64,000 nt of DNA from Ischnura elegans. Taxonomy: Eukaryota; Arthropoda; Insecta; Odonata; Coenagrionidae. Position numbers and translations under genes: made by a program. This document shows, piece by piece, positions 1-64,000 of this stretch. Every line of letters starts with the position of its first letter. The first letter of the stretch is position 1. Under the pieces are notes generated by a model. It was given only the letters and a program-made list of their open reading frames with translations. It was not told the DNA's origin and did not search any database. The DNA lies in NCBI RefSeq assembly GCF_921293095.1, contig NC_060259.1, positions 1,302,001-1,366,000 on the forward strand, written 5' to 3'.

Positions 1-950
1 GCAAATATTTTGATACAACTGGACTGGGGGTGTCCCACGATGCATCTCATTTTGATCAAAAACAAACGAAAGACGATATTTATGTAAACAACTAGGAAAC
101 TTGTGGAGGTGGAGGATTCTTTCTTTTTAAGCAGGCGAAATTGTTTGAACAGGCCTCTTGAACATTAAAGATGCGAAAAAAAGAAAACAGAAGGAATGCT
201 GAACTTGGCCTTGGCTGGAAAAGGGGTATGAAAGCGTTGGAATAAGCATGCTAAACATGTTGGAGAAGGAGTTGGTCGCCGATGTTCCTGTTTATTATCG
301 ATAATAATTGACGACAAGTCAGGATATTTTCATGTCCCTTATCAGCAAGGTTGAGGGCAGAATAAAACGCCAGGATACAAACGTGAGGCAGTTTATTCCC
401 GCGAGGAAAATGTTATTAATAAATGATGGACATTGTGGTTGAGGAGATGTTATGAATAGTGCTGTAAGCGTGCATTTAAATCACATTTTTCTCTCCTAAT
501 CTAGCAGTTTCTAAAATAAGGTCCTTATTCTATAATCATAGTAATAGAAACGGGCAGCTGTAGTGTTTCACAGGTACAATCGTCAGTTCATATTAGTCAT
601 TTCTCCAGCTGCTCGCTCGCATTGTATGCCTTCCATAAAGCGTAAAATTCAGCCTCGATACCTTAAGTAAATCTTTTATTATTTCCAAAACATCCCTCCT
701 GGTATTGCGATTCTAAAGATCGCTTCCTTTCTATTTAAGATCAACTGATTATTACGGATTTCCTAGTTGAGAGCTTCCATCGCCTATCACTAAGACAAAT
801 TTTTGCTCATATTTACCCTTAGGGCCACACCAGGCGATGAAATAGACGATCACGAACGTATATATATATTTGAAATAATGTTTTGTGAATTCACTTCGTG
901 GTATGGTGATATTATAAATTTAAAACTAAACCTTTTAGTATTCCATACAA
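1..950. other. Intergenic sequence without recognisable gene
   Basis: No coding region or known element is recognisable here; short open frames look random. The first 65 bases (GTGTCCCACG, then TTTTGATCAAA) resemble, in inverted orientation, sequence near 1344-1391 that ends GACCGTGGGAC. The two could be ends of one degenerate element of about 1.36 kb, but the match is short and no target duplication is visible. Confidence 0.4.
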
Positions 951-959
951 TACTAATGA

Positions 960-1053
960 AAAAACTCAACCGGTTTCGATCTTTTCAGGTCCTTATCTAG
1001 AGGTTTACGATTAAGATAACGACCTGAAAAGGTGGAAACCGGTTGGGTTTTTA
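960..1053. repeat. Hairpin repeat with about 40-bp arms
   Basis: Two arms of about 40 bp (960-999 and 1012-1053) are near-perfect reverse complements around a loop of about 12 bp. Each arm contains CCTGAAAAG, then GAAACCGGTT, and ends in a poly-T or poly-A run. The pattern CTGA...GAAAC...GGTT resembles a degenerate hammerhead-type core as found in Penelope-like tails, which would make this a tail-to-tail fragment. That reading is speculative; the hairpin itself is directly visible. Confidence 0.6.
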
Positions 1054-1219
1054 ATGCATACTGTGTGCAATACAACAAAGTTTATTTTTGTGTCCATAAT
1101 ATACATAATTATTAATTAAAATACTCATGCAGACGATAAATAAGTTTAACGTATTTGGCCTGTGTGTCAGCGCTTGGCGATGCTTTTTTGTCAAAGGCCC
1201 TGTGATTGGTTGGTTTCAT

Positions 1220-1304
1220 CCAATTGGATGAAAATTTAGAACCTGTCCTATCCATTTGTACAAATCGGTGATTTGTACAAACGATAGGACCAAAAGCCAG
1301 TTGG
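1220..1304. repeat. Imperfect foldback centred on TTTGTACAAATC
   Basis: An imperfect inverted repeat with a strong central hairpin: TTTGTACAAATC and GATTTGTACAAA flank two bases. The outer arms (CCAATTGG...GTCCTAT and ATAGGAC...CCAGTTGG) pair with gaps. It is probably a small MITE remnant. No target-site duplication was identified. Confidence 0.4.
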
Positions 1305-1397
1305 ACAAAATTTTGACCGTGGGACAGGGTGCGCGTCAGTTGCATCAAATTTTGATCAAAATATTTTGACGCAAATTTGACCGTGGGACATCGGCTT

Positions 1398-3110
1398 TAG
1401 AAACTATTCACACAGAGCACTATGATGGGAATGTTTTGTCGCGTGAGTTGGACATTTTTTCAGGGTTGAAACAAGGCCCTGAGACTAAACAACCGCCCAG
1501 ATTAGGAAGTATACTATAATTCCCTATGGCCGTGTAAAATGTCATGAACCTGAGTTCCTAAATATGGAAATGAGACATGGTTCCTTATACCTATGCACCC
1601 GGTGCGCTGTAGGGCGAAATTTTTTTTTCGCGTGGGTTGGGGATTTTTTCAGAGTCGAACCGAGATCCTCAGGGTCAAAAACCGCCCGTATTATGAAGTA
1701 TACTATAATTCCATACGACCATGTAAAAATTTCATGCACCTGAGTTCCTAAATATGGAAATGAGACATGGTTCCTTTTACCTATGCACCCGGTGCGCTGT
1801 AGGGCGAAATTTTTTTTCGCGTGGGTTGGGGATTTTTTCAGAGTCGAACCGAGATCTTCAGGGTCAAAAACCGCCCGTATTATGAAGTATACTATAATTC
1901 CCTACGACCGTGTAAAATGTCATGCACCTGACTTCCTAATTAAGGAAGTGAGACATGGTTCCTTGTACCTATACACACGGAGCGCTGTAGAACGAATTTT
2001 TTTTTCGCTTGATTTGGGCATTTTTAAAAAATAAAATCAAGGTCCTCAGACTAAATATCTGCCCGTATTATCAAGTATACTATAATTTACTATCACTTTG
2101 GAATATTTCATGAATCTAACTTCATAAATAAGGGAATAAAACATGGTTCCTTGTACCTATTCACCCGGAGCGCTGAAGTAAGAAAATGTTTGTCGCGTGG
2201 GTTGGAAATTTTTTCAGAGTCGAACCGAGGTCTTTAGGGTAAAATGCCACCCGCATTATCAAGTAGACTATAATTCCCTATCTTTTTGGAAGATTTCATG
2301 AATTTAACTTGATAAATAAGGGAATAAAACATGGTTCCTTGTACCTATGCACTCGGAACGCTGAAGTAAGAAAAATTTTGTCGCGTGGGTTGGGAATTTT
2401 TCCAGAGTCGTACCGAGGTCTTCAGGGTCAAAATCCGCCCGTATTATCAAGTATACTATAATTTCCTATGACCATGGAAAATATCATGCACCTGACTTCC
2501 TAATTAAGGAAGTGAGACATGGTTCCTTGTACCTATACACACGGAGCGCTGTAGAGCGTATTTTATTTCGCTTGGCTTGTAAATTTTTCCAGAGTCAAAT
2601 CGAGGTCGTCAGACTAAAAAACCGGCCGTATTATTAAGTAAACTATAATTTTCTATAATCTTGAATGATTTCATGAATCTAACTTCATAAATAAAGGAAT
2701 AAAACATTGTTCCTTGTACCTATGCACCCGGAGCGCTTAAGTAAGACATTTTTGTCGCGTGGGTTGACAATTTTTCCAGAGTCGAACCGAGGTCTTCAGT
2801 GTCAAAAACTGCCCGTGTTCGCAAGTATATTATAATTTTCTATAACCATAGACAATTTCATGTACCAGACTTCCTAAATAAGGAAGTAAGACATGGTGCC
2901 TTACAACCCATGCATCCAGAGCGCTGCAGTGCGAAATTTATTTTTCCCGTGAGTTGACAATTTTTCCAGAGTCGAACCGTGGACCATAGACTCAAAATAC
3001 AGACGTATCATAAATTTTCATTTTATTAACTATCTATAACAAAACTTTCACTTCCCTGCATTGATTACGTTGTGAGAAAACCGTGTTTCCTTTTACCTAT
3101 GTCTCCCGTT
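1398..3110. repeat. 188-bp tandem satellite, about nine monomers
   Basis: A unit of roughly 188 bp recurs head to tail about nine times. Landmarks such as GGTTCCTTGTACCTAT, then GCGCTG, then a TTTTT-CGCGTGGGTTGG block, then AGTCGAACCGAG, then AAGTATACTATAATT reappear near 1580, 1769, 1957, 2145, 2335, 2521, 2709 and 2896. Divergence is moderate and increases towards 3.1 kb. Open frames inside it on both strands are by-products of the repeat. The unit length is nucleosome-sized, as in many arthropod satellites. It shows no relation to the 181-bp and 175-bp satellites further right. Confidence 0.9.
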
Positions 3111-4690
3111 TAAATGCACGTAAAATTTGAATTCCCGCCGCGCTAGAGGCTCAAGATGGCGGATTACATTGGTCAAGTGCGTGACACGACCTGGCTTTTA
3201 CCGACCTTGCTGGTAAATAGTTCATAAAAGGTTGTTACAGAAACCCATCTCGTCTCCGTTGAGAGAAGCACTTGAGATTTCATTTGCCAAAACAAGATTA
3301 TGCTCCTTTAATGCAAAATTTATCGCTACGTGCTGTCGATATTCGTGTGAACGCATAATCTCGCAGCGTAAACTCGTAGTTCCCGCATTCCAAACCGGAA
3401 AAAGTGACAGCCGATATTCAATTCGGCGGTAAAATCGACTGAACGAAGCAAAAAAAAAACTGTTTATGTATGGAATGAAGTTCCTGCAAGATGGAAAAGG
3501 GGAAGAACTACCTTTACTGACGAGGAGGTAGACACTCTGCTCCACATTGATAGACAGCATCACAGATTTCTCCTCAAGGTCCATTAAGTAATGTAAGAAT
3601 CGCATTGCTAATGTTAATCAATCGCTGTTCTATATCCGCCTCAATATCTTTTCCGAAAATATTATTTACTTCACGACCAAAACGGCTCTCACATAGGCTG
3701 TTTTCAATATATAAATAACAGCTTAATAAAACAGAATGTTTAACAAAAGAAACAAATCAAAATGTTCAAACATAAAAAGGGGGATTATTGGCTATAGGCA
3801 GTGGTGAGTTCAGATGGCATTTTAAGGAGGATATGAAAATATTGGTGTAGGAAAAGAGGTCAAGGGAAGAGCATTTTGAAGCGAGGGAGTTCATGAAGGA
3901 GAGAATTCGGTCGGAAAAGGGGCATTGAAAAATGGAAAGACGGAATCGCAGAATGTGAATCATCTTGTCCAGGCCAAGCTATTTACATCGTCGCCTGCTG
4001 GGTATGCGCGAAAGAGCACGAAAAGAAAATTATAATTTGTTAATTTGGCCCGTACGCACCTTTTTCTTACATATAATGACAAACTTTCGCATGAAAGTTA
4101 CGTATTTATCTTGTGCAAATAATAATGACGACATGCACCTTGATTGACTGCATTTCAAGATGAAAGAAATATTACATTTTGCTTTCGGGTAACCGATATT
4201 ACACGACCAATACTTCTTGTTCGTTAAATAATTAGAAGTAGTGGGAAAAACGGTTCGGAACTTCGGGGAATCTATTAGTGACAAGGCTACGCTGGTAAGT
4301 CTACGGTCAAAGATGTTATGACTAAAGCATAGGATAACTAGGAATGCAAGAACTACAATACCGTAGGTTGTGGTAATAAACAGCGATAAAAAAACTCACA
4401 CGTGATCGAAAACATTCCTTTAAACAATTTTTTCTGCTCTTAATTAAGAGCAGAAAAAATTGTAACCCATTGCGCCCATGGTCAACACATTGCGCCAATA
4501 GTTGTATCCAAATATACTCAAATAACATAATTAATGTAGTCTATGTAGGCGTACAATATAATAGCGACGTAATTTTGCCAAACTACTAATAAGTAGAGGG
4601 TTTTAATCGTGTATAGTAGCACATCTTTAGTCAAAATATTGAAGAATACGCGTACGAAAATACTCTCGTGAAACACTGGAGACCTACTTG
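3110..4690. other. Unassigned region with a faint Myb-like trace
   Basis: No intact gene is visible. A short plus-strand stretch near 3500-3580 can be read as TTFTDEEVDTLLHIDRQ, which resembles the start of a Myb/SANT-like helix of the accessory protein of Harbinger transposons. It is too short to be conclusive. The minus-strand open frame covering 3222-3605 overlaps it and has no recognisable motif. Confidence 0.25.
4424..4463. repeat. Perfect 40-bp palindrome
   Basis: Bases 4424-4463 are perfectly self-complementary around TTAATTAA, with AGAGCAG and a poly-A run on one arm and the reverse complement on the other. It could form a 20-bp cruciform stem. It is followed by two close copies of CATTGCGCC. 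No element assignment. Confidence 0.85.
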
Positions 4691-4694
4691 CATG

Positions 4695-4980
4695 CCCTGT
4701 AAACACAAATAGCTGCTGAAGCGCTGCAGCAGCGCTACACCGTAGCCATGACCGTAGCGCTGCAGACGGTGCCCACGCGCTGCTGACGCGCGACAGCAAC
4801 CTTCAAATTTCCGTTTTTTGAATGCCACACGCGCTGCTAGGGCGCCACTGTAGCGCTGCAGAACAGCTGCGGCAGCGTAACGGAGGAGCATCGCAGCGCT
4901 GCAACAACCGTCTTGCAGCGCTGTAGAAATGCATTAGCAACGCTACACCAGCGGTGCTGCGGCGCCCGAATTTCGCTTAA
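4695..4980. repeat. GCGCTGCAGC-rich repeat, left copy
   Basis: A GC-rich patch in AT-rich surroundings, built from many variants of AGCGCTGCAGC. Its left edge, CCCTGTAAACACAAATAG plus CTGC (4695-4716), is an exact reverse complement of 9724-9745. The two patches may be independent MITE copies in opposite orientation or the outer ends of a 5.05-kb composite. No matching target duplication flanks the pair, so separate copies are more likely. Confidence 0.6.
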
Positions 4981-5257
4981 TTGCGTACTGAATCAAGCTT
5001 GGTCGCGGTCCGTTTCATGCTTCAAGCGATTTGAAGCGTCACCGCTCTAAAGGCCGGTCCGTTTCATTCCTTCGCTTTGAAGCGCTTCAAGCAAGACGGT
5101 GAAACGGACCGGCATTTCAGAACGGCGGGCATTTCGACTTGGGTTGCTAGGGAGTTGTTGAATGAAAGAGTTTGTTTATAAACATGTTATCAATCAGACA
5201 TCTCGATCTTACCTTCAATCGCACGGAAATGGAATTTTTTTCCATTTGCTAACAAGT

Positions 5258-5940
5258 ATTTTTTGATGGCGAATCGGATACGAGTGATGACGCTAGTACA
5301 AGTGAGAGTGAGGAGGAATTGGGAAACGTCGATGAGGTGGATTTATTAGTAATTTATGCCATCAAATGATGGAGGCGAGGGGAAATCTGGCATTGAAGCC
5401 ACGGATTCTATCTTACGTAGAAAATTTGGTGGGGAATTACAGTGCACTAACGTTCTCAAGTAATTTCAAATATTGTCATTGATAAGCCTGATCTTATTTA
5501 AAATAATAAATCAATTGTGTGGCGGGCAATGCAGCTACCGTCCATGACGTGCGGGTGTTAAAAAATTCACGGCTCTCATACATTTGAGCCATCAAGAGGA
5601 ATTCTTTCCCAATGATACCCACATCATTGCAGACTCTGATTATAGAATCGATGAAATTTGATGGTACTATTCAGAGATTTTACGGGTCTTGATGCGAAAC
5701 GAAAAGATGAACTACACTGCGGGATGACTTTGCGTCAGAAACTCTTCAATACTAAGTTTTCGAGGGCTCGAAAAGTAATAAATGATAAAATATTAAGAGA
5801 CAAATTCAAATTAATTATATGTGGAAAAGATAACGGTATTCATCTTGGCTTTTTGTGCGCTCCATAATAATTGTGAAGAAAGAGGAGGCGAAGCGCCCGA
5901 TGTAGCTCCAACTGACGTGGAAAGAGTACCGATTAAATTT
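5258..5940 (+). pseudogene. Harbinger transposase remnant (DDE_Tnp_4-like)
   Basis: Harbinger transposases are DDE enzymes that cut and paste the element. The N-terminal part reads as an acidic Ser/Asp-rich stretch, then RILSYVENLVGNYSALTF, which matches the conserved lead-in of the family. After an apparent internal deletion the catalytic core resumes with VHDVRVLKNSRL, then FPNDTHIIADSDYR (the second catalytic Asp region), LFNTKFSRARKVINDKI (usually S-S-A-R-V-V-I-E) and finally ALHNNCEERGGEAP, matching the C-terminal HNxCEE signature. Reading frames change several times and stops are present, so this is a dead copy. The intact family protein is about 350-400 residues. Confidence 0.75.
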
Positions 5941-6148
5941 AATGAAAACATAATTAGGATGAGAGGGGTGAATAGGTAAAAGGCAGAGAATCATGATAAT
6001 GAATTACCTCAGGATTAATTACATTTATATATATCTAAGCAATTAAATAGGTACATTATAATTATAATACAATAACAAATTACAAGAACTTGTCATAAAA
6101 ATGCATTGAAACTCTTCTTACTTATTTCATATCAATTACGTTAAAAAT

Positions 6149-6375
6149 ATTATGAACACCCAATTAATTGTTTGAGGCGTAACTTGGTGAAAGCGATTCA
6201 TAATTAAATTAAGAAAGAAGAACTTTGTACTTTCACATTAATATTTATTCACGACCATGGTTTCAACGTTAGACGTCATCGATGACGTCTAACGTTGAAA
6301 CCATGGTCGTGAATAAATATTAATGTGAAAGTACAAAGTTCTTCTTTCTTAATTTAATTATGAACACCCAATTAA
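6149..6375. mobile_element. PLE-tail insertion flanked by a 19-bp duplication
   Basis: The 19-mer ATTATGAACACCCAATTAA occurs at 6149-6167 and 6357-6375, which looks like a target-site duplication made on insertion into the Harbinger element. The inserted segment starts with GTGAAAGCGATTCATAAT, which is shared with a Penelope-like tail at 51,470-51,487, and then consists almost wholly of a perfect palindrome. Each half carries the hammerhead-like part of that same tail (TAACGTTGAAACCATGGTC, then GAATAAATATT). Confidence 0.7.
6197..6364. repeat. Perfect 168-bp palindrome
   Basis: Every base from 6197 to 6280 pairs with its mirror in 6281-6364, giving two 84-bp arms without a spacer or mismatch. 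The centre is GACGTCATCGATGACGTC. Each arm contains the GAAACCATGGTC part of a hammerhead-like motif, so the unit is a head-to-head duplication of a PLE tail. A palindrome this perfect is either very young or kept perfect by gene conversion. It could also be an assembly artefact. Confidence 0.9.
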
Positions 6376-6389
6376 AAAATGTCACTGAT

Positions 6390-6613
6390 TTTGAAAAATT
6401 AGTTTCTTCATCTAATCTATCACTGTTCTTTGCAATTCCATTTTCTCCTCGAGCCTTTGCCGCTTCTCTTCATCTAATTTTTTCCCTTTCCTCCGTCGCC
6501 TTTTATCTTTCTTCCCTCTCTATTTCGCGCTCCCGCTTGTTATTTTCCTTTTCCTGGTTGATATCTTTAATGAACTCCTCAATTATTACATCGACTCGCC
6601 TCTTCTTTGGCAT
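6390..6613 (-). pseudogene. Harbinger accessory (Myb-like) protein remnant
   Basis: Read from an ATG at 6613 leftwards, this gives MPKKRRVDVIIEEFIKDI followed by a highly charged Glu/Arg/Lys stretch with one or more stops. Harbinger elements encode, besides the transposase, a Myb/SANT-domain protein that ends in such a charged coiled coil. Position and convergent orientation relative to the transposase fit that role. The Myb domain itself is not recognisable, so only the C-terminal half may remain. Moderate confidence. Confidence 0.45.
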
Positions 6614-7189
6614 TGCTTGGGAAAAATGAATTAATAGAGATTACCACAGGAAATAATGTTACTTTAGGGACTTCTAAGCTAATTAATTCAATAACCTAAA
6701 GTATCGTCACAGTAAACACACTATTAAATAGAAACATCATCAATCACTATAACGCTAAAGTCATTAATATCTCTTCAAATAGTTCATCGTTTCTATTCAC
6801 TTACTTTCTGCAGATTTTGACGGCCCTTCACGGCATGGCGGCTTCCTTTAACCGATCGGGCATCCAAATTGAATAATATTTTTCTCTCCATTACTTTCAA
6901 TTATTAACCAAAACCTTTCTCAGCTACGCGGGTAATGTCTTCTATTCCACAGCTTTATTTATTTATCTCACCAGTGCATAGTAACCGTGATAATATCGCA
7001 AACGATATATCGCATTCGCTCCAAACACTTCACGTAAATGCTGGGGCGTTTGGAGCTATCAAACTTGATAATTTATGCTCGCTCCCGGGCCCCACCTTCT
7101 GTGCTTCAGAGCCCTCCAAAGCGTGAAACGGACCGACCTGAGGCGCTTGAAGTGGCTTGAAGCGTGAAACGGACCGCGACCCTTATCCT

Positions 7190-7640
7190 TGCCAATTACT
7201 ACCCGGTGGCCTATCCCCAAAAGCAATTCCATCATTTTTGTGCAGGTCTGAATTATCATCGCTGCTATACTCGTAGATATGTCTACTTGTCCGGGCACTA
7301 GTCAGCCTGGATGGTGAATGAAGAAATAGCTATTGGGCATACGCTATGAAAGAGTACTGAAATAAATTATTAGGTCTTGATTGAATTACGCAGTTCAATC
7401 AAGACCTAATAATTTATTTCAGTACTCCTTCGTAGCTTATGCCCAATAGCTATTTCATCATTCACCTGCCAGGCTGACTAGTGCCCGGACAAGTAGACAT
7501 ATCTACGAGCATAGCAGCGATGATAATTCAGACCTGCACATGAATGATGGAATTGCTTTTGGGGATTTACACTGAAAGCATACCATCAATGAAAAGGTCC
7601 GGAATAGCCTGCATAACTATGGCCACAGGGTAGTAAACCA
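7190..7640. repeat. Large foldback with 173-bp arms
   Basis: Bases 7213-7385 and 7394-7566 are reverse complements (roughly 93-95% by eye) around an 8-base loop. Similarity resumes further out (TTACTACCCGGTGGCC on the left, GGCCACAGGGTAGTAA on the right) after about 50 extra bases in the right arm. The left arm starts a few bases after the Harbinger right end. No coding content and no family recognised. It may be a foldback MITE or an inverted duplication made during repair. Confidence 0.85.
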
Positions 7641-8017
7641 AAACGAAATTACCTTGACAAGAAGTTTGGCACACAGGGTAGAATTCTATGACGGTCACAA
7701 CCTAGAAAGTAAAATTTCCATAGACTTTCACTCTAGGCTTACCATCAGTACTTCGCTCAGCCAAAACAGGATTAGTTCTCAAATCTCGAATCAAAAAAAG
7801 AATGCAAAATTAAGAACTGGTAACCACTCCATACAAAGCGTACAACAATCCTCAGAATAACTAAGCATACCTTAAACACAGATACTTACTCACCATTCGC
7901 TATACAGCATTATCCATACAGCAGAATGAGTTTATGGTAGAAGAATAAAATCGCAAAAATTCAAAATATGCTTAAAAAAATTTATTTTCAGTGCATCTTT
8001 TAATTTGCATCCCAAAA

Positions 8018-8450
8018 AGTTACAGAACAAAGAGACAGAATGCAAGGCCAGATTTAAATAGCAATTAATGGCTGTGGAAGTTTCTCTGACCTTTCCTCAG
8101 AATATAAATTTGAAAATTAGAGAATAAACAAAATTCATGTTAAGTAATTAATGCATGATATGTCAGCAGAAGCAATGCAACGAAAAATCATCAAAAGCAA
8201 AGGCAACAAACATAGTACTCAATATAGAATGAGAATGCACCATAATTCCTAGTTACAGAACAAAATGACAGTACCCAAGGGCAGAATTGCATGGCATATA
8301 ATAGCAGTGGAAGTTTTTATGCTCTTTCTTCGAAATACAAAACTGAAAATTAGAGAATAAACAGTGGTCGTTTAAAATAATTATGCTAGACACATCAGAT
8401 GAAGCAAGAGCAATTCAATGAAAAATAAAAGCATATATTCATAATAATGC
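8018..8450. repeat. Divergent tandem duplication, period about 233 bp
   Basis: AGTTACAGAACAAA starts at 8018 and again at 8251. Shared landmarks follow in the same order: GGCAGAATTGCA-type text, TGGAAGTTT, CTTTC, then GAAAATTAGAGAATAAACA. The two units are clearly related but diverged. No coding potential is recognisable. Confidence 0.7.
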
Positions 8451-9560
8451 AACAGTATACACAATCGCTGTCAAAAACGGATATCCTTATCCTGGTGCAA
8501 TTGCTGGTACCACTCTCCTATCTTTTTATTTATTTAACCAAAACCAACATGAACCAGCGCAGGCTTCTTATCAGCATCTGAGGAAATACCAAAGAACACA
8601 CTTAAAGCATCTACTGATACAAAAGACGCAATCAATGGGAGATCAATTGTAAAAGGAGGGAAGGAATAACTGACAAGAGTAAAAACTATACCAAGAATAG
8701 CTTTGTAATAATTATAATATTTATCATGATGAATCATAAGCACGCAAGAGGATTCCCACATGCACACCACACGGTGACAACAATGTTACATACGCCAGAA
8801 AATTACACTCTCTCATTTATATAAAGGCTAAAATTGCCAAACACTCATGAAGGCAATCTACCCTGAAGCTGGAACTTGCAAAAACATTTGCAATATTTTC
8901 TAATTTGTTCTCAGAAGGTTCAATGAACACACTCTTGAAGTAGGAATTCAATATATTGCCTTTCACGAAACTGTTTGCTAATACTTATTCATCATCGTAT
9001 TTTAGCGATCAAACGGAAGATATTTTACATTGCTCGTACTTCCCTAACACCAGACCAAAATGCTTTTGAGTTATCCCGTTACTCCTCTACCAGTGTTTTC
9101 ATTTTAAAATTCATCAATGCATTCCTGAAGGCGTACTTAAGCTTTAAATAACTTATATTTTTTAATTAGTAACACGAGATAATTACTGGATAAATCAGTA
9201 TTGACATCTTCCATTTCAGCAGGGCATTCTCTCTGTCGCTTTAATGATTTTTTCACTCCCGCGTCAGCCCGTCTCGTTAGACAATCTTTTTGGTATTTTA
9301 CTAAAAAGGTTGGCTAACAAAAACTTTTGAGCTGTGAACTTTTCCTGTGACATGCGTTACAAATTTCCTATTTCACTACTAATGGAAACCTATATGATCA
9401 TTATTTTAAAGCTTATTTCCAATGGTTCCAAACATAACTACGACCACGTATGTAAACAAAAACACTCACTCTTAAAATGTGTTTATATTCACCATGAAAG
9501 AATGCCAATTCTACCTAATTTCAAGGAGAATTGAATTTAAAGTAACTAAAATTATACATT
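8450..9560. other. Unassigned region without recognisable gene
   Basis: No family-level match is visible. A 78-residue minus-strand frame (8534-8770) is hydrophobic and ends VHVGFG; it could be an orphan exon but has no recognised domain. Nothing else stands out. Confidence 0.3.
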
Positions 9561-9745
9561 TTAAAAGATGGTGCTGCAGGCATGCTTTGCGCATGCGCTG
9601 CTGATGCGCTGCAATTGCATGTTTCGCCAGCGTGCTGCGAAAGAGCGCTGCACAAGCGCTGTTACCTCGCTTCATTGAAACGGAAACGAACTTGCAGCTG
9701 TGAAACCCCTGTACAGCGCTGCTGCAGCTATTTGTGTTTACAGGG
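9560..9745. repeat. GCGCTGCAGC-rich repeat, right copy (inverted)
   Basis: This second GC-rich patch with GCGCTGCTGC and TGCGCTGC motifs ends GCTATTTGTGTTTACAGGG, the reverse complement of the left edge of the 4695-4980 repeat. It overlaps a minus-strand open frame (9511-9918) that is probably a by-product. Confidence 0.6.
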
Positions 9746-10405
9746 TGGTTTACAGTGATATCAATCATTTCACCCACAATAAAAGATAAATCATACCTTA
9801 CCTTAATTATCCAGTGACAGGAAACTGTTGGAGTTGGCTTGCACGAATCGCAATAACGTGCGGGATTGAAGCAGATTTCCAGCAAAACATAGCTTCGGGT
9901 TGAACACACAATCCACACGCACCGGTTATCGATGATTAAAACACTATGTCAATTCTTCCAATACGTATAATAATACAAACAAATATAAAATTAACCTACA
10001 TCAGTAGCTAGTTAAGTACGGATTTCCTTTTGGTTATTAGCATAGATGCCGGAGTTCCTCATACAGCACGTTCTTGTAGTCTCTGGTCTCTCTGGTAGTC
10101 TCGATCGAAATGCCGAGCTTAACTGTTAACGAGATTATAACTGTATCACTCCCACTCACTTCCCTTGCTTATTGCGGCAGTGGAGGCGCAGAATTGAGAA
10201 TTTAATTTTTTTGTTTAAACAGTTATATTAAAATATTGCTTAAAAAATTAAACTTCGCTTTTACTTTTGCTCTGTGCAAGAACTATTTTTTGTATTTTTC
10301 ATGTATTGTGAACCATTTTTCCATGTGTATATTTCACGGATGGAAACTGAATTTTACATATGTAATACGTCTGTATTTCGCGTGCATTTACAAATTAACA
10401 TAAAT

Positions 10406-11212
10406 ATGACCGCCATCTCAAGTTCCAATATGGCGGGCGGTAAAGCTTGTGCTCTCTGTGCTCGTAAAGTTGATTTTCAAGGTGCGCACATAATATGCAG
10501 TCTCTGCGAATTGCCTGTTCATAAGAGATGTTCTAAACTAAAGGACTCTATATTCTCGGTAATCGTTAGTCAGCCGGACATCGATTGGTTTTGTAACTGC
10601 TGCAATCCTAGAACGAAACCAACTGACGACACTGTACCAGCTGCACAGAGAAATGTGATCGAAGAGCTCAAAACTTTGGTGCTGGATATGAAAAAAGAAA
10701 TTGAACTACTGAAGGAACAAGTACAAACTGCGAAAACTCCCACACGTGATACCCAGCTCACTCTAACTTCCTCGGAAACTGCTGAATCCATGTTTGCCGA
10801 ATTTAAAGATCGCCAGATAAGGGCATCAAACGTTATCTTATTCAATGTCGCAGAAGACCCTAATGCTGAGGAAACTGCAAAAGTGCGTGATATATTAAAA
10901 GTGGTTCCTGTTGTGTCACTAAACAATATTCGCGTGTCCCGTCTCGGCCGCCCTTTGTCTGGCAAGCAACGCCCGCTTAAGGTCACTCTTAAGAATGCAA
11001 GTGATGCTCATGCTGTTCTGCGGAACAAGAAATTGATTTGCGACAAGGACATAAGGATTCGCAGTGATCAAACAATACTAGAGCGAAATTATATGAAACA
11101 GCTGCAACAGGAGCTCGAGCGTCGTAAGTCCTCCGGTGAGCCGAATCTTACGATAAAGTACGTGAATGGTTTTCCCAAAATTGTGAATCAGCAAGCATCA
11201 AAAAACGATTGA
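10406..11212 (+). CDS. CR1-like LINE ORF1 (PHD finger, coiled coil, RRM-like)
   Basis: ORF1 proteins of CR1-group LINEs bind the element RNA in a ribonucleoprotein. From the ATG at 10406 the first ~60 residues carry a Cys4-His-Cys3 pattern: CALC, CSLC, VHKRC, then WFCNCC. This is a PHD/RING-like finger typical of CR1 and L2 ORF1. A coiled coil follows (about residues 85-105, ELKTLVLDMKKEIELL). Then comes RASNVILFNVAE, with VSRLGRP and RPLKVTL further on, matching the central conserved domain of LINE ORF1 proteins. The frame is open upstream to 10274, but only from a non-AUG codon, so 10406 or an ATG slightly upstream is more likely. It is intact over its length and ends where ORF2 begins. Confidence 0.8.
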   Translation: MTAISSSNMAGGKACALCARKVDFQGAHIICSLCELPVHKRCSKLKDSIFSVIVSQPDIDWFCNCCNPRTKPTDDTVPAAQRNVIEELKTLVLDMKKEIELLKEQVQTAKTPTRDTQLTLTSSETAESMFAEFKDRQIRASNVILFNVAEDPNAEETAKVRDILKVVPVVSLNNIRVSRLGRPLSGKQRPLKVTLKNASDAHAVLRNKKLICDKDIRIRSDQTILERNYMKQLQQELERRKSSGEPNLTIKYVNGFPKIVNQQASKND

Positions 11213-12790
11213 ATACAGCTAATATTTCTGTGTATTATCAAAACACCCGAGGTATTAGAACTAAACTTAGTCACCTACGAAGTGCAATCTCCATTTCTCA
11301 CTATGATGTATTTATTCTGACAGAAACCTGGTTGAACGACGATATCTCCTCTTGTGAACTGCTAATTCATAACTATGCTATATTCAGATGTGATCGTTCG
11401 CGTGAAACATCAGATAAATTATCCGGTGGTGGTGTGTTGATTGGAGTGCATCGTTCCCTTAAGGCTCAGGTTGTTAAATCGCCGGTAAACAATGTCGAGC
11501 AATTATTTGTGGCCATCATTGGTGCTTCCTCCAAAATCCTGATTAGTGCTGTCCCCCCAAATCTCATCCTGACTGTTATGAGGCTCACGTTTATTCACTT
11601 GAAAACCTGTTAAATTCTTCTCAATATTCGGAAGTTGTAATTGCCGGTGATTACAACGTGCCAAATGTGAACTGGCTAAATATTACGGACAATAATCCAT
11701 CCTATCACCAAGCCTGGGCCCTTATTAACGGTATGTCATTCTTAGGGCTTTCTCAAAGGAACTCTGTTCACAATAAGCATGGTACACTCCTTGACCTGGT
11801 GTTTACATCCTCTGACAAATTACACTGTGATATTGTATGTGATCCATTTACTGTCTGTGATAAATATCACCCCGCCCTTCACTTTGATGTGTGCTTGTCC
11901 AACCCCATAGAGCTGATTGAGAATTCAATGCAATTGTATGACTTCAAAGCCTGTGATTTTGAAAGCCTTGATAACTACTTGATCAATATTAATTGGCCCC
12001 AAATACTCTCTAATCAAAATATTGATAACGCGACTCACTCATTTTACAGTGTCCTCCAAAATGCTATCCAACTCTACACTCCTATCATTAACATCAAAAG
12101 TAATGGCTTACCAAAATGGTTCTCTGCTGAGCTCAGAAATTTAATATGTCTTAAGAAGCTGCATCATCAAACATTTAAAAGAACTGGGAGTCATTTAGAC
12201 CATGCAAAATTTTCTGAAATCAGAAGGAAGTGCAAAATCCTATCTAAAGAGTGCTACTCTAAGTATATGGACGAGGTTCAATCATCCATTTCACATAATA
12301 CTAAATATTTCTGGACTTATGCCAAGAATACCAAACAGATGGACAAATTTCCTCACCACATGACCTACGACAATATGATTGCTGAAAATTATAAAGAAAT
12401 AGCTGACCTATTTGCCTCCTGTTTTGTCAAAGTTTACAGCAATCAACAGCCTGACAACTTAGTTATACCTATCATGTCCGTGGGTTAAATAATAGCAGGC
12501 TTCCGATCAACACAACCATTTATTATCTATAGCACAAGCATCTCACTACACCACGCCACGACCGCACCATGATGCTCTCTCTGCCACAATCCCTGAACGA
12601 CTGAATCATGATCCAACCCAAGATGGAGGCGGCGCGAAGCACATGACATAAATATACATACACAACAATACCTAACTATGACACAACACTCAATCTGAGC
12701 AAGCTTCACATTTCTTGTGAAAACATTATTAGCAAACTGTCTCATCTAGATCTAACAAAGGGTACTGGCCCTGATAACATTCCTGCAATA
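11209..12790 (+). pseudogene. CR1-like LINE ORF2, endonuclease part (5' half)
   Basis: The frame opens over the ORF1 stop and starts ISVYYQNTRGIRTKLS, then FILTETWL and GGGVLIGV, the N-terminal motifs of an APE-type endonuclease that nicks target DNA for reverse transcription. A frameshift near 11,555-11,565 moves the continuation (EVVIAGDYNVPNVNW, then LLDLVFTS and DKYHPALHFDV) into another frame, open to a stop at 12,488. That stop lies in the inserted 190 bp. The LINE frame resumes at about 12,680 (LSKLHISCENIISKLS, then KGTGPDNIPA) and is cut at 12,790 by the TA-flanked transposon. No AUG sits near the ORF2 start. Confidence 0.75.
12477..12667. mobile_element. 191-bp insertion in the LINE, unidentified
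   Basis: LINE coding sequence stops making sense here and resumes afterwards. The insert is flanked by similar 12- to 13-mers, ATACCTATCATG (12465-12476) and ATACCTAACTATG (12668-12680), probably a decayed target duplication. The insert is GC-richer than its surroundings and has no obvious TIRs or tRNA boxes. Confidence 0.45.
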
Positions 12791-13738
12791 GGGAAGTGCA
12801 CTAATTTTTTTTTTATTGCTGAATTTGAAAGTTTAGCCTAAAAAAGAAACATTACTATAGTCACTTTTATTTTCTGCATCTGGGGTATGCACTTTAAAAC
12901 GTTTTGAAAGTCGGAAATTTTCATGTTGCGCTGAAACACAGTGCCTCCATCTTGATTGAGATGTGACGTCACAAGGCAGTAGTCACCAGTGGAGTATCGC
13001 TGTATTCCGTCGCCTTCTTTAGCGCGGCGAGAGTTTCCGGGAATCGGTGGAGTTTGCTTCCTAAAAATGTCGTCTAGTACCGAAAACATGAATTCAAAAT
13101 AGAATTATAAATGATTTTTTGTTCCAAATTTCATCTCGACGTCGAAACAAAAGCCTGGAGAAGATATTCATTCCCGTGCCTTAAGCACACCCAGCTAGCA
13201 CATTATAAGTCATTGAGATAAGGTGAAAGGAAGAAATAAGGAAGTCGCTTCTCAAGTAAGCTTGTTATGGGTTTCTTACGGCCAGGGCGACAAACATCCA
13301 GAGTAATGGCAAAATGGATGCCAAACTTTCAGCACTTCCGTAGATGCTGTTATTATCCCATCGTTACAGAGTGTTAATTAAGGCCTTTATGCATTAAAAC
13401 AATGTTTTTATTATTGGCGCTTCTATATTATGAGGAGAAATAACATCATACCGCCATAATTTGAAAATCATTCACATTTATGAACTGATAGCTTAACGAA
13501 GGTCGTAAGAAAAACACAATTTCACAAGAATACCAACGTAGAATAATATAAAAATGCCGGAAGGAACATCTAAAATACGTATTGTAGTTGTCGGGTTATC
13601 AAACCATAATTTAAAATTCATAAATGTTAAAATGTATGGACCTTGAATAAATTCAGTTTTTCATGCACATGCCAAACAAGTTTTTTTACATAATTGGATA
13701 TTTAATTAGTAACTACGCCACTTACTCTCAACAACTGC

Positions 13739-13805
13739 CGTGGTGTAGTGGTTAGCGAGCTATTGGTCGGTTCCGAGGGTCGCACGTTCGGATCCATCCT
13801 GACGT
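13739..13805 (+). other. tRNA-like sequence (SINE head or tRNA pseudogene)
   Basis: GCCGTGGTGTAGTGGTTAGC resembles an A-box region and CGTTCGGATCC a B box, spaced as in a tRNA; a T-rich run follows. The sequence does not close into a clean cloverleaf by eye, so a tRNA-derived SINE head is more likely than a functional tRNA. Confidence 0.4.
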
Positions 13806-13980
13806 TATTTTTTTTCTTTCCGCCGCGTGGATAAAGTACTTGAACTATGCTTTATATCTTCACTAGCCGGTTGCTTGCAGTTATTAATTTTTTTCTATTT
13901 ACGGGAAAATCTGTTATCAGTTGTTCAGCCCTTCTAAAAACTCGCTAAATTTCCCCAATAGCCTTTAAATTCATGTCAAG

Positions 13981-14290
13981 ATGAGCCGCGTAGCATGTGT
14001 AGTACGCTGTTCAGCCGCCTTTGGCGCTCCAACAGAAGTGAATTACATTGCCTGAGGATATTTGACGGCATTCCTTACCTAAACGCCCCTAACGTCTTAC
14101 CCTTGCCTTATATAAGTCCCTTAGCTTACGATAAGCTGCTTATCAATTTTTTCCGTAAGAAAACCATAAGAAACGGTTAACTCACTTACTTTGTGCTATC
14201 TGGGCAAGCTATACGGAATAAATGGTTCAAGGCTGCTCCTGACTCTTACCTATCGATGATATTCTGTTTTGAAGATCATTTGAAGGTATT
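13981..14290 (+). pseudogene. THAP-like zinc-finger domain remnant
   Basis: THAP domains bind DNA and recur in transposases (P elements, IS4EU) and domesticated relatives. From ATG 13981 the text reads MSRVACVVRCSAAFG, giving the first Cys pair. Then, after stops and frame changes, comes RNKWFKAAPD and finally CFEDHLKV, which matches the W...C-x2-H end of the fold. A splice-donor-like AAG/GTATTG follows at about 14,285. The domain is disrupted by stops. It is the only coding trace in the TA-flanked element, so it likely derives from the element's own transposase. Confidence 0.45.
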
Positions 14291-14571
14291 GTAAGATCAA
14301 ATTGATATTTATATTATAATAATTTACTTAATAGGTACCTTAGTCACATCAGAAAGTGTGTTGAGTCAAAATATAGCATCTTCCGCGTAGACCTACGTAA
14401 TTTATAAACTGAAAGTAGTTTGGTTAAAGAATTATGGCGCGACTGTTTTTTTACACGACCGGGCAAAATGCGTACTTTGCCCATGATATGTGCATATATG
14501 ATAACAAACGATTTTTGTTAAAGTTAATCTTTATTTGTTGAAATTAATACATTTACAGGTGATACAGATAT

Positions 14572-14835
14572 AAAGGTACACGGCAGGTCGCGCAGCGTAA
14601 TTTGTACTCCACTGGTGACGGGTTCATCTTGCTGATCTAAAAAATTAGCTACAATACCTCGAACTTTGAAAACTCGCAATATAGGCAGTCAAAGTATATT
14701 GTAAGAATACACGAGACCATTATAGCCCAGAATGTACGTACAATGTCGAAATCCTTGGTTTTCAAAGATTGACGTATTTTATACGCCAGCGCGCCCGGTC
14801 CAGGGTTATCAACTTTTATTTCATCCTATTTGTTA
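14572..14835. repeat. Dispersed repeat, copy 1 (inverted relative to 45 kb)
   Basis: About 240 bp match the reverse complement of 45,075-45,310 at an estimated 75% identity. Shared landmarks are ATTAGCTACAATAC, AAAACTCGCA, GAATGTACGTACAATGT, GAAATCCTTGGTTTTC and the end GCGCGCCCGGTC. No coding content or tRNA boxes recognised. Confidence 0.6.
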
Positions 14836-15309
14836 GTTGAAATTATATTTCAGAATGGTTCTTTTAGCACTGGTACTGAGGTAAACTGGTAGGTACTGAG
14901 TACAAGGTACTGAGGTATGTACGGAGTAAGTAAACTCCCTTTGGAGTAATGTGAATTACAAGTGTTCGAGATATATATATGGCATTTTATATTCGCTTTG
15001 TGTTCTTATTAATTATGCCAGTACGCATATTGTTGCTTGCCGCGAGCCTTTAATGGTATGTGCTCTTGCAAGAGTGGTTTTCATTTTTAATGTGGAAGTT
15101 GGTCAGTATAAGCAAAGAAAAAATTAACATTTTAGCGCACACCAACCCTTGTAGTCATCGTATCTCGGCGTTTGTAATGACACTGCTAAAATACCTAAAC
15201 GCCATAATGACGATAAAAAAATTGTCTCATGTCAATGATTGCTGCAATTATAATTAATGATAAACTAGACGCCGTATGATCACAATGAAGGCAACAAAAA
15301 ATAATACCA

Positions 15310-15390
15310 TGACGTAGACTTGAACCACGGTCCTTCGGGTATCACCTTTCCATTGACTTGTGCACGCTACCACTACCCCAACCGACCCAT
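15310..15390 (-). other. tRNA-like sequence (minus strand)
   Basis: On the minus strand GGTTGGGGTAGTGGTAGCG (A-box-like) is followed about 45 bases later by GTGGTTCAAGTCTACG (B-box-like). This suggests the head of a tRNA-derived SINE. It lies inside the TA-flanked transposon. A functional tRNA is unlikely. Confidence 0.4.
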
Positions 15391-16341
15391 TGGCGCATTA
15401 TGGATATTTTGGATTTATATATATAACTTGTAAAAAGTAATGCATGAAAATTAATTGATTACAGCCTAACTAACGCCCTAATTGAAAATGATGCAGCAAG
15501 GTACGCGGTCTCCCCTTGGTAGCCTTAACGTCTCGCATTTCTATGGAGCGTTGAACCTGTCCTCCTTATTCAAAAATTCAGTAACCATAAATACATCAAA
15601 GTTTGGTATACCATTTATAAATCGTTGGAATTTTCCTTCTCCCAACCAAGATTATCTTTTCTTGAACCCATCCTGGACAGCGAACCATTGCAACAACCAG
15701 CCAGCTCGGAAATAAGGCTAACATCCCATGATTCTAGTAGCGAAGGGCGAACGTTCCGGCCGGCGTGAATACATACGCAACGAATGAGTCTTGCAGCAAA
15801 CGTCTGAAAAAGGTTTATTAGTTTGACTCGGTTCTTACAAAAAAAGTTTTGGCACGATAAACGGCATTGTGCCAAAATATATCCAGCAAAAAATTAATGC
15901 CATCATGCATTTATTAAAGATTCAATGTGCTATTCGTACTACTCTTTCCAAACTTGAAGTTGACACGTAAATGAATATTAATATATTACGCAATGATGAA
16001 GTCGTTTACTCAAAAGAGAAGCAGCCAAATATATATTCTGAAGATATTTTATGACAGCAAAAAACGGATACCCTCAAATTCTGTAATTTTTCTATGCAAT
16101 AATAGTGGTAGAACTAAGCGGTGTAGAAGCTGCCTTCTGCTACTGCCTTGTGACGTCACGGCCAATATTCAACATGGACACCCGTTTTCGCGGCCTTTGA
16201 ATTTTTCCATATTTCAGACGGTCATCTCGAATCAAGTATTCACTATTAGGATTTAAACTGTGGTTTTACGACATTATGTTATTCTGAACTCTAATTTAAA
16301 AAATGTGTTTGGTGCATTTGAAACACTAGTGCACTTCCCTA

Positions 16342-17777
16342 TCGTCCTAAAAAGTTGTCGTCATTCATTAGCCTATCCTTTGTTCATATTGTTTAATAAA
16401 TCCCTGGAAAGTGGCACAGTCCCAAGTGCACTAAAGACCAGTCATGTTGTACCCATCTTCAAAAGCGGAGATAAAACTGATGTGTCGAACTACAGACCAA
16501 TTATAATTCAGTCTGTAATAACCAAAGTTCTTGAGAGCATAATTGTAGACAAAATAGCTCCTGACTTAAACTCGTTGATAGTGGAAGAGCAACATGGATT
16601 TCGGCCAGGTCGTTCCACTGTAACTAACCTCCTAACATATCAAGAATACATAATAAATTCCATGTCCCAGCACTCTCAGGTTGATTCAATCTATACAGAT
16701 TTTTCAAAGGCATTTGATAAAATTAATCATAAAATTCTAATTGCTAAACTAAAAGCATATGGTATAAGTAGTCAACTTCTAGCCTGGGTTGAAAGTTACC
16801 TACATGATAGGAACTTGTATGTTAAAGTGAGCGGAGTTCTGTCCTCTGTCTTCACTGCCAATTCTGGTGTACCACAAGGGTCACATTTGGGGCCACTTCT
16901 GTTCCTAATGTATATTAATGATATCAACTTCCCCCTGCATCCATTCAAGTACTTACTATATGCTGATGATTTAAAAATTTATGGCTGCATCCGATCACTT
17001 GAGGATTGTAACAAATTGCAAAATTGTCTCTACAAATTTGAAAAAGGGTGTAATGATAACCTCATGGTACTAAACGCATTAAAATGTAATGTAATAACCT
17101 TTCATAAAATTAAGTCTCCAATTATGTACGACTATAGCTTAAATAATGCAACTATCTCTAGAGTTAGCAGAATATGTGACTTAGGTGTTACATTTGATTC
17201 ATCCCTGACATTTCAGTATCATATCCAATCCATAGTCATACAAGCTACGAAATCAATGGGTTTCATATTCAGAATTTCAAGAGATTTTGATAATATTCAT
17301 ACTTATAAGATCCTCTATTGCACTTTAATCCGCCCTATTCTTGAGTATGCCTCTATTGTATGGTCCCCGTTCTATAACATTCACATCAAAGCTATTGAGA
17401 GTGTGCAACGCAGATTCATAAGATTAGTATCCTACAGATTTAATATCCTCCCTATTATTTATGACCTAACACTATCCCTTCTTAATCTGTTACCTTTGGC
17501 AACCCGTCGATTACACCTGGACATAACATTCATTCACCGTCTACTGCATGGAGACATTGACTCTATTCATCTGGTAGAAATGATCCCTTTCCATGTCCCC
17601 ACTTTAAACACTAGGCAAACATTCATGTTTTCACTCCCTCATTCTAATAGAAATTACACCTTCCACTCACCCTTAACCAGAACTATGCGGAGCATTAACT
17701 ACAAATGTAGTAACATTGACCTTTGTAATTTAAATCCAAAGAATTTGAAGAGAAAACTACCTTTGTTTGTGCATTGA
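16342..17777 (+). pseudogene. CR1-like LINE ORF2, reverse transcriptase part (3' half)
   Basis: The RT domain resumes directly after the TA-flanked transposon with VLKSCRHSLAYPLFILF and stays open to the TGA at 17,777. RT motifs appear in order: VPIFKSGDKTDVSNYRPI, EEQHGFRPGRSTVTNLL, YTDFSKAFDKINH (first catalytic Asp), NSGVPQGSHLGPLLFLMYIN, and YADD (about 16,957-16,971). The C-terminal region ends LNPKNLKRKLPLFVH, as in CR1-group elements. Reverse transcription primes on nicked chromosomal DNA. The upstream stretch 16260-16341 belongs to the inserted transposon. The RT part is unbroken, so the LINE was fairly young when interrupted. Confidence 0.85.
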
Positions 17778-18266
17778 CTTAAATAATTTGTTCTTGTGTA
17801 CAATGATAATGTCTATTTCCACTGTTTAAGAGATATGTGACTGTTCAATATATTATTCTTAACTACTGTGTTTATTTTTTCTATTGTTGGTTTTTACAGC
17901 AAGTTTATACGATTATTACTGTATTTTTAAGAGCTTAAAAATATTTCAATCTTATGATAATTGTACATTTTTGTAATTGGGTAATTTTCCCGTCAATAAA
18001 CCATTAAACTATCTTTACTACCCTTGGTCACATCGACCAGTATATGATTTATTTTTAAGCTTTCTGGGTATAAATTCGAATGGATGAATGATCATTAAAA
18101 TAAGGAAATCTGGCGTTTGTTGTGAGCATATTATTTCTGGAAAAAATGTTTATGAACATTTCACAAGACGCCACGAAAATCCACCTCTCAAACATTACGG
18201 GAAATATACATAATGTATATTTTGTGTATTTTTGACCACATTTACATATGTATTTCCTCTGTATTC

Positions 18267-18420
18267 ATACATATGTAAAAGTGGTACGTGTTACACGATA
18301 AATGCATCTATATTTTTTGTGTATTTTTGACCACATTTACATGAGTACTCAAATTTCAAAAATACACAAAAATACAAATGTATTTATCGTGTAACACGTA
18401 CCACTTTGTACATATGTATG
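18267..18420. repeat. Inverted repeat with GTGGTACGTGTTACACGATA arms
   Basis: Left arm (about 18,267-18,325: CATACATATGTA, AAAGTGGTACGTGTTACACG) and right arm (about 18,362-18,420) are near-perfect reverse complements around about 40 bp rich in TTTTGTGTATTTTT. Related ACATATGTAT-rich text continues at 22,381-22,500, after the 4-kb TIR element that splits this repeat cluster. Confidence 0.75.
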
Positions 18421-18436
18421 AACCCAGACAGCACAC

Positions 18437-18657
18437 TGGTAACGGTATACATATACCGTAAGTATACCAGGTGTATACTGTTTCCTTGAGAATCTGTATA
18501 CATGTTTTAGATTCTAAGTATCCTGAAGCGTATACGTATACAGTATACGAAAGGTATCTGTATACCTTTCATATACTGTATACGTATGTGCTACATATGG
18601 AAACAGTATCTGAGAGGTATATGTATACCTTTCATATACTGTTTCCATATGTAATCT
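18437..18657. repeat. Left subterminal GTATAC-rich repeats
   Basis: Short overlapping palindromic units such as GTATACGTATAC, CAGTATACG, AGGTATATGTATACCTTTC and GTTTCCATATG recur and form local hairpins. Similar units line the right end (22,155-22,366). Subterminal repeats of this sort usually serve as transposase binding sites; that role is inferred. Confidence 0.65.
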
Positions 18658-18910
18658 CAGTGGCGGATGCATATGGGAGGCGCGCCCCCCAACCCTTTCC
18701 TGGCCGCCCGCATAACCAAACATTGCAGGACTACAATTTTAACTTTTTTATGTCATAAAATGGCTTTGTATTTCATGTGCGTATAATTAGTTCAAATAAC
18801 ACTTTCTTAAACTTTGCATGTGACTTGATTATTTTTTAGGATAAAAGTAAAGGTTGGTCAAGATATCTTTTGCGCCCCCCTCTAGATTTTTTTTTCTGTA
18901 TCCGCTACTG
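18658..18910. mobile_element. hAT-type MITE, 253 bp
   Basis: The left end CAGTGGCGGATGCA and right end TGTATCCGCTACTG form imperfect inverted repeats with the CAG start typical of hAT elements. Next to the termini lie C-rich blocks (GCGCGCCCCCC and GCGCCCCCC). The 8-mers outside, TGTAATCT and TGTAGCCA, share five of eight bases, consistent with a decayed 8-bp duplication. There is no coding capacity. It sits within the left subterminal zone of the 4-kb TIR element. Confidence 0.65.
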
Positions 18911-18984
18911 TGTAGCCATTAGTAAACAATTAGTGCCCTTTAAAGGTTACTCTGTCCGTATACTATTTCCATATGTAGCCTTCA

Positions 18985-19275
18985 GTATACACAGCGTCCT
19001 TTCCAATGGGCTAAAACCTTTCCGTTACTTGCGTGCTCCTATGACCCCAAGAGCTACACTGACAGGAATAAATCTAAATTACCTCAGGAAGGGCCACTCA
19101 CACCAAATATGTGGAAGGGTAGGAGCCAGACGAATGGTAGTCCACGTGATGGTGTCACGTGAAAAACACTGTTGGAATTTAGTTGGAAAACCTTGCCAGC
19201 TAACTCTTCCCTGAAAACATGGAGTGGGACCTGTTCGCAAAGGGCAGGTGTCATTCACGGCAGCGAGGTTGGCAA
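18985..19275 (+). repeat. RTE LINE 5' UTR fragment (third copy)
   Basis: This segment matches the two 5' UTR units of the RTE LINE at 35.93-36.49 kb. Shared landmarks are TGCTCCTATGACCCC, GAAGGGTAGGAGCCAGACGA, GGTAGTCCACGTGATGGTGT, AAAAACACTGTTGGAAT and TTCCCTGAAAACATGGAGT, then GCAAAGGGCAGGTGTC and CAGCGAGGTTGGC. It is more diverged than the 36-kb copies and no RTE coding sequence follows. Open frames here are by-products. Confidence 0.75.
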
Positions 19276-22150
19276 AGCAAATAATTACGTTTGTACATGT
19301 ATCTTCATTCTTTGTAAAGGTATCGGCTCGAGCCGCTACTCTCTTCTTATTCTCCTTCTGGTTTCATTGGATAAAGACGTCGTCTCATTTAATATCTTTA
19401 AACTGATTCATCAGTGAACTTATTTTTCCCGGTTGGCTTCAGGCAGCCCTGGCAAAAATGAAGGAGGCTGATAACGGTGCTGGAGAGTGTTTTATCATTT
19501 CTGTTCGGAACGCCCAAGAACGCCGTCCGCCTGGGTTATTAAGAAATGCAGATTAATTTAAAAAATCAATGAACTGCCTTAAGATGTAAAAAATCCTGCC
19601 ATTTCTTCCATGATCCTGCCATGAAAAGTCCCTCTTTTCATAAAGAAAAATGCTCTTCGAAATGTGATTTCAATCGTGCTTTTTTATCTACTGAGGCGAT
19701 GAAACAAAAAAGATATTTTTCAGTGAATTTATTCCTCAAGTCATAACGCGAAACTTAATTTTTTTGAATGCCAAGATTTGGACTCCCGCCCGTGATTTAG
19801 ACCTATCGATAGTGGATTCCGTCGATAGTCGATTCCACCAGCAGTCGATTTCCACAGATACAAACATATGCAAACATAAATGCGTCCATAACCGCTTTCA
19901 CAATCAAAGACCCCGCGAATAATGTTGCGTTCATTGTGTTGTGTTCGTCGTTTGCGAAATTGATCCTGCCGAAGTTTATCAGCCTCCTAAGTTCTTCATT
20001 TACTTGTTTCACCTGCACCTAGGCAATCAATTACCGTTATAACTTAACTTTGTAGTGTTGTGTTTGCTGTTTGCGAAACTTGTCCAATGAAAGTTTATCA
20101 ACCGCTCAAGTGCTTCTTTCGCTTCCTTCATCAGAATCTGGGTAAGTAGAAGTGTTGCCATTGCCACATTTTTTATTTTAAATGACGCAAATTCTTAATA
20201 TTTTCAACCTTCTCACACTTTCTGAGACTGAGGGATCCATCTTCTATTGATTGAAAAACTTTGCATTTGCGTAAACTTTAATTTATTTATGTGCTTGACG
20301 CATTTAATCACCGTAGTGTGGGAGGAATGTGAACAAACATTTCTCGACTTTACTATTTATTAAGTCATTTAAAGTTATTTACATTTTTTTAATTGGCTGT
20401 TGTGCCATTAGTGTTGCTTCCTTTAAAATGTAATCATATTTGTTGGAGATCAGAGGGCATTTCACTCTTTAGGTTTAGACAAATTGGTTTTAAATTATTA
20501 AGAATTAAATTCTCAAATCAGTTTAGTACTTCGATTATTCAAGGTGAATAACTTAACGTTTTTTACATATAGAACTGATGGGGAATTTTTTCAAAATATC
20601 CTTTGTTGAATGTTGGTATTTATATAGCTTAAGGGAAAATCCCATGAATAGAGATTACTTTTTAACAAAGTGACTTACTTTAACTAGACAAATTAGATGT
20701 ATCACTAATAGATTCTAATAAAGTTTATGTGATATTATTTACAGGTGTAGTAAGGAAGAATTTTCCAAATTGCCAATGATGAAGAAATACGAGGAAAAGT
20801 GAGCTTGTTCTTCATGGATTCTTGTGACCTTAAGGAAGGATAATCAGACAAAAACATGGATATTGATCCTATTGGTCTGTATTTTCGTTTACATTGAATA
20901 AAGGCATTTCTAACGGTATTTGTTATTTATCAACACTCATCAAAATATTCAGAAAATATTTGTCTACTTATATTTGACATCTAAATTCTTACTAATTCTT
21001 AAATTGACTTTTAACTTACTATGCTTAGTGAATTTACTCATACGATGAGATGTTTTTTTTACATTGGATGAATAGACTGATTAAATAATACTGTGAGAGG
21101 ATCCACTAAAACCTCTTGATGATAATTAAGCACAAAATGTGGTTTACCGTCTGGGCTTTGCCCCTTTATTGTGTCTAATGAATTCAATCTCTTATGTATT
21201 TCTGAGATTGTGTGGTATATTAGTAAAAATATGTGTAATATTTAGTTAAATATAATTATTTTGTTTAAACAGCACACATGTGTTTTCCATTTCCTCTGTA
21301 GACCCTGTAAGACCTGAATCTCACAGATTTTTTTCTCTATTGAATTTATTGTCAGCAAGAAGTCTCAAACAAACTGGTAAGTGTTCCCACAGAACAATGC
21401 AAAACACACTAGCATGTTACATTATGTTTATGAACGCTCTCTGCTGCTTAGACAGGATGTTCTCAAATGTACGTAAACACTCTGAAATGCTGGAGATGTC
21501 TCTCACACTAAATGACAAAATGGATGTACTAGTACTTCCACGCTTGCACTAAATACACACTGGCACCAGAACAGAGATTTAGTTTTTGTTTTGCTACTTT
21601 AATTTCAGTTTTAATACAGCAGTGCATGTCAACAACTGCATTCAGGATTTTGCTCAATCAAGAAAAATATACTCAGGGTGTTCAGTGATTGGGAATCTGG
21701 AAATATGCATGATTTTTGGTCACTCAAAATATCAATGAATTTTTGCTCCTGCTTGGAATTTAAAATCTTTTATTTCAAACTCGTTTCACATGAAATTTGT
21801 CAGTGCAAGGCCAATTTTCAGGCCTATTATATATACTTACATGCATGCTTCAAAATGCATTGATTGAATTTTAAATTGCACTTTATGAGTGCAAACACTG
21901 ATTAGATAACTTTTTCAATTTTGGCAAATTTGTTGATATTCCAAGTGTTGCATTCATAAAATAAGTGAATAATTTATTTTTAAATGTAGGAATTTTAACT
22001 AGGATAATATATAATTATAGAATTAATTAAAAGTATTAAGTAAATGTAGTGTTGTAAAATTCGTATACATAGCTTTTATCTCGTAAGATTGACCTGGAAT
22101 TTAGTAAAATTTCCCTGGAAAACCTGGAATTCTGCAGGAATTTTTCTGCT
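19275..22150. other. Interior of TIR element; exon-like segments
   Basis: No open frame with a recognisable domain. Two related segments of about 100 bp (19,930-20,030 and 20,040-20,140; TTTGCGAAA and GAAGTTTATCA shared) precede a good splice donor, CTGG/GTAAGT, at 20,141/20,142. A segment from 20,745, after TTTACAG, ends near AATAAA at 20,897-20,902. A further exon-like block lies at 21,302-21,376, between a pyrimidine-rich TCTGTAG and GTAAGT. These could be a non-coding transcript or chance; there is no protein support. Confidence 0.3.
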
Positions 22151-22154
22151 TTCA

Positions 22155-22366
22155 TACATATATACGTCTTGTATACTGTATATATATATGTCTTGTATAC
22201 TGTATACGTATACTGTATATGCGTGGTAGGAGGACATTTGCTGCGTTATATACATTTGGTAGATGGTGGGTAGAAGGTTTTTATACGTATACAGTATACG
22301 TGTATCTTCTACTGTATACGCATGTTATACACTACGTATACGTATATTTAATGTATACTGTAGCAT
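22155..22366. repeat. Right subterminal GTATAC-rich repeats
   Basis: TGTATACTGTATACGTATAC-like units recur before the right terminus of the 4-kb element and mirror the left subterminal block. Some stretches alternate TA and could be microsatellite expansions. Confidence 0.6.
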
Positions 22367-22499
22367 GTGTGCTGTCTGGGAATACAAAGGAAATACATTC
22401 AATAATACACATGTATCACATATGTAATAAATAACAAAAAACATATGTATGTGACCCATGAAAATACAATATAAATACATATGTATATCCAAATGTGTG

Positions 22500-23215
22500 T
22501 TGTTGGGGTCATGATTATAAACATAAAAATTAAAATCTTGGTAAGGCATGGCCGCTCAATTCATTTGCCTCATTGGCTTCCTTCCAGAAATTAAAAGGAA
22601 AACACTGATATCTAATAAAGTGTTACGTCAAAATTTGACTGTTTAAGTTTGTCTGAATTTAATTTTAGGGAGTTGAGTACTTACCCCCAGCAGCAGAGTA
22701 TAAATAAAGATATGTCTTTTTTCAACTCTCTCGTGCTTCGCACGGAGTAGATTGCGAGTCGTCAGAATCAATCGTGGAAAGTTGATTCATCGCGAGCCAC
22801 ACGTGGATTTCAGCCAAATCGACGACATCACTTCACCCGCAAGAAAACTTCTCGGCTAAGAAGCTAATTTTGATGTAATTGAAGTAAAGTTCACTTTGGT
22901 TCACTTCTTCACGTTCTTAGCGTCGATCTTACATCGACGCATCCATCCTACAGCGTAGAATTCAGAGGATGAGAGCACGTAAACAAGTAATGAAACAACC
23001 GGTTGAACACCAATGCTGTCCAACAAAGATGGCTGAGTATCGGCGGAAGTTGTTCTTTTGACCATACTTTACCAAAACAATAAGCAAGCTGGAGCTATGC
23101 ATTGCCGCGGCAATGCCAACATGAATTTTTTATATAATTTACGCATTCATATTCTCATGGAAATAATAGTTGATTGTAATATGAAATAATATAGGAAATA
23201 CTTTCTCCCATCAAT
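22500..23215. other. Unassigned region
   Basis: No gene or element recognised. Bases 22,690-22,990 are less AT-rich and contain short inverted motifs (TCGTGCTTCGCACGG; TTAGCGTCGATCTTACATCG), but no family is evident. Confidence 0.3.
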
Positions 23216-23345
23216 CATCATCATCATCATCACCGGTCAACAATCCTAGGATTGGTTTGACGCAGCTCTCCACTCAGTTCTCCTATCAGGTAATCTTTTC
23301 ACTCCTACGTATTTCTTCTCTTTCACATCTCTCTTTACTTGTTTC
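23216..23345 (-). mobile_element. Short LINE (or LINE-mobilised) 3' tail
   Basis: On the minus strand the sequence contains AGCTGCGTCAAACCAATCCT and ends in an ATG/TGA trinucleotide repeat (plus strand TCATCATCATCATCATCA). The same tail, GTCTGCTGCGTCAAACCAAT, ends the RTE-like LINE near 56,276-56,325. This is a strongly 5'-truncated copy, or a SINE that borrows that tail. Confidence 0.65.
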
Positions 23346-24296
23346 ATATATTTTGTTCGACTCCCGCCAATGACTAGTTTAATTCCAGCCCTGTCAATGA
23401 CTCCCGTCAATGACTAGTTTAATTCCAGCCCTGTCAGAGTGCAGTTAGTGCCATAGTACAGTTCCAGTCATGTTACCCAGCCCAGTCCACTTTTAGCCAC
23501 AGTACACTTCCAGTCATGTTTTCTAGCCCTGTCACAGTCCAGTTTGAGCTATAGTACAGTTCCAGATCAGTTATCCAGCCCAGTCACAGTCCAGTTTGAG
23601 CCATAGTGCAGCTCCAGTCATGTTACCCAGCCCAGTCACAGTGCAGTCTGAGCTTTAGCACAGTTCAAGCACAGTGATCCACCACTGTTACAGTAGTGTT
23701 CTTCTCAAATTCTAGCTGCCATAGTACAGTCTAGTACAGAAAAGTGTACTGTGACTGTGCTAAACACAGAGTTTAGTCCAGTTACAGTGCAGATTTAGTG
23801 CAGTCACAGCACAGATTTTTTGTATGGGTGATCAAGGCTGCAAGCTTGCAGCAACCTGGAAAAAACAATTGCCTGTTAGCTTGATTCAAGCTAACTAGTC
23901 TCCACCGGTCAAGGTTATTGCAAGCTTGAAAAAACAAGCCTGAATAAGGGGTACGACACTGTGGTGTATCGGGGCAAATTAACATGACCATTCAAGTGCC
24001 AGCGTGAGACTGCCCAAGATGGCGGCAACACCACGTTTTATTACTGGAAACAATTGCCTGCCGTGAAGCGGCAGGAACAACCCAAGCGGAACAGAGAAGT
24101 CAAAAATACCTCAAAATGACGTCAAAATAGGGTCATTTATCAAAAGTCAAAATGACGTCATATGGGGTGCCAATTGTGACTATTTTGTGACATCACCTTG
24201 AATTCATTGTGACTTCAAAATGATCTAGTATACAGTGTGTCAAATGGTGGCCTTTCCAACTTCCAGGATATACTTCAACAGCTGCAGTACCATGTT

Positions 24297-24408
24297 CAGG
24301 GGCGGCACACCCATTAGGCGCACCAGGTGACTTCCTAGGGCGGCACTTTCCCGGGGGCGGCGAATGTAACCTTTGCCTAGGATGACAAAAGTTCTAGCGC
24401 CGGCCCTG
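24297..24408. mobile_element. hAT-type MITE in copy A, 112 bp
   Basis: Ends CAGGGGCGGC and GCCGGCCCTG are inverted. The 8-bp duplication ACCATGTT is exact on both sides (24289-24296 and 24409-24416), which marks it as hAT-type. It has no coding capacity. The same MITE at the same place in copy B shows it was present before the copies diverged. Confidence 0.85.
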
Positions 24409-24687
24409 ACCATGTTGTACACGAATGAAACGCTAAAGAAATGGAAATATTAGGAATAAAATGAAAATAATACCCAAGCGGAACAGAAAAGTCAAAAATA
24501 CCTCAAAATGACGTCCAAATATGGTCATTTCTCAAAAGTCAGAATGACGTCATATGGGGTGCCAATTGTGACTATTTTGTGACATCACCTTGACTTCATT
24601 GTGACTTCAAAATGATCTAGCATACTGTGTTTGACAAATGGTGGCCTTTCCACCTTCCAGGATATACTTCAACAGCAGTACCGTGTT

Positions 24688-24848
24688 CAGGGCCGGCACA
24701 CCCATTCGGCACACCAGGCGACTGCCTAGGGTGGCACTTTCCCGGGGGCGGCAAAAAAGGGTGGGAGGGGGAAAGGAGGGAAGGAGAGGTTTGGGGGCGG
24801 AAGATGTTACCTTTGCCTAGGGTGACTAAAGTGCTAGCGCCGGCCCTG
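24688..24848. mobile_element. hAT-type MITE in copy B, 161 bp
   Basis: Ends CAGGGCCGGC and GCCGGCCCTG. Flanking 8-mers ACCGTGTT (24680-24687) and ACCATGTT (24849-24856) differ at one base. It is 49 bp longer than the copy A version through a G-rich stretch in the middle, so either copy A suffered a deletion or copy B an expansion. Confidence 0.8.
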
Positions 24849-25132
24849 ACCATGTTGTACACGAATGAAATGCTAAGGAAATGGAAATATTAGGAATAAA
24901 ATAGAAATAATACGAAGAAAAAAGTTGTTTTTATTGAGAGCTTAACAATGCTAGCAATAACATAGTAGCAGGCGGTCAATCAATTTTTCTTTGCGCACGG
25001 TCCATTCTGCTATCAGGAAATAGCTTGAGTACAGCACCTAAGCAACGCAAATAAATAAGAAATGAAAAGTTTTATCAGAAATATAGGGAACTTATAGATG
25101 GATATTGAGATCTGAATGAGATTTGTACTCAC

Positions 25133-25821
25133 ACATTAGAGCTTCGAAAATTTTGGATTTTCCCAGTCCAATTTTCACACCAGAACCAGAGAAGTTCATG
25201 CTAACAGCAAAAGCATTGGTGAAAACCTTGGGCAAAATTTTGAGGACAGCTTCTCTCTCATTGGTGGCTGAACGCCCAAAATTCATGAAGTAGTAACACT
25301 AGAGTTTAGGGTGAATTAGATAACAATCATTGGTCACTTCTAAATTATACAACTTCAAACATATTAATTTCAAACCTTTAATTTCATTTATGATGAAACA
25401 TTTATGATGAAGTAAGTAGTTAGGTAAATAAATAACGGCAGCAAAGAGCAAAATAATGGACGTTTTATCACAGAACTACACCTACCAACGTTTATCGTGT
25501 TATGGTACTTAAATACGGGATTATTATTAAGGATTTCATCAGTTTATTTCACCTATAGAGCAAACACACGTAGCCCGAGGAATCCATGACGAATTCTATA
25601 ACTTATGCACGGTTTGAACACTACACAGTGTTTCATAGATACTAAATTATGGAATCATACCTAGTTATGAAACACCTTTCATTAAAATATATAAACTTGA
25701 ACAACACATATAAACTTTCAACAACACTTAAATAAATTCAATGGACTCTATTTTCCCTGGAGAAAAATTTTGAAACAGTACTTACACGTACTTCGGCAGT
25801 TTTCGGCGTTGCTTCATCCAT
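25133..25821 (-). CDS. DUF4806-like protein, two candidate exons, in copy B
   Basis: DUF4806 is a domain of unknown function found in arthropod and other animal proteins, often in transposon-related ones. A candidate first exon runs from ATG at 25821 (MDEATPKTAEVR) to a donor CGT/GTAAGT near 25,786. A second exon (25298-25133) begins after ACTCTAG and reads GRSATNEREAVLKILPKV, then NAFAVSMNFSGSGVKIGLG and KSKIFEALMC before a GTGAGT donor. The pattern of a leading helix, then 'T-N/lA...fnwsG...K', then a helical end matches the C-terminal half of DUF4806. Other exons are not found and phase between the two was not established. Confidence 0.4.
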
Positions 25822-26836
25822 CACGCAGACATTTAACGTCCAGTATGAAACCAGGTTAACTGAGACACAATATATATATATATATCACTTTTTCACAACG
25901 GCGAAATTCACCAAACCAGTCGATGAGGTACCTTTTTCGCCAAATACCGTCAAATCAGAAAAAATGCGGGGACAACTACTACGTTGGCTCCAAACGCCGG
26001 CTCAACCACGCGACGACGCTAACACGCTATAACCACGCTTGACAATAAGTGACATCACTCGGTAGCGCATACGAACTATACATGGAACAACTCTGAGGCT
26101 AGACAAGCAAAAATTAAATGCTGTTGAAGTTGTTCGTAAATTCTCAACGTCTTCATGAGAGAAAATTCCGAATAAAAAAATAAATATATCTATCTAAACA
26201 CAAAATAAATAGTTTTTTTTAAACACAGGCACACGAAAACAAATTGAAGAACAATCATATATGACAACAAACTCAGTTATAACAAGAAACTCAGTGTAGT
26301 CATCTTTGTAGTACATATAAATACAGTCCTGTATGTTATGTTTTCATTTTTCTATCTCAACATATGCGTAAATATGTGGTCCGGGGTACCATTTTCAAGA
26401 TGGTTAACGTGAGTATCATGAATTTTGTTAAATATAATTTGCAGTAGCAGAGGATGCGCATGGTCACGATGAAGTCATTTTCACGTCATGAGAAGAGGCG
26501 AAGTAAATCTTGACAAAACCTCGTCAACTTGACGTCACCTGAACGTCATTTTGACTTTGGTTTCCGCTTGGGTACGAAGATAAAAGCTGTTTTTAATGAG
26601 AGCTTATTATGTTAGCAATAACATTGTAGCAGGCAGTCAATCAATTTTTCTTTGAGAGGAAGTGTAAATCCAGCGCTTTACAGCCTGTTCCGCACGGTCC
26701 ATTCTGCTATCAGGAAATATGCTTGAGTACAGCACCTAAGCAACGCAAATGAATAAGAAATGAAAAGTTTTATCAGAAATATAGGGAACTTATAGATGGA
26801 TATTGAGATCTGAATATTTGTACTCACACATTAGAA

Positions 26837-27005
26837 CTTCGAAATTTTTGGATTTTCCCAGTCCAATTTTCACACCAGAACCAGAGAAGTTCATGCTAAC
26901 AGCAAAAGCATTGGTGAAAACCTTGGGCAAAATTTTGAGGACAGCTTCTCTCTTATTGGTGGCTGAACGCCCAAAATTCATGAAGTAGTAACACTAGAGT
27001 TTAGG
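26837..27005 (-). pseudogene. DUF4806-like exon in truncated copy A
   Basis: Same exon as in copy B, with GRSATNKREAVLKILPKV and KSKNFEVLMC. It differs at a few residues and stays open. The donor GTGAGT is kept (plus-strand ACTCACACATTAG near 26,822-26,834). Copy A lacks the upstream exon because the element is truncated, so this exon is probably orphaned. Confidence 0.45.
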
Positions 27006-27479
27006 GTGAATTAGATAACAATCGTTGGTCACTTCTAAATTATACAACTTCAAACATATTTATTTCAAACCTTTAATTTCATTTATGATGACTGTAGTAT
27101 GGCAGACTGTACTATGGCAGCTAGAATTTGAGAGGAACACTACTGTAACATCACTGTGCTTGAACTGTGCTAAAGCTCAGACTGCACTGTGACTGGGCTG
27201 GGTAACATGACTGGAGCTGCACTATGGCTCAAACTGGACTGTGACTAGGCTGGATAACTGATCTGGAACTGTACTATAGCTCAAACTGGACTGTGACAGG
27301 GCTAGAAAACATGACTGGAAGTGTACTGTGGCTAAAAGTGGACTGGGCTGGGTAACATGACTGGAACTGTACTATGGCACTAACTGCACTCTGACAGGGC
27401 TGGAATTAAACTAGTCATTGACGGGAGTCATTGACAGGGCTGGAATTAAACTAGTCTCTCTAGACTAGACAGTATTACA

Positions 27480-28266
27480 ACTTTTTTGCAAAAATTGTAA
27501 AATTTAGAATCCCAAATCTCCGCGAGGCCTCTACTAGCGCAGTTTTATTCTCCTCATCCCTCCCTAGCCTCTCGCATCTCCGACTTCAATCAGACATCAA
27601 ATTCATTTACATTGCCCTTAACTCCCACTATGACAGTCCTCAAGGGCGTACCCAGGATCATAACTAGGGGGAGGGCAAGCCATGGTCTAGGGAGGGGCAA
27701 GCCAAGTTGTGACTTTTGAAAAAATACCTTTATTTTAGTTATACGTCTTATGCTAATACATATAATTTGTCGTTGTTTTAAAGAAAAGTTGCTTCATTTC
27801 AATTCACTATTGATTTTGCTCAAAGACTTTTGCGATTTTTGCTTCTTGAGGGGCAGCTGCCCCCCTGCCCCTCGCTGGGTACACCCATTACAGTCCTGAC
27901 GTTGTTTCCTTCCTCAGCATCAGAGTACCTACCTTCCTGTCACACCCGATCTACCTCTTTATTCCATATTCCTACACCCAAGCTATCTGTATCTAAGATA
28001 CGTAGACTTTCTTCCCTAATAAATTCTCTCCCGGGTGATATTGGTCCGTTTGGTCTGACAATTAAAAATTTAACTCACCTGGCATTAACATATTTATCGC
28101 ACGAATGACTAGATAGCTGGATAATTTTGTTGTTTTCGTTTGTTGTTTCATTCAATTTTTTAAATAATTAATTAATTATTTAAAATTTGTTGTTATAAGT
28201 GAACTATAAATTGGTAATCTTGCTGTATGTGTACCACTTTACTAAAATAAAAATAAATAAAAAAGA
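27480..28266 (+). mobile_element. LINE ORF2 C-terminus and 3' tail (CR1/Jockey group)
   Basis: Bases 27,490-27,640 and, after a MITE, 27,890-28,108 read as a LINE C-terminal region: SDIKFIYIALNSHYDSP, then FLSIRVPTF, then RRLSSLINSLPGDIGPFGLT and a stop at 28,108. An A-rich tail (ACTAAAATAAAAATAAAT) ends near 28,266. The frame shifts at least once in the 27.95-kb area. RT motifs are absent, so the copy is 5'-truncated. Its start is obscured by the end of the long-TIR element. Confidence 0.6.
27641..27889. mobile_element. hAT-type MITE, 249 bp, inside LINE remnant
   Basis: The inner ends GGGCGTACCCAG and CTGGGTACACCC are inverted. The 8-bp duplication ACAGTCCT is exact (27633-27640 and 27890-27897), and removing the MITE plus one copy restores the LINE reading frame (NSHYDSPDVVSFLS). 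The second half contains a purine-rich GAGGGGCAGC and C-rich block. No coding capacity. Confidence 0.85.
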
Positions 28267-30000
28267 TTTACACCAAATGAGTTCCAAAGGTTGAAAATAT
28301 CTTCCGTGCCAGTTTCCAATGGGAATCCAAAGCAGCTCAAAATGTGTTACATGTGAGTTAGAAAGGTGTACAAATGAGTTGATGACATGGTAGGACGCTA
28401 TGATGTCATGAACTGCTGTGTATCTTGTTTCAATTCCAAAGCAGTTCAAAAGCACAGACAAATCTGTGGTTACATAGCAGACAGACGACAGTTCCAAATG
28501 GCTTACACAGCAAAATTTTTTCCCTGAGTGTACATTGACTAATATACTAAGAAACAATGAGTACAAAAGGTGAGTCACGTAGAAGTCACTCTACAAAGTC
28601 ATGTAGAGTATTGACGTTATTGAAGTTATAATATAATAATATGCATTGCATTTAACTTTAATCCCTTCACTCACATAACAAAGAAGTTTGTCTTCCCGCC
28701 AACAGGTGTGTGGGTTAACTCTGTTATCCCAACTGTAATAATTGAATATTTCAAAAACAATTTAAATGTAAAAATATCATTCGTCGCCTATATATCGACA
28801 AACAGGGTTGAGCTCAAACACAATAAATGTCAAAGGGACAAAATAAAAAATAAAACAACTATAAAACATAAACATAATTTGGGGTAACTGAGTTGCCCCG
28901 CACAGTCACGGAAGGATTAACGACACCGCACAACATCAGCAGGTTATTATTTTTGGCCCGCCGACAAACTGGAAAGATCCATACTGATTGTGAGAGATGA
29001 ATTGGACCTTCGCAAGTGTTTTGCAACAATTGACTTGGAAACCAGAAAAATATGACAAACGAATTGTCAATAAAAACAAATTCGAGAAGTATGTGAAGGT
29101 TATATGAAAGCTAAAAATACGGCTATAACCATGGCTATAACTACGGCTATAATATTACATAATCAGTCAGATGACGAAATTAAAAATAATGTTGATCATC
29201 ACAAAATACTTACGTGCAATCGACATGAGTCAAAATTAGGGATCGCTATAAATAAGTATGACAATGAAGCAAATCAAATAAGACAATGAAGGAAATTTTC
29301 ATTTACTATTAGAGTATGCTATCAGTCGAAAGGAAATCAATAATAATGACGCTAAAGGAAAAGCTATTTTGTCGACGAAATTAAACAAAAGAAAAGTTGA
29401 AGTTACATCCGTTGGGCATAATAGAGAAACTCGAGAATATACCGGAACGCCATTAGCTCAGCAGATACTCCACACTTAACACTAGGAGGACAGAAGTTCC
29501 GCGCTACCTAGATGGACGGGTAAGGGTCGACTAGGTATTTGACCTCTAAAATTTTTTTTTATAAAACGCATAATTTTCATCCAATACCCATTTTTATCAT
29601 ATAAATTTTTAAATCATTCCATTGAAAGCACTTCTAAACATCATTAAATATTAGTTCCAAAAGCTAATAACAATTATTTTTAAAAATCATGAATGAAACC
29701 ATATTTAGTATTTGATTTACAAACCTAACCATGAAAATACATTCACTCAGTACAAAATTTGTCGTCAATATTTAAACAATAGGCACTCTTGGTTTACAAA
29801 ATTTGGATTAAAATAAAAAATAATAATTCTTTGTTGTAAATCTCAGACAGACAGTAATTTTTTCAGCGCTCTTTCCACAAAATATTTTATCGCATTGAAT
29901 AAGACGTTCGACGATTTATTCATCTACATCTACATACTATCCCTCAATTCGACTAAACGGCGTGTGCCAGAGGGTGTTAGGAGACCAGCCAATTGCATAT
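28266..30000. other. Unassigned AT-rich region
   Basis: No gene recognised. Bases 28,270-28,560 contain loosely repeated phrases (CCAAAGCAG-TCAAAA, GTTCCAAA). At 29,925 the phrase CATCTACATCTACATAC, followed by GTGCCAGAGGGTG, resembles a dispersed repeat that is common in insect genomes. Confidence 0.3.
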
Positions 30001-30800
30001 AAAAAGGAATTTAGAAAATAGAAAGGAAATTGGTGCAATTTGGTAATACTTGGCACATTTTTCTTTTTGGTGCCCGTGAAGATGTGACTGTGGGATTTAG
30101 AGAAGTGTAAATAGATCGATATATGCTACTAATCATATGTACCCGCGCTTTTTTATTATGAAATAGGATGGTCTCTGGTTTTCTTTGATTCCTTTCGGAA
30201 ATAGTGTCGGCTGAGATCATGTAGCTGGGTAAAAGTGTAATCTTGTTCTGTTTTACCTGGTACTACGAAAGAGTATGGGCTAAGGTATTTTTGAACAGTC
30301 GCGTGTATTGGGTTACAATATTCGTACGTCTATCTAGTATGCGTCTATCGTCTAGAGAATCTATTTTTTCTAATTTTCTGTTAGCGGGATGATGGATGAA
30401 TGGAAAATAATTGTTACAAGTTACATTTATTCCTGAATTCTTGTACGTTACGGTCACTCAAGCAACTATTTCTTTCCCCAACGCTTGGCTTGATGGCCAA
30501 TCTTCATCTTTCCCACAATATGGAAATTCATTTAGGCCGTTTTTACATTTCAAATCTGTCTAAACCCAATACTTTATTCCAAATTTGTCAGGTTTATTTG
30601 AAACATACTGCATAAAAGGGAAGCTGCGTTTTATTGGATAGAGCTGTGCATTTTCTATTACACCGAAGTTGCCATCGGATTCACTATTTTGGACTTCGGA
30701 GTTGGAATCGTCGCTTCCATCACACGCAGATGATGATGGATTGGTCAGATGGTCCTTCAACTGAAGTTTCCGATGGACTTCCACACTGATATTCTTCTCT
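30000..30800 (-). pseudogene. piggyBac transposase remnant, minus strand
   Basis: piggyBac transposases are DDD enzymes that excise from TTAA sites. On the minus strand from about 30,780 the text reads FPFMQYVSNKPDKFGIKYWV, matching the family's 'KPdKyGIKfw' block. GLNEFPYCGKDEDW follows, then NSGINVTCNNYFPFIHHPAN, corresponding to 'Ghnvt-DNfFtS'. ISADTISERNQRKPETIL and APKRKMCQVLPN near 30,050-30,220 match the following core. Frames shift and stops occur, so the copy is dead. It ends where the 181-bp satellite begins. It is opposite in strand to the other piggyBac at 33-35 kb. Confidence 0.7.
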
Positions 30801-30829
30801 CTCCCCTAAAAGAGCATTAAACACTAGAA

Positions 30830-32466
30830 AATAGCATATCAAGAAACAATCTCAAAACCGTAATCCTCTGCAATTTTAGAATGTGAATGACCTAATAACA
30901 CGTTTCTTAACGATATCTGCCCAATGGTTGGGAATTTAAACATCATCCAATACACTTATTGATTTCCACTTTTTACACCATAGTCACGAATAAAAATTGA
31001 AAATGGGAAAATGACATATCATTAAACACCCTTTGAAACCATATTCCTATCCATTTTTAGAATGTGAATGACTAAATATCTTGAATCTACGCGATATTTA
31101 ACTGAACAAAAAGAAAAAAACTCATCCCAGAGTTTAAAAGTTTCAAAATTTCAACACATTAGAGACATAAAAACCATTTACTAAACAAAAATGATGCTTC
31201 ATAAAACAACCCTGAAACCAAGTTTCTTAACGATATACCCAAATCGATGAGAAAATAAACATCATCCCATAGTTTTATAAATGGAAACCTTTTACATAAT
31301 ACAGAGGAAATTACCACTCAACATATGAAGATTACATATCATGAACACCAAACACAGCAATAGATGAGAATATAAGCCTCATTCCACAGTTTTATTGATT
31401 GACCCTTTTTACGCAATATTGACCAATTGCCAATTTATCATGGGAAAATGGCATATCATTCAACACCCTTAAAAAACTAATTCCTTTGAAGTTGAAGAAT
31501 TTGAAAGACTATATTTCTCGTTTCTTAACGATATCTACACAATGGATGATAAAATAAACCTCATCCCAAAGATTTATTGTATGCCAGTTTATACTATAAC
31601 GGCGTATTATCAATTGATAATAGATTATATTACAAATAAAATATCATAATAATAATTATTAAAAATTACAAATACAAAAATTGGGTTTAAAGAGTGTGTC
31701 ATGATATACATTATCCCTTGTTAAAATGTTGTTAAAAATGTTGTTAAAATGTAGAAATAAATTCCCTTGTCATTCTAGAATTTGAATGACTATATATATC
31801 TCTTCACTACACGATCTCTACTCAATGCATGAAAAAATGAATCCTCATCCCATGGTTTTATTCATGAACACTTTATACGTAGAAGAGATGAATTTCAAAA
31901 TTAGCGAGGAAAAATGCATATCATGAAAAAAACCTAAAAAATCAATTCGATTGTAATTTGAATGACTAAATATCGATATATTCTCAATGGATGATAAAAT
32001 AAACCTCATACAACAGTTTTAAAGGTTGAAACTATTTACGAATTAGAGAGGAATTCACCGCTTCAAGGGAAAATGGCTTATCATGAAACACCCTTAAAAA
32101 CCGTGTATCTATGATATTTCAGAATTTGAATGACTAAATATCTCGTTTCTTTGCGATATCTACCCAGTGAATGAGAAAATAAACCTAATGCGACAATTAT
32201 ATTTAATGTTAGTTTTTACGCATTCGATACGAATCAAGCATTTAACAAGGGGAAATGCATATCATGAAACACTCTTGAAAACCTAATCCCTATGTAATTT
32301 TAGAATTTGAATGGCTCAACATCCTCTTTCTACACGATATCTGCGCAATGGATGAGAAATAAACCTCATCACAAAGATTTATTTATTGACACTTTTTACG
32401 CTATGAGGACGAATAATAATTTATCCAGGGAAAATGACATATCATGAAACACCCTTCAACCCATTA
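30830..32466. repeat. 181-bp satellite, first block (about nine monomers)
   Basis: Monomers of about 181 bp recur with the ordered landmarks GAATTTGAATGACTAAATAT, CACGATATCTACCCAATGG, GAGAAAATAAACCTCATCCC, TTTTATTGATTGACACTTTT, TACGCATTAGAGACGAATTA, AACAAGGGAAAATG and ATATCATGAAACACCCTTAA. Divergence between neighbours is substantial (perhaps 15-25%), which suggests an old array. The block is cut at 32,466 by a piggyBac element. Confidence 0.9.
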
Positions 32467-35400
32467 ATCCCCCCAGCGTTGCGTGTACGCAACATTATGG
32501 AATTTTAATTATTAGAAAAAGCCTTATCTTCAGGATAATTTTTTTCGTTTTACTGACATTTGGAAATATCTCTTGTTCAATTTTGATGTTTTCGTCAAAA
32601 TTTTCATTAAAATTTTAACATTTTTTTAATTTTAAATTTTCCTTTTTCAAAGCGCTTATGTACTACAATTTGTAAATGATATTTCATTAAGATTAATTGA
32701 GGAGTCTTACAGCAGGTAGTTTTTCCTCTTAGTTCTAAGCTTCCTTATTAATCATTTTCAGTTCTGTCTTGATCGTTCATCATTACTAGCATAAAGGTTT
32801 TCTTTGAAAACAATATTGCGTTTACGCAACGATGGGAATTCTCTGGTTGATCAAGGGGCTTTTCTCTAAGCATAAAGCAGCTCGTAAAAATGGCTTTTTA
32901 AAAGGACAACGTAGTACTCAGGTGACAGTTTAGCTGTATTTGTGGTATTCACGGAGTAAACAAAGCAATGGGTGAATGGCTTTTGGAATTCCATATGGTC
33001 ATCTCTACGAATTTTAGATTCAACTCTGTTACTTAGTTGAGCAAAATTGTTGCGCGCCTACATGGAACCGGTACAGGGCAAGGTCATTCTCAGGAAATGT
33101 TATTTAGCAGACATTGAATTCAGATTTCGATGTATTCAATTATAGGATAGGATGACAGGTTGAGAAACGAATTAGTTGAAGCAGGAGTATGGCAGAAGGT
33201 GAAGTGTTCCTCTAGTCACTCCTAGGATTTTTCTCTGTACTTACCATTCCATCTTCTAGCGCTTAGGTGTGGGATGCGATGGTGAGGGATGATAAAAATC
33301 AGCGTTCCATGGGGTAGATACCAGTTAAATTGTCCTCTGAAATGCCTCTTCATCTCTCTTTCAGTAATTATATTAATAATATTGCAATATTTTTTGGTCG
33401 GCTTGTTGTAACAAAATTCATCCAGATGAAAAAGTGAGGAAAATTTTACGCCTCATTTCCACGCCTCAGAAGTATACTTTGGAAGAAGCGTCAAGAAGGT
33501 AACTGAAGAATATTAATTAACGAGAGATGTAGTGTATAATCTTTTGTAAACTTAGGAACTCCAAGAAAGATTACAGCATTTCAGATAAGGATGATTTCAG
33601 GGGTACATCACGGCTGATGAAATAGTGGCTGCACTGATAGAACTTAGCGAGGAAAGTGATGCGGAGGTACTCCCTCCTGAAGTTTGTGAATTCACCAAGG
33701 ATATCAAGGAGGATATCAAGGATATAGTCATAAATAACGGCGGCATTCCCCTGCCTTAGGATATTACCGAGGCTTTTGAAATACATTCAAATACGCTACA
33801 ATGCAAGCCACAGTTTACTCCAGTAGAATCTAAAAATCAATCGTCAAGTTAACGCGCACACCCAGATAAAAGATACAGATAGCTAAATGGGAAAAATAAG
33901 AGTTACTTCCTTTCGAACCCCAAATTTCTTAGAGAAAATAGCAACAGAAACCCTCATTACTCAGTATGCACGCCATTCACCAATTGAGATCTTTCACTCA
34001 TTTATCACTGAAGAATTACTTCAATTAAATTTGAAAAATTCAAATGAGTATGCTAGAGAGGAAAATGACCATATTTTTACTCTGAGTATGGCAGATTTAA
34101 AAGAAATTCTTTGAGATACTAATACTGTCGAGGTACAATACAATAACGCCCACTAACTTGTACTGGACAAACCATGTCTGTCCTATTAGTAAGGTAATAT
34201 ATGATGCGGAAAAGATTTCATAAAATTAAAATTATCTACACCTCTCCGATGATTCTCAACTACGCAAAAGTGAAAATTTCAGGCCTTTTCTGAGTAGACT
34301 AAACCAAAATTCCACTCAGTGTGGAATTTTTCTAACAAATTGTCAATTGATGAGCAAATGCGGGCGGCACTCAGTCTAGCCTCATCTACAGGCCATTTCT
34401 ATCACTTTTTTTATATGACTCTTCTATATTTGCTGAATTTTTGTAAGTCTGCAAAACATCTTACCATGTATTTTCATAGTTAATTCACAAATTACAGTCT
34501 GTTGGCAACTCATAGTGATAATGGTTATTTTGCAGTAGGAACTGAAGGAGAAAATAGAATGGGAAATGGCACAGTTATGTCTTCGTGGGATTAGGCAAAA
34601 AACAAAAAAGGGATTAGACGGTTGTCGTTTGACAAGTCAAAATATATTCTCCTAGTCCGATGGCATGATAATTGTGTCGTCACCGCTACTTCAAACTACT
34701 GGAATATTGCACGTATATATTATAGTAAGGACGAAAAGGTATAACCAAAAGCAGAAGAAAAGTGAAACGATTCCGCAAACAAATGTCATCAACGATTACA
34801 TTCAGGAAATGGAAGGGGTAGATTTACACGATAACTATGCTGCATGTCACCGTATTCAGGCTAGGGAAAAAATGGTGGTGGCTTCTATTCATAAATGGGC
34901 TCTACAGTGCAATGGTGACTGCGTGGCGATTGTACTTCATGGTCACGGGCGGAGCAATTCCTCAGTTAGATTTCCGGTCGGAGATCATAAATATTTTACT
35001 GACGCAAGAAGTGCTTTCCAATACAAAGGCTGATGGCATTTGGCATAAAAATCGCTGGGCATATGCGGGACGCCCTTGGAAAAATGACATTCCCCAGCAT
35101 GTCCGTCAATTGAGAATAAGGAATTTCATCCTAAGGAATACTGATAACTCTCGGCAAAGACGTCGATTGTGCAAATCATAGACAACTTTTGAGTGTGTAA
35201 AGTGCAATATTTAACTTCACGCAGAATTTTTTCACAAATGTAATCATAAGTGAAGATGAAAAATAAAAGATGCAACCTAAGTTACAAAATTTCATTTTTC
35301 ATTTATATTTACGGGAGTTTTCCCAGCGTTGCCTAAACGCAAAATCATGTAAATAATACATTATAATGAGTATAATAAGGCTTAATGCAAATTCATTATA

Positions 35401-35480
35401 AATATACCAAAAAAAACCTGAATATATACGAAAAAATCAAGGTTTAAAGTTCTACATACAGTCTGGGAAATAATGGGTAA
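32467..35480 (+). mobile_element. piggyBac transposon, degenerate, inside satellite
   Basis: The array stops at TTAA followed by TCCCCCCAGCGTTGCGTG (about 32,465-32,484), a fitting piggyBac end with its TTAA target. AGCGTTGCGTAAACGCAA-type motifs recur inverted at about 32,817-32,835 and direct at about 35,328-35,343. The transposase remnant occupies 33.59-35.18 kb. The right end could not be fixed; satellite sequence is back by about 35,490. Confidence 0.65.
33590..35181 (+). pseudogene. piggyBac transposase remnant, plus strand
   Basis: An acidic N-terminus (ELSEESDAEVLPPEV) is followed by SPIEIFHSFITEELLQLN and NEYAREENDHIFTLSMADLK, the family's N-terminal domain. SIDEQMRAA near 34,340-34,370 matches the DDE core. 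Then come NCVVTATSNYWNIA, KKSETIPQTNVINDYIQEM and EGVDLHDNYAACHR, the 'vYnkhMGGVDl-D' block. In another frame RLGKKWWWLLFINGLY and AIPQLDFRSEI match the C-terminal region. At least three frame changes and several stops are present. Intact members have about 550-600 residues, so most of the length is covered. Confidence 0.8.
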
Positions 35481-35489
35481 AGAACTAAT

Positions 35490-35895
35490 TCCCATCTTTT
35501 TTAGAGTTTGGCTGACTAAATATCTTGATTCTACACGATATATACCCAAAGAATGAGAAAAAAACCTAACACTACAGTTAAATTTATTGACACTTTTTAC
35601 GCATTAGAGACGAATTAACGATTTAAAAAGGGAAAATGACATTTTACGAAATACCCTTAAAATTCGAATTCCTATGCAATTTTCGAATTTTAATGACTAA
35701 AAATCTTGTTTCTTCACGATATCTACCGAATGTATGGTAAATAAAACATCATCCCACAATTTAATAGATTGACACTGTTTACACAATAGCGACGAATTAA
35801 CCATTTAACAAGGCAAAATGACATATCATGAAACACCCTTAAAAACCAAATAAGTATGCAATTTTAGAATTTTAATGAATTAATATTCTGTTTAT
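35490..35895. repeat. 181-bp satellite, second block (about two monomers)
   Basis: The same monomer as in 30.83-32.47 kb resumes after the piggyBac, with GACTAAATATCTTGATTCTA, TTGACACTTTTTACGCATTA and ACGAATTAACGATTTAA-type landmarks. It is cut in mid-monomer (after GAATTAATATTCTGTTT) by the RTE LINE. The other half of that monomer lies right of the LINE at 41,141. Confidence 0.85.
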
Positions 35896-35927
35896 ACTCC
35901 TTCTATCTCCTTGTTTATATATCCTTT

Positions 35928-36490
35928 CCCTTGGGCTACAACCTTGTCGCGGTGGAGAGGCTTGAGCGTTCCTATGACCCCTAGAGCTGCACTGGCGGGA
36001 TTAATTTCTAAATTATTCCCGATAGGGCCACCCATGCCAGATCGGTCGAAGGGTAGGAGCCAGACGAAAGGTAGTCCACGTGATGGTGTCACGTGAAAAA
36101 CACTGTTAGAATGGAAGTGGGAAACCCTACCAACTATCCCTTCCCTGAAAACATGGAGTACAACCAAATGAGCCTCGGAATCTCATCGCCCGGGACCCGT
36201 CCGCAAAGGGCGGGTGTCGGGCACGTCAGCGAGGTCGGCTTGAGCTTGAGGTTCCTATGACCCCTAGAGCTGCGCTGGCGTATTCCCGGTAGGGCCACCC
36301 ATGTCGAAGGGTAGGAGCCAGACGAAAGGTAGTCCACGTGATGGTGTCACGTAAAAAAACACTGTTGGAATGGAAGTGGGAAACCCTACCAACTATCTCT
36401 TCCCTGAAAACATGGAGTTTGATCAAACTAGCCTCGGATGGAATCGCGGCACCCGGCCCTTAAGGGCGGGTGTCGTAGGTGGCAAGGTCC
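35928..36490 (+). promoter_or_regulatory. RTE 5' UTR made of two tandem monomers
   Basis: Unit 1 (35,928-36,237) and unit 2 (36,238-36,490) share TTCCTATGACCCCTAGAGCTGC, split here as TTCCTATGACCCC and TAGAGCTGC, then GAAGGGTAGGAGCCAGACGA, AGGTAGTCCACGTGATGG, CCCTACCAACTATC and TTCCCTGAAAACATGGAGT. Unit 2 has an internal shortening of about 40 bp. Tandem 5' monomers act as promoters in some LINEs (mouse L1 is the known example); that role here is inference. Confidence 0.6.
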
Positions 36491-36804
36491 TCGGAGTCCT
36501 TATCATGCGAAATCCTTGCAGTGACGTATCATCATCATCTTTTTCAGCATCAGCGGCAGCATCCAAGGAGCAGGACAAGAAGACCAAGAGGATGGAGAAG
36601 AAAAAGGCATCGATGAATGTAGGGACGTGGAATGTGAGGACAATGATGAGGGCGGGTAAACTAGAAAATATAAAAAGGGAAATGCAGAAAGGGAATATAG
36701 ATATCTTGGGTCTATCCGAAGTTAGGTGGAAGGACAGTGGGGACTATTGGAGTGACGGGGACAGGGTTATATATAGTGGTGGAGAGGAAAGTCAGCGAGG
36801 GGTA

Positions 36805-38101
36805 CCCTGGGGAAACTCATGGAGAGGACGCTGCTGCCCTTCATCCTCAAGCATACAGAGAGCCGTGACATCCTTCCACTGGAGCAGTACGGATTCCGGG
36901 ATCACCACTCCACCACTCACCAGCTGGTACGGATGGTGGACTTCATAACTTCAGGCTTCAATAGGAGATGCTGCGCGGCGGCTGCCTTTTTCGACGTCCA
37001 GAAAGCATTTGACCGAGTTTGGAACGACGGCCTCCTATTGAAGCTGAAGCACTTTGGATTTCCCTTCTGGCAGCGGAGACTGATCGCTGCGTACCTGAGG
37101 AAGCGGACGTTCTCCGTCATCTGGGGTAGAGCCACCTCCATGAAGAAGACCATCCGAGCCGGGGTCCCCCAAGGATCGGTACTCGGACCATTGCTGTTCA
37201 ACATCTTTACGGCAGATATTCCGCGGGACTTCGGATGGAACGTGATCGTGACACTGTTCGCAGATGACGCAGCAGTGGTGGCGCGTTCCTGGAAATCCCA
37301 TATGGCGTCCTCCTATCTCCAACGGACTGTGGACCAACTCCTACCGTGGTACGCAACATGGCGTATAACCATCAACGCCAAGAAGACAAACGCCGTCTTC
37401 TTCTCCGCCACGCCTAAGACGCCGATTCCGGGGGAGATTCTAGTCGACACGGAGGAAGCACCTTGGAAGACGGAGGCGCTGTATCTTGGAGTGACGCTGG
37501 ACCGAGGCCTCTCCTTCCGCCAACACGCCCTGAATATCTCGCGAAGAGCACGAACGCGGAGATTCCTGCTTTCGCCGTTGCTGCGGTCGAAATTCCTCTC
37601 CTTGGAGCAGAAGTTGAGGATTTACAAAATGGCCATCCGGCCAATACTGTCGTATGCTGCCCCTGCGTGGAGCGGCCGCATACCCACAACATGGAGCCAA
37701 CCCATCAGAGTGGCAGAGAATACCACGCTCAGGACCATCCTCGCTCTTGGATGGAATTACCACCGAGTGCTGCTCTACGCCCTGACGGACATGGAGCCGA
37801 TTGAAGACTACCTCAAGCAGACTTCCAAGACCTTCTTCCAGAAGGCGAAGAGCTCCAGCATCGAAGCCATCAAGACGATAGCGGACACCAAACCAACCAC
37901 ATACGGTCGGCACAAGAGACCGTGCTCTTCTACTGGAGAGGAGGAAGACCTACCGCAGAAGAAGAGACAGAGGTGAAGGACCCTCACTAATTTCACCGAC
38001 GGGAGAAACTCTCCGAAAACACATCGGCTGAGAAACTATAACGTTGGACAGCCCAGTAGGACCAGGCAATGAGGACTGCCTGGCCAGCACACATCCTTTC
38101 A
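36805..38101 (+). mobile_element. 5'-truncated Jockey-type LINE inserted in the RTE
   Basis: The 11-mer AGCGAGGGGTA flanks the insert (36794-36804 and 38102-38112), and removing the insert plus one copy restores the RTE reading frame. The 1,297-bp insert contains one long RT frame and a 3' part without a clear poly-A tail, ending CACACATCCTTTCA. It is GC-rich compared with the host sequence. Confidence 0.85.
36819..37976 (+). CDS. Jockey-type reverse transcriptase, 5'-truncated
   Basis: A 385-residue open frame with RT motifs in order: LEQYGFRDHHSTTHQLVRMV, FFDVQKAFDRVWNDGLLLKL (catalytic Asp), AGVPQGSVLGPLLFNIFTAD, and LFADDAAV (about 37,255-37,278). Then come TNAVFFSAT, LYLGVTLDRGLSFRQH and RPILSYAAPAWSG. 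The C-terminal end is basic (RHKRP, KKRQR). It lacks the endonuclease and the first RT motifs because the copy is 5'-truncated. The frame is unbroken, so the insertion is younger than its RTE host. The first in-frame ATG (36819) is fortuitous. Confidence 0.85.
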   Translation: MERTLLPFILKHTESRDILPLEQYGFRDHHSTTHQLVRMVDFITSGFNRRCCAAAAFFDVQKAFDRVWNDGLLLKLKHFGFPFWQRRLIAAYLRKRTFSVIWGRATSMKKTIRAGVPQGSVLGPLLFNIFTADIPRDFGWNVIVTLFADDAAVVARSWKSHMASSYLQRTVDQLLPWYATWRITINAKKTNAVFFSATPKTPIPGEILVDTEEAPWKTEALYLGVTLDRGLSFRQHALNISRRARTRRFLLSPLLRSKFLSLEQKLRIYKMAIRPILSYAAPAWSGRIPTTWSQPIRVAENTTLRTILALGWNYHRVLLYALTDMEPIEDYLKQTSKTFFQKAKSSSIEAIKTIADTKPTTYGRHKRPCSSTGEEEDLPQKKRQR

Positions 38102-39385
38102 AGCGAGGGGTAGCTTTAGTATTAAACGGGAAGATGGGTAAGCGTGTGTTAGGCATAGAGCAGGTAAGCGATAGGATTCTGGTGGTAGAAATTGAGGCGC
38201 GGCCCACCAACCTTATGGTGGTCCAGATTTACATGCCCACCAGCAATCATAGGGAGGAAGAAGTAGATGAGGTGTATGAACAGCTTGAGGAAATAATTAG
38301 AGACACACCGGGTAAGAAAAATCTGGTAGTGATGGGGGACAGGAACGCTTCAGTCGGGGAAGGGAGGGATGGAAACGAAATAGGAGAATTTGGATTAGGA
38401 ATTCGGAACAACAGGAGAGAGAAAGCAGCAGAATTTTGCAGGAGAAACAAGTTATTCATTACAAACACTTGGTTTAATCATCACAAAGGGCGAAGGTAAA
38501 CATGGAAAAGTCCTGGGACTATTGGAAGGTATCAGATAGACTACATCATGGTAAGGCAGAGGTTTAGGAATAGTGTGAAAAACTCGCGCAGCTTCCCTGC
38601 AGCGGATGCAGATTCAGACCACAATTTAGTACTTATGAAATGCAACGTCAGATTCAAAAGACTTACGAAAGGTAGGAAGGCGAAGAAATGGAATCTAGAA
38701 GCTCTAAAGGGGAGTATAAGGAGAGAATATCAGGAACTTGTTGACAATAGCACCCGGGGTATTGAAAGTCCAAAAACTGTTGAGGAAAGATGGGATAATA
38801 TAAAAACTGGAATAGTCAAAGCAGCTGAGAAGTTAATTGGGTACGTTGACAGTAGAAGGATAAAGAAACCGTGGATAACGGAGAACATGATAAGGGAGAT
38901 GGAGGTGAGGAGGAAGTGGAAGAACGTGGACACAGAACAGGACAAAAGAATATATAGATTAATTAATAATCAATTACGGCGTGAGACAAAGAGAGCAAGG
39001 GAGGCTTGGTGGAAAAGACAGTGTGAGGAAATGGAAAAGTTTCAGAAAGAAGGAGAGGTACGCGCGTTATATGCCAAAGTTAAGTCGCTGTCGGGCGGCA
39101 AAAGAGGGCAAACCATGCCTAAAATTAAGGCTAACGATGGAAGGATGCTAACCGAGCGAGAAGAGGTACAGAGTAGATGGAAGGAATACGTGGAGGATCT
39201 CTATGAAGGGAGGAACAGACCAGAGAGATTGACTTTAGACGAAGAAGGTGAAGTGCAGGAGGATAATTTTGGGCCGGGGATGTTAGATTCAGATATAGAG
39301 AATGCACTTCGTGATATGAAGGCCAGGAAAGCAGTAGGCGTGGACAATATCCCGTGTGAGCTGCTGAAGAGTCTAGGGAGGGATA

Positions 39386-39704
39386 AAGGAAACGATACCC
39401 TAGGGCGGGCTCGCGGGGATACACTCCTAGGGCAGGGACTGTAAGCGCTAGCTTTTATCCTCTGCACCCAGAAGGGGAAGGACGGGAAGGAACAAGGAAG
39501 GAGGCGCCGCCGCGATGAGAGCACGACGACGCCTCTGGGGAGGGGATAGGGAAGGAAGGGAAGGCACGAGGAATCCCGCACCGTCACAAAGGCGGGCGGG
39601 CCCTACTAACAGCGAAACCAAGCGAAACGCAATTAATATGCTACCAATCCTAAAGAGTGGATTTTCCTATGAGGAAGAAAAATCCATCGATCCAATCTGT
39701 AGAT
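39386..39704. mobile_element. 319-bp insertion with 14-bp target duplication
   Basis: TCTAGGGAGGGATA occurs on both sides (39372-39385 and 39705-39718), and the RTE frame (SLGRD, then SKKWFLELIHSIYEEG) makes sense when the insert is removed. The insert is GC-rich, with GGCGCCGCCGCGATGAGAG and GGGAAGGCACGAGG, and ends in an AT-rich stretch. No tRNA-type A/B boxes are evident. It behaves like a SINE or short truncated retrotransposon; family unknown. Confidence 0.75.
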
Positions 39705-39718
39705 TCTAGGGAGGGATA

Positions 39719-41132
39719 GTAAGAAATGGTTTCTCGAACTAATTCACAGCATCTATGAGGAGGGGTGTTGGCCGGAAGATTTTGTGAAGACGGTTCTAAT
39801 TCCGCTACCAAAAAAGAAGAAAGCTGTTAAATGCGGGGAATATAGGACTATTAGCCTAATATCTCACGCGGCGAAAGTGGTACTGAGGATATTGAACAGA
39901 CGAATGGAGGCGAGGACAAACGAGCATTTGGTTGATCAGTTTGGTTTTAGAAAAGGGAAGTCAACTCGTGACGCAATAGCAGTAATGAGGTCCCTGGTGG
40001 AGAGGAACATAGAATATGACCAGGGCGTGTATGCCTGCTTTGTGGATTTTGAAAAAGCATTTGATAGAGTGAATTGGGTAAAGTTAATGGATATTCTCAA
40101 GAAAATAGGTGTAGATCGGAGGGATAGGCGATTGATTCGTAATCTGTATATGGCACAGTCTGCGCAAGTGAGGGTAGGCGACGGAGAATCTGTGTGGGCA
40201 AGAATGGGCCGCGGAGTGAGGCAAGGCTGTCCTCTATCGCCGCTGCTCTTTAACGTGTACGCTGAAGAGATGGCAAGGGAAGCGTGGGATGAGTTAGAAG
40301 CTGGAGTAAAAGTGGGAGGATAGATGTTCAAATCAGTGACATTTGCGGATGACCAGGCGTTGATTAGCTAGTCAGCGAGGGGGCTTCAGGCTCTAGTGGA
40401 TGCGTTACACGAGCGTTGCGAGGAATATAAGATGAGGATTAATCACAAGAAGACCAAGGTCATGCGGTTTTGTAAAGCCTCAAGAGCGAGGAATGCTAGA
40501 CTTAAGATAAAGGTGGGTGGTGAAAACTTGAGCAGGTTGAGCAGTTCAACTATTTAGGCAGTACGTTAGAGGAAAACGGATAAAGTAGTACGGATATTAG
40601 GAAGCAAATTGCACTAGCAAAGGAGGCGTTCATGAACAGAAAGGAGCTTCTGAGAGGTTCCTTATGTAAGAGTTTAAAGAAAAGGTTAGTGAAGAGTTTG
40701 ATCTGGAGTGTAGCGCTTTGCGGTGCAGGAACGTGGACACTTAGGAAGGAGGACGAGAGAAGACTCGAGGCATTCGAGATGTGGGTGTGGCGAATAATGG
40801 AGAAGGTGAAGTGGACGGAGAGGAGGAGGAACGACGAAGTGCTGGATATGGTTGGCGAGGATAGGCAGCTTTTAGATGAGATACGGAGAAGGCAGAAGGT
40901 ATAGATGGAGTGAGTACTTAGCGGGGATGGGATGTTGAAAACAGTGTTGGAGGGAAGAATATTAGGTAAACGAGGGAGGGGAAGGAAAAGAATAGGAATT
41001 TTAGATAGAATGAAGGGTAGTGGCACTGACCTGTTGTGCACTGAAGAGGGAAGTGCAAGATGTAAGGGGATGCGCCCGGAATTCTTCGTTAGCACTCCAT
41101 GGAGACCTACCTTAATCGGTAGAATACTTTAA
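39719..41132 (+). pseudogene. RTE LINE ORF: reverse transcriptase (3' part)
   Basis: Motifs in order: DFVKTVLIPLPKKKKAVKC, EYRTISLISHAAKVVLRIL, LVDQFGFRKGKSTRDAI, CFVDFEKAFDRVNW (catalytic Asp), GVRQGCPLSPLLFNVYAEEM and, past a stop at 40,321, TFADDQAL (about 40,335-40,358). Another stop lies just after this, and a frameshift follows near 40,530. EQFNYLGSTLEENG then continues into IWSVALCGAGTWTLRKEDE, FEMWVWRIMEKVKWTER and GKRGRGRKRIGILD. The RT core is otherwise well preserved, so the copy is not very old. Confidence 0.8.
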
Positions 41133-41140
41133 TAATAATA

Positions 41141-43950
41141 CATGATATCTACCCTCTGGGTGAGAAAATAAACCTCATCCCACGGTTTTATTAATTGATA
41201 TTTTTTATGCATTATACCCGATTTATAATTTAACAAAGGAAAAAGATAATAAAACAAGGAAAAAATGATAATAAAGGATAGATAATCAAACACTGGTAAA
41301 AAAACCAATTCCAACGTAATTTTAGATTTTGAATGACAAAATATCTCTTATCTTCACGATATCTACCCAATCGATAGGAAAATATACCTCATCCCATACA
41401 TATAATTGATAGAAATTTTTTACGTCATAGGCACGAATAAGCAATTTAACAAGAGAAAATGCTGTAAACAAACACTAAAAAAACAAATTCCAATGTAAAT
41501 ACAGAATTTGAATGACAAAATATCTTATTTGTTCACGATAATTAGACAATTGAGAAGAAAATAAACCTTAAATCACAGTTTTATTGATTGAAACTTTTTG
41601 TGCATTAGAAACAAATTAACAATTTAACAAAGGAAATGACATATCATGAAACACACTTAAAAATTGAATTTGAGTTACAAAATATCAACTTTATCCACGA
41701 TATCTACCCAATGGATTGTGTGATAAACCTTGTTTAAAAAAATTTATTGATTACACTTTTTACGCAATAGAGAGGAAATAACCATTTAACAAGGGACAAT
41801 GACATTATTAAACACCCTTAAAAACGCACTCCTGTGCAAATTTAGAATTTGAATGACTAAATATCTTGTTTCGTCATGATATCAACGCAATGTGTTAGAA
41901 AATAAACCTCATCCCACAATTTTATGTATTAACACTCTTTACAGTACACAATTACAGACTTTGAATGACTAAATACCTTGTTTCTTCATGGATGATAAAA
42001 TAAAGCTCATCCCCCAGTTTTAAATATTGACATTTCTTACGCATTAGACAAGAATATACAATTTAGCAATGGAAAATGCATGTCCTGAAACACTCCTTAA
42101 AACCCAATTCCTATGTATTCTAGTATTTGAATGACTATTTACCTTGTTTTTACAAAATATCTACCAAATGGATGAGAAAATAAACCTCAGGTCACTCTTC
42201 TATTGATTTAAAAATTTTACGCATTAGACTTGAATTAACAATTTAACAAGAGGAAATGCATATCACTAAACACGCATAAAAACTCAATACCTATGCAACT
42301 TCAGATTTTAAATGACTACATATGCTGTTTCTTCGGGGTATCTATCTAATGCATGAAAAAATACACCTAATCCCACAGTTATATTTATTAACACTTTTTA
42401 CGTAGTGGAGCCGAAATTCAAAATTAACGAAGGAAAATGTATATCATGACACATTGTTAATAACCCTTTTTGTTTGTAATTTTAGATTTGGAATGACTAA
42501 ATATCTTGTTTCTACACGATATATACCCAATTATTGAGAAAATAAACCTCATTCCGCATTTTTATATTCACACTTTTTACGATTTACACACGAAAAAATA
42601 ATTTAACAAGGGTAAATGCATATTATGAAACACTCTTAAAAACCAATTCCTATGTAATTTCAGAATTAAAAATGACTAAATATCTTGTTTCACTAGATAA
42701 TATACCCAATGGATGAAAAAATTAACGTCATCTAATTTAGAGATTCATAATTTAATGCAATATGGTCGAATTAAACATTATTATTCCCTTAGAAAACCAA
42801 TTCCCATGCAATTTTGCTATTTCAATGACTTTCAAACACGATACCTACCCCATGGATGAGAAAGTGAAACTCACTCCGTTGTTTTTATGATTGACAATTT
42901 TTACGAATTAGACACGATGTAATAATTTAACATGGAAAAATGCATTTCATCAAACACACTCAAAATCCCAATTTATGTGTAATTTTAGAATTTAATTGAC
43001 AAAATGTCTTCTTTCTTCACGATATCTACTAAATGGTTGGGAAAATAAACCTCATTACACAGTTTTTTGACTGAATATTCTTACTCTATAGAGACGAATT
43101 AAGTATTTAACAAGGAAAAATGCATACAATAAAACACTCTTTAAAACCCAATCGCTATGTTATTTTAGAATTCAAATGATTAATTATCTCCTTTCTTCAC
43201 GATATCGACCCAATGGATGATAAAGTAACCCTGATCCCACAGTTTAATTTATTGGCATTTTTTACGCAAAAAAGACGAATTACCCATTTAACAAGGGAAA
43301 ATGACAAATCATGAAACACCCTTAAAACCCATATCCTATGCAATTTTTTGAATTTGAAAGACAAAATATCTTGTTTCTTCACGTTATCCACACAAATTAA
43401 GAGAAAAAAACCCAATCCCACATTTTAATTTGTTGACACTTTTCACGAAATAGAGACGAATAAAATTTTCACAAGGGAAAATGCATATCATGAAACAATC
43501 TTACAAGCCCAATTCGAATATAATTTTATAATTTGAATGACCAAATATCTTGTTTCTACACGACATATACCCAATGGGTGAGAAAATAAACCTTATTCCA
43601 CAGTTTATATTATTCACACTTTTTACGCAATAAACACGAATAAAAAATTTAACAAGGGAAAATGAAATATCATGAAAAATATTAAAACCCCAATTCCCAT
43701 GTAAATTTTAGAATTTGAATAACTAAATATCTTGTATCTACACGATATCTACCCAATGGATAATAAGGTAACCCTGAGCCCACAGTTTTATTTACACTTT
43801 TTATAGAATAGAGAGGAATTAACAATTTAACAAAGGGAAATGCATGTCATGAAACACTCATAAAAATCCAATTTTTATCTTATTTGATAGTTTGAATTAC
43901 AAAATATCTTATGTTTACAGGATATTTACTCAATATATGAGAAAATAAAT
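41141..43950. repeat. 181-bp satellite, third block (about 15 monomers)
   Basis: The same monomer continues right of the RTE insertion, beginning in mid-unit with GATATCTACCC. About 15 diverged units run to about 43,950, some with internal deletions (for example near 41,940-42,000 and 42,740-42,800). The last unit ends TATGAGAAAATAAATTCTTC, after which a different satellite starts directly. Confidence 0.9.
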
Positions 43951-43954
43951 TCTT

Positions 43955-44430
43955 CGTAGGTGATGTAAAAAATCGTGATTTCAACTATAGATGAGGGGAC
44001 ATAATTCTTTCATCATTTCCTACGCAATCATGAAATTTAATATTATGTTGCAAACGAATAGTATGATATGAGGAGACATCATTCTTGTATATTTTCACTC
44101 TCAATAAAAAACATTAGTGTTAACTGTTCAAATAAAAGGTTACCTCTTTCTTTAAAAATTCTTATTCTTACGAGGAAATTTTCAGGTTAAGAGTGGTTTT
44201 TAGTAGATGAAATGAAAACAGTCGCGTTTACAACCAGATATAAGGAGACATTATCCTTGGACCTTTACACTCTCAAAAATGAAATGTAATTTTTATTTTT
44301 CCAAATAAAAGGCTACGATCTAGTTACAATTTCTCATTCCTAAGAGGAATACTTCTAATTATATATATTGACTTTTTGTGGATAAAATTAAAAAACCGCA
44401 ATTTCAACCGGATGTATAAACAAGTAAAAT
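43955..44430. repeat. ~175-bp satellite, first block
   Basis: Units of roughly 172-180 bp with landmarks GTGGTTTTTAGTAGAT, AATTTCAACCGGATATGAGG, GACATAATTCTTGTATCATT, CACTCTCAATAATGAAAT, AAATAAAAGGTTAC and TTCTTACGAGGAATACTT. About 2.7 units follow directly on the 181-bp array without intervening sequence. Confidence 0.85.
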
Positions 44431-45075
44431 TATTTTTTTTATGTTCCCTTGACAACCAATACGAACCGAGACACGGCTTCCTAATATATTTATTTTGTTT
44501 TTGGAATGCTAAATTTTAGAGATTTGTTGTCATATAGCGGAAAAAGTATGCAATTTTTGAAGGAAAGTTGGGTCTAATTTTTTTACTATTTTTAAAACCT
44601 TTCTAGAAAAACTCAGTATCAGCCTTTAGGAAGACAATTGAGCGAGTAACGATAAATATAAATTCAGTCCCTACCTTTTTCTACGAAAAAATCATGGAAA
44701 ACAACTTAATTACCGCCCTAACAAAAATTGATCTTTAACAGTTCTCCCTATTTAAGGTACCACGAATGAATCATAAAATTTTGGTTGATTTGAAACCCTT
44801 AATTTTGAAAAATTGGAGCCAAAAGTGAAAACCGATTTTCAAAAATTTCTCAAAAATTCTCTTATTTTCAAAAAAACTAAACACAACTGGAAATATGAAA
44901 ACATGTTAGCACTAAAACATGATAGAAAAAACTTTAAATTTACCATTAATGTTTATGTTAGCATGAATTGTAGCATTTGTAATTTCACATATTTTGCATT
45001 GTGTAAATGTTTTGTATGATAAATATTTATTGAGATATGGCCGTTTTAAGTCCATTTACAAGCGAGTACCACCTT
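44430..45075. other. Unassigned AT-rich sequence between satellite and repeats
   Basis: No gene or element recognised. Composition is AT-rich with poly-A and poly-T patches; short open frames here carry no recognisable domain. Confidence 0.3.
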
Positions 45076-45480
45076 ATTTAACCTTCGAGCGAGCGCGCTG
45101 GAGTACAAAGTACGCCAATCTTCGAAAACCAAGGATTTCAACATTGTACGTACATTCTGGTCCAGAATGGCCTCATGTATTCCTACAATGTACCTTCACT
45201 GTCCGTAGTGCGAGTTTTCGAAGCTTGAAGTATTGTAGCTAATTTAATTTTAGACCGGCAAGAGGAACCGACACCCGTGGCGTACAAAATACCCCGCGCG
45301 ACCGGCCCTATACCTTGTGCTTTGCTTTTCTTAAATGGCCTCGTGTATTCTGGAAATGTTATTTTGACTGTCTCTCGCGTGATTTTTTAAAGCACAAAGT
45401 CTTGTAGCAATTTTTTTAGATCACCAAGAGGAACCCGACACCTGTAGCGTACGAAGTACGCCGCGCGACCGGCCGTGTAC
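45075..45480. repeat. Dispersed repeat, two tandem partial copies
   Basis: Bases 45,075-45,310 match the reverse complement of 14,572-14,835. A second partial copy follows at about 45,330-45,480 (AATGGCCTCGTGTATTCTGG, then CTTGTAGCAAT, then CCAAGAGGAACC and GTACGCCGCGCGACCGG). A third scrap (AAAGTACGCCACGCGCCCGG) lies near 45,630. Shared ends GCGCGACCGG suggest a defined unit, perhaps a SINE-like family. Confidence 0.6.
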
Positions 45481-45853
45481 CACCTGTACCATATGTGTAC
45501 CTTTATATCAGTATCGACTCTTATGTACAAGCTTCAACTAATTTTTACAATTACAGATAAATTTCAACACAAATCGAGGCTATCATATAAATGCATACAC
45601 ATGATAAATGCGTATGCATATCGTGGACAAAGTACGCCACGCGCCCGGTCGTGTAAAAATGTCCCGGGGGTTAAGCCCCTTGAAACTCCCCCCTTTTCAA
45701 AAATAAGGAATTGAAAGGATCTTTAAAAAAAGTAGCTCACAGTCCTTAAAAAAATAAATTAAACCTTTTAAATAAACTCTCTATGATCAAAAACGAAGGA
45801 TAAAATTCGAAGAGCGCATTTCAAAGCGTCGTAATCTACAATACTGGTGTATA

Positions 45854-45998
45854 ATCTCTGCATTTCTTCCGGGTTTCCTTCCGCGTCAGATTGTTCGTAG
45901 ACAACAGTTTCGCTGGCTATCCTGCCAGCGTCTTCAGGTCGAAGGTGTCGGCTGTCGGTTTCTGCCTCGCTTATATACCGTAGGCTGGATGGGAGCTG
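45854..45998 (-). repeat. PLE pseudo-LTR, downstream copy (145 bp)
   Basis: Identical by eye to 48429-48573 and in the same orientation. The 3' end of the ORF overlaps it (stop near 45,934), so the repeat is partly coding. It contains a hammerhead ribozyme core (45901-45950). Confidence 0.9.
45898..45950 (-). ncRNA. Hammerhead ribozyme (type I-like), downstream copy
   Basis: On the minus strand: stem I strand TTCG, core CUGAAGA, stem II CGCUGGC and GCCAGC(G) around loop AGGAUA, core GAAA, minimal stem III closed by AC and GU around UGUU, then cleavage site GUC, then CGAA to close stem I. All conserved core bases of a hammerhead are present. PLEs are known to carry such ribozymes in their terminal repeats. 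Self-cleavage of this copy is inferred. Confidence 0.75.
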
Positions 45999-48324
45999 CA
46001 TTGTGATTGGCTATTTGACTGGGCGCTTCTATCTGATTGGCTCTCTCTTGGATTACTCTTTTCCACGCGCTGTGAAGGAAGTATCCATCTTCTCTATTCA
46101 AATTAAATGGTGTTTTTTGAATTTCTATTGCTTCCCTGATTTGCCTTGGGAAGTATCGGCACTCCTTAGCTAAAAGTTTCTTTTCTTCAAATTTGATGTC
46201 GTGGCCAGGTTCCGACCATGCATGTTCGGCGATGGCTGAGAGCTGAAATTGTTTGTTTTTGGTCGCCCTTTGATGTTCTTTGATCCTCACATGCATGGAG
46301 CGGCAAGTTTCCCCTATGTAGGATTTCCCGCAGGAGCAAGGCACCTTGTATACCCCCTCGCACAGTTCCTGAGGAATGATGTCCTTGGGCCCGGGGAGGA
46401 AGTCTCTTATCTTGGCCACACAGTTGTATCTAGTGACCACGTCATGCTTTTTTAATATTCTGGCGATCCTTTCTGATGTTCTAGCAATGAAAGGGACGGT
46501 GACGTACAGCTTCCTTGACGCTTCTGCCTCTCCATCGTCGTCCCTCTGGTTTTCTATGGTGGCCTTGCGTCGCTTTTCCTCTTCCTTCGTGGTCCTTTTA
46601 AGGACCAGTTCTCTCCGATATCCATTTTTCTGGAGTGCCGAAGTGAGGTGCTTTATCTCCGTGGAGAGGGAGTTATCATCGGAGATATTATATGCTCTGT
46701 TGACCAATGTAGCCAATAGTGAGGCCTTCTGACTGGGATGATGGTGAGATGCTGCATTTAGATATCGGTCGGTGTGCGTAAGCTTTCTGTAGACAGCATG
46801 GCCGAGTCCCCCGTTGTCTTTTTTGGTCACGAGGACATCCAGAAAATTTAATGACTGCTCCTTCTCCATGTCCATAGTAAATTGGATTCCATGATGTTGT
46901 GAGTTCAGGTATCGAAGGAACACTTGTAATTCCTGTACACCATGGGGCCAGATGACGAACGTGTCGTCCACATATCTCAGCCACAACTTCGGCTTCTTTT
47001 CGCAGGATTCGAGTGCTTCCTCTTCCAATTTCTCCATGAAGAGATTAGCCACTACTGGCGATAATGGTGAACCCATCGCCGCGCCCTCCGTCTGTTCGTA
47101 GTAGCAACCATTCCATAGAAAAAACGAGTTCCTTAGGCAGTGCTCGACGAGTTCCGGGAAGTCCTTAGGAATACCATCAGATGTGAGCGATCTTACAACT
47201 TCATCTGCATCTGGAATCGGAATGTTGGTGAAAAGCGACACCACGTCGAAGCCCACTAAAATGTCGCTTTTTTCGATGGAGACATTTTTTATGATGTCTA
47301 TGAAGTGAGCAGAGTTCTTCACAAAAGATGAAGTTTTTCCAACATGTGGCTGCAGGGATTGAGCCAGGTATTTCGCAAGATGGTATGTCGGCGCGTCGAT
47401 TTGGCTGACTATAGGTCTGAGCGGCACTCCTTGCTTGTGTATCTTGGGGAGTCCGTATAACCTCGGTGGCTTGGAGGCACGCGGCAAAAGTCCTCGTTGT
47501 TCTTCAGTTGGAATTGAAGACTTCTTTATGATGGCCTTAGTGCTGCGTTCCGTTTTGGCCGTCGGATCGGTCTTCAGTTTTTTGTAGGTGGTATCCTTGA
47601 GGATGTCACATATCTTCTGCTCGTACTCTTCCTTTGTAATCAGGACTGTAGCGCTGCCTTTGTCCGCCGGTAAAACAAGAATATTCTTATTTTCACGTAG
47701 CCTCTTTAAGGCTTTCCTCTCCTCGGCAGTGGTGTTCGGCTTTGGTGGCTTGGCGGCGCGAAGGACGCGAGCAACGTCTTCTCTGATCTCGTCTGCGTCC
47801 GTTTTAGGAAGCCTCCGGACAACCGATTCAATTTCACTGATGAATTTTTCTTGAGATATCGCTCTAGGTGCTAAAGCGAAATTTAATCCCTTGGCTAGTA
47901 TCGAACTAGTCGCGTTATCTAGGTTAAGGTCCGTGAGGTTGACGACACAACGGTCCTTTTCAGGGCCATCAGTAATCTGTTCCGGGTGTTGGTTGTTGTT
48001 CAGCTTCTCAAATTTCTTTATCTGAGTTTCTCGTGTTGCCATGAGCGTGGCTCGGGACGAGTCAAAGGTAATTCTGTCAATGGTATTCCAATCATCAGCC
48101 GACAGAGTGGCGCCCAACCTCAAGTGAGCGCAGTAAAGTTCCACGGAACATTGATGTAGGTTCCGCCGTGCGTGATGGATCCGCTCTCTAAGAAGGGCTT
48201 CGCTGGCTCGGCGAAAAATCTTCTTGGCGGCGTGCGTATTCAGATGGTGTTTTATGCAGACACAGTTGGGTATGGTGCTCGTGTCTCGGCAGCGTTGAAG
48301 GAAGGCTAAAGATGACAGGAGCAT
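45934..48324 (-). CDS. PLE polyprotein: reverse transcriptase plus GIY-YIG nuclease
   Basis: A 796-residue open frame from ATG 48324, within the usual PLE length. After a charged N-terminal region the RT motifs follow: NKNILVLPADKGSATVLI, PRLYGLPKIHKQGVPLRPIV, DILVGFDVVSLFTNIPI (catalytic Asp), GAAMGSPLSPVVANLFM, WLRYVDDTFVIW (catalytic DD, about 46,950-46,985), and LNFLDVLVTK. A linker follows, then CSCGKSYIGETCRSMHVRIK (GIY-YIG, about 46,275-46,335) with HAWSEPGHDIKF and EIQKTPFNLNREDG. Such proteins copy the element RNA onto nicked chromosomal DNA; GIY-YIG makes the nick. An in-frame extension upstream (NIIRLYGEEIHREIRKFEKL) has no AUG before a stop. No defect is seen. Confidence 0.9.
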   Translation of the reverse strand: MLLSSLAFLQRCRDTSTIPNCVCIKHHLNTHAAKKIFRRASEALLRERIHHARRNLHQCSVELYCAHLRLGATLSADDWNTIDRITFDSSRATLMATRETQIKKFEKLNNNQHPEQITDGPEKDRCVVNLTDLNLDNATSSILAKGLNFALAPRAISQEKFISEIESVVRRLPKTDADEIREDVARVLRAAKPPKPNTTAEERKALKRLRENKNILVLPADKGSATVLITKEEYEQKICDILKDTTYKKLKTDPTAKTERSTKAIIKKSSIPTEEQRGLLPRASKPPRLYGLPKIHKQGVPLRPIVSQIDAPTYHLAKYLAQSLQPHVGKTSSFVKNSAHFIDIIKNVSIEKSDILVGFDVVSLFTNIPIPDADEVVRSLTSDGIPKDFPELVEHCLRNSFFLWNGCYYEQTEGAAMGSPLSPVVANLFMEKLEEEALESCEKKPKLWLRYVDDTFVIWPHGVQELQVFLRYLNSQHHGIQFTMDMEKEQSLNFLDVLVTKKDNGGLGHAVYRKLTHTDRYLNAASHHHPSQKASLLATLVNRAYNISDDNSLSTEIKHLTSALQKNGYRRELVLKRTTKEEEKRRKATIENQRDDDGEAEASRKLYVTVPFIARTSERIARILKKHDVVTRYNCVAKIRDFLPGPKDIIPQELCEGVYKVPCSCGKSYIGETCRSMHVRIKEHQRATKNKQFQLSAIAEHAWSEPGHDIKFEEKKLLAKECRYFPRQIREAIEIQKTPFNLNREDGYFLHSAWKRVIQERANQIEAPSQIANHNAAPIQPTVYKRGRNRQPTPST

Positions 48325-48428
48325 TTCCTTCTTCTTCCGAAGCTTCTCAAACTTCCTTATCTCCCTGTGGATCTCCTCCCCGTAGAGGCGAATAATGTTA
48401 GAACGTAGGTTTCAGCGGCGATGGTTTG

Positions 48429-48573
48429 ATCTCTGCATTTCTTCCGGGTTTCCTTCCGCGTCAGATTGTTCGTAGACAACAGTTTCGCTGGCTATCCTGC
48501 CAGCGTCTTCAGGTCGAAGGTGTCGGCTGTCGGTTTCTGCCTCGCTTATATACCGTAGGCTGGATGGGAGCTG
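48429..48573 (-). repeat. PLE pseudo-LTR, upstream copy (145 bp)
   Basis: Second copy of the repeat, about 105 bp upstream of the ORF start codon. It ends with GGATGGGAGCTG on the plus strand, after which the sequence becomes unrelated. In PLEs the upstream copy usually supplies the promoter; no promoter test is possible here. Confidence 0.9.
48473..48525 (-). ncRNA. Hammerhead ribozyme (type I-like), upstream copy
   Basis: Same sequence as the downstream hammerhead, in the upstream pseudo-LTR, with intact CUGAAGA, stem II, GAAAC and GUC elements. Two identical cleavage sites about 2.58 kb apart would release a unit-length RNA if the transcript runs through both copies. Confidence 0.75.
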
Positions 48574-48579
48574 GTTTGT

Positions 48580-49030
48580 GCCATCTTGATATTTTGTATG
48601 CGTGTAGAAAAACGTAGGAGCATTAACATATATTTTTATTTAAAAAATTGAAGGGGGGGTGTTTTGAGATATTCAAGGTCAAAGGTCAAGGTCAATGACC
48701 TCGAGTATTAAAATTATTATAAATAGGCCATATTGTATATCATTGTAAAGCCCTATACATTACCTTTCCAAAACCATAAGTTTTATATTTCTACCTTGAA
48801 TAGAACCGGAATTACAGTCATTTATCTTTAGAGAGACACACGGAAATTTCGACAAATTTACAACATTTGCGGACCTGTAACTTTTGTCAAAATCATCATT
48901 GACCTCTACAAATTGGTATTTTTCCATCACTTACCAGTACCAATGAATACACCAAATTTGAAAGAAATCTGAGGTGGTCGGGTTGAGTGGTGTGTTGAAT
49001 TCACATGGAATGACCCATACATTATCATTT
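48580..49030. other. Unassigned sequence right of the PLE
   Basis: Apart from the AGGTCA cluster no recognisable feature is present. ATTATAAATAGGCCATATTG and several GACCT motifs are visible. The 175-bp satellite starts again at about 49,030. Confidence 0.35.
48676..48701 (+). promoter_or_regulatory. Cluster of AGGTCA nuclear-receptor half-sites
   Basis: AGGTCA occurs at 48676, 48683 and 48689, followed by the inverted half-site TGACCT at 48696. The first pair forms a direct repeat with one-base spacing (a classic RXR/USP or HNF4 site), and TCAAGGTCA matches the extended site for monomeric receptors. There is no gene nearby, so function is doubtful; it could be part of a repeat. Confidence 0.4.
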
Positions 49031-50960
49031 AGAACATCGTATTATTACCAGGAATACTTAAAGTAACGAGTGGTTTTCAGTAGATAAAATTAAAACTTTC
49101 GCGGTATCAACCGGAAATGAGGAGTCATAATTCTTTTATCGTAACACGAAAGATTGAAATTCAGTGTACGGTTTGCAAATATAAGGCTACATTTTCAGTG
49201 AAAATTTCGTATTCTTTCGAGGATGATTTTTAAATTTATAGAAGTGTCTAGAAGTTACAATTAAAACATTTGCGATTTCAGCCGGATATCGGATCGAATA
49301 GCCGGAGTCATTATTCAAAATCCGTACACTTTCAATAATGAAATGCAGTTTTTACTCTTCAAAATAAAAGGCAGCATATTCAGTTAAAATTTCGTATTCC
49401 TACTTGGGACACTATTCAGTAAAGAGTCGTTTTTGGTAGATAAAATTACAAAAATTGCGAATTCAACCGGATTTGAGTTAACGTTTTTCCTGTATCATTG
49501 CACTGTCAATATTGAAATTTAGTTTTAAGTTTGCAAGCATAACGTTAAATTATCACATAAAATGTCGTATTCTAACGAAAATACTTTATGTTAAGAGTGG
49601 ATTTTATAGATAAAATTTAAAAATTGTGAATTCAACCGAATAAGAGGAGATTTAATTTTTGTATCATCACACTTTCAAAAGAAAATAATAATTCGCTTGC
49701 AACAGAGAATTTACATTTCCATTGAAATTGCGTATTCTTGTGAGGAATACTTTTAAGGTAAGAAAGTTATTAGTAGATTAAATTTCAAAAATCGTGATTT
49801 TTTTATCATGAAACCCTCAATAATGAAGTATAATTTTATCTTTTCAAATATAAGGCTACATCTTCAAGTGAAATATCCTATTGTAACAAGCAATACTTTA
49901 AACTAAAGAGTGGTTTTTAGTAGATAAATTATAAAAATTTGCGAATTCAACATATTCTAATCTTGTATCATTACACACTCAATAAAGGAATTTAGTTTTA
50001 ATGTTGCAAAAAGGTTTTATCTTCCGTATAATTTTCCTATCATTACGAGGGAATCTTTCAAGTAAAATCGGTTTTTATAACATAAAATAAAACAATCGCC
50101 AGTTCCACTTGTAAGCGAAGATTTATTTTTTTATCATTACAATCCCAATAATAAAATTTTTTTATCCGTTCTCAAAAGAAAAGTTACCTCTTCGGTTAAA
50201 ATTTCTTATTGTTAAAAGAAATACTCACAATTTATATGTGGTTTCTTGTAGATAAAATATAAAAACGCGATATCAAACGATTATGAGAAGAATTTATTCT
50301 TGTATCAATACACCTTCAAAATTTAAATTGATTCATTCGTGTGCAAAAGAAAAGTTGCCTCTTCCGTTACAATACTTATTCTTACGAGGAACACTTTTAT
50401 GTAAATTGTAGTGTTTATCAATAAAGTTTAAGAAATAGTGATTTCAACCAGATATGAGGAGAACTTATTACTGTATCATTCCACTGTCACTAATGAAATT
50501 TAATTAAATGTTTGAAAATATAAGGTTCCATCTCCAGTTAAAATATCGTATTCATACTAAGAATAATTTTAAGTAAAAAAGATATTCAGCAGATGAAATT
50601 AAAAAATTTCATTTTCAGCCGAATATGTGGAGACATTGTCTTGTATCGTTATGCTATCAATAGTGGATTTAATTTTATGAAGGCAATAAAAGTTTAAATT
50701 TTCACTTCAAAGACTATTCTTAATTACTACTACATTAAAACTATATTTATATCTACTATATTTAAATATTATTTTTAAATGCTATCTAACCTGGAATTCT
50801 TTTAAGAAAAGATTGGATTGTATTAGATAACATTTAAAAAATCCCCATTTCAACCTTATATATGAAAAATTATTTAATTATTACATTCTCAATGATAAAT
50901 TGCATTTTTAATTTTGAAAAAAAGGTCGCATCTGCAAGTGACCGGTGCGCTGCATAGTTG
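49030..50960. repeat. ~175-bp satellite, second block (about eleven units)
   Basis: The same units as in 43.96-44.43 kb (GAGTGGTTTTTAGTAGATAA, CAACCGGATATGAGGAGA, TTCTTACGAGGAATACTT) recur about eleven times with high divergence. The block fades out at about 50,960. Confidence 0.85.
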
Positions 50961-51440
50961 CATAGGCTCCCTCTCGATTCGAAATATTCCCATCTTCAAG
51001 ACTGCTCTATAGCTACCCAATTACCTCAATTTTAAATTTAAAATAGAATCAATGCAGCAGTGTCAATAGATTTGAAATTATTTTTTACTGTAGCATTGAA
51101 ACAGCATTTAAATTATTGTTAACATTACTCATTTAATTTAACCAGCAAATTACACATTTTTTATTCAAAAACAAAAACACGAACATCATTAAGTTATATA
51201 TCAGTACCCAGCACCGCTTTCGTATACATATATTGTTGTAGCCAAAACTCTCGGCTATGAAAACAAAACAAATTGACCGCCCCAACCCGCCCCATCGGGA
51301 GTTATTGAAGAAATACGTAAGTAACCTCCAATCATATGGACGCCGAAGCGCGCAGCTCGTTGACACGTTGCATGCAGGAGGGAGCACTTACTTTATAATC
51401 AGCGTAACAAAATGAGTTCTTTAAACCGGCCCGTTTAATT
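50960..51440. other. Unassigned region
   Basis: No gene or element recognised. The sequence is less repetitive than its neighbours and includes a short GC-rich part (51,280-51,375). Confidence 0.3.
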
Positions 51441-51454
51441 TATTTCTCAAAGAA

Positions 51455-51575
51455 CTATGTGAAAGCGATTCATAATACCTGATGATGACGTCTAACGTTG
51501 AAACCATGGTCGTTTCAATGTGTGAATAAATATTCACGTGAAAGCACAAAGTTTCTTCTTTCTCATTTTACTTTA
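51455..51575 (+). mobile_element. Penelope-like tail with hammerhead motif (second family)
   Basis: GTGAAAGCGATTCATAAT is followed by CCTGATGATGACGTC, TAACGTTGAAACCATGGTC, GTTTCAATGTGTGAATAAA and GTGAAAGCACAAAGTTTC. Much the same text forms the palindrome at 6197-6364. The motif layout is that of a PLE 3' end. It sits in a gap of the 175-bp satellite. Confidence 0.6.
51474..51520 (+). ncRNA. Hammerhead-like motif in PLE tail
   Basis: Core CUGAUGA (51479-51485), stem II GACGU/ACGUU around CUA with one extra U, core GAAA, stem III AC and GU around CAUG, and cleavage triplet GUC, followed by GUUUC. All core bases fit a type I hammerhead with minimal stem III; the extra U next to stem II and an unclear stem I lower confidence. 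Confidence 0.55.
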
Positions 51576-51579
51576 AAAA

Positions 51580-52450
51580 TATGCCTTTACTTAAAGGTAT
51601 ACCTCGTAAAAATGCGAGATATTAACTGAAGATGCAATCTTTCATTTAAAAACTAAAAACAAATCACTGTAAACTTCTCTCACTCCTAAAGTTGCGAGAT
51701 GCTAACCAATGATTTATCCTTTGGTTGCTAAATTTCATGAATAATGTGAAAATAATACAAGAATTATATCCCCTAATACCCCGTTGAAATTACCAATATG
51801 TTAAATTTACACATTACAAATCATTCTTTAACTAAAATATTCCTCGTACAAATGCAAAAGTTAATCTGAAGATGAAACCTTATATATCAACCTAAATACT
51901 AAATAAATTAACAAATGAAAAGTAACATCTTCACTTAAAATTTCGCATTCTAATAAGGAACTTTTTAAAGTTAGGATGGATTTTTAATGGGCAAAATTAA
52001 ATACTTCCCTATTTCGAAGTATATGCGGGGAAATAATTCCTCTATCATTATTTGCGCATATCATGAAATTTATTTTCCAGTTTGCAAGTAAAAAATACAT
52101 GATCCGTTATTATTTTGCATTCTTACAAGACACTCTGTTAAGTAAAGTGTGATTTTTAACTGGTAAATTTTAGAATTTCAATTGGATATGAGGGGACATA
52201 ATTCTTGTAGCATTTACTGCGTAATCATAATATTTAGTGTTTAGTTTGCAAATGAAACGTTGCATTAGGTACTAAAATTTCGGTCTTTTACGAGAAATCC
52301 CATTAAGTGATTTCTATTTTTTATAATGAAATAATGGCGAATTCAACTGAATATGAGGGGACATAATACTTGTATTATTCCATGAACCCTCATAAAATGT
52401 TGTGTTTAGTTTTTATAAGTGAGATTACATCATGGGCTACCTATAGATAT
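51580..52450. repeat. ~175-bp satellite, third block (about five units)
   Basis: Diverged units with GAAATTTAGTTTTAGT-like and TTCAACCGGATATGAGGGGA-like landmarks (for example GGATATGAGGGGACATAATT at about 52,183) continue to about 52,450. They are more worn than the 49-51 kb units. Confidence 0.75.
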
Positions 52451-52749
52451 TTTTATCCAATGTATTTCTTAATGTATGAATTTGCACTTTTCGGCAACAA
52501 TTTAATTCGTACAACGCATTTTGGGTCACGGAGCCATCATGATACAATAAGCTGTAATACCTAAGAATACGGCATTTATATCTTTGAGGATAGTAAAATA
52601 AATAATAATGCGTCATCATTGGGCGAAATTTGGTCTAGAAAGTCTACTTCAACTAATTCCTATGGGGTCAGGATGGGATGGAGTGCCGTTCGACAGGTTT
52701 GAGGAAGGGGTTGGAAACAGACGCACAGTGGAGAGACTGAGAATCATTC

Positions 52750-53065
52750 AACTTACGAGATACGGGAAAACCCATTCGACGGATGGAGGACTTTAGTCAT
52801 AACTATGGAGTAACGGCAATGAGGAAAGAGCCAAATAAATGGGAAGGCCAAGGCAGGGGAGAAAAGCAGAAAAGAAAATGGAAGGGTAAAAAAGAGGCCT
52901 CGTTTCATCATAAATTGAGAGGAGTAAGTAGCGAAACAAGGAAGAGGTGGGTGAAAGAATTGCTCGCAAGGGTAGGCTTTGCCGCAATGCATGGGGGTCG
53001 AACCATCGCATTCATATAACTGCAATGAAAATCCGCTGCTTTGCCACTATGCCAACTCCCTCACT
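52750..53065 (-). mobile_element. Putative tRNA-derived SINE, minus strand
   Basis: On the minus strand GAGTTGGCATAGTGGCAAAG (A-box-like) at about 53,060 and GATGGTTCGACCCCCATG (B-box-like) at about 52,995 have tRNA-like spacing. A pyrimidine-rich body follows towards 52,780. Ends and target duplications were not identified. Confidence 0.4.
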
Positions 53066-54065
53066 GAGTTGAAAGGTGTCTCGTTACGTGTTTTCTTCAG
53101 TCTTGCACGGGAACGAACCAGTGTTCTAGTGTCACCAAATCAAACTGAATTTTGCTGTAGAGACTTTTGTGTGGTTTTATTTACAGTGGCATTGAGGCGG
53201 TTCTTCTGACATAATTTACGCTCGTTAACTCTCATTTTAAGGCGACTACGTTAATTGCATGGAAATATACTTCGATGGATCGGTCAATTTTGAGAGAAAA
53301 TAAATTGAAGATCTAGAGGTGTATTTATTTTCTATCTGTGGCATTAAACATTGCACATATACCGCATACATTGCTGATACATAGTTAATGATGTAGCTAT
53401 TACAATATTTCGAGAGGTGGCAATGCTGTTCAAATTTCCCTCCTACTAGTACTATAGACATTACAAACAAATAAAATTTTTCGTCTTTTCCTGTTTTTCG
53501 TATCAGTGTCAGATAGGAAAGAAAATATCCTAATTGTACGTATGAATTGGAGAAGCTAGCAGAAGAATGCGTTTGTGAACTGAGGGCGAAATTGTGTTGG
53601 TACATATAATACCTTCTTTGCCCGTAGCAAGGAGTTACGACCAGCTGTAAAATATTTTTTTGCTAAGTTGGATATTCTCAAATGGCGGTCTCTTGTGCAC
53701 ATAGGCATGGCACAAAGTGACGAAGGCGAAGTTATTTTAAACATTATGAAAGGATAATAAACGTTTAAAACAATTCCTACAAATGAAGTCCATTATGATA
53801 TTTGATGGTAATTTTTTGTTTTACTTATGCCTGCCAGACAAATAAAACACGTAATCATTAACCGACAGGTAGAAAACAGAATCATTATGTGTCTTTAAAA
53901 AGGCTGACTGTCACACTGTAAAAATGATTTCACACCAGGTTGTGCATGGTATTAATCATTTGACATCCCATTTGACGTTGACCATCTTATTCACTTAGTT
54001 AAATGAAATATGCCTCATATTTACTTTCCAATGAATATTTATACACTGAGTTTTTCGTCTTTCCA
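53065..54065. other. Unassigned; possible 3' UTR of the minus-strand host gene
   Basis: No coding region recognised. If the SmydA-like exons are real, the 3' UTR would extend leftwards from 54,070 into this stretch. TTTATT (minus-strand AATAAA) occurs near 53,333, but no end was determined. Confidence 0.3.
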
Positions 54066-54070
54066 ATATC

Positions 54071-54157
54071 CTACACTGGGATACTTCCCCCTTGCTTCTC
54101 CGTAGCTAGCACCTTCAAAGCGTCTTTCAGCAATTTTTCAGCATCTTCTTCCTCAAC
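54071..54157 (-). CDS. Putative SmydA-like gene, terminal coding exon
   Basis: On the minus strand a strong pyrimidine tract and acceptor (TTCTTTTTATTCCACCAG) end at 54,158, followed by VEEEDAEKLLKDALKVLATE and KQGGSIPV and a stop at 54,071-54,073. The helical 'LLKdAlkvL' pattern near a C-terminus fits the last TPR-like helix of SET/MYND proteins (SmydA-type lysine methyltransferase relatives in arthropods). The exon is in phase 0, as is the donor of the next upstream candidate exon. Too short to be certain on its own. Confidence 0.5.
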   Translation of the reverse strand, partial: VEEEDAEKLLKDALKVLATEKQGGSIPV

Positions 54158-54369
54158 CTGGTGGAATAAAAAGAAGAGTAGAAATAAGGTTGAAGAATAT
54201 GATATTAGAAACTTCATTGATATCAGGTGAAAATGTTTTACAACAAGAAAAAACAAGTCTTTAAAACAACCAATCTTAAGAAATAGGGCAGTCGTTAAAC
54301 AGTGTTTTTATCGTGAGAAATCAGTGGAGCGTAGCTAGAAAAATATCGAAAAAGGGCTTCAGGAGACCG

Positions 54370-56330
54370 CTGGGAAGTTCTAGGGAGAAGATAATTTGTT
54401 AAGAAAAAGCCATGGATCACTAGTGAAGTCGGAGACCTCATTGAAGAACGGAGAAAGCATATGAATACTGAGGAAGGACAGGACTGCTACAGGAGAATAA
54501 GGAACGAGATTTGTCGCAAAACGAGGAAAGATACAGAAGCGTGGATTATGAACAATTGCGAGGATGTGCAAAATAACCTCGAACAAGTGAAAGAGTAAGC
54601 GGCCTATGGAATAGTGAGGAACCATTTCAAGGACCCGATAACGTGATACAAAACCGTAAGGGACAAGTATGGAATTTTTTTGATTGAAAACGAAGATAAA
54701 GGCGAGAGATGGAGAGAATACCACGAGTTATAAAACGGAGAGACTCAGCTCATGGTCGAATGATCGAAGAGGACAGCGAAGTAGAAAAGGATGACATGGG
54801 AGCGAACATCTTAAGATCGGAATTTGACGCTATAGGAAGAGACCTGCGGAAGAATAACGCCCCAGGAATAGATGATACTAAATCAGAGCTCATCAAAAAT
54901 GCAATGCAATGTAATTCAAGTTACATCAAACTATCGGCGATATTTACTCAAAAGGAGATATGCCTAGTGACTTCGACAAAATCATCATCACTAGTATACC
55001 CAAAAAGAAGATAGCAGAGAAGTGTGAAGATTTTAGAACCAATAGCGTGACGACACATACGTCGAAGATTCTGAGAGGAATCATTTACAAGAGAATAGAA
55101 CGAAGAGCAGAAGAATTCCTGGATGAGGACCAATTCGGATTTAGGAGAAGCAAGGGCACAACAGAAGCAATTTCGGCTCTTACGCTACCCATAGAGAGAA
55201 TGGATCAATACAAACCGACTTTAATAGTATTTGTCGATTTAGAGAAGGCACTTGATAACGAGTAGAGTAATACAACTCTTGGAATACCGAAAGAAATTGT
55301 AATGCTCTACAATGCTCTAAGAATTGCGCACAGTTTGTATTAAAACCTAATGTTAGTGTTAAACTGTGGGCCCAACTGTGCAGAAGAAGAAATAGGAAAA
55401 GAATTTAGGTAAAAATGTACACTGTCCCCGTAAATTTTAATGTTTACTACGAGAAAGCCATCGATGAAATCAAGAAAAACGCTTTCAGTGTCAATATCCA
55501 CGGATAAAAAATTTGTATGCGGCAATTTTCTGACGACATAGCAGTCATAGCCGAGATAGAAAATGATTTGAAGAAGATTTTGACAAACATAGAATAGACA
55601 ATGGCCAGATATCAGCTGAAAAACAACAAAAGGAAGGCTAAGCTATTAGTGTACAGCAAAAAACGAGAAGGGTAGGACAAACATTAACCCAGGGAAGCAT
55701 AGGCTCGAAGAGGTGAAACAGTTTTCTTACCTCGGAAGCCGAATTACCAACCGTGGACGAAGCAAGGAAGAAATAGTCAGTAGAATAGCGCAGGCCAAGA
55801 GTGTTTTGTACAAAAAGAAGAATATCCTTACATCTGAGAATACAAGCAAAGAAGTAAGGAAACAATTTATCAGATGCTACTTATGGAGTATGTTTCCCTA
55901 CGGAAGCGAGGCTTGGACGTTGATAGCAGCAGAGAAGTCAGGAGTGGAAGCAGCAGCCGGAAATGTGTTGCTACCGCAGAATCATGAAGATAAAATCGAT
56001 CAGCCGTGTAAGTAAGGAGGAAGTGCTAAGTAGAGTGGGAGAAAAGAGGAGTCTTCTAAAACCCCTAAGCAGAAGAAGCAGGACTACTTAGTTGGCCACA
56101 TTCTGAGACATGACGGCCTGATGAACACAATTGTAGAAGGGCAGGTGGAAATGAAGAAGGGCAAGGGACGGCCCCGAATAAGTCAAATAGGACAGATTAT
56201 AAAGGATGTGGAAGGGAAGGAATACGTCACTATGAAAAGGTAGGAATAAGGAAAAAGGGGATAGGAGGGATGAATGGTCTGCTGCGTCAAACCAATCTTA
56301 CGATTTTTGACTTATGATTATGAAATTTTT
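54370..56330 (+). mobile_element. RTE-type LINE, degenerate, in the host intron
   Basis: Text from about 54,400 reads KKPWITSEVGDLIEERRKHM and NEICRKTRKDTEAWI, the linker region of an RTE-type LINE. The RT follows, and the 3' end carries GTCTGCTGCGTCAAACCAAT plus a TGATTATGA run (56,276-56,330). It is 5'-truncated: no endonuclease is present. Orientation is opposite to the putative host gene. It is a different family from the 36-41 kb RTE. Confidence 0.75.
54700..56240 (+). pseudogene. RTE-type reverse transcriptase remnant
   Basis: Motifs in shifting frames: GRDLRKNNAPGIDDTKSELI, IPKKKIAEKCEDFRT, HTSKILRGIIYKRIERRAEE, DEDQFGFRRSKGTTEAISAL and LIVFVDLEKALD (catalytic Asp region), then a stop at 55,263. 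A deletion-rich stretch follows (FSDDIAVIAEIENDL near 55,530 in place of the usual F-A-D-D), then QFSYLGSRITNRGRSKEEIV and SMFPYGSEAWTLI. Several stops and frameshifts are present, so it is older than the 36-kb RTE. Confidence 0.7.
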
Positions 56331-56334
56331 GATC

Positions 56335-57170
56335 AATTTTTGATCAATTAAAACAAAACATTGTTTAAAGTTAACATGGGTTGCACCCCAAGACTAGATG
56401 CAACAGAGTGGTGGTAAAAATATTTGTTGATGAATTCTTCAGGTTAATATTGAATCCGAAGAGCAAAAATTAGTCAAGATTTTTTCAAGAACTCATACAA
56501 TGCTAACCCCTTTCCCTAGCGCCTTTAGGTCATTTCGTCTGTTAATTGCTGAAACTAACAGCCTTTAGACTATTTTGTCCGTCAATTGCTTAAACTAACA
56601 GCGTAACTACTTTTCTAAACTTTGACAGATATTATTTTCGGGTGTTATTAGTTAATCGAAATGCCTTCCAGAATCACCTCGTAAAGTAGGCAGCTTATTC
56701 TCCTCACATGAGTCCAGGCAAAGTATAGTTCGTAAAACTCTGTTTCGCTGTGGTCATTGCTTCATTTTCTCCTTTTTCGAACTTTCCCTAAAACTATTCC
56801 TGGGCTTCATCTTCAGAATGTTTCCTTCCTTTCAATTTCCGATCAATGCACATTTGAAAAATACCACCAAAAGCATCAGAAGAAGACACAACGATGTGAA
56901 TGGTGGGGAGGAAAGGCAATGTGTGGTATGAATTTTCAATGCGACGATGATTCCTTCAAATTTTGGAGTTCAATTTAGTTGGATTCCTTTCATTCTATTC
57001 CTTCCCAAATCCTCACAAATCTAGAAGCTCCAGCTGCTAACTGAAAGTATTAATAAGCACTTACTCCTTGGTCCTAGATATCAATGTAGAAAGTTCAACC
57101 CAATCCCTTTCTTACAGAACTTCATAAACATATAATGATCCAAATATCAATTTTATATTTATGAAAAACA
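56335..57170. other. Intron-like sequence without recognised element
   Basis: This lies between the LINE 3' end and the putative SmydA-like exon. Two short diverged repeats are visible (TTTCGTCTGTTAATTGCT and TTTTGTCCGTCAATTGCT near 56,535-56,590). Nothing else is recognised. Confidence 0.3.
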
Positions 57171-57173
57171 AAC

Positions 57174-57358
57174 CTTTGAGGATTTTTTTGATTTTCTTGT
57201 GGAAGAAATATTTCTTCTTGATATTTCTTGTGCTGTTTCGTGCAGATCAATGAGCAAATCTGCCCGTAGCCTTGTGAGTCCAGGTTCCAAAATATTGGCC
57301 GCTTCTAGTAATTGGTGACATAGCTCCTCCTTTCTCTTAATCTTTTCATTGCTGAGTG
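57174..57358 (-). CDS. Putative SmydA-like gene, penultimate exon
   Basis: On the minus strand after acceptor TTTTCCATCCACAG, bases 57358-57174 read LSNEKIKRKEELCHQLLEAA, then NILEPGLTRLRADLLIDLHE and TAQEISRRNI before a Ser/Lys-rich end and donor AAG/GTTTGT. The 'Cx-LLe-...-LEPGLTRLRg-lL-eLh' pattern is what I recall of arthropod SmydA-type SET/MYND proteins in their C-terminal helical domain. Phase is compatible with the exon at 54,157; the intron between them would be 3,016 bp and hold an RTE-like LINE. The SET and MYND parts would lie further right or outside the window and were not found. The family call is tentative. Confidence 0.5.
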
Positions 57359-57359
57359 C

Positions 57360-58270
57360 TGTGGATGGAAAATTTACAATCATACAGTATTTATACACAA
57401 ATAATCATAGGCTATCGGCACTCATATTCGATTTAATCAATCACGCAAGAGAAATGATTATACTTAAAATTTTTCTTTTAGAACGGAACCGGCAATCGGA
57501 AGATCCGGATTCTAACCAGGCCTACTTTATGCCCATATGGTCCCAGTGAAATATATTTGCGCTTCCTTGAGTATTATATTTTTATAGTCAAATAATTAAA
57601 ATGTAGAATATTCGAACACGCTTCGTTTTGCGACACGAAAATTAAATTATTGAAAGTAGGCTTCTGTTTGGAAAAAATGGAAAAACAGCAGACGCTGCCG
57701 CATTGCAGAAAAAGATTTCCAAGCAGAAAAAAAATTTCAGGGAAAATCATGGAAATAATGATGAATAGCAGGCTTCTATAAGATAAAAAGGAAAAACAAA
57801 TTATGAAAAAAATTGTCGACACCGATAATCGATACTGGGATATCCAGTCACGAGTCGTACACCGTAACCACCGGACTACGTTTCATTCTTTAGGAAGGAT
57901 TTTTTCTAAGGGTATATATTAGGCCTGTAAATGTTTTTTCACGTTTCGGGTTTTTTTATTGAAACAATTGGTTAATGAACGCCATTTAGCTGGGTTTGCG
58001 ATTCGTGGATAGCTCCCGATGGAATCGAACACTACAAAGTTTGATTGAAATCTGAGACCCACTTTTGTGACCACCCTTTTAAGTCAAACATTTTTTCATG
58101 GCGAACTTCAACCTTGGAACATATAAATTTGCACCCAAGCGCGAGCAAAGCCACGTTTTTCGTGCTGTGCATTAAAAATGAAGAAATAAGCAGTCTAAGT
58201 CGGTACTGAAAATTTCACAAGAGGTACTTAAAATAGATAATATGTTGCATTTCATACGATTCTCTGTTTT
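57360..58270. other. Intergenic or intronic sequence with tRNA-like traces
   Basis: Minus-strand GTAGTCCGGTGGTTACGGTG (near 57,878) with a later GTATCGATTATCGG resembles a worn tRNA-derived SINE head. Near 57,500 GATCCGGATTCTAACCAGG may be another, also on the minus strand. Neither is convincing. No coding region. Confidence 0.25.
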
Positions 58271-58274
58271 TCAG

Positions 58275-58441
58275 GCATTCCTGGGCTAGAGAACTTGATA
58301 TACTTGGGCGATGAAATTCTCACCAACGAGGGCATCAAAACTCTAATCCCAAGATTGGCAATCGAAAGCAAACCCCACCACCACAGTTGTCGACTAGAAA
58401 TATACTACGGGTTTTTGGTACACAATATTGGTCCACAATAA
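58275..58441 (+). CDS. Exon-like segment ending at a polyadenylation signal
   Basis: After TCTCTGTTTTTCAG the text is open: IPGLENLIYLGDEILTNEGI, KTLIPRLAIESKPHHHSC, RLEIYYGFLVHNIGPQ, then TAA (58439-58441) overlapped by AATAAA (58437-58442). It looks like a terminal exon on the plus strand. 'YLGDEILTNEGIKTLIP' is faintly like a leucine-rich repeat of the ribonuclease-inhibitor type. No upstream plus-strand exon was found, and the direction is opposite to the SmydA-like exons. It could be a retrotransposed fragment or chance. Confidence 0.3.
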
Positions 58442-58538
58442 AATGTATTCAACCTCACAAATTTATTCCCATCCAGGATTTCTCTAAATGACGTCTTAAA
58501 TCCTTGGGTAATGAAATTACCTCATTACTATACGTACA

Positions 58539-58561
58539 TATATATATATATATATATATAT
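58539..58561. repeat. TA microsatellite
   Basis: Pure TA repeat, close to the left end of the PLE with inverted arms. Confidence 0.9.
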
Positions 58562-58869
58562 GTTACTTATGAAAGACACCACAGGTGATATGAATATAAA
58601 TAAATGCCATGATAGGCCACAAAAACACAGACACAAATAAAAGAGGACTCACACGTTAGTTTCTTTCAAATTTTCGACCTCTTAGGGTCTTCGTCGGGAG
58701 GGAGGCAAGAAGAGACTGAGGAGAAGGACAGAGGATGCCTAAAGGCTGAGGAGATTAGGATAAGATAGGGGAAGGGAGAGGATGGGGAATGGGGGGTGGG
58801 AAAGAGGAGAAGGCCATGGAGATCAGTGGGCCCTGTTAAGGCCAGGCGGCAGACTCAGTAAGAGGCCAC

Positions 58870-59652
58870 AGAATTTGCAATAATCCCGAATCCTTGGACA
58901 TTTTTCTTAATAATCTTCACCACTCCCTTCTTCGTAGAGGATATCCTGAGAACCTTCTGCGTAAGAAAATCCTACACAATACTTACAAACCCAAAATTCA
59001 TACCAAGAAACAAACCACACATCTCTCCCTCTCCACCACTTACTTCCCGGGTGTGCAGGCTTTAAACAGAATCATCAAAAGCCTTTTTCCGATTCTTTCT
59101 AACAATGTCACTACTGGAAAAATCTTCTCTAGCTGTCCATCCTTATCCTTCCGTCGGCCGCCAAATCTATCTTCCATTCTCAAAACGACTAAACCACTCT
59201 CAAGGTTCACCACCCGTACTAGCTCTTTACCTATCCCTTGCCAACGACCCCGGTGCAAAACGTGTGCTATCCTCATTACCCAGTCACTTCCTAACAAATT
59301 TCTCACTTTTCCGCTTCCTTCCACTCCATCCCCCACCTGTACAACCAGTAATGTAATTTATATCCTTTTATGTAATTCCTGCCCCGCCTTCTACATTGGT
59401 TTAACCACCACCTCACTCAACCTACGGATTAACAACCATCGAGCTTCTTGCAAACCCACTTCCCAATCTGCTTCGCTTCCTGTCCCTACCCACGCCTTTT
59501 CCCATAATTTAGAATTTGATGACTGCTTTCACATAGGAATACTTGCCTCTCTCCCACCCTCCGCCTCACCGCTAGAATTAAAAACTCTTGAATTGTCTTC
59601 CATTTGGCTACACCAAGCATTCAACCCGCCTGGCCTTAACAGGGCCCACTGA
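58870..59652 (+). CDS. PLE C-terminal region with GIY-YIG endonuclease
   Basis: An open frame of more than 250 residues without a clear AUG start. RGYPENLLRKKILHNTY, then FPGVQALNRIIKSLFPIL, then FRRPPNLSSILKTTKPLS and PCQRPRCKTCAILITQ match the region between RT and nuclease in PLEs of the Neptune/Nematis type. Then NVIYILLCNSCPAFYIGLTT is the GIY-YIG core, followed by LRINNHRASC, with HAFSHNLEFDDC further on. The frame ends LNRAH inside the right inverted arm. The RT domain is absent. No stop interrupts what remains. Confidence 0.75.
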   Translation, partial: RICNNPESLDIFLNNLHHSLLRRGYPENLLRKKILHNTYKPKIHTKKQTTHLSLSTTYFPGVQALNRIIKSLFPILSNNVTTGKIFSSCPSLSFRRPPNLSSILKTTKPLSRFTTRTSSLPIPCQRPRCKTCAILITQSLPNKFLTFPLPSTPSPTCTTSNVIYILLCNSCPAFYIGLTTTSLNLRINNHRASCKPTSQSASLPVPTHAFSHNLEFDDCFHIGILASLPPSASPLELKTLELSSIWLHQAFNPPGLNRAH

Positions 59653-59774
59653 TCTCCATAGCCTTCTCCTCTTTCCCACCCCCCATTCCCCATCCTCTCC
59701 CTTCCCCTATCTTATCCTAATCTCCTCAGCCTTTAGGCATCCTCTGTCCTTCTCCTCAGTCTCTTCTTGCCTCC

Positions 59775-59815
59775 CTCCCGACGAAGACCCTAAGAGGTCG
59801 AAAATTTGAAAGAAA
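59775..59815 (+). ncRNA. Degenerate hammerhead-like core in PLE arm
   Basis: CCGACGA stands where CUGANGA is expected (one core change), then a stem GACC/GGUC with a CUAAGA loop, then GAAA. No NUH cleavage triplet is obvious after GAAA. The same motif is present inverted in the left arm (about 58,660-58,700). Likely a decayed or variant ribozyme. Confidence 0.4.
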
Positions 59816-59869
59816 CTAACGTGTGAGTCCTCTTTTATTTGTGTCTGTGTTTTTGTGGCCTATCATGGC

Positions 59870-59871
<2 letters not shown>

Positions 59872-59912
<41 letters not shown>
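59872..59912. repeat. TA microsatellite
   Basis: About 20 TA units adjoin the right end of the inverted-arm PLE. Confidence 0.95.
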
Positions 59913-59916
<4 letters not shown>

Positions 59917-59949
59917 CTACTTCATTCATTCACATGACGCCTTAAGGGC

Positions 59950-60147
59950 AAACATACAAATAAATTCACAGGTAAGGAAAGAAAGGGATAGGAACAGGTA
60001 ATAGAAAAAGGACGAGGACAACGGTGCTGTGGTAGATGGAAAAAAGCCAGAAATCAGAGGGTAAAAATGCGACCTGACTGGGACTCGAACCCAGAACCTC
60101 CTGGTTGCCGGCAAGGTGCTCTACCAGTTGCGCTACCAGGACGCTTA
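59950..60147 (-). mobile_element. tRNA-derived SINE, minus strand
   Basis: On the minus strand the head reads TCCTGGTAGCGCAACTGG (A box) ... GGTTCTGGGTTCGAGTCCC (B box), close to a tRNA with a GGC anticodon-like loop (alanine-type). The T stem CTGGG/CCCAG is intact but the acceptor stem has mismatches. The body continues GCATTTTTACCCTCTGATTT to CTTACCTGTGAATTTATTTG. A second, headless copy lies inverted at 60,305-60,457. Confidence 0.7.
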
Positions 60148-60304
60148 GATTTACCATGATTTCGGCGGGGGTTTATACACAGTAAACTCCCTTTGCTTTG
60201 GCCCACAAGAGTAACCAATAGATGGCACTGGGGCAGCTCACCACTCACCAACAGAAGGAATGGACGAGGACACAAGGATGAAAGGAAAGGTACACACTCA
60301 CACG

Positions 60305-60457
60305 ATAGCAGGAAAGGTTCTGGGTTCGAGTCCCAGTCAGGCCGCATTTTTACCCTCTGATTTCTCGCTTTTTTCCATCTACCACAGCACCGTTGTCCTC
60401 GTCCTTTTTCTATTACCTGTTCCTATCCCTTTCTTTCCTTACCTGTGAATTTATTTG

Positions 60458-60484
<27 letters not shown>
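60305..60484 (+). mobile_element. tRNA-derived SINE, plus strand, 5'-truncated, TA tail
   Basis: It starts within the B-box region (GGTTCTGGGTTCGAGTCCC), continues with the same body as the minus-strand copy and ends TTTATTTGTA plus a TA repeat (about 60,457-60,484). Together with 59,950-60,147 it forms a large inverted repeat with a spacer of about 155 bp. Confidence 0.7.
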
Positions 60485-60490
<6 letters not shown>

Positions 60491-60534
60491 TTTAAGTTAA
60501 TGTCAGTACACACAGAGACACAAAAAAGAAACAC

Positions 60535-60607
60535 TCACATTGGATAAATAAACTTGAAGCTATCGAAGCCCTTCCGGCTTCTTCGTCATATATATATATA
60601 TATATAT
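60535..60607 (-). mobile_element. Penelope-like tail fragment (third family)
   Basis: On the minus strand ATGACGA, then GAAGCC and GGGCTTC pairing around GGAA, then GATAG and CTTCAAGTTTATTTATCC, followed by GTGAGTGTTTC and GTGTCTCTGTGTGTACTGAC. The layout (TGACGA core, stem, then a tail with GTGAGTG) parallels the PLE tail at 59.78-59.86 kb. GATA stands in place of GAAA, so any ribozyme is degenerate. A TA microsatellite adjoins it on the right. Confidence 0.45.
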
Positions 60608-61687
60608 TGTGACATACCGACCATATGTCACGTATTTTCTCTCGTTATGTAATGACTCGAGTAGGGGATGATCACATATGTGTGGATGAGCGTGGGTATG
60701 TCTGAGTGTGTGCGTGAGTGTGTGTGTCATGCCCCGGGCATGAGGTAAAAGTGACTCACAAATGTTCAGTGTTTGGTCAGCTCGGACCGGTGGTTGCCCC
60801 ACCCAACAGTGAGGCCCAAGTGTAACCCCTCTTGTCCCAAAAAAACCCATCCCCTGTGTATCATCCCCCTCCAATATCACTATAAAGCGGCGGACGGAGA
60901 GAGCCTCCGGGCGAGAAAGGCTAGTTTGGTCGACGGGCGAGAAACGCTATCCTGATCGACGCAGAAAGGGATGGATGACGTGCCAGATTGGTCGTCATTT
61001 TTCTGGGTGTACCCAAAGAGTGCAGTTAGCGGGACGAGATTGTCTACGGAGGTAGCCAGCAGCGGAGAGCAAGATTGCAGACGAGCGACAGGCAGGACCA
61101 ACGCCCAGAGGTCGGGAGGAAGACAGCCCCCGATCCCACGGACATTTGGGGTCCAACGTGTCGCATCATCGACGGCTCCTACTGCTCAAGGCTGCGAGAA
61201 ACCGTAAGAACGTCGCAGTCAGCGACCCGTCCCCGTGCTCGTTCGCCCAGACCCGATTTAATCCCCAAACTGTGTATCCAAAATATTTGGGTTTTTTCTC
61301 TCTATCCCGGTGCGCCGTATGTATTCATCAAACTGTTGACTCCTTGTCAGAAATCTGATTCAGTGTTACCACTAGAGCAGCCTAAAAACTTAATTTGGGC
61401 AAATTGTAAACTCGGCCCACGAATTCTACCAATCACAAATTGTTGCTTTTTTTGTATTTCTTTTGGAGGGGGGCAATTCAACCATATCATCTTGTGCACT
61501 ATTCGTTCACCTCATTCTCATCAGGGTATTTAATTTCAATAAGTGTGTGTGTATGCTATGTCTGAAGTGGAAAATATATTTTTTTTATGTTTCAAAGTAC
61601 TTAATAATCGTTCGATCATTCCGTACTCGGGACCATTGATGCCCTCCCCACCCAGTAAAATAGGTGGCGTTTTCATGTTCCGCCACA
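60608..61687 (+). repeat. 5' LTR of the Ty3/Gypsy-type element
   Basis: It begins TGTGACATACC directly after a TA repeat and ends GCCACA, giving TG...CA with a short TGTG/CACA inverted end. Length about 1,080 bp. The boundaries are inferred from these ends and from the primer site six bases downstream, because the partner LTR lies outside the window. Confidence 0.6.
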
Positions 61688-61693
61688 TATAAA

Positions 61694-61707
61694 TGGCGCC
61701 CAACTCG
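61694..61707 (+). other. Primer binding site of the LTR element
   Basis: TGGCGCCCAACTCG lies six bases after the LTR end. TGGCGCC at this place is the classical tRNA 3'-end complement used to prime minus-strand synthesis in retroelements. Confidence 0.75.
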
Positions 61708-61849
61708 CGGCACGATTGGTAATGCGTATAGTACGCAAAATAAATAAAAAGCGTCTTAACCCTGGCAAGGAACACCTTCACAAGGTTGGCATTGTTTTGT
61801 ATTTTTAAGGGATATTTTGTTTTATCGAGGTTATTTTTCGCATGCCACT

Positions 61850-63352
61850 ATGGCAGAACTTGGGAATAAAGAATCGGCATTTTCAAAGTATCGGGAGAAG
61901 GAAAGCGAAGATGACGAGTCTGATGCGGGCAGCGGTCGGTCGGAAACCAATTGCATAACAACTGGTTTAGCAGGCATGGTGTTGCGTACCCCAAACGAGC
62001 GTGAGGTAGCATCATCGACCGCCCGTATTAGTGACCATATGGGGGAGTTATTACCGGAAGATTCGAGGGATGGCACTCTTAAGACCCTCGTGTCCTTGAT
62101 CCACGATTTAACAAGTAAAATTAACGCCAGCCAACTGAAAAACGAGTCGATGCATGATGATTTAACAAGTAAAACTGAGTCGATGCATAATGATTTAACA
62201 AGTAAAATTACCGGCATCGAACTTAAAACTAAGTCGATGCATGATGAGCTAAAGGCTGACAATGCTGCGTTACGCGAAGAGTTTAAACTCAATAATGAGA
62301 GAATACAAGTCGAGATTCAAACTTGGAAGGAGACTCTCTCTCAGGAGGTGTCTCAAATGAATAGAAATATAGGTGAGGTAGAAACTCTTTGTGAAATGAA
62401 AATAGATGAAGCCGCCAGGAAGGTGCGCGAACAATGTCGAGAGGTGGTAATTTCCGAAGTAGGGTATGTGAAGGTTCGTACCGAGGTGTTGGAAAAGAAC
62501 GTTGAGGAAGTGGTAGCGACACAGAAAAGCGAGCAGGATAGTTTCAAAGCACGCGACGAAAAAATTAAATCGCTTGAAAATAAAATTGTCACTCTTAAAG
62601 AAAAGGGCATAACCTCGCAGGTAGTTTCTGTGCCTGCCCAGTCTTTCACAAAGCCAAGCTTCTCTGCCCTCAGTCACGAACATCCCATTGCCTTCATAAA
62701 GGAAGTTCATGATTACTTCTCGGTGGTAAATATTCCGCACGCATTACAACCGCAATTTTTCTTTCAAATGTTAGAAGGAGATGCCAAAACGTGGGGGAAG
62801 TCCTTATTTCCGCTTCCGGCCACACTTGCGGAATGTAAAGAAAAGTTTTTGTCGAATTTCTGGGATGCCGATACTCAATACAATTTTCGTATGCAAGTAA
62901 TCACAGGCAAGTATGTAAGAACGAAGATGAACACGATGAAACAATTCGCGACAGAGAAAGTAGCGTTAGCGAGATTGTGTTCTCCACCTATGTCTGAAGG
63001 GGAAATTATTTATTCATTAATCCGACAATTTCCCATAAATGTGCAAAATATGCTAAAATCTGTAGAACAGCTGACGGTCGATCGGTTAATAATGCTGCTT
63101 GGGTTATATGATCAAACGTATCAGTCAAGCGCGCCACCAGTGGGTAATGCTAATCCCCAAGGTTCGCAGCACGGGTCGAGTAACACGAGGCCGTCGACAG
63201 CTGATCACGAGTACCGAGTGAACTCAGTCACATTCAAAGGGGGACGCGGGCGAGGCAACTTGCCATCAGAAAAACAATCCTCCTTTCAACCGCCTCGTAG
63301 TGGGTCCCCATTAAACCAGGAGGAAGGTTTAAACTCGCGCCGGCTGGTCTAG
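61850..63352 (+). CDS. Gag of the Ty3/Gypsy-type element
   Basis: The frame opens at 61817, but the ATG at 61850 (MAELGNKES) is a better start. The N-terminal half is charged and contains internal repeats of DLTSK near residues 95-130 and long coiled-coil stretches. The C-terminal half holds a retrotransposon gag domain: HPIAFIKEVHDYFSVV, FFFQMLEGDAKTWGKSLFP, CKEKFLSNFWDADTQYNFR and LIRQFPINVQNMLKSV. It ends in a Gly/Arg/Ser-rich tail; no CCHC knuckle is apparent. Protein of about 500 residues, ending at 63,352. Confidence 0.8.
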   Translation: MAELGNKESAFSKYREKESEDDESDAGSGRSETNCITTGLAGMVLRTPNEREVASSTARISDHMGELLPEDSRDGTLKTLVSLIHDLTSKINASQLKNESMHDDLTSKTESMHNDLTSKITGIELKTKSMHDELKADNAALREEFKLNNERIQVEIQTWKETLSQEVSQMNRNIGEVETLCEMKIDEAARKVREQCREVVISEVGYVKVRTEVLEKNVEEVVATQKSEQDSFKARDEKIKSLENKIVTLKEKGITSQVVSVPAQSFTKPSFSALSHEHPIAFIKEVHDYFSVVNIPHALQPQFFFQMLEGDAKTWGKSLFPLPATLAECKEKFLSNFWDADTQYNFRMQVITGKYVRTKMNTMKQFATEKVALARLCSPPMSEGEIIYSLIRQFPINVQNMLKSVEQLTVDRLIMLLGLYDQTYQSSAPPVGNANPQGSQHGSSNTRPSTADHEYRVNSVTFKGGRGRGNLPSEKQSSFQPPRSGSPLNQEEGLNSRRLV

Positions 63353-63398
63353 ACTCCCTCCGGTGTCCAGCCGACGCGGAAAAAGCGGAGGTTTTATG

Positions 63399-64000
63399 TC
63401 AGATCATCGCGACTTACGAAATTGAGGTAGAAGGCGCAGGGGACGAAAGGAAAGGAAGTATTTATGCCGAGAGGCGTTGCTGTCCGATCGTGAATTGTTC
63501 CGCGAACGGCGTTCAGAGTAAAGCGCTGTTAGACACGGGCAGCGAAATTTCCGCAATCTCGGAGGAATATTTCAAAGAATTAGATATCAAAACTATGATA
63601 CCTTGCTTTCCTCTGAACCGATCTTGTATCATATGTGCTGATAGTCGGAAGTCTCCTCCCATCACTCGTCAGGTCTTACTTACGATCACTATAGAATGCA
63701 TTGAGTTCGAGGTAATTTGCCTGGTTGTAAAGAATCTAGTTAAACCATTAATACTGGGAATAGATTTTCTTATGTATAACAAGGTCATCATTGATTTAGA
63801 GAAAAAGCATATCTTGCTAAGGAGTTCGGAAACGGCACTTGTTAGTATCCCGATAAACGCTCGTGGGACCCGGGAGATTCCTACTGTTTTAGCCTTAGAG
63901 GAAAGGGTAGGGGAGGCGGAGATAGAATTGGCGATAGAAAATGTAAAGCATTTACATGATGAAGAAAAGGACGCTTTGCGGGGTCTCTTAATGAAATATA
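63399..64000 (+). CDS. Start of pro/pol of the Ty3/Gypsy-type element
   Basis: An open frame runs to the window edge with the aspartic protease signature ALLDTGSEISAISEEYF, then PLILGIDFLMYN, the usual protease C-terminal 'ILG-DfL' block. It lies in a different frame from gag, as in many Ty3-like elements, which are known to use frameshifting to make Gag-Pol. RT, RNase H and integrase would follow outside the window. Confidence 0.75.

What the first reader, a model, noticed from the sequence alone, without database searches (positions are those of the whole stretch)
6149..6375. Perfect 168-bp palindrome made from a hammerhead-bearing PLE tail, with 19-bp target duplication
Two 84-bp arms without spacer or mismatch are flanked by ATTATGAACACCCAATTAA on both sides. 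The unit equals the PLE tail at 51.47 kb duplicated head to head, with the join inside the ribozyme core (GATGA). This suggests that a PLE inserted as an inverted dimer, perhaps by template switching or by twin priming on both nicked strands. It offers a snapshot of how inverted PLE copies such as the one at 58.6 kb arise.
Basis: partly seen in the sequence, partly recalled or inferred. Interest (0 to 1): 0.72.

Follow-up and report, generated by a model that had tools for sequence, protein, structure and literature searches.

The report
Retroelement copied onto both target strands
The perfect palindrome is one of hundreds of insertions of a Penelope-like retroelement in this genome, many of them two mirror-image copies joined head to head, and the details suggest that one RNA is copied twice, once from each cut strand of the target.

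Summary
The 168-bp perfect palindrome (6197-6364) and its flanking repeat are real. It is not a one-off: the genome holds 418 exact copies of the same tail junction. In a list-order sample, 56 of 75 insertions are head-to-head doubles, mostly with copy-specific junctions and 12-13-bp target duplications. The element is a Penelope-like element (PLE).

Four regularities point to a mechanism. (1) One arm carries the 42-nt 'tail', the other lacks it: 56 of 56 doubles here, 16 of 17 groups in a second family. (2) Arm 5' ends match within 30 nt in 48 of 56 (17 expected). (3) Both arms share source variants. (4) The target is symmetric, TTAAC-N-GTTAA.

Best explanation: both nicked strands prime reverse transcription on one RNA, each at a different start site; the cDNA ends are then joined by microhomology.

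Inverted PLE copies and an optional tail are already in print (PMC3846280), as are two start sites and extension of both strands in vitro (PMC11167929). I did not find the one-tail rule or the one-RNA inference in the searches made.

The parts
6149..6161 (.). left copy of the target duplication, probable 13-bp core (19 bp if 6162-6167 is counted)
   Evidence: exact repeat 6149-6167 / 6357-6375; usual length in the family 12-13
6163..6204 (-). 42-nt tail of the tailed arm (distal start side); its first letters overlap the repeat 6149-6167
   Evidence: aligns to the tail of reference copy L150
6205..6280 (-). tailed arm, 76 nt beyond the tail; 5' end of the element at 6280 (coordinate 118)
6281..6356 (+). 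tail-less arm, 76 nt, starting inside the presumed ribozyme core (GATGA) and ending at the proximal start
6357..6369 (.). right copy of the target duplication, probable 13-bp core (to 6375 if 19 bp)
51453..51573 (+). diverged older relative (81% to the arm); tail and ribozyme motif directly joined, probably itself a head-to-head insertion whose tailed arm is only the tail (inference)
58562..58849 (-). second PLE family: tailed arm (tail 58562-58599)
   Evidence: inverted repeat 58588-58849 / 59626-59887 at 98.5%; tail read
58850..59875 (+). second PLE family: tail-less arm with coding sequence; left boundary not determined exactly

Best explanation
The window copy is one insertion of an endonuclease-type Penelope-like element. 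The element's enzyme nicks both strands of an AT-rich target with two like half-sites (TTAAC-N12/13-GTTAA). Each free 3' end primes reverse transcription on the element RNA: one at the proximal start (tail-less arm), one at the distal start 42 nt downstream (tailed arm). Both cDNAs are copied from the same RNA molecule. One site cannot serve twice on one RNA, so a double has one tail; both cDNAs run to the same broken 5' end, so the arms match in length. The two cDNA 3' ends are then joined by microhomology-type end joining, which leaves a head-to-head palindrome with a copy-specific centre. Shown here: the structure, the tail rule, the length match, shared variants, the symmetric target, junction microhomology. 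Inferred: nicking and priming themselves, use of one RNA molecule, the order of the starts, the joining enzyme.
For: 418 exact tail junctions, control 0. 56 of 75 sampled insertions are head-to-head doubles. Second arm ends at coordinate 33-44 (proximal start 42) in 56 of 56; seen from tail-less ends, 34 of 44 face a tailed arm and one more, L148, has a mutated junction. Single tail-less insertions with a target repeat exist (L141, L142, L143, L146, L147 of 10 read; repeats seen by eye), and 10 single tailed ones, so each start works alone. Arm 5' ends: Spearman 0.75, 48 of 56 within 30 nt against 17.0 in shuffled pairings (largest 29 of 20,000); both arms at 140 or more: 13 of 14 against 4.4. 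Subfamily sites agree between arms in 71/71, 78/78, 61/61, 36/37, 10/10 pairs against 41.5, 41.6, 32.1, 27.7, 5.1 at random. 15 rare variants in both arms against 0.12 by chance. Symmetric target in 68 doubles. Overlap of 2 nt or more in 13 of 20 filler-free junctions against 17% simulated. Family 2: 16 of 17 groups one tail. In print: an anole PLE cuts and extends both strands and starts at two adjacent internal sites (PMC11167929, parts 1-3 of 4 read).
Against: 8 of 56 doubles have arms that differ by 47-1044 nt. One family-2 group (L152) looks tail-less on both ends. 88 variants sit in one arm only; in the oldest subfamily and in a small fourth group the arms of one insertion are no closer than arms of different insertions. 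In vitro the start site did not differ between strands (PMC11167929), and pairing of the two sites was not reported there. Two RNAs from one source locus would also give identical arms. Nothing biochemical was tested here.
Confidence: 0.66

Rival explanations
1. Double priming on two RNA molecules: both nicks prime reverse transcription, each on its own transcript, for example sister transcripts held by a protein dimer.
For: Explains head-to-head doubles, the symmetric target and single arms. A protein dimer is predicted for the anole PLE (PMC11167929).
Against: Does not by itself explain one tail per double (56 of 56) or matched 5' ends (48 of 56). RNAs of different source copies are excluded as the rule by the agreement of the arms; sister transcripts are not.
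Confidence: 0.2
2. Self-priming: one strand folds back near its end and is copied, as proposed in 2013 for rotifer PLEs on an antisense template.
For: Explains identical arms, matched lengths and palindromic joins; proposed in PMC3846280 (Discussion read).
Against: A fold-back copy attached to the target should run on through the tail, yet it ends at the proximal start in 56 of 56, and that start is used alone in single insertions. A simple fold-back leaves a loop and a fixed sign of length difference; flush palindromes occur (window copy) and both signs occur (19 longer, 24 shorter, 13 within 3 nt). Later loss at the centre could blur these last two points.
Confidence: 0.08
3. A fixed palindromic element (like a MITE or foldback unit) that moves as a whole.
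For: The whole 189-bp insert has 40 scored copies.
Against: Junctions differ: 77 distinct among 86 doubles, arms from about 50 to above 1,100 nt; long copies carry reverse transcriptase; rare variants are shared by both arms.
Confidence: 0.02
4. Arms made equal after insertion by gene conversion or quasi-palindrome correction.
For: Would also give arms with shared variants.
Against: 88 variants remain in one arm only; it does not explain the tail rule or target symmetry.
Confidence: 0.03
5. Assembly artefact at this locus.
For: Perfect palindromes can be assembly errors and no reads were available.
Against: Target repeat on both sides and the same build at dozens of loci with other junctions.
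Confidence: 0.01

Closest known systems
Poseidon PLE of the green anole, Frangieh et al. 2024, PMC11167929 (parts 1-3 of 4 read)
   Same: EN+ PLE; two adjacent internal start sites with the tail between them; both target strands cut and extended in vitro; AT-rich targets
   Different: In vitro products of single strands; the parts I read do not report paired use of the two starts in one insertion, matched arms or one template
[quoted passage not shown] 2013, PMC3846280 (passages and Discussion read)
   Same: Inverted pLTRs, most often head to head; palindromes at the inverted junction; 31-bp tail optionally on one of the inverted pLTRs; 8-10-bp target duplications in the passages seen
   Different: Few copies; explained there by self-priming; no rule that each double has one tail in the text I saw
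Twin priming of LINE-1 (recalled)
   Same: Second target strand primes on the element RNA; inverted structure with target duplication
   Different: In L1 the two primers copy different, adjoining parts of one RNA; here both copy the same 3' part, so the arms mirror each other

Membership tests
Penelope-like elements, EN+ | Reverse transcriptase in the long copies | tested here: met
   L150, 646-aa and 472-aa frames: Pfam RVT_1, E 2.2e-8 and 1e-8
Penelope-like elements, EN+ | GIY-YIG endonuclease after the reverse transcriptase | tested here: inconclusive
   Stretch GVYRLKCECNAVYVGQTGRQFQERVKEH reads like a PLE GIY-YIG motif (recalled), but Pfam reported no GIY-YIG domain at E up to 10
Penelope-like elements, EN+ | pLTR with internal tail and reverse transcription starting inside the RNA | tested here: met
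   Tail followed by further element sequence in L048 and L082; insertions end at two points 42 nt apart
Penelope-like elements, EN+ | Inverted or tandem copies with short target duplications | tested here: met
   56 of 75 head-to-head doubles; 60 of 75 loci with a repeat of 9-16 bp
Penelope-like elements, EN+ | Hammerhead ribozyme in the pLTR (common in PLEs, not strictly defining) | tested here: inconclusive
   No Rfam hammerhead match; lowest-energy fold is not a hammerhead; motif CTGATGA..GAAA..GTC read by eye
LINE-1 twin priming | The two arms copy adjoining, non-overlapping parts of the RNA | tested here: not met
   Both arms cover the same 3' part in 56 of 56 doubles
Self-primed (fold-back) insertion | Second arm is a copy of the first through to its end | tested here: not met
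   Second arm lacks the tail in 56 of 56

The most novel reading that the evidence does not exclude
PLEs integrate by copying a single RNA twice, from two dedicated neighbouring start sites, one per nicked target strand; the puzzling tail is the distance between the two starts. In the second family the RNA may be a circle copied round and round on both strands: three head-to-head tandem arrays have a unit length of their own that both arms share (3310,3310,3310 | 3310 on C1; 3303,3304,3304 | 3304,3304 on C5; 3302 | 3302,3302 on C8). Against the circle: another array (C5:75381100) has units of 3302, 3303 and 3304, and no RNA data were seen.
Probability: 0.35. Interest if true: 0.88.

Novelty: new variant of a known kind. 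Interest (0 to 1): 0.74.

Why it matters
How Penelope-like elements complete integration, and why only some copies carry a tail, has been open (PMC3846280, PMC11167929). The insertions here favour two starts on one RNA over self-priming and make sharp predictions for the purified anole system and for any PLE-rich genome. If true, this is a form of target-primed reverse transcription in which the element's two mirrored halves are both made as cDNA from RNA.

Tried and rejected
My first model was fold-back of the cDNA followed by a switch back to RNA over the 8 bp that palindrome and target share. Dropped: the junction between tail and arm is constant in copies with unrelated targets. A few copies (L001, L030, L068, L101) do show target letters that match the RNA past the proximal start; this may be primer pairing, but most copies lack it.

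A fixed palindromic unit (suggested) was dropped once the junctions proved variable. The 51.47-kb copy as parent was dropped. Arms ending at the ribozyme cleavage site: by my hand count the site lies at coordinate 90, while arm ends cluster near 75-83 and 112-127.

Nothing found: viral contigs for the tail motif, 0 hits; hammerhead in Rfam; pattern ATGTGAATTTATTCA in the window. Solved structures gave only weak reverse-transcriptase matches, best E 0.01.

Rows dropped and limits of samples. The list-order sample is 80 loci (81 junctions) of the first 100 listed of 418; 8 of the 100 were left out because they were already held in the best-scored set L001-L030, 11 on contig C4 were not fetched for it. 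Before the counts I dropped L056, L059, L110 (duplicates) and L082, L048 (complex). L082 with L139 was resolved as tail-/tail+ with a 12-bp target repeat; L048 with L144 reads by eye as one tail-less 3-kb insertion with a short repeat. Of the 19 'single/other' loci, 10 are single tailed arms with a repeat of 9 bp or more, L063 is complex, 8 are unresolved. In one search pairs with an allele other than the two commonest were dropped at each site (for example 13 tailed arms with a gap at site 50). One search used 80 of 86 doubles. include the best-scored set, which was picked by likeness to the window copy. The family-2 count covers the first 100 of 205 listed ends; L153/L154 and L151 were put with tail+/tail- after reading a mutated tail.

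Full report
What is in the window. Positions 6197-6364 form a perfect 168-bp palindrome, and ATTATGAACACCCAATTAA lies at 6149-6167 and 6357-6375. The insert is a 42-nt piece, a 76-nt arm reading leftward and the same 76 nt reading rightward. The outer 8 bp of the palindrome are element on the left and target on the right. The best match elsewhere in the window, at 51.47 kb, is 81% alike.

It belongs to a large family. The window lies in a 1.72-Gb genome of 110 contigs. The whole insert has 40 scored places, itself included, the others at 91-97% identity, out of 1,397 candidates of a first look. The junction between the 42-nt piece and the arm occurs exactly 418 times, control 0. Longer copies show that the arms are the 3' part of a Penelope-like element: L150 has a 646-aa frame with a reverse transcriptase (Pfam RVT_1, E 2.2e-8) and a stretch that reads like a PLE GIY-YIG endonuclease, though Pfam did not report that domain. 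In L048 and L082 the 42-nt piece is followed by more element sequence, so it lies inside the RNA. It corresponds to the PLE tail, which Frangieh et al. 2024 place between two adjacent internal starts of reverse transcription (PMC11167929; parts 1-3 of 4 read).

Most sampled insertions are head-to-head doubles. Of the first 100 listed tail junctions, 80 loci were fetched without looking at them. After removal of three duplicates and two complex loci, 75 remain: 56 doubles and 19 single or unresolved. 60 of the 75 have a target repeat of 9-16 bp, mostly 12-13. Junctions are mostly copy-specific: 77 distinct among 86 doubles, the 30 best-scored copies included. In the window copy both arms end at coordinate 118 without spacer.

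Rule 1, one tail per double. In 56 of 56 sampled doubles the second arm ends at coordinate 33-44, around the proximal start at 42, that is, without the tail. The 30 best-scored copies behave alike; one value of 20, in L029, is an alignment that runs into the target repeat. Seen from the other side, 85 of the 337 exact T-ends were examined: 41 belong to exact tail junctions and 44 do not; 34 of the 44 face a tailed arm head to head. I read the other ten: L148 is a double with a mutated junction; L141, L142, L143, L146 and L147 are single tail-less arms with target repeats seen by eye; L144 is the far end of L048; L140, L145 and L149 are unresolved. In the second family, seen in this window at 58.6-59.9 kb, the first 100 of 205 listed ends contain 17 head-to-head groups: 14 have one tail by exact match, two more on reading (L151, L153/L154), and one (L152, in a TA-rich stretch) looks tail-less on both ends. 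Single insertions exist with the tail (10 loci) and without it, so independent choice of start should give many like pairs. I saw none in family 1, within exact patterns.

Rule 2, matched arm lengths. Arm 5' ends correlate (Spearman 0.75). They lie within 30 nt in 48 of 56 doubles; shuffled pairings give 17.0 on average and at most 29 in 20,000. Where both arms reach 140 or more, 13 of 14 match within 30, with 4.4 expected. Eight do not match: L036, L047, L068, L070, L088, L095, L096, L099.

Rule 3, one source. At five subfamily sites the arms agree in 71/71, 78/78, 61/61, 36/37 and 10/10 pairs; random pairing expects 41.5, 41.6, 32.1, 27.7 and 5.1. Fifteen rare variants sit in both arms of one insertion, 0.12 expected by chance, and 88 in one arm only. 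Arms of one insertion are closer than arms of different insertions in the two youngest large subfamilies (0.0005 v 0.0013, 0.0047 v 0.0109), not in the oldest (0.0267 v 0.0271) nor clearly in a group of eight (0.0048 v 0.0050).

Rule 4, symmetric target. In 68 doubles with a repeat of 11-14 bp, the letters outside the repeat read TTAAC on the tailed side and GTTAA on the other: for example A at -2 in 52 of 68 (p 1.6e-14), T at +2 in 37 of 68 (p 5.2e-5). Each strand thus seems to be cut at a like half-site.

Junctions. In the 20 doubles whose arms meet or overlap, 13 overlap by 2 nt or more, with 17% expected. Twenty fillers of 8 nt or more match element or flank better than shuffled fillers do (9.85 v 7.0 nt). 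This resembles microhomology or polymerase-theta end joining (established knowledge; the enzyme is inferred).

Mechanism. The simplest account is that both nicked strands prime on one RNA, each at one of the two starts. If the proximal start is used first, the distal one stays free, while neither can serve twice; this gives one tail per double. Both cDNAs run to the same broken 5' end, which gives matched lengths; doubles that do not match would be those in which one copying stopped early. In vitro a PLE does cut and extend both strands, with no difference in start site between strands (PMC11167929), so either strand may take either site. Self-priming (PMC3846280, Discussion) explains identical arms, but not the end at the proximal start, the tail-less single insertions, flush palindromes or both signs of length difference (19 longer, 24 shorter, 13 within 3 nt). 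Two RNAs from one source locus remain possible, but explain neither rule 1 nor rule 2 by themselves.

What is known. Head-to-head inverted pLTRs, palindromes at the junction and a tail optionally on one of the inverted pLTRs are in print (PMC3846280). Two start sites and extension of both strands are in print (PMC11167929). I did not find the pairing rule, the length match or the one-RNA inference in seven searches of the library. The library lacks most subscription papers, and the 2021 PLE survey by Craig et al. was not held.

Limits. One genome, no reads, no expression data. The hammerhead is a motif reading that neither Rfam nor folding confirmed. The sample is in contig order and asks for an exact tail junction.

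Noticed in passing
own genome, C1:147986994-148001774, C5:3805350-3825028, C8:27880596-27891168, C11:78485835-78502379: Second PLE family forms tandem arrays with a period of about 3.30 kb, some head to head with a unit length shared by both arms; hints at a circular or multimeric RNA template.
   Followed up: partly
window 58540-58562 and 59876-59912; L155-L159: The second PLE family sits in (TA)n microsatellites at the loci read; in L155 and L156 two insertions lie in one such stretch.
   Followed up: partly
window 7213-7566: Imperfect palindrome of 354 bp (94% between arms) only 850 bp from the finding; no likeness to the PLE was seen.
   Followed up: no
window 4424-4463: Perfect 40-bp palindrome.
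   Followed up: no
window 18258-18428 and 18524-18653: Cluster of imperfect inverted repeats.
   Followed up: no
window 59954-60099 and 60315-60460: Inverted repeat, 146 bp at 98.6%, reaching into a tRNA gene match at 60070-60142 and next to (TA)n; perhaps another head-to-head insertion, of a tRNA-derived element.
   Followed up: no
window 6236-6325: The palindrome gives a weak match to the microRNA family mir-2849 (28.6 bits, gathering 100, E 1.7e-4); probably due to the hairpin alone.
   Followed up: no
window 1404-3014 and 30813-43949: Long stretches of diverged tandem repeats.
   Followed up: no
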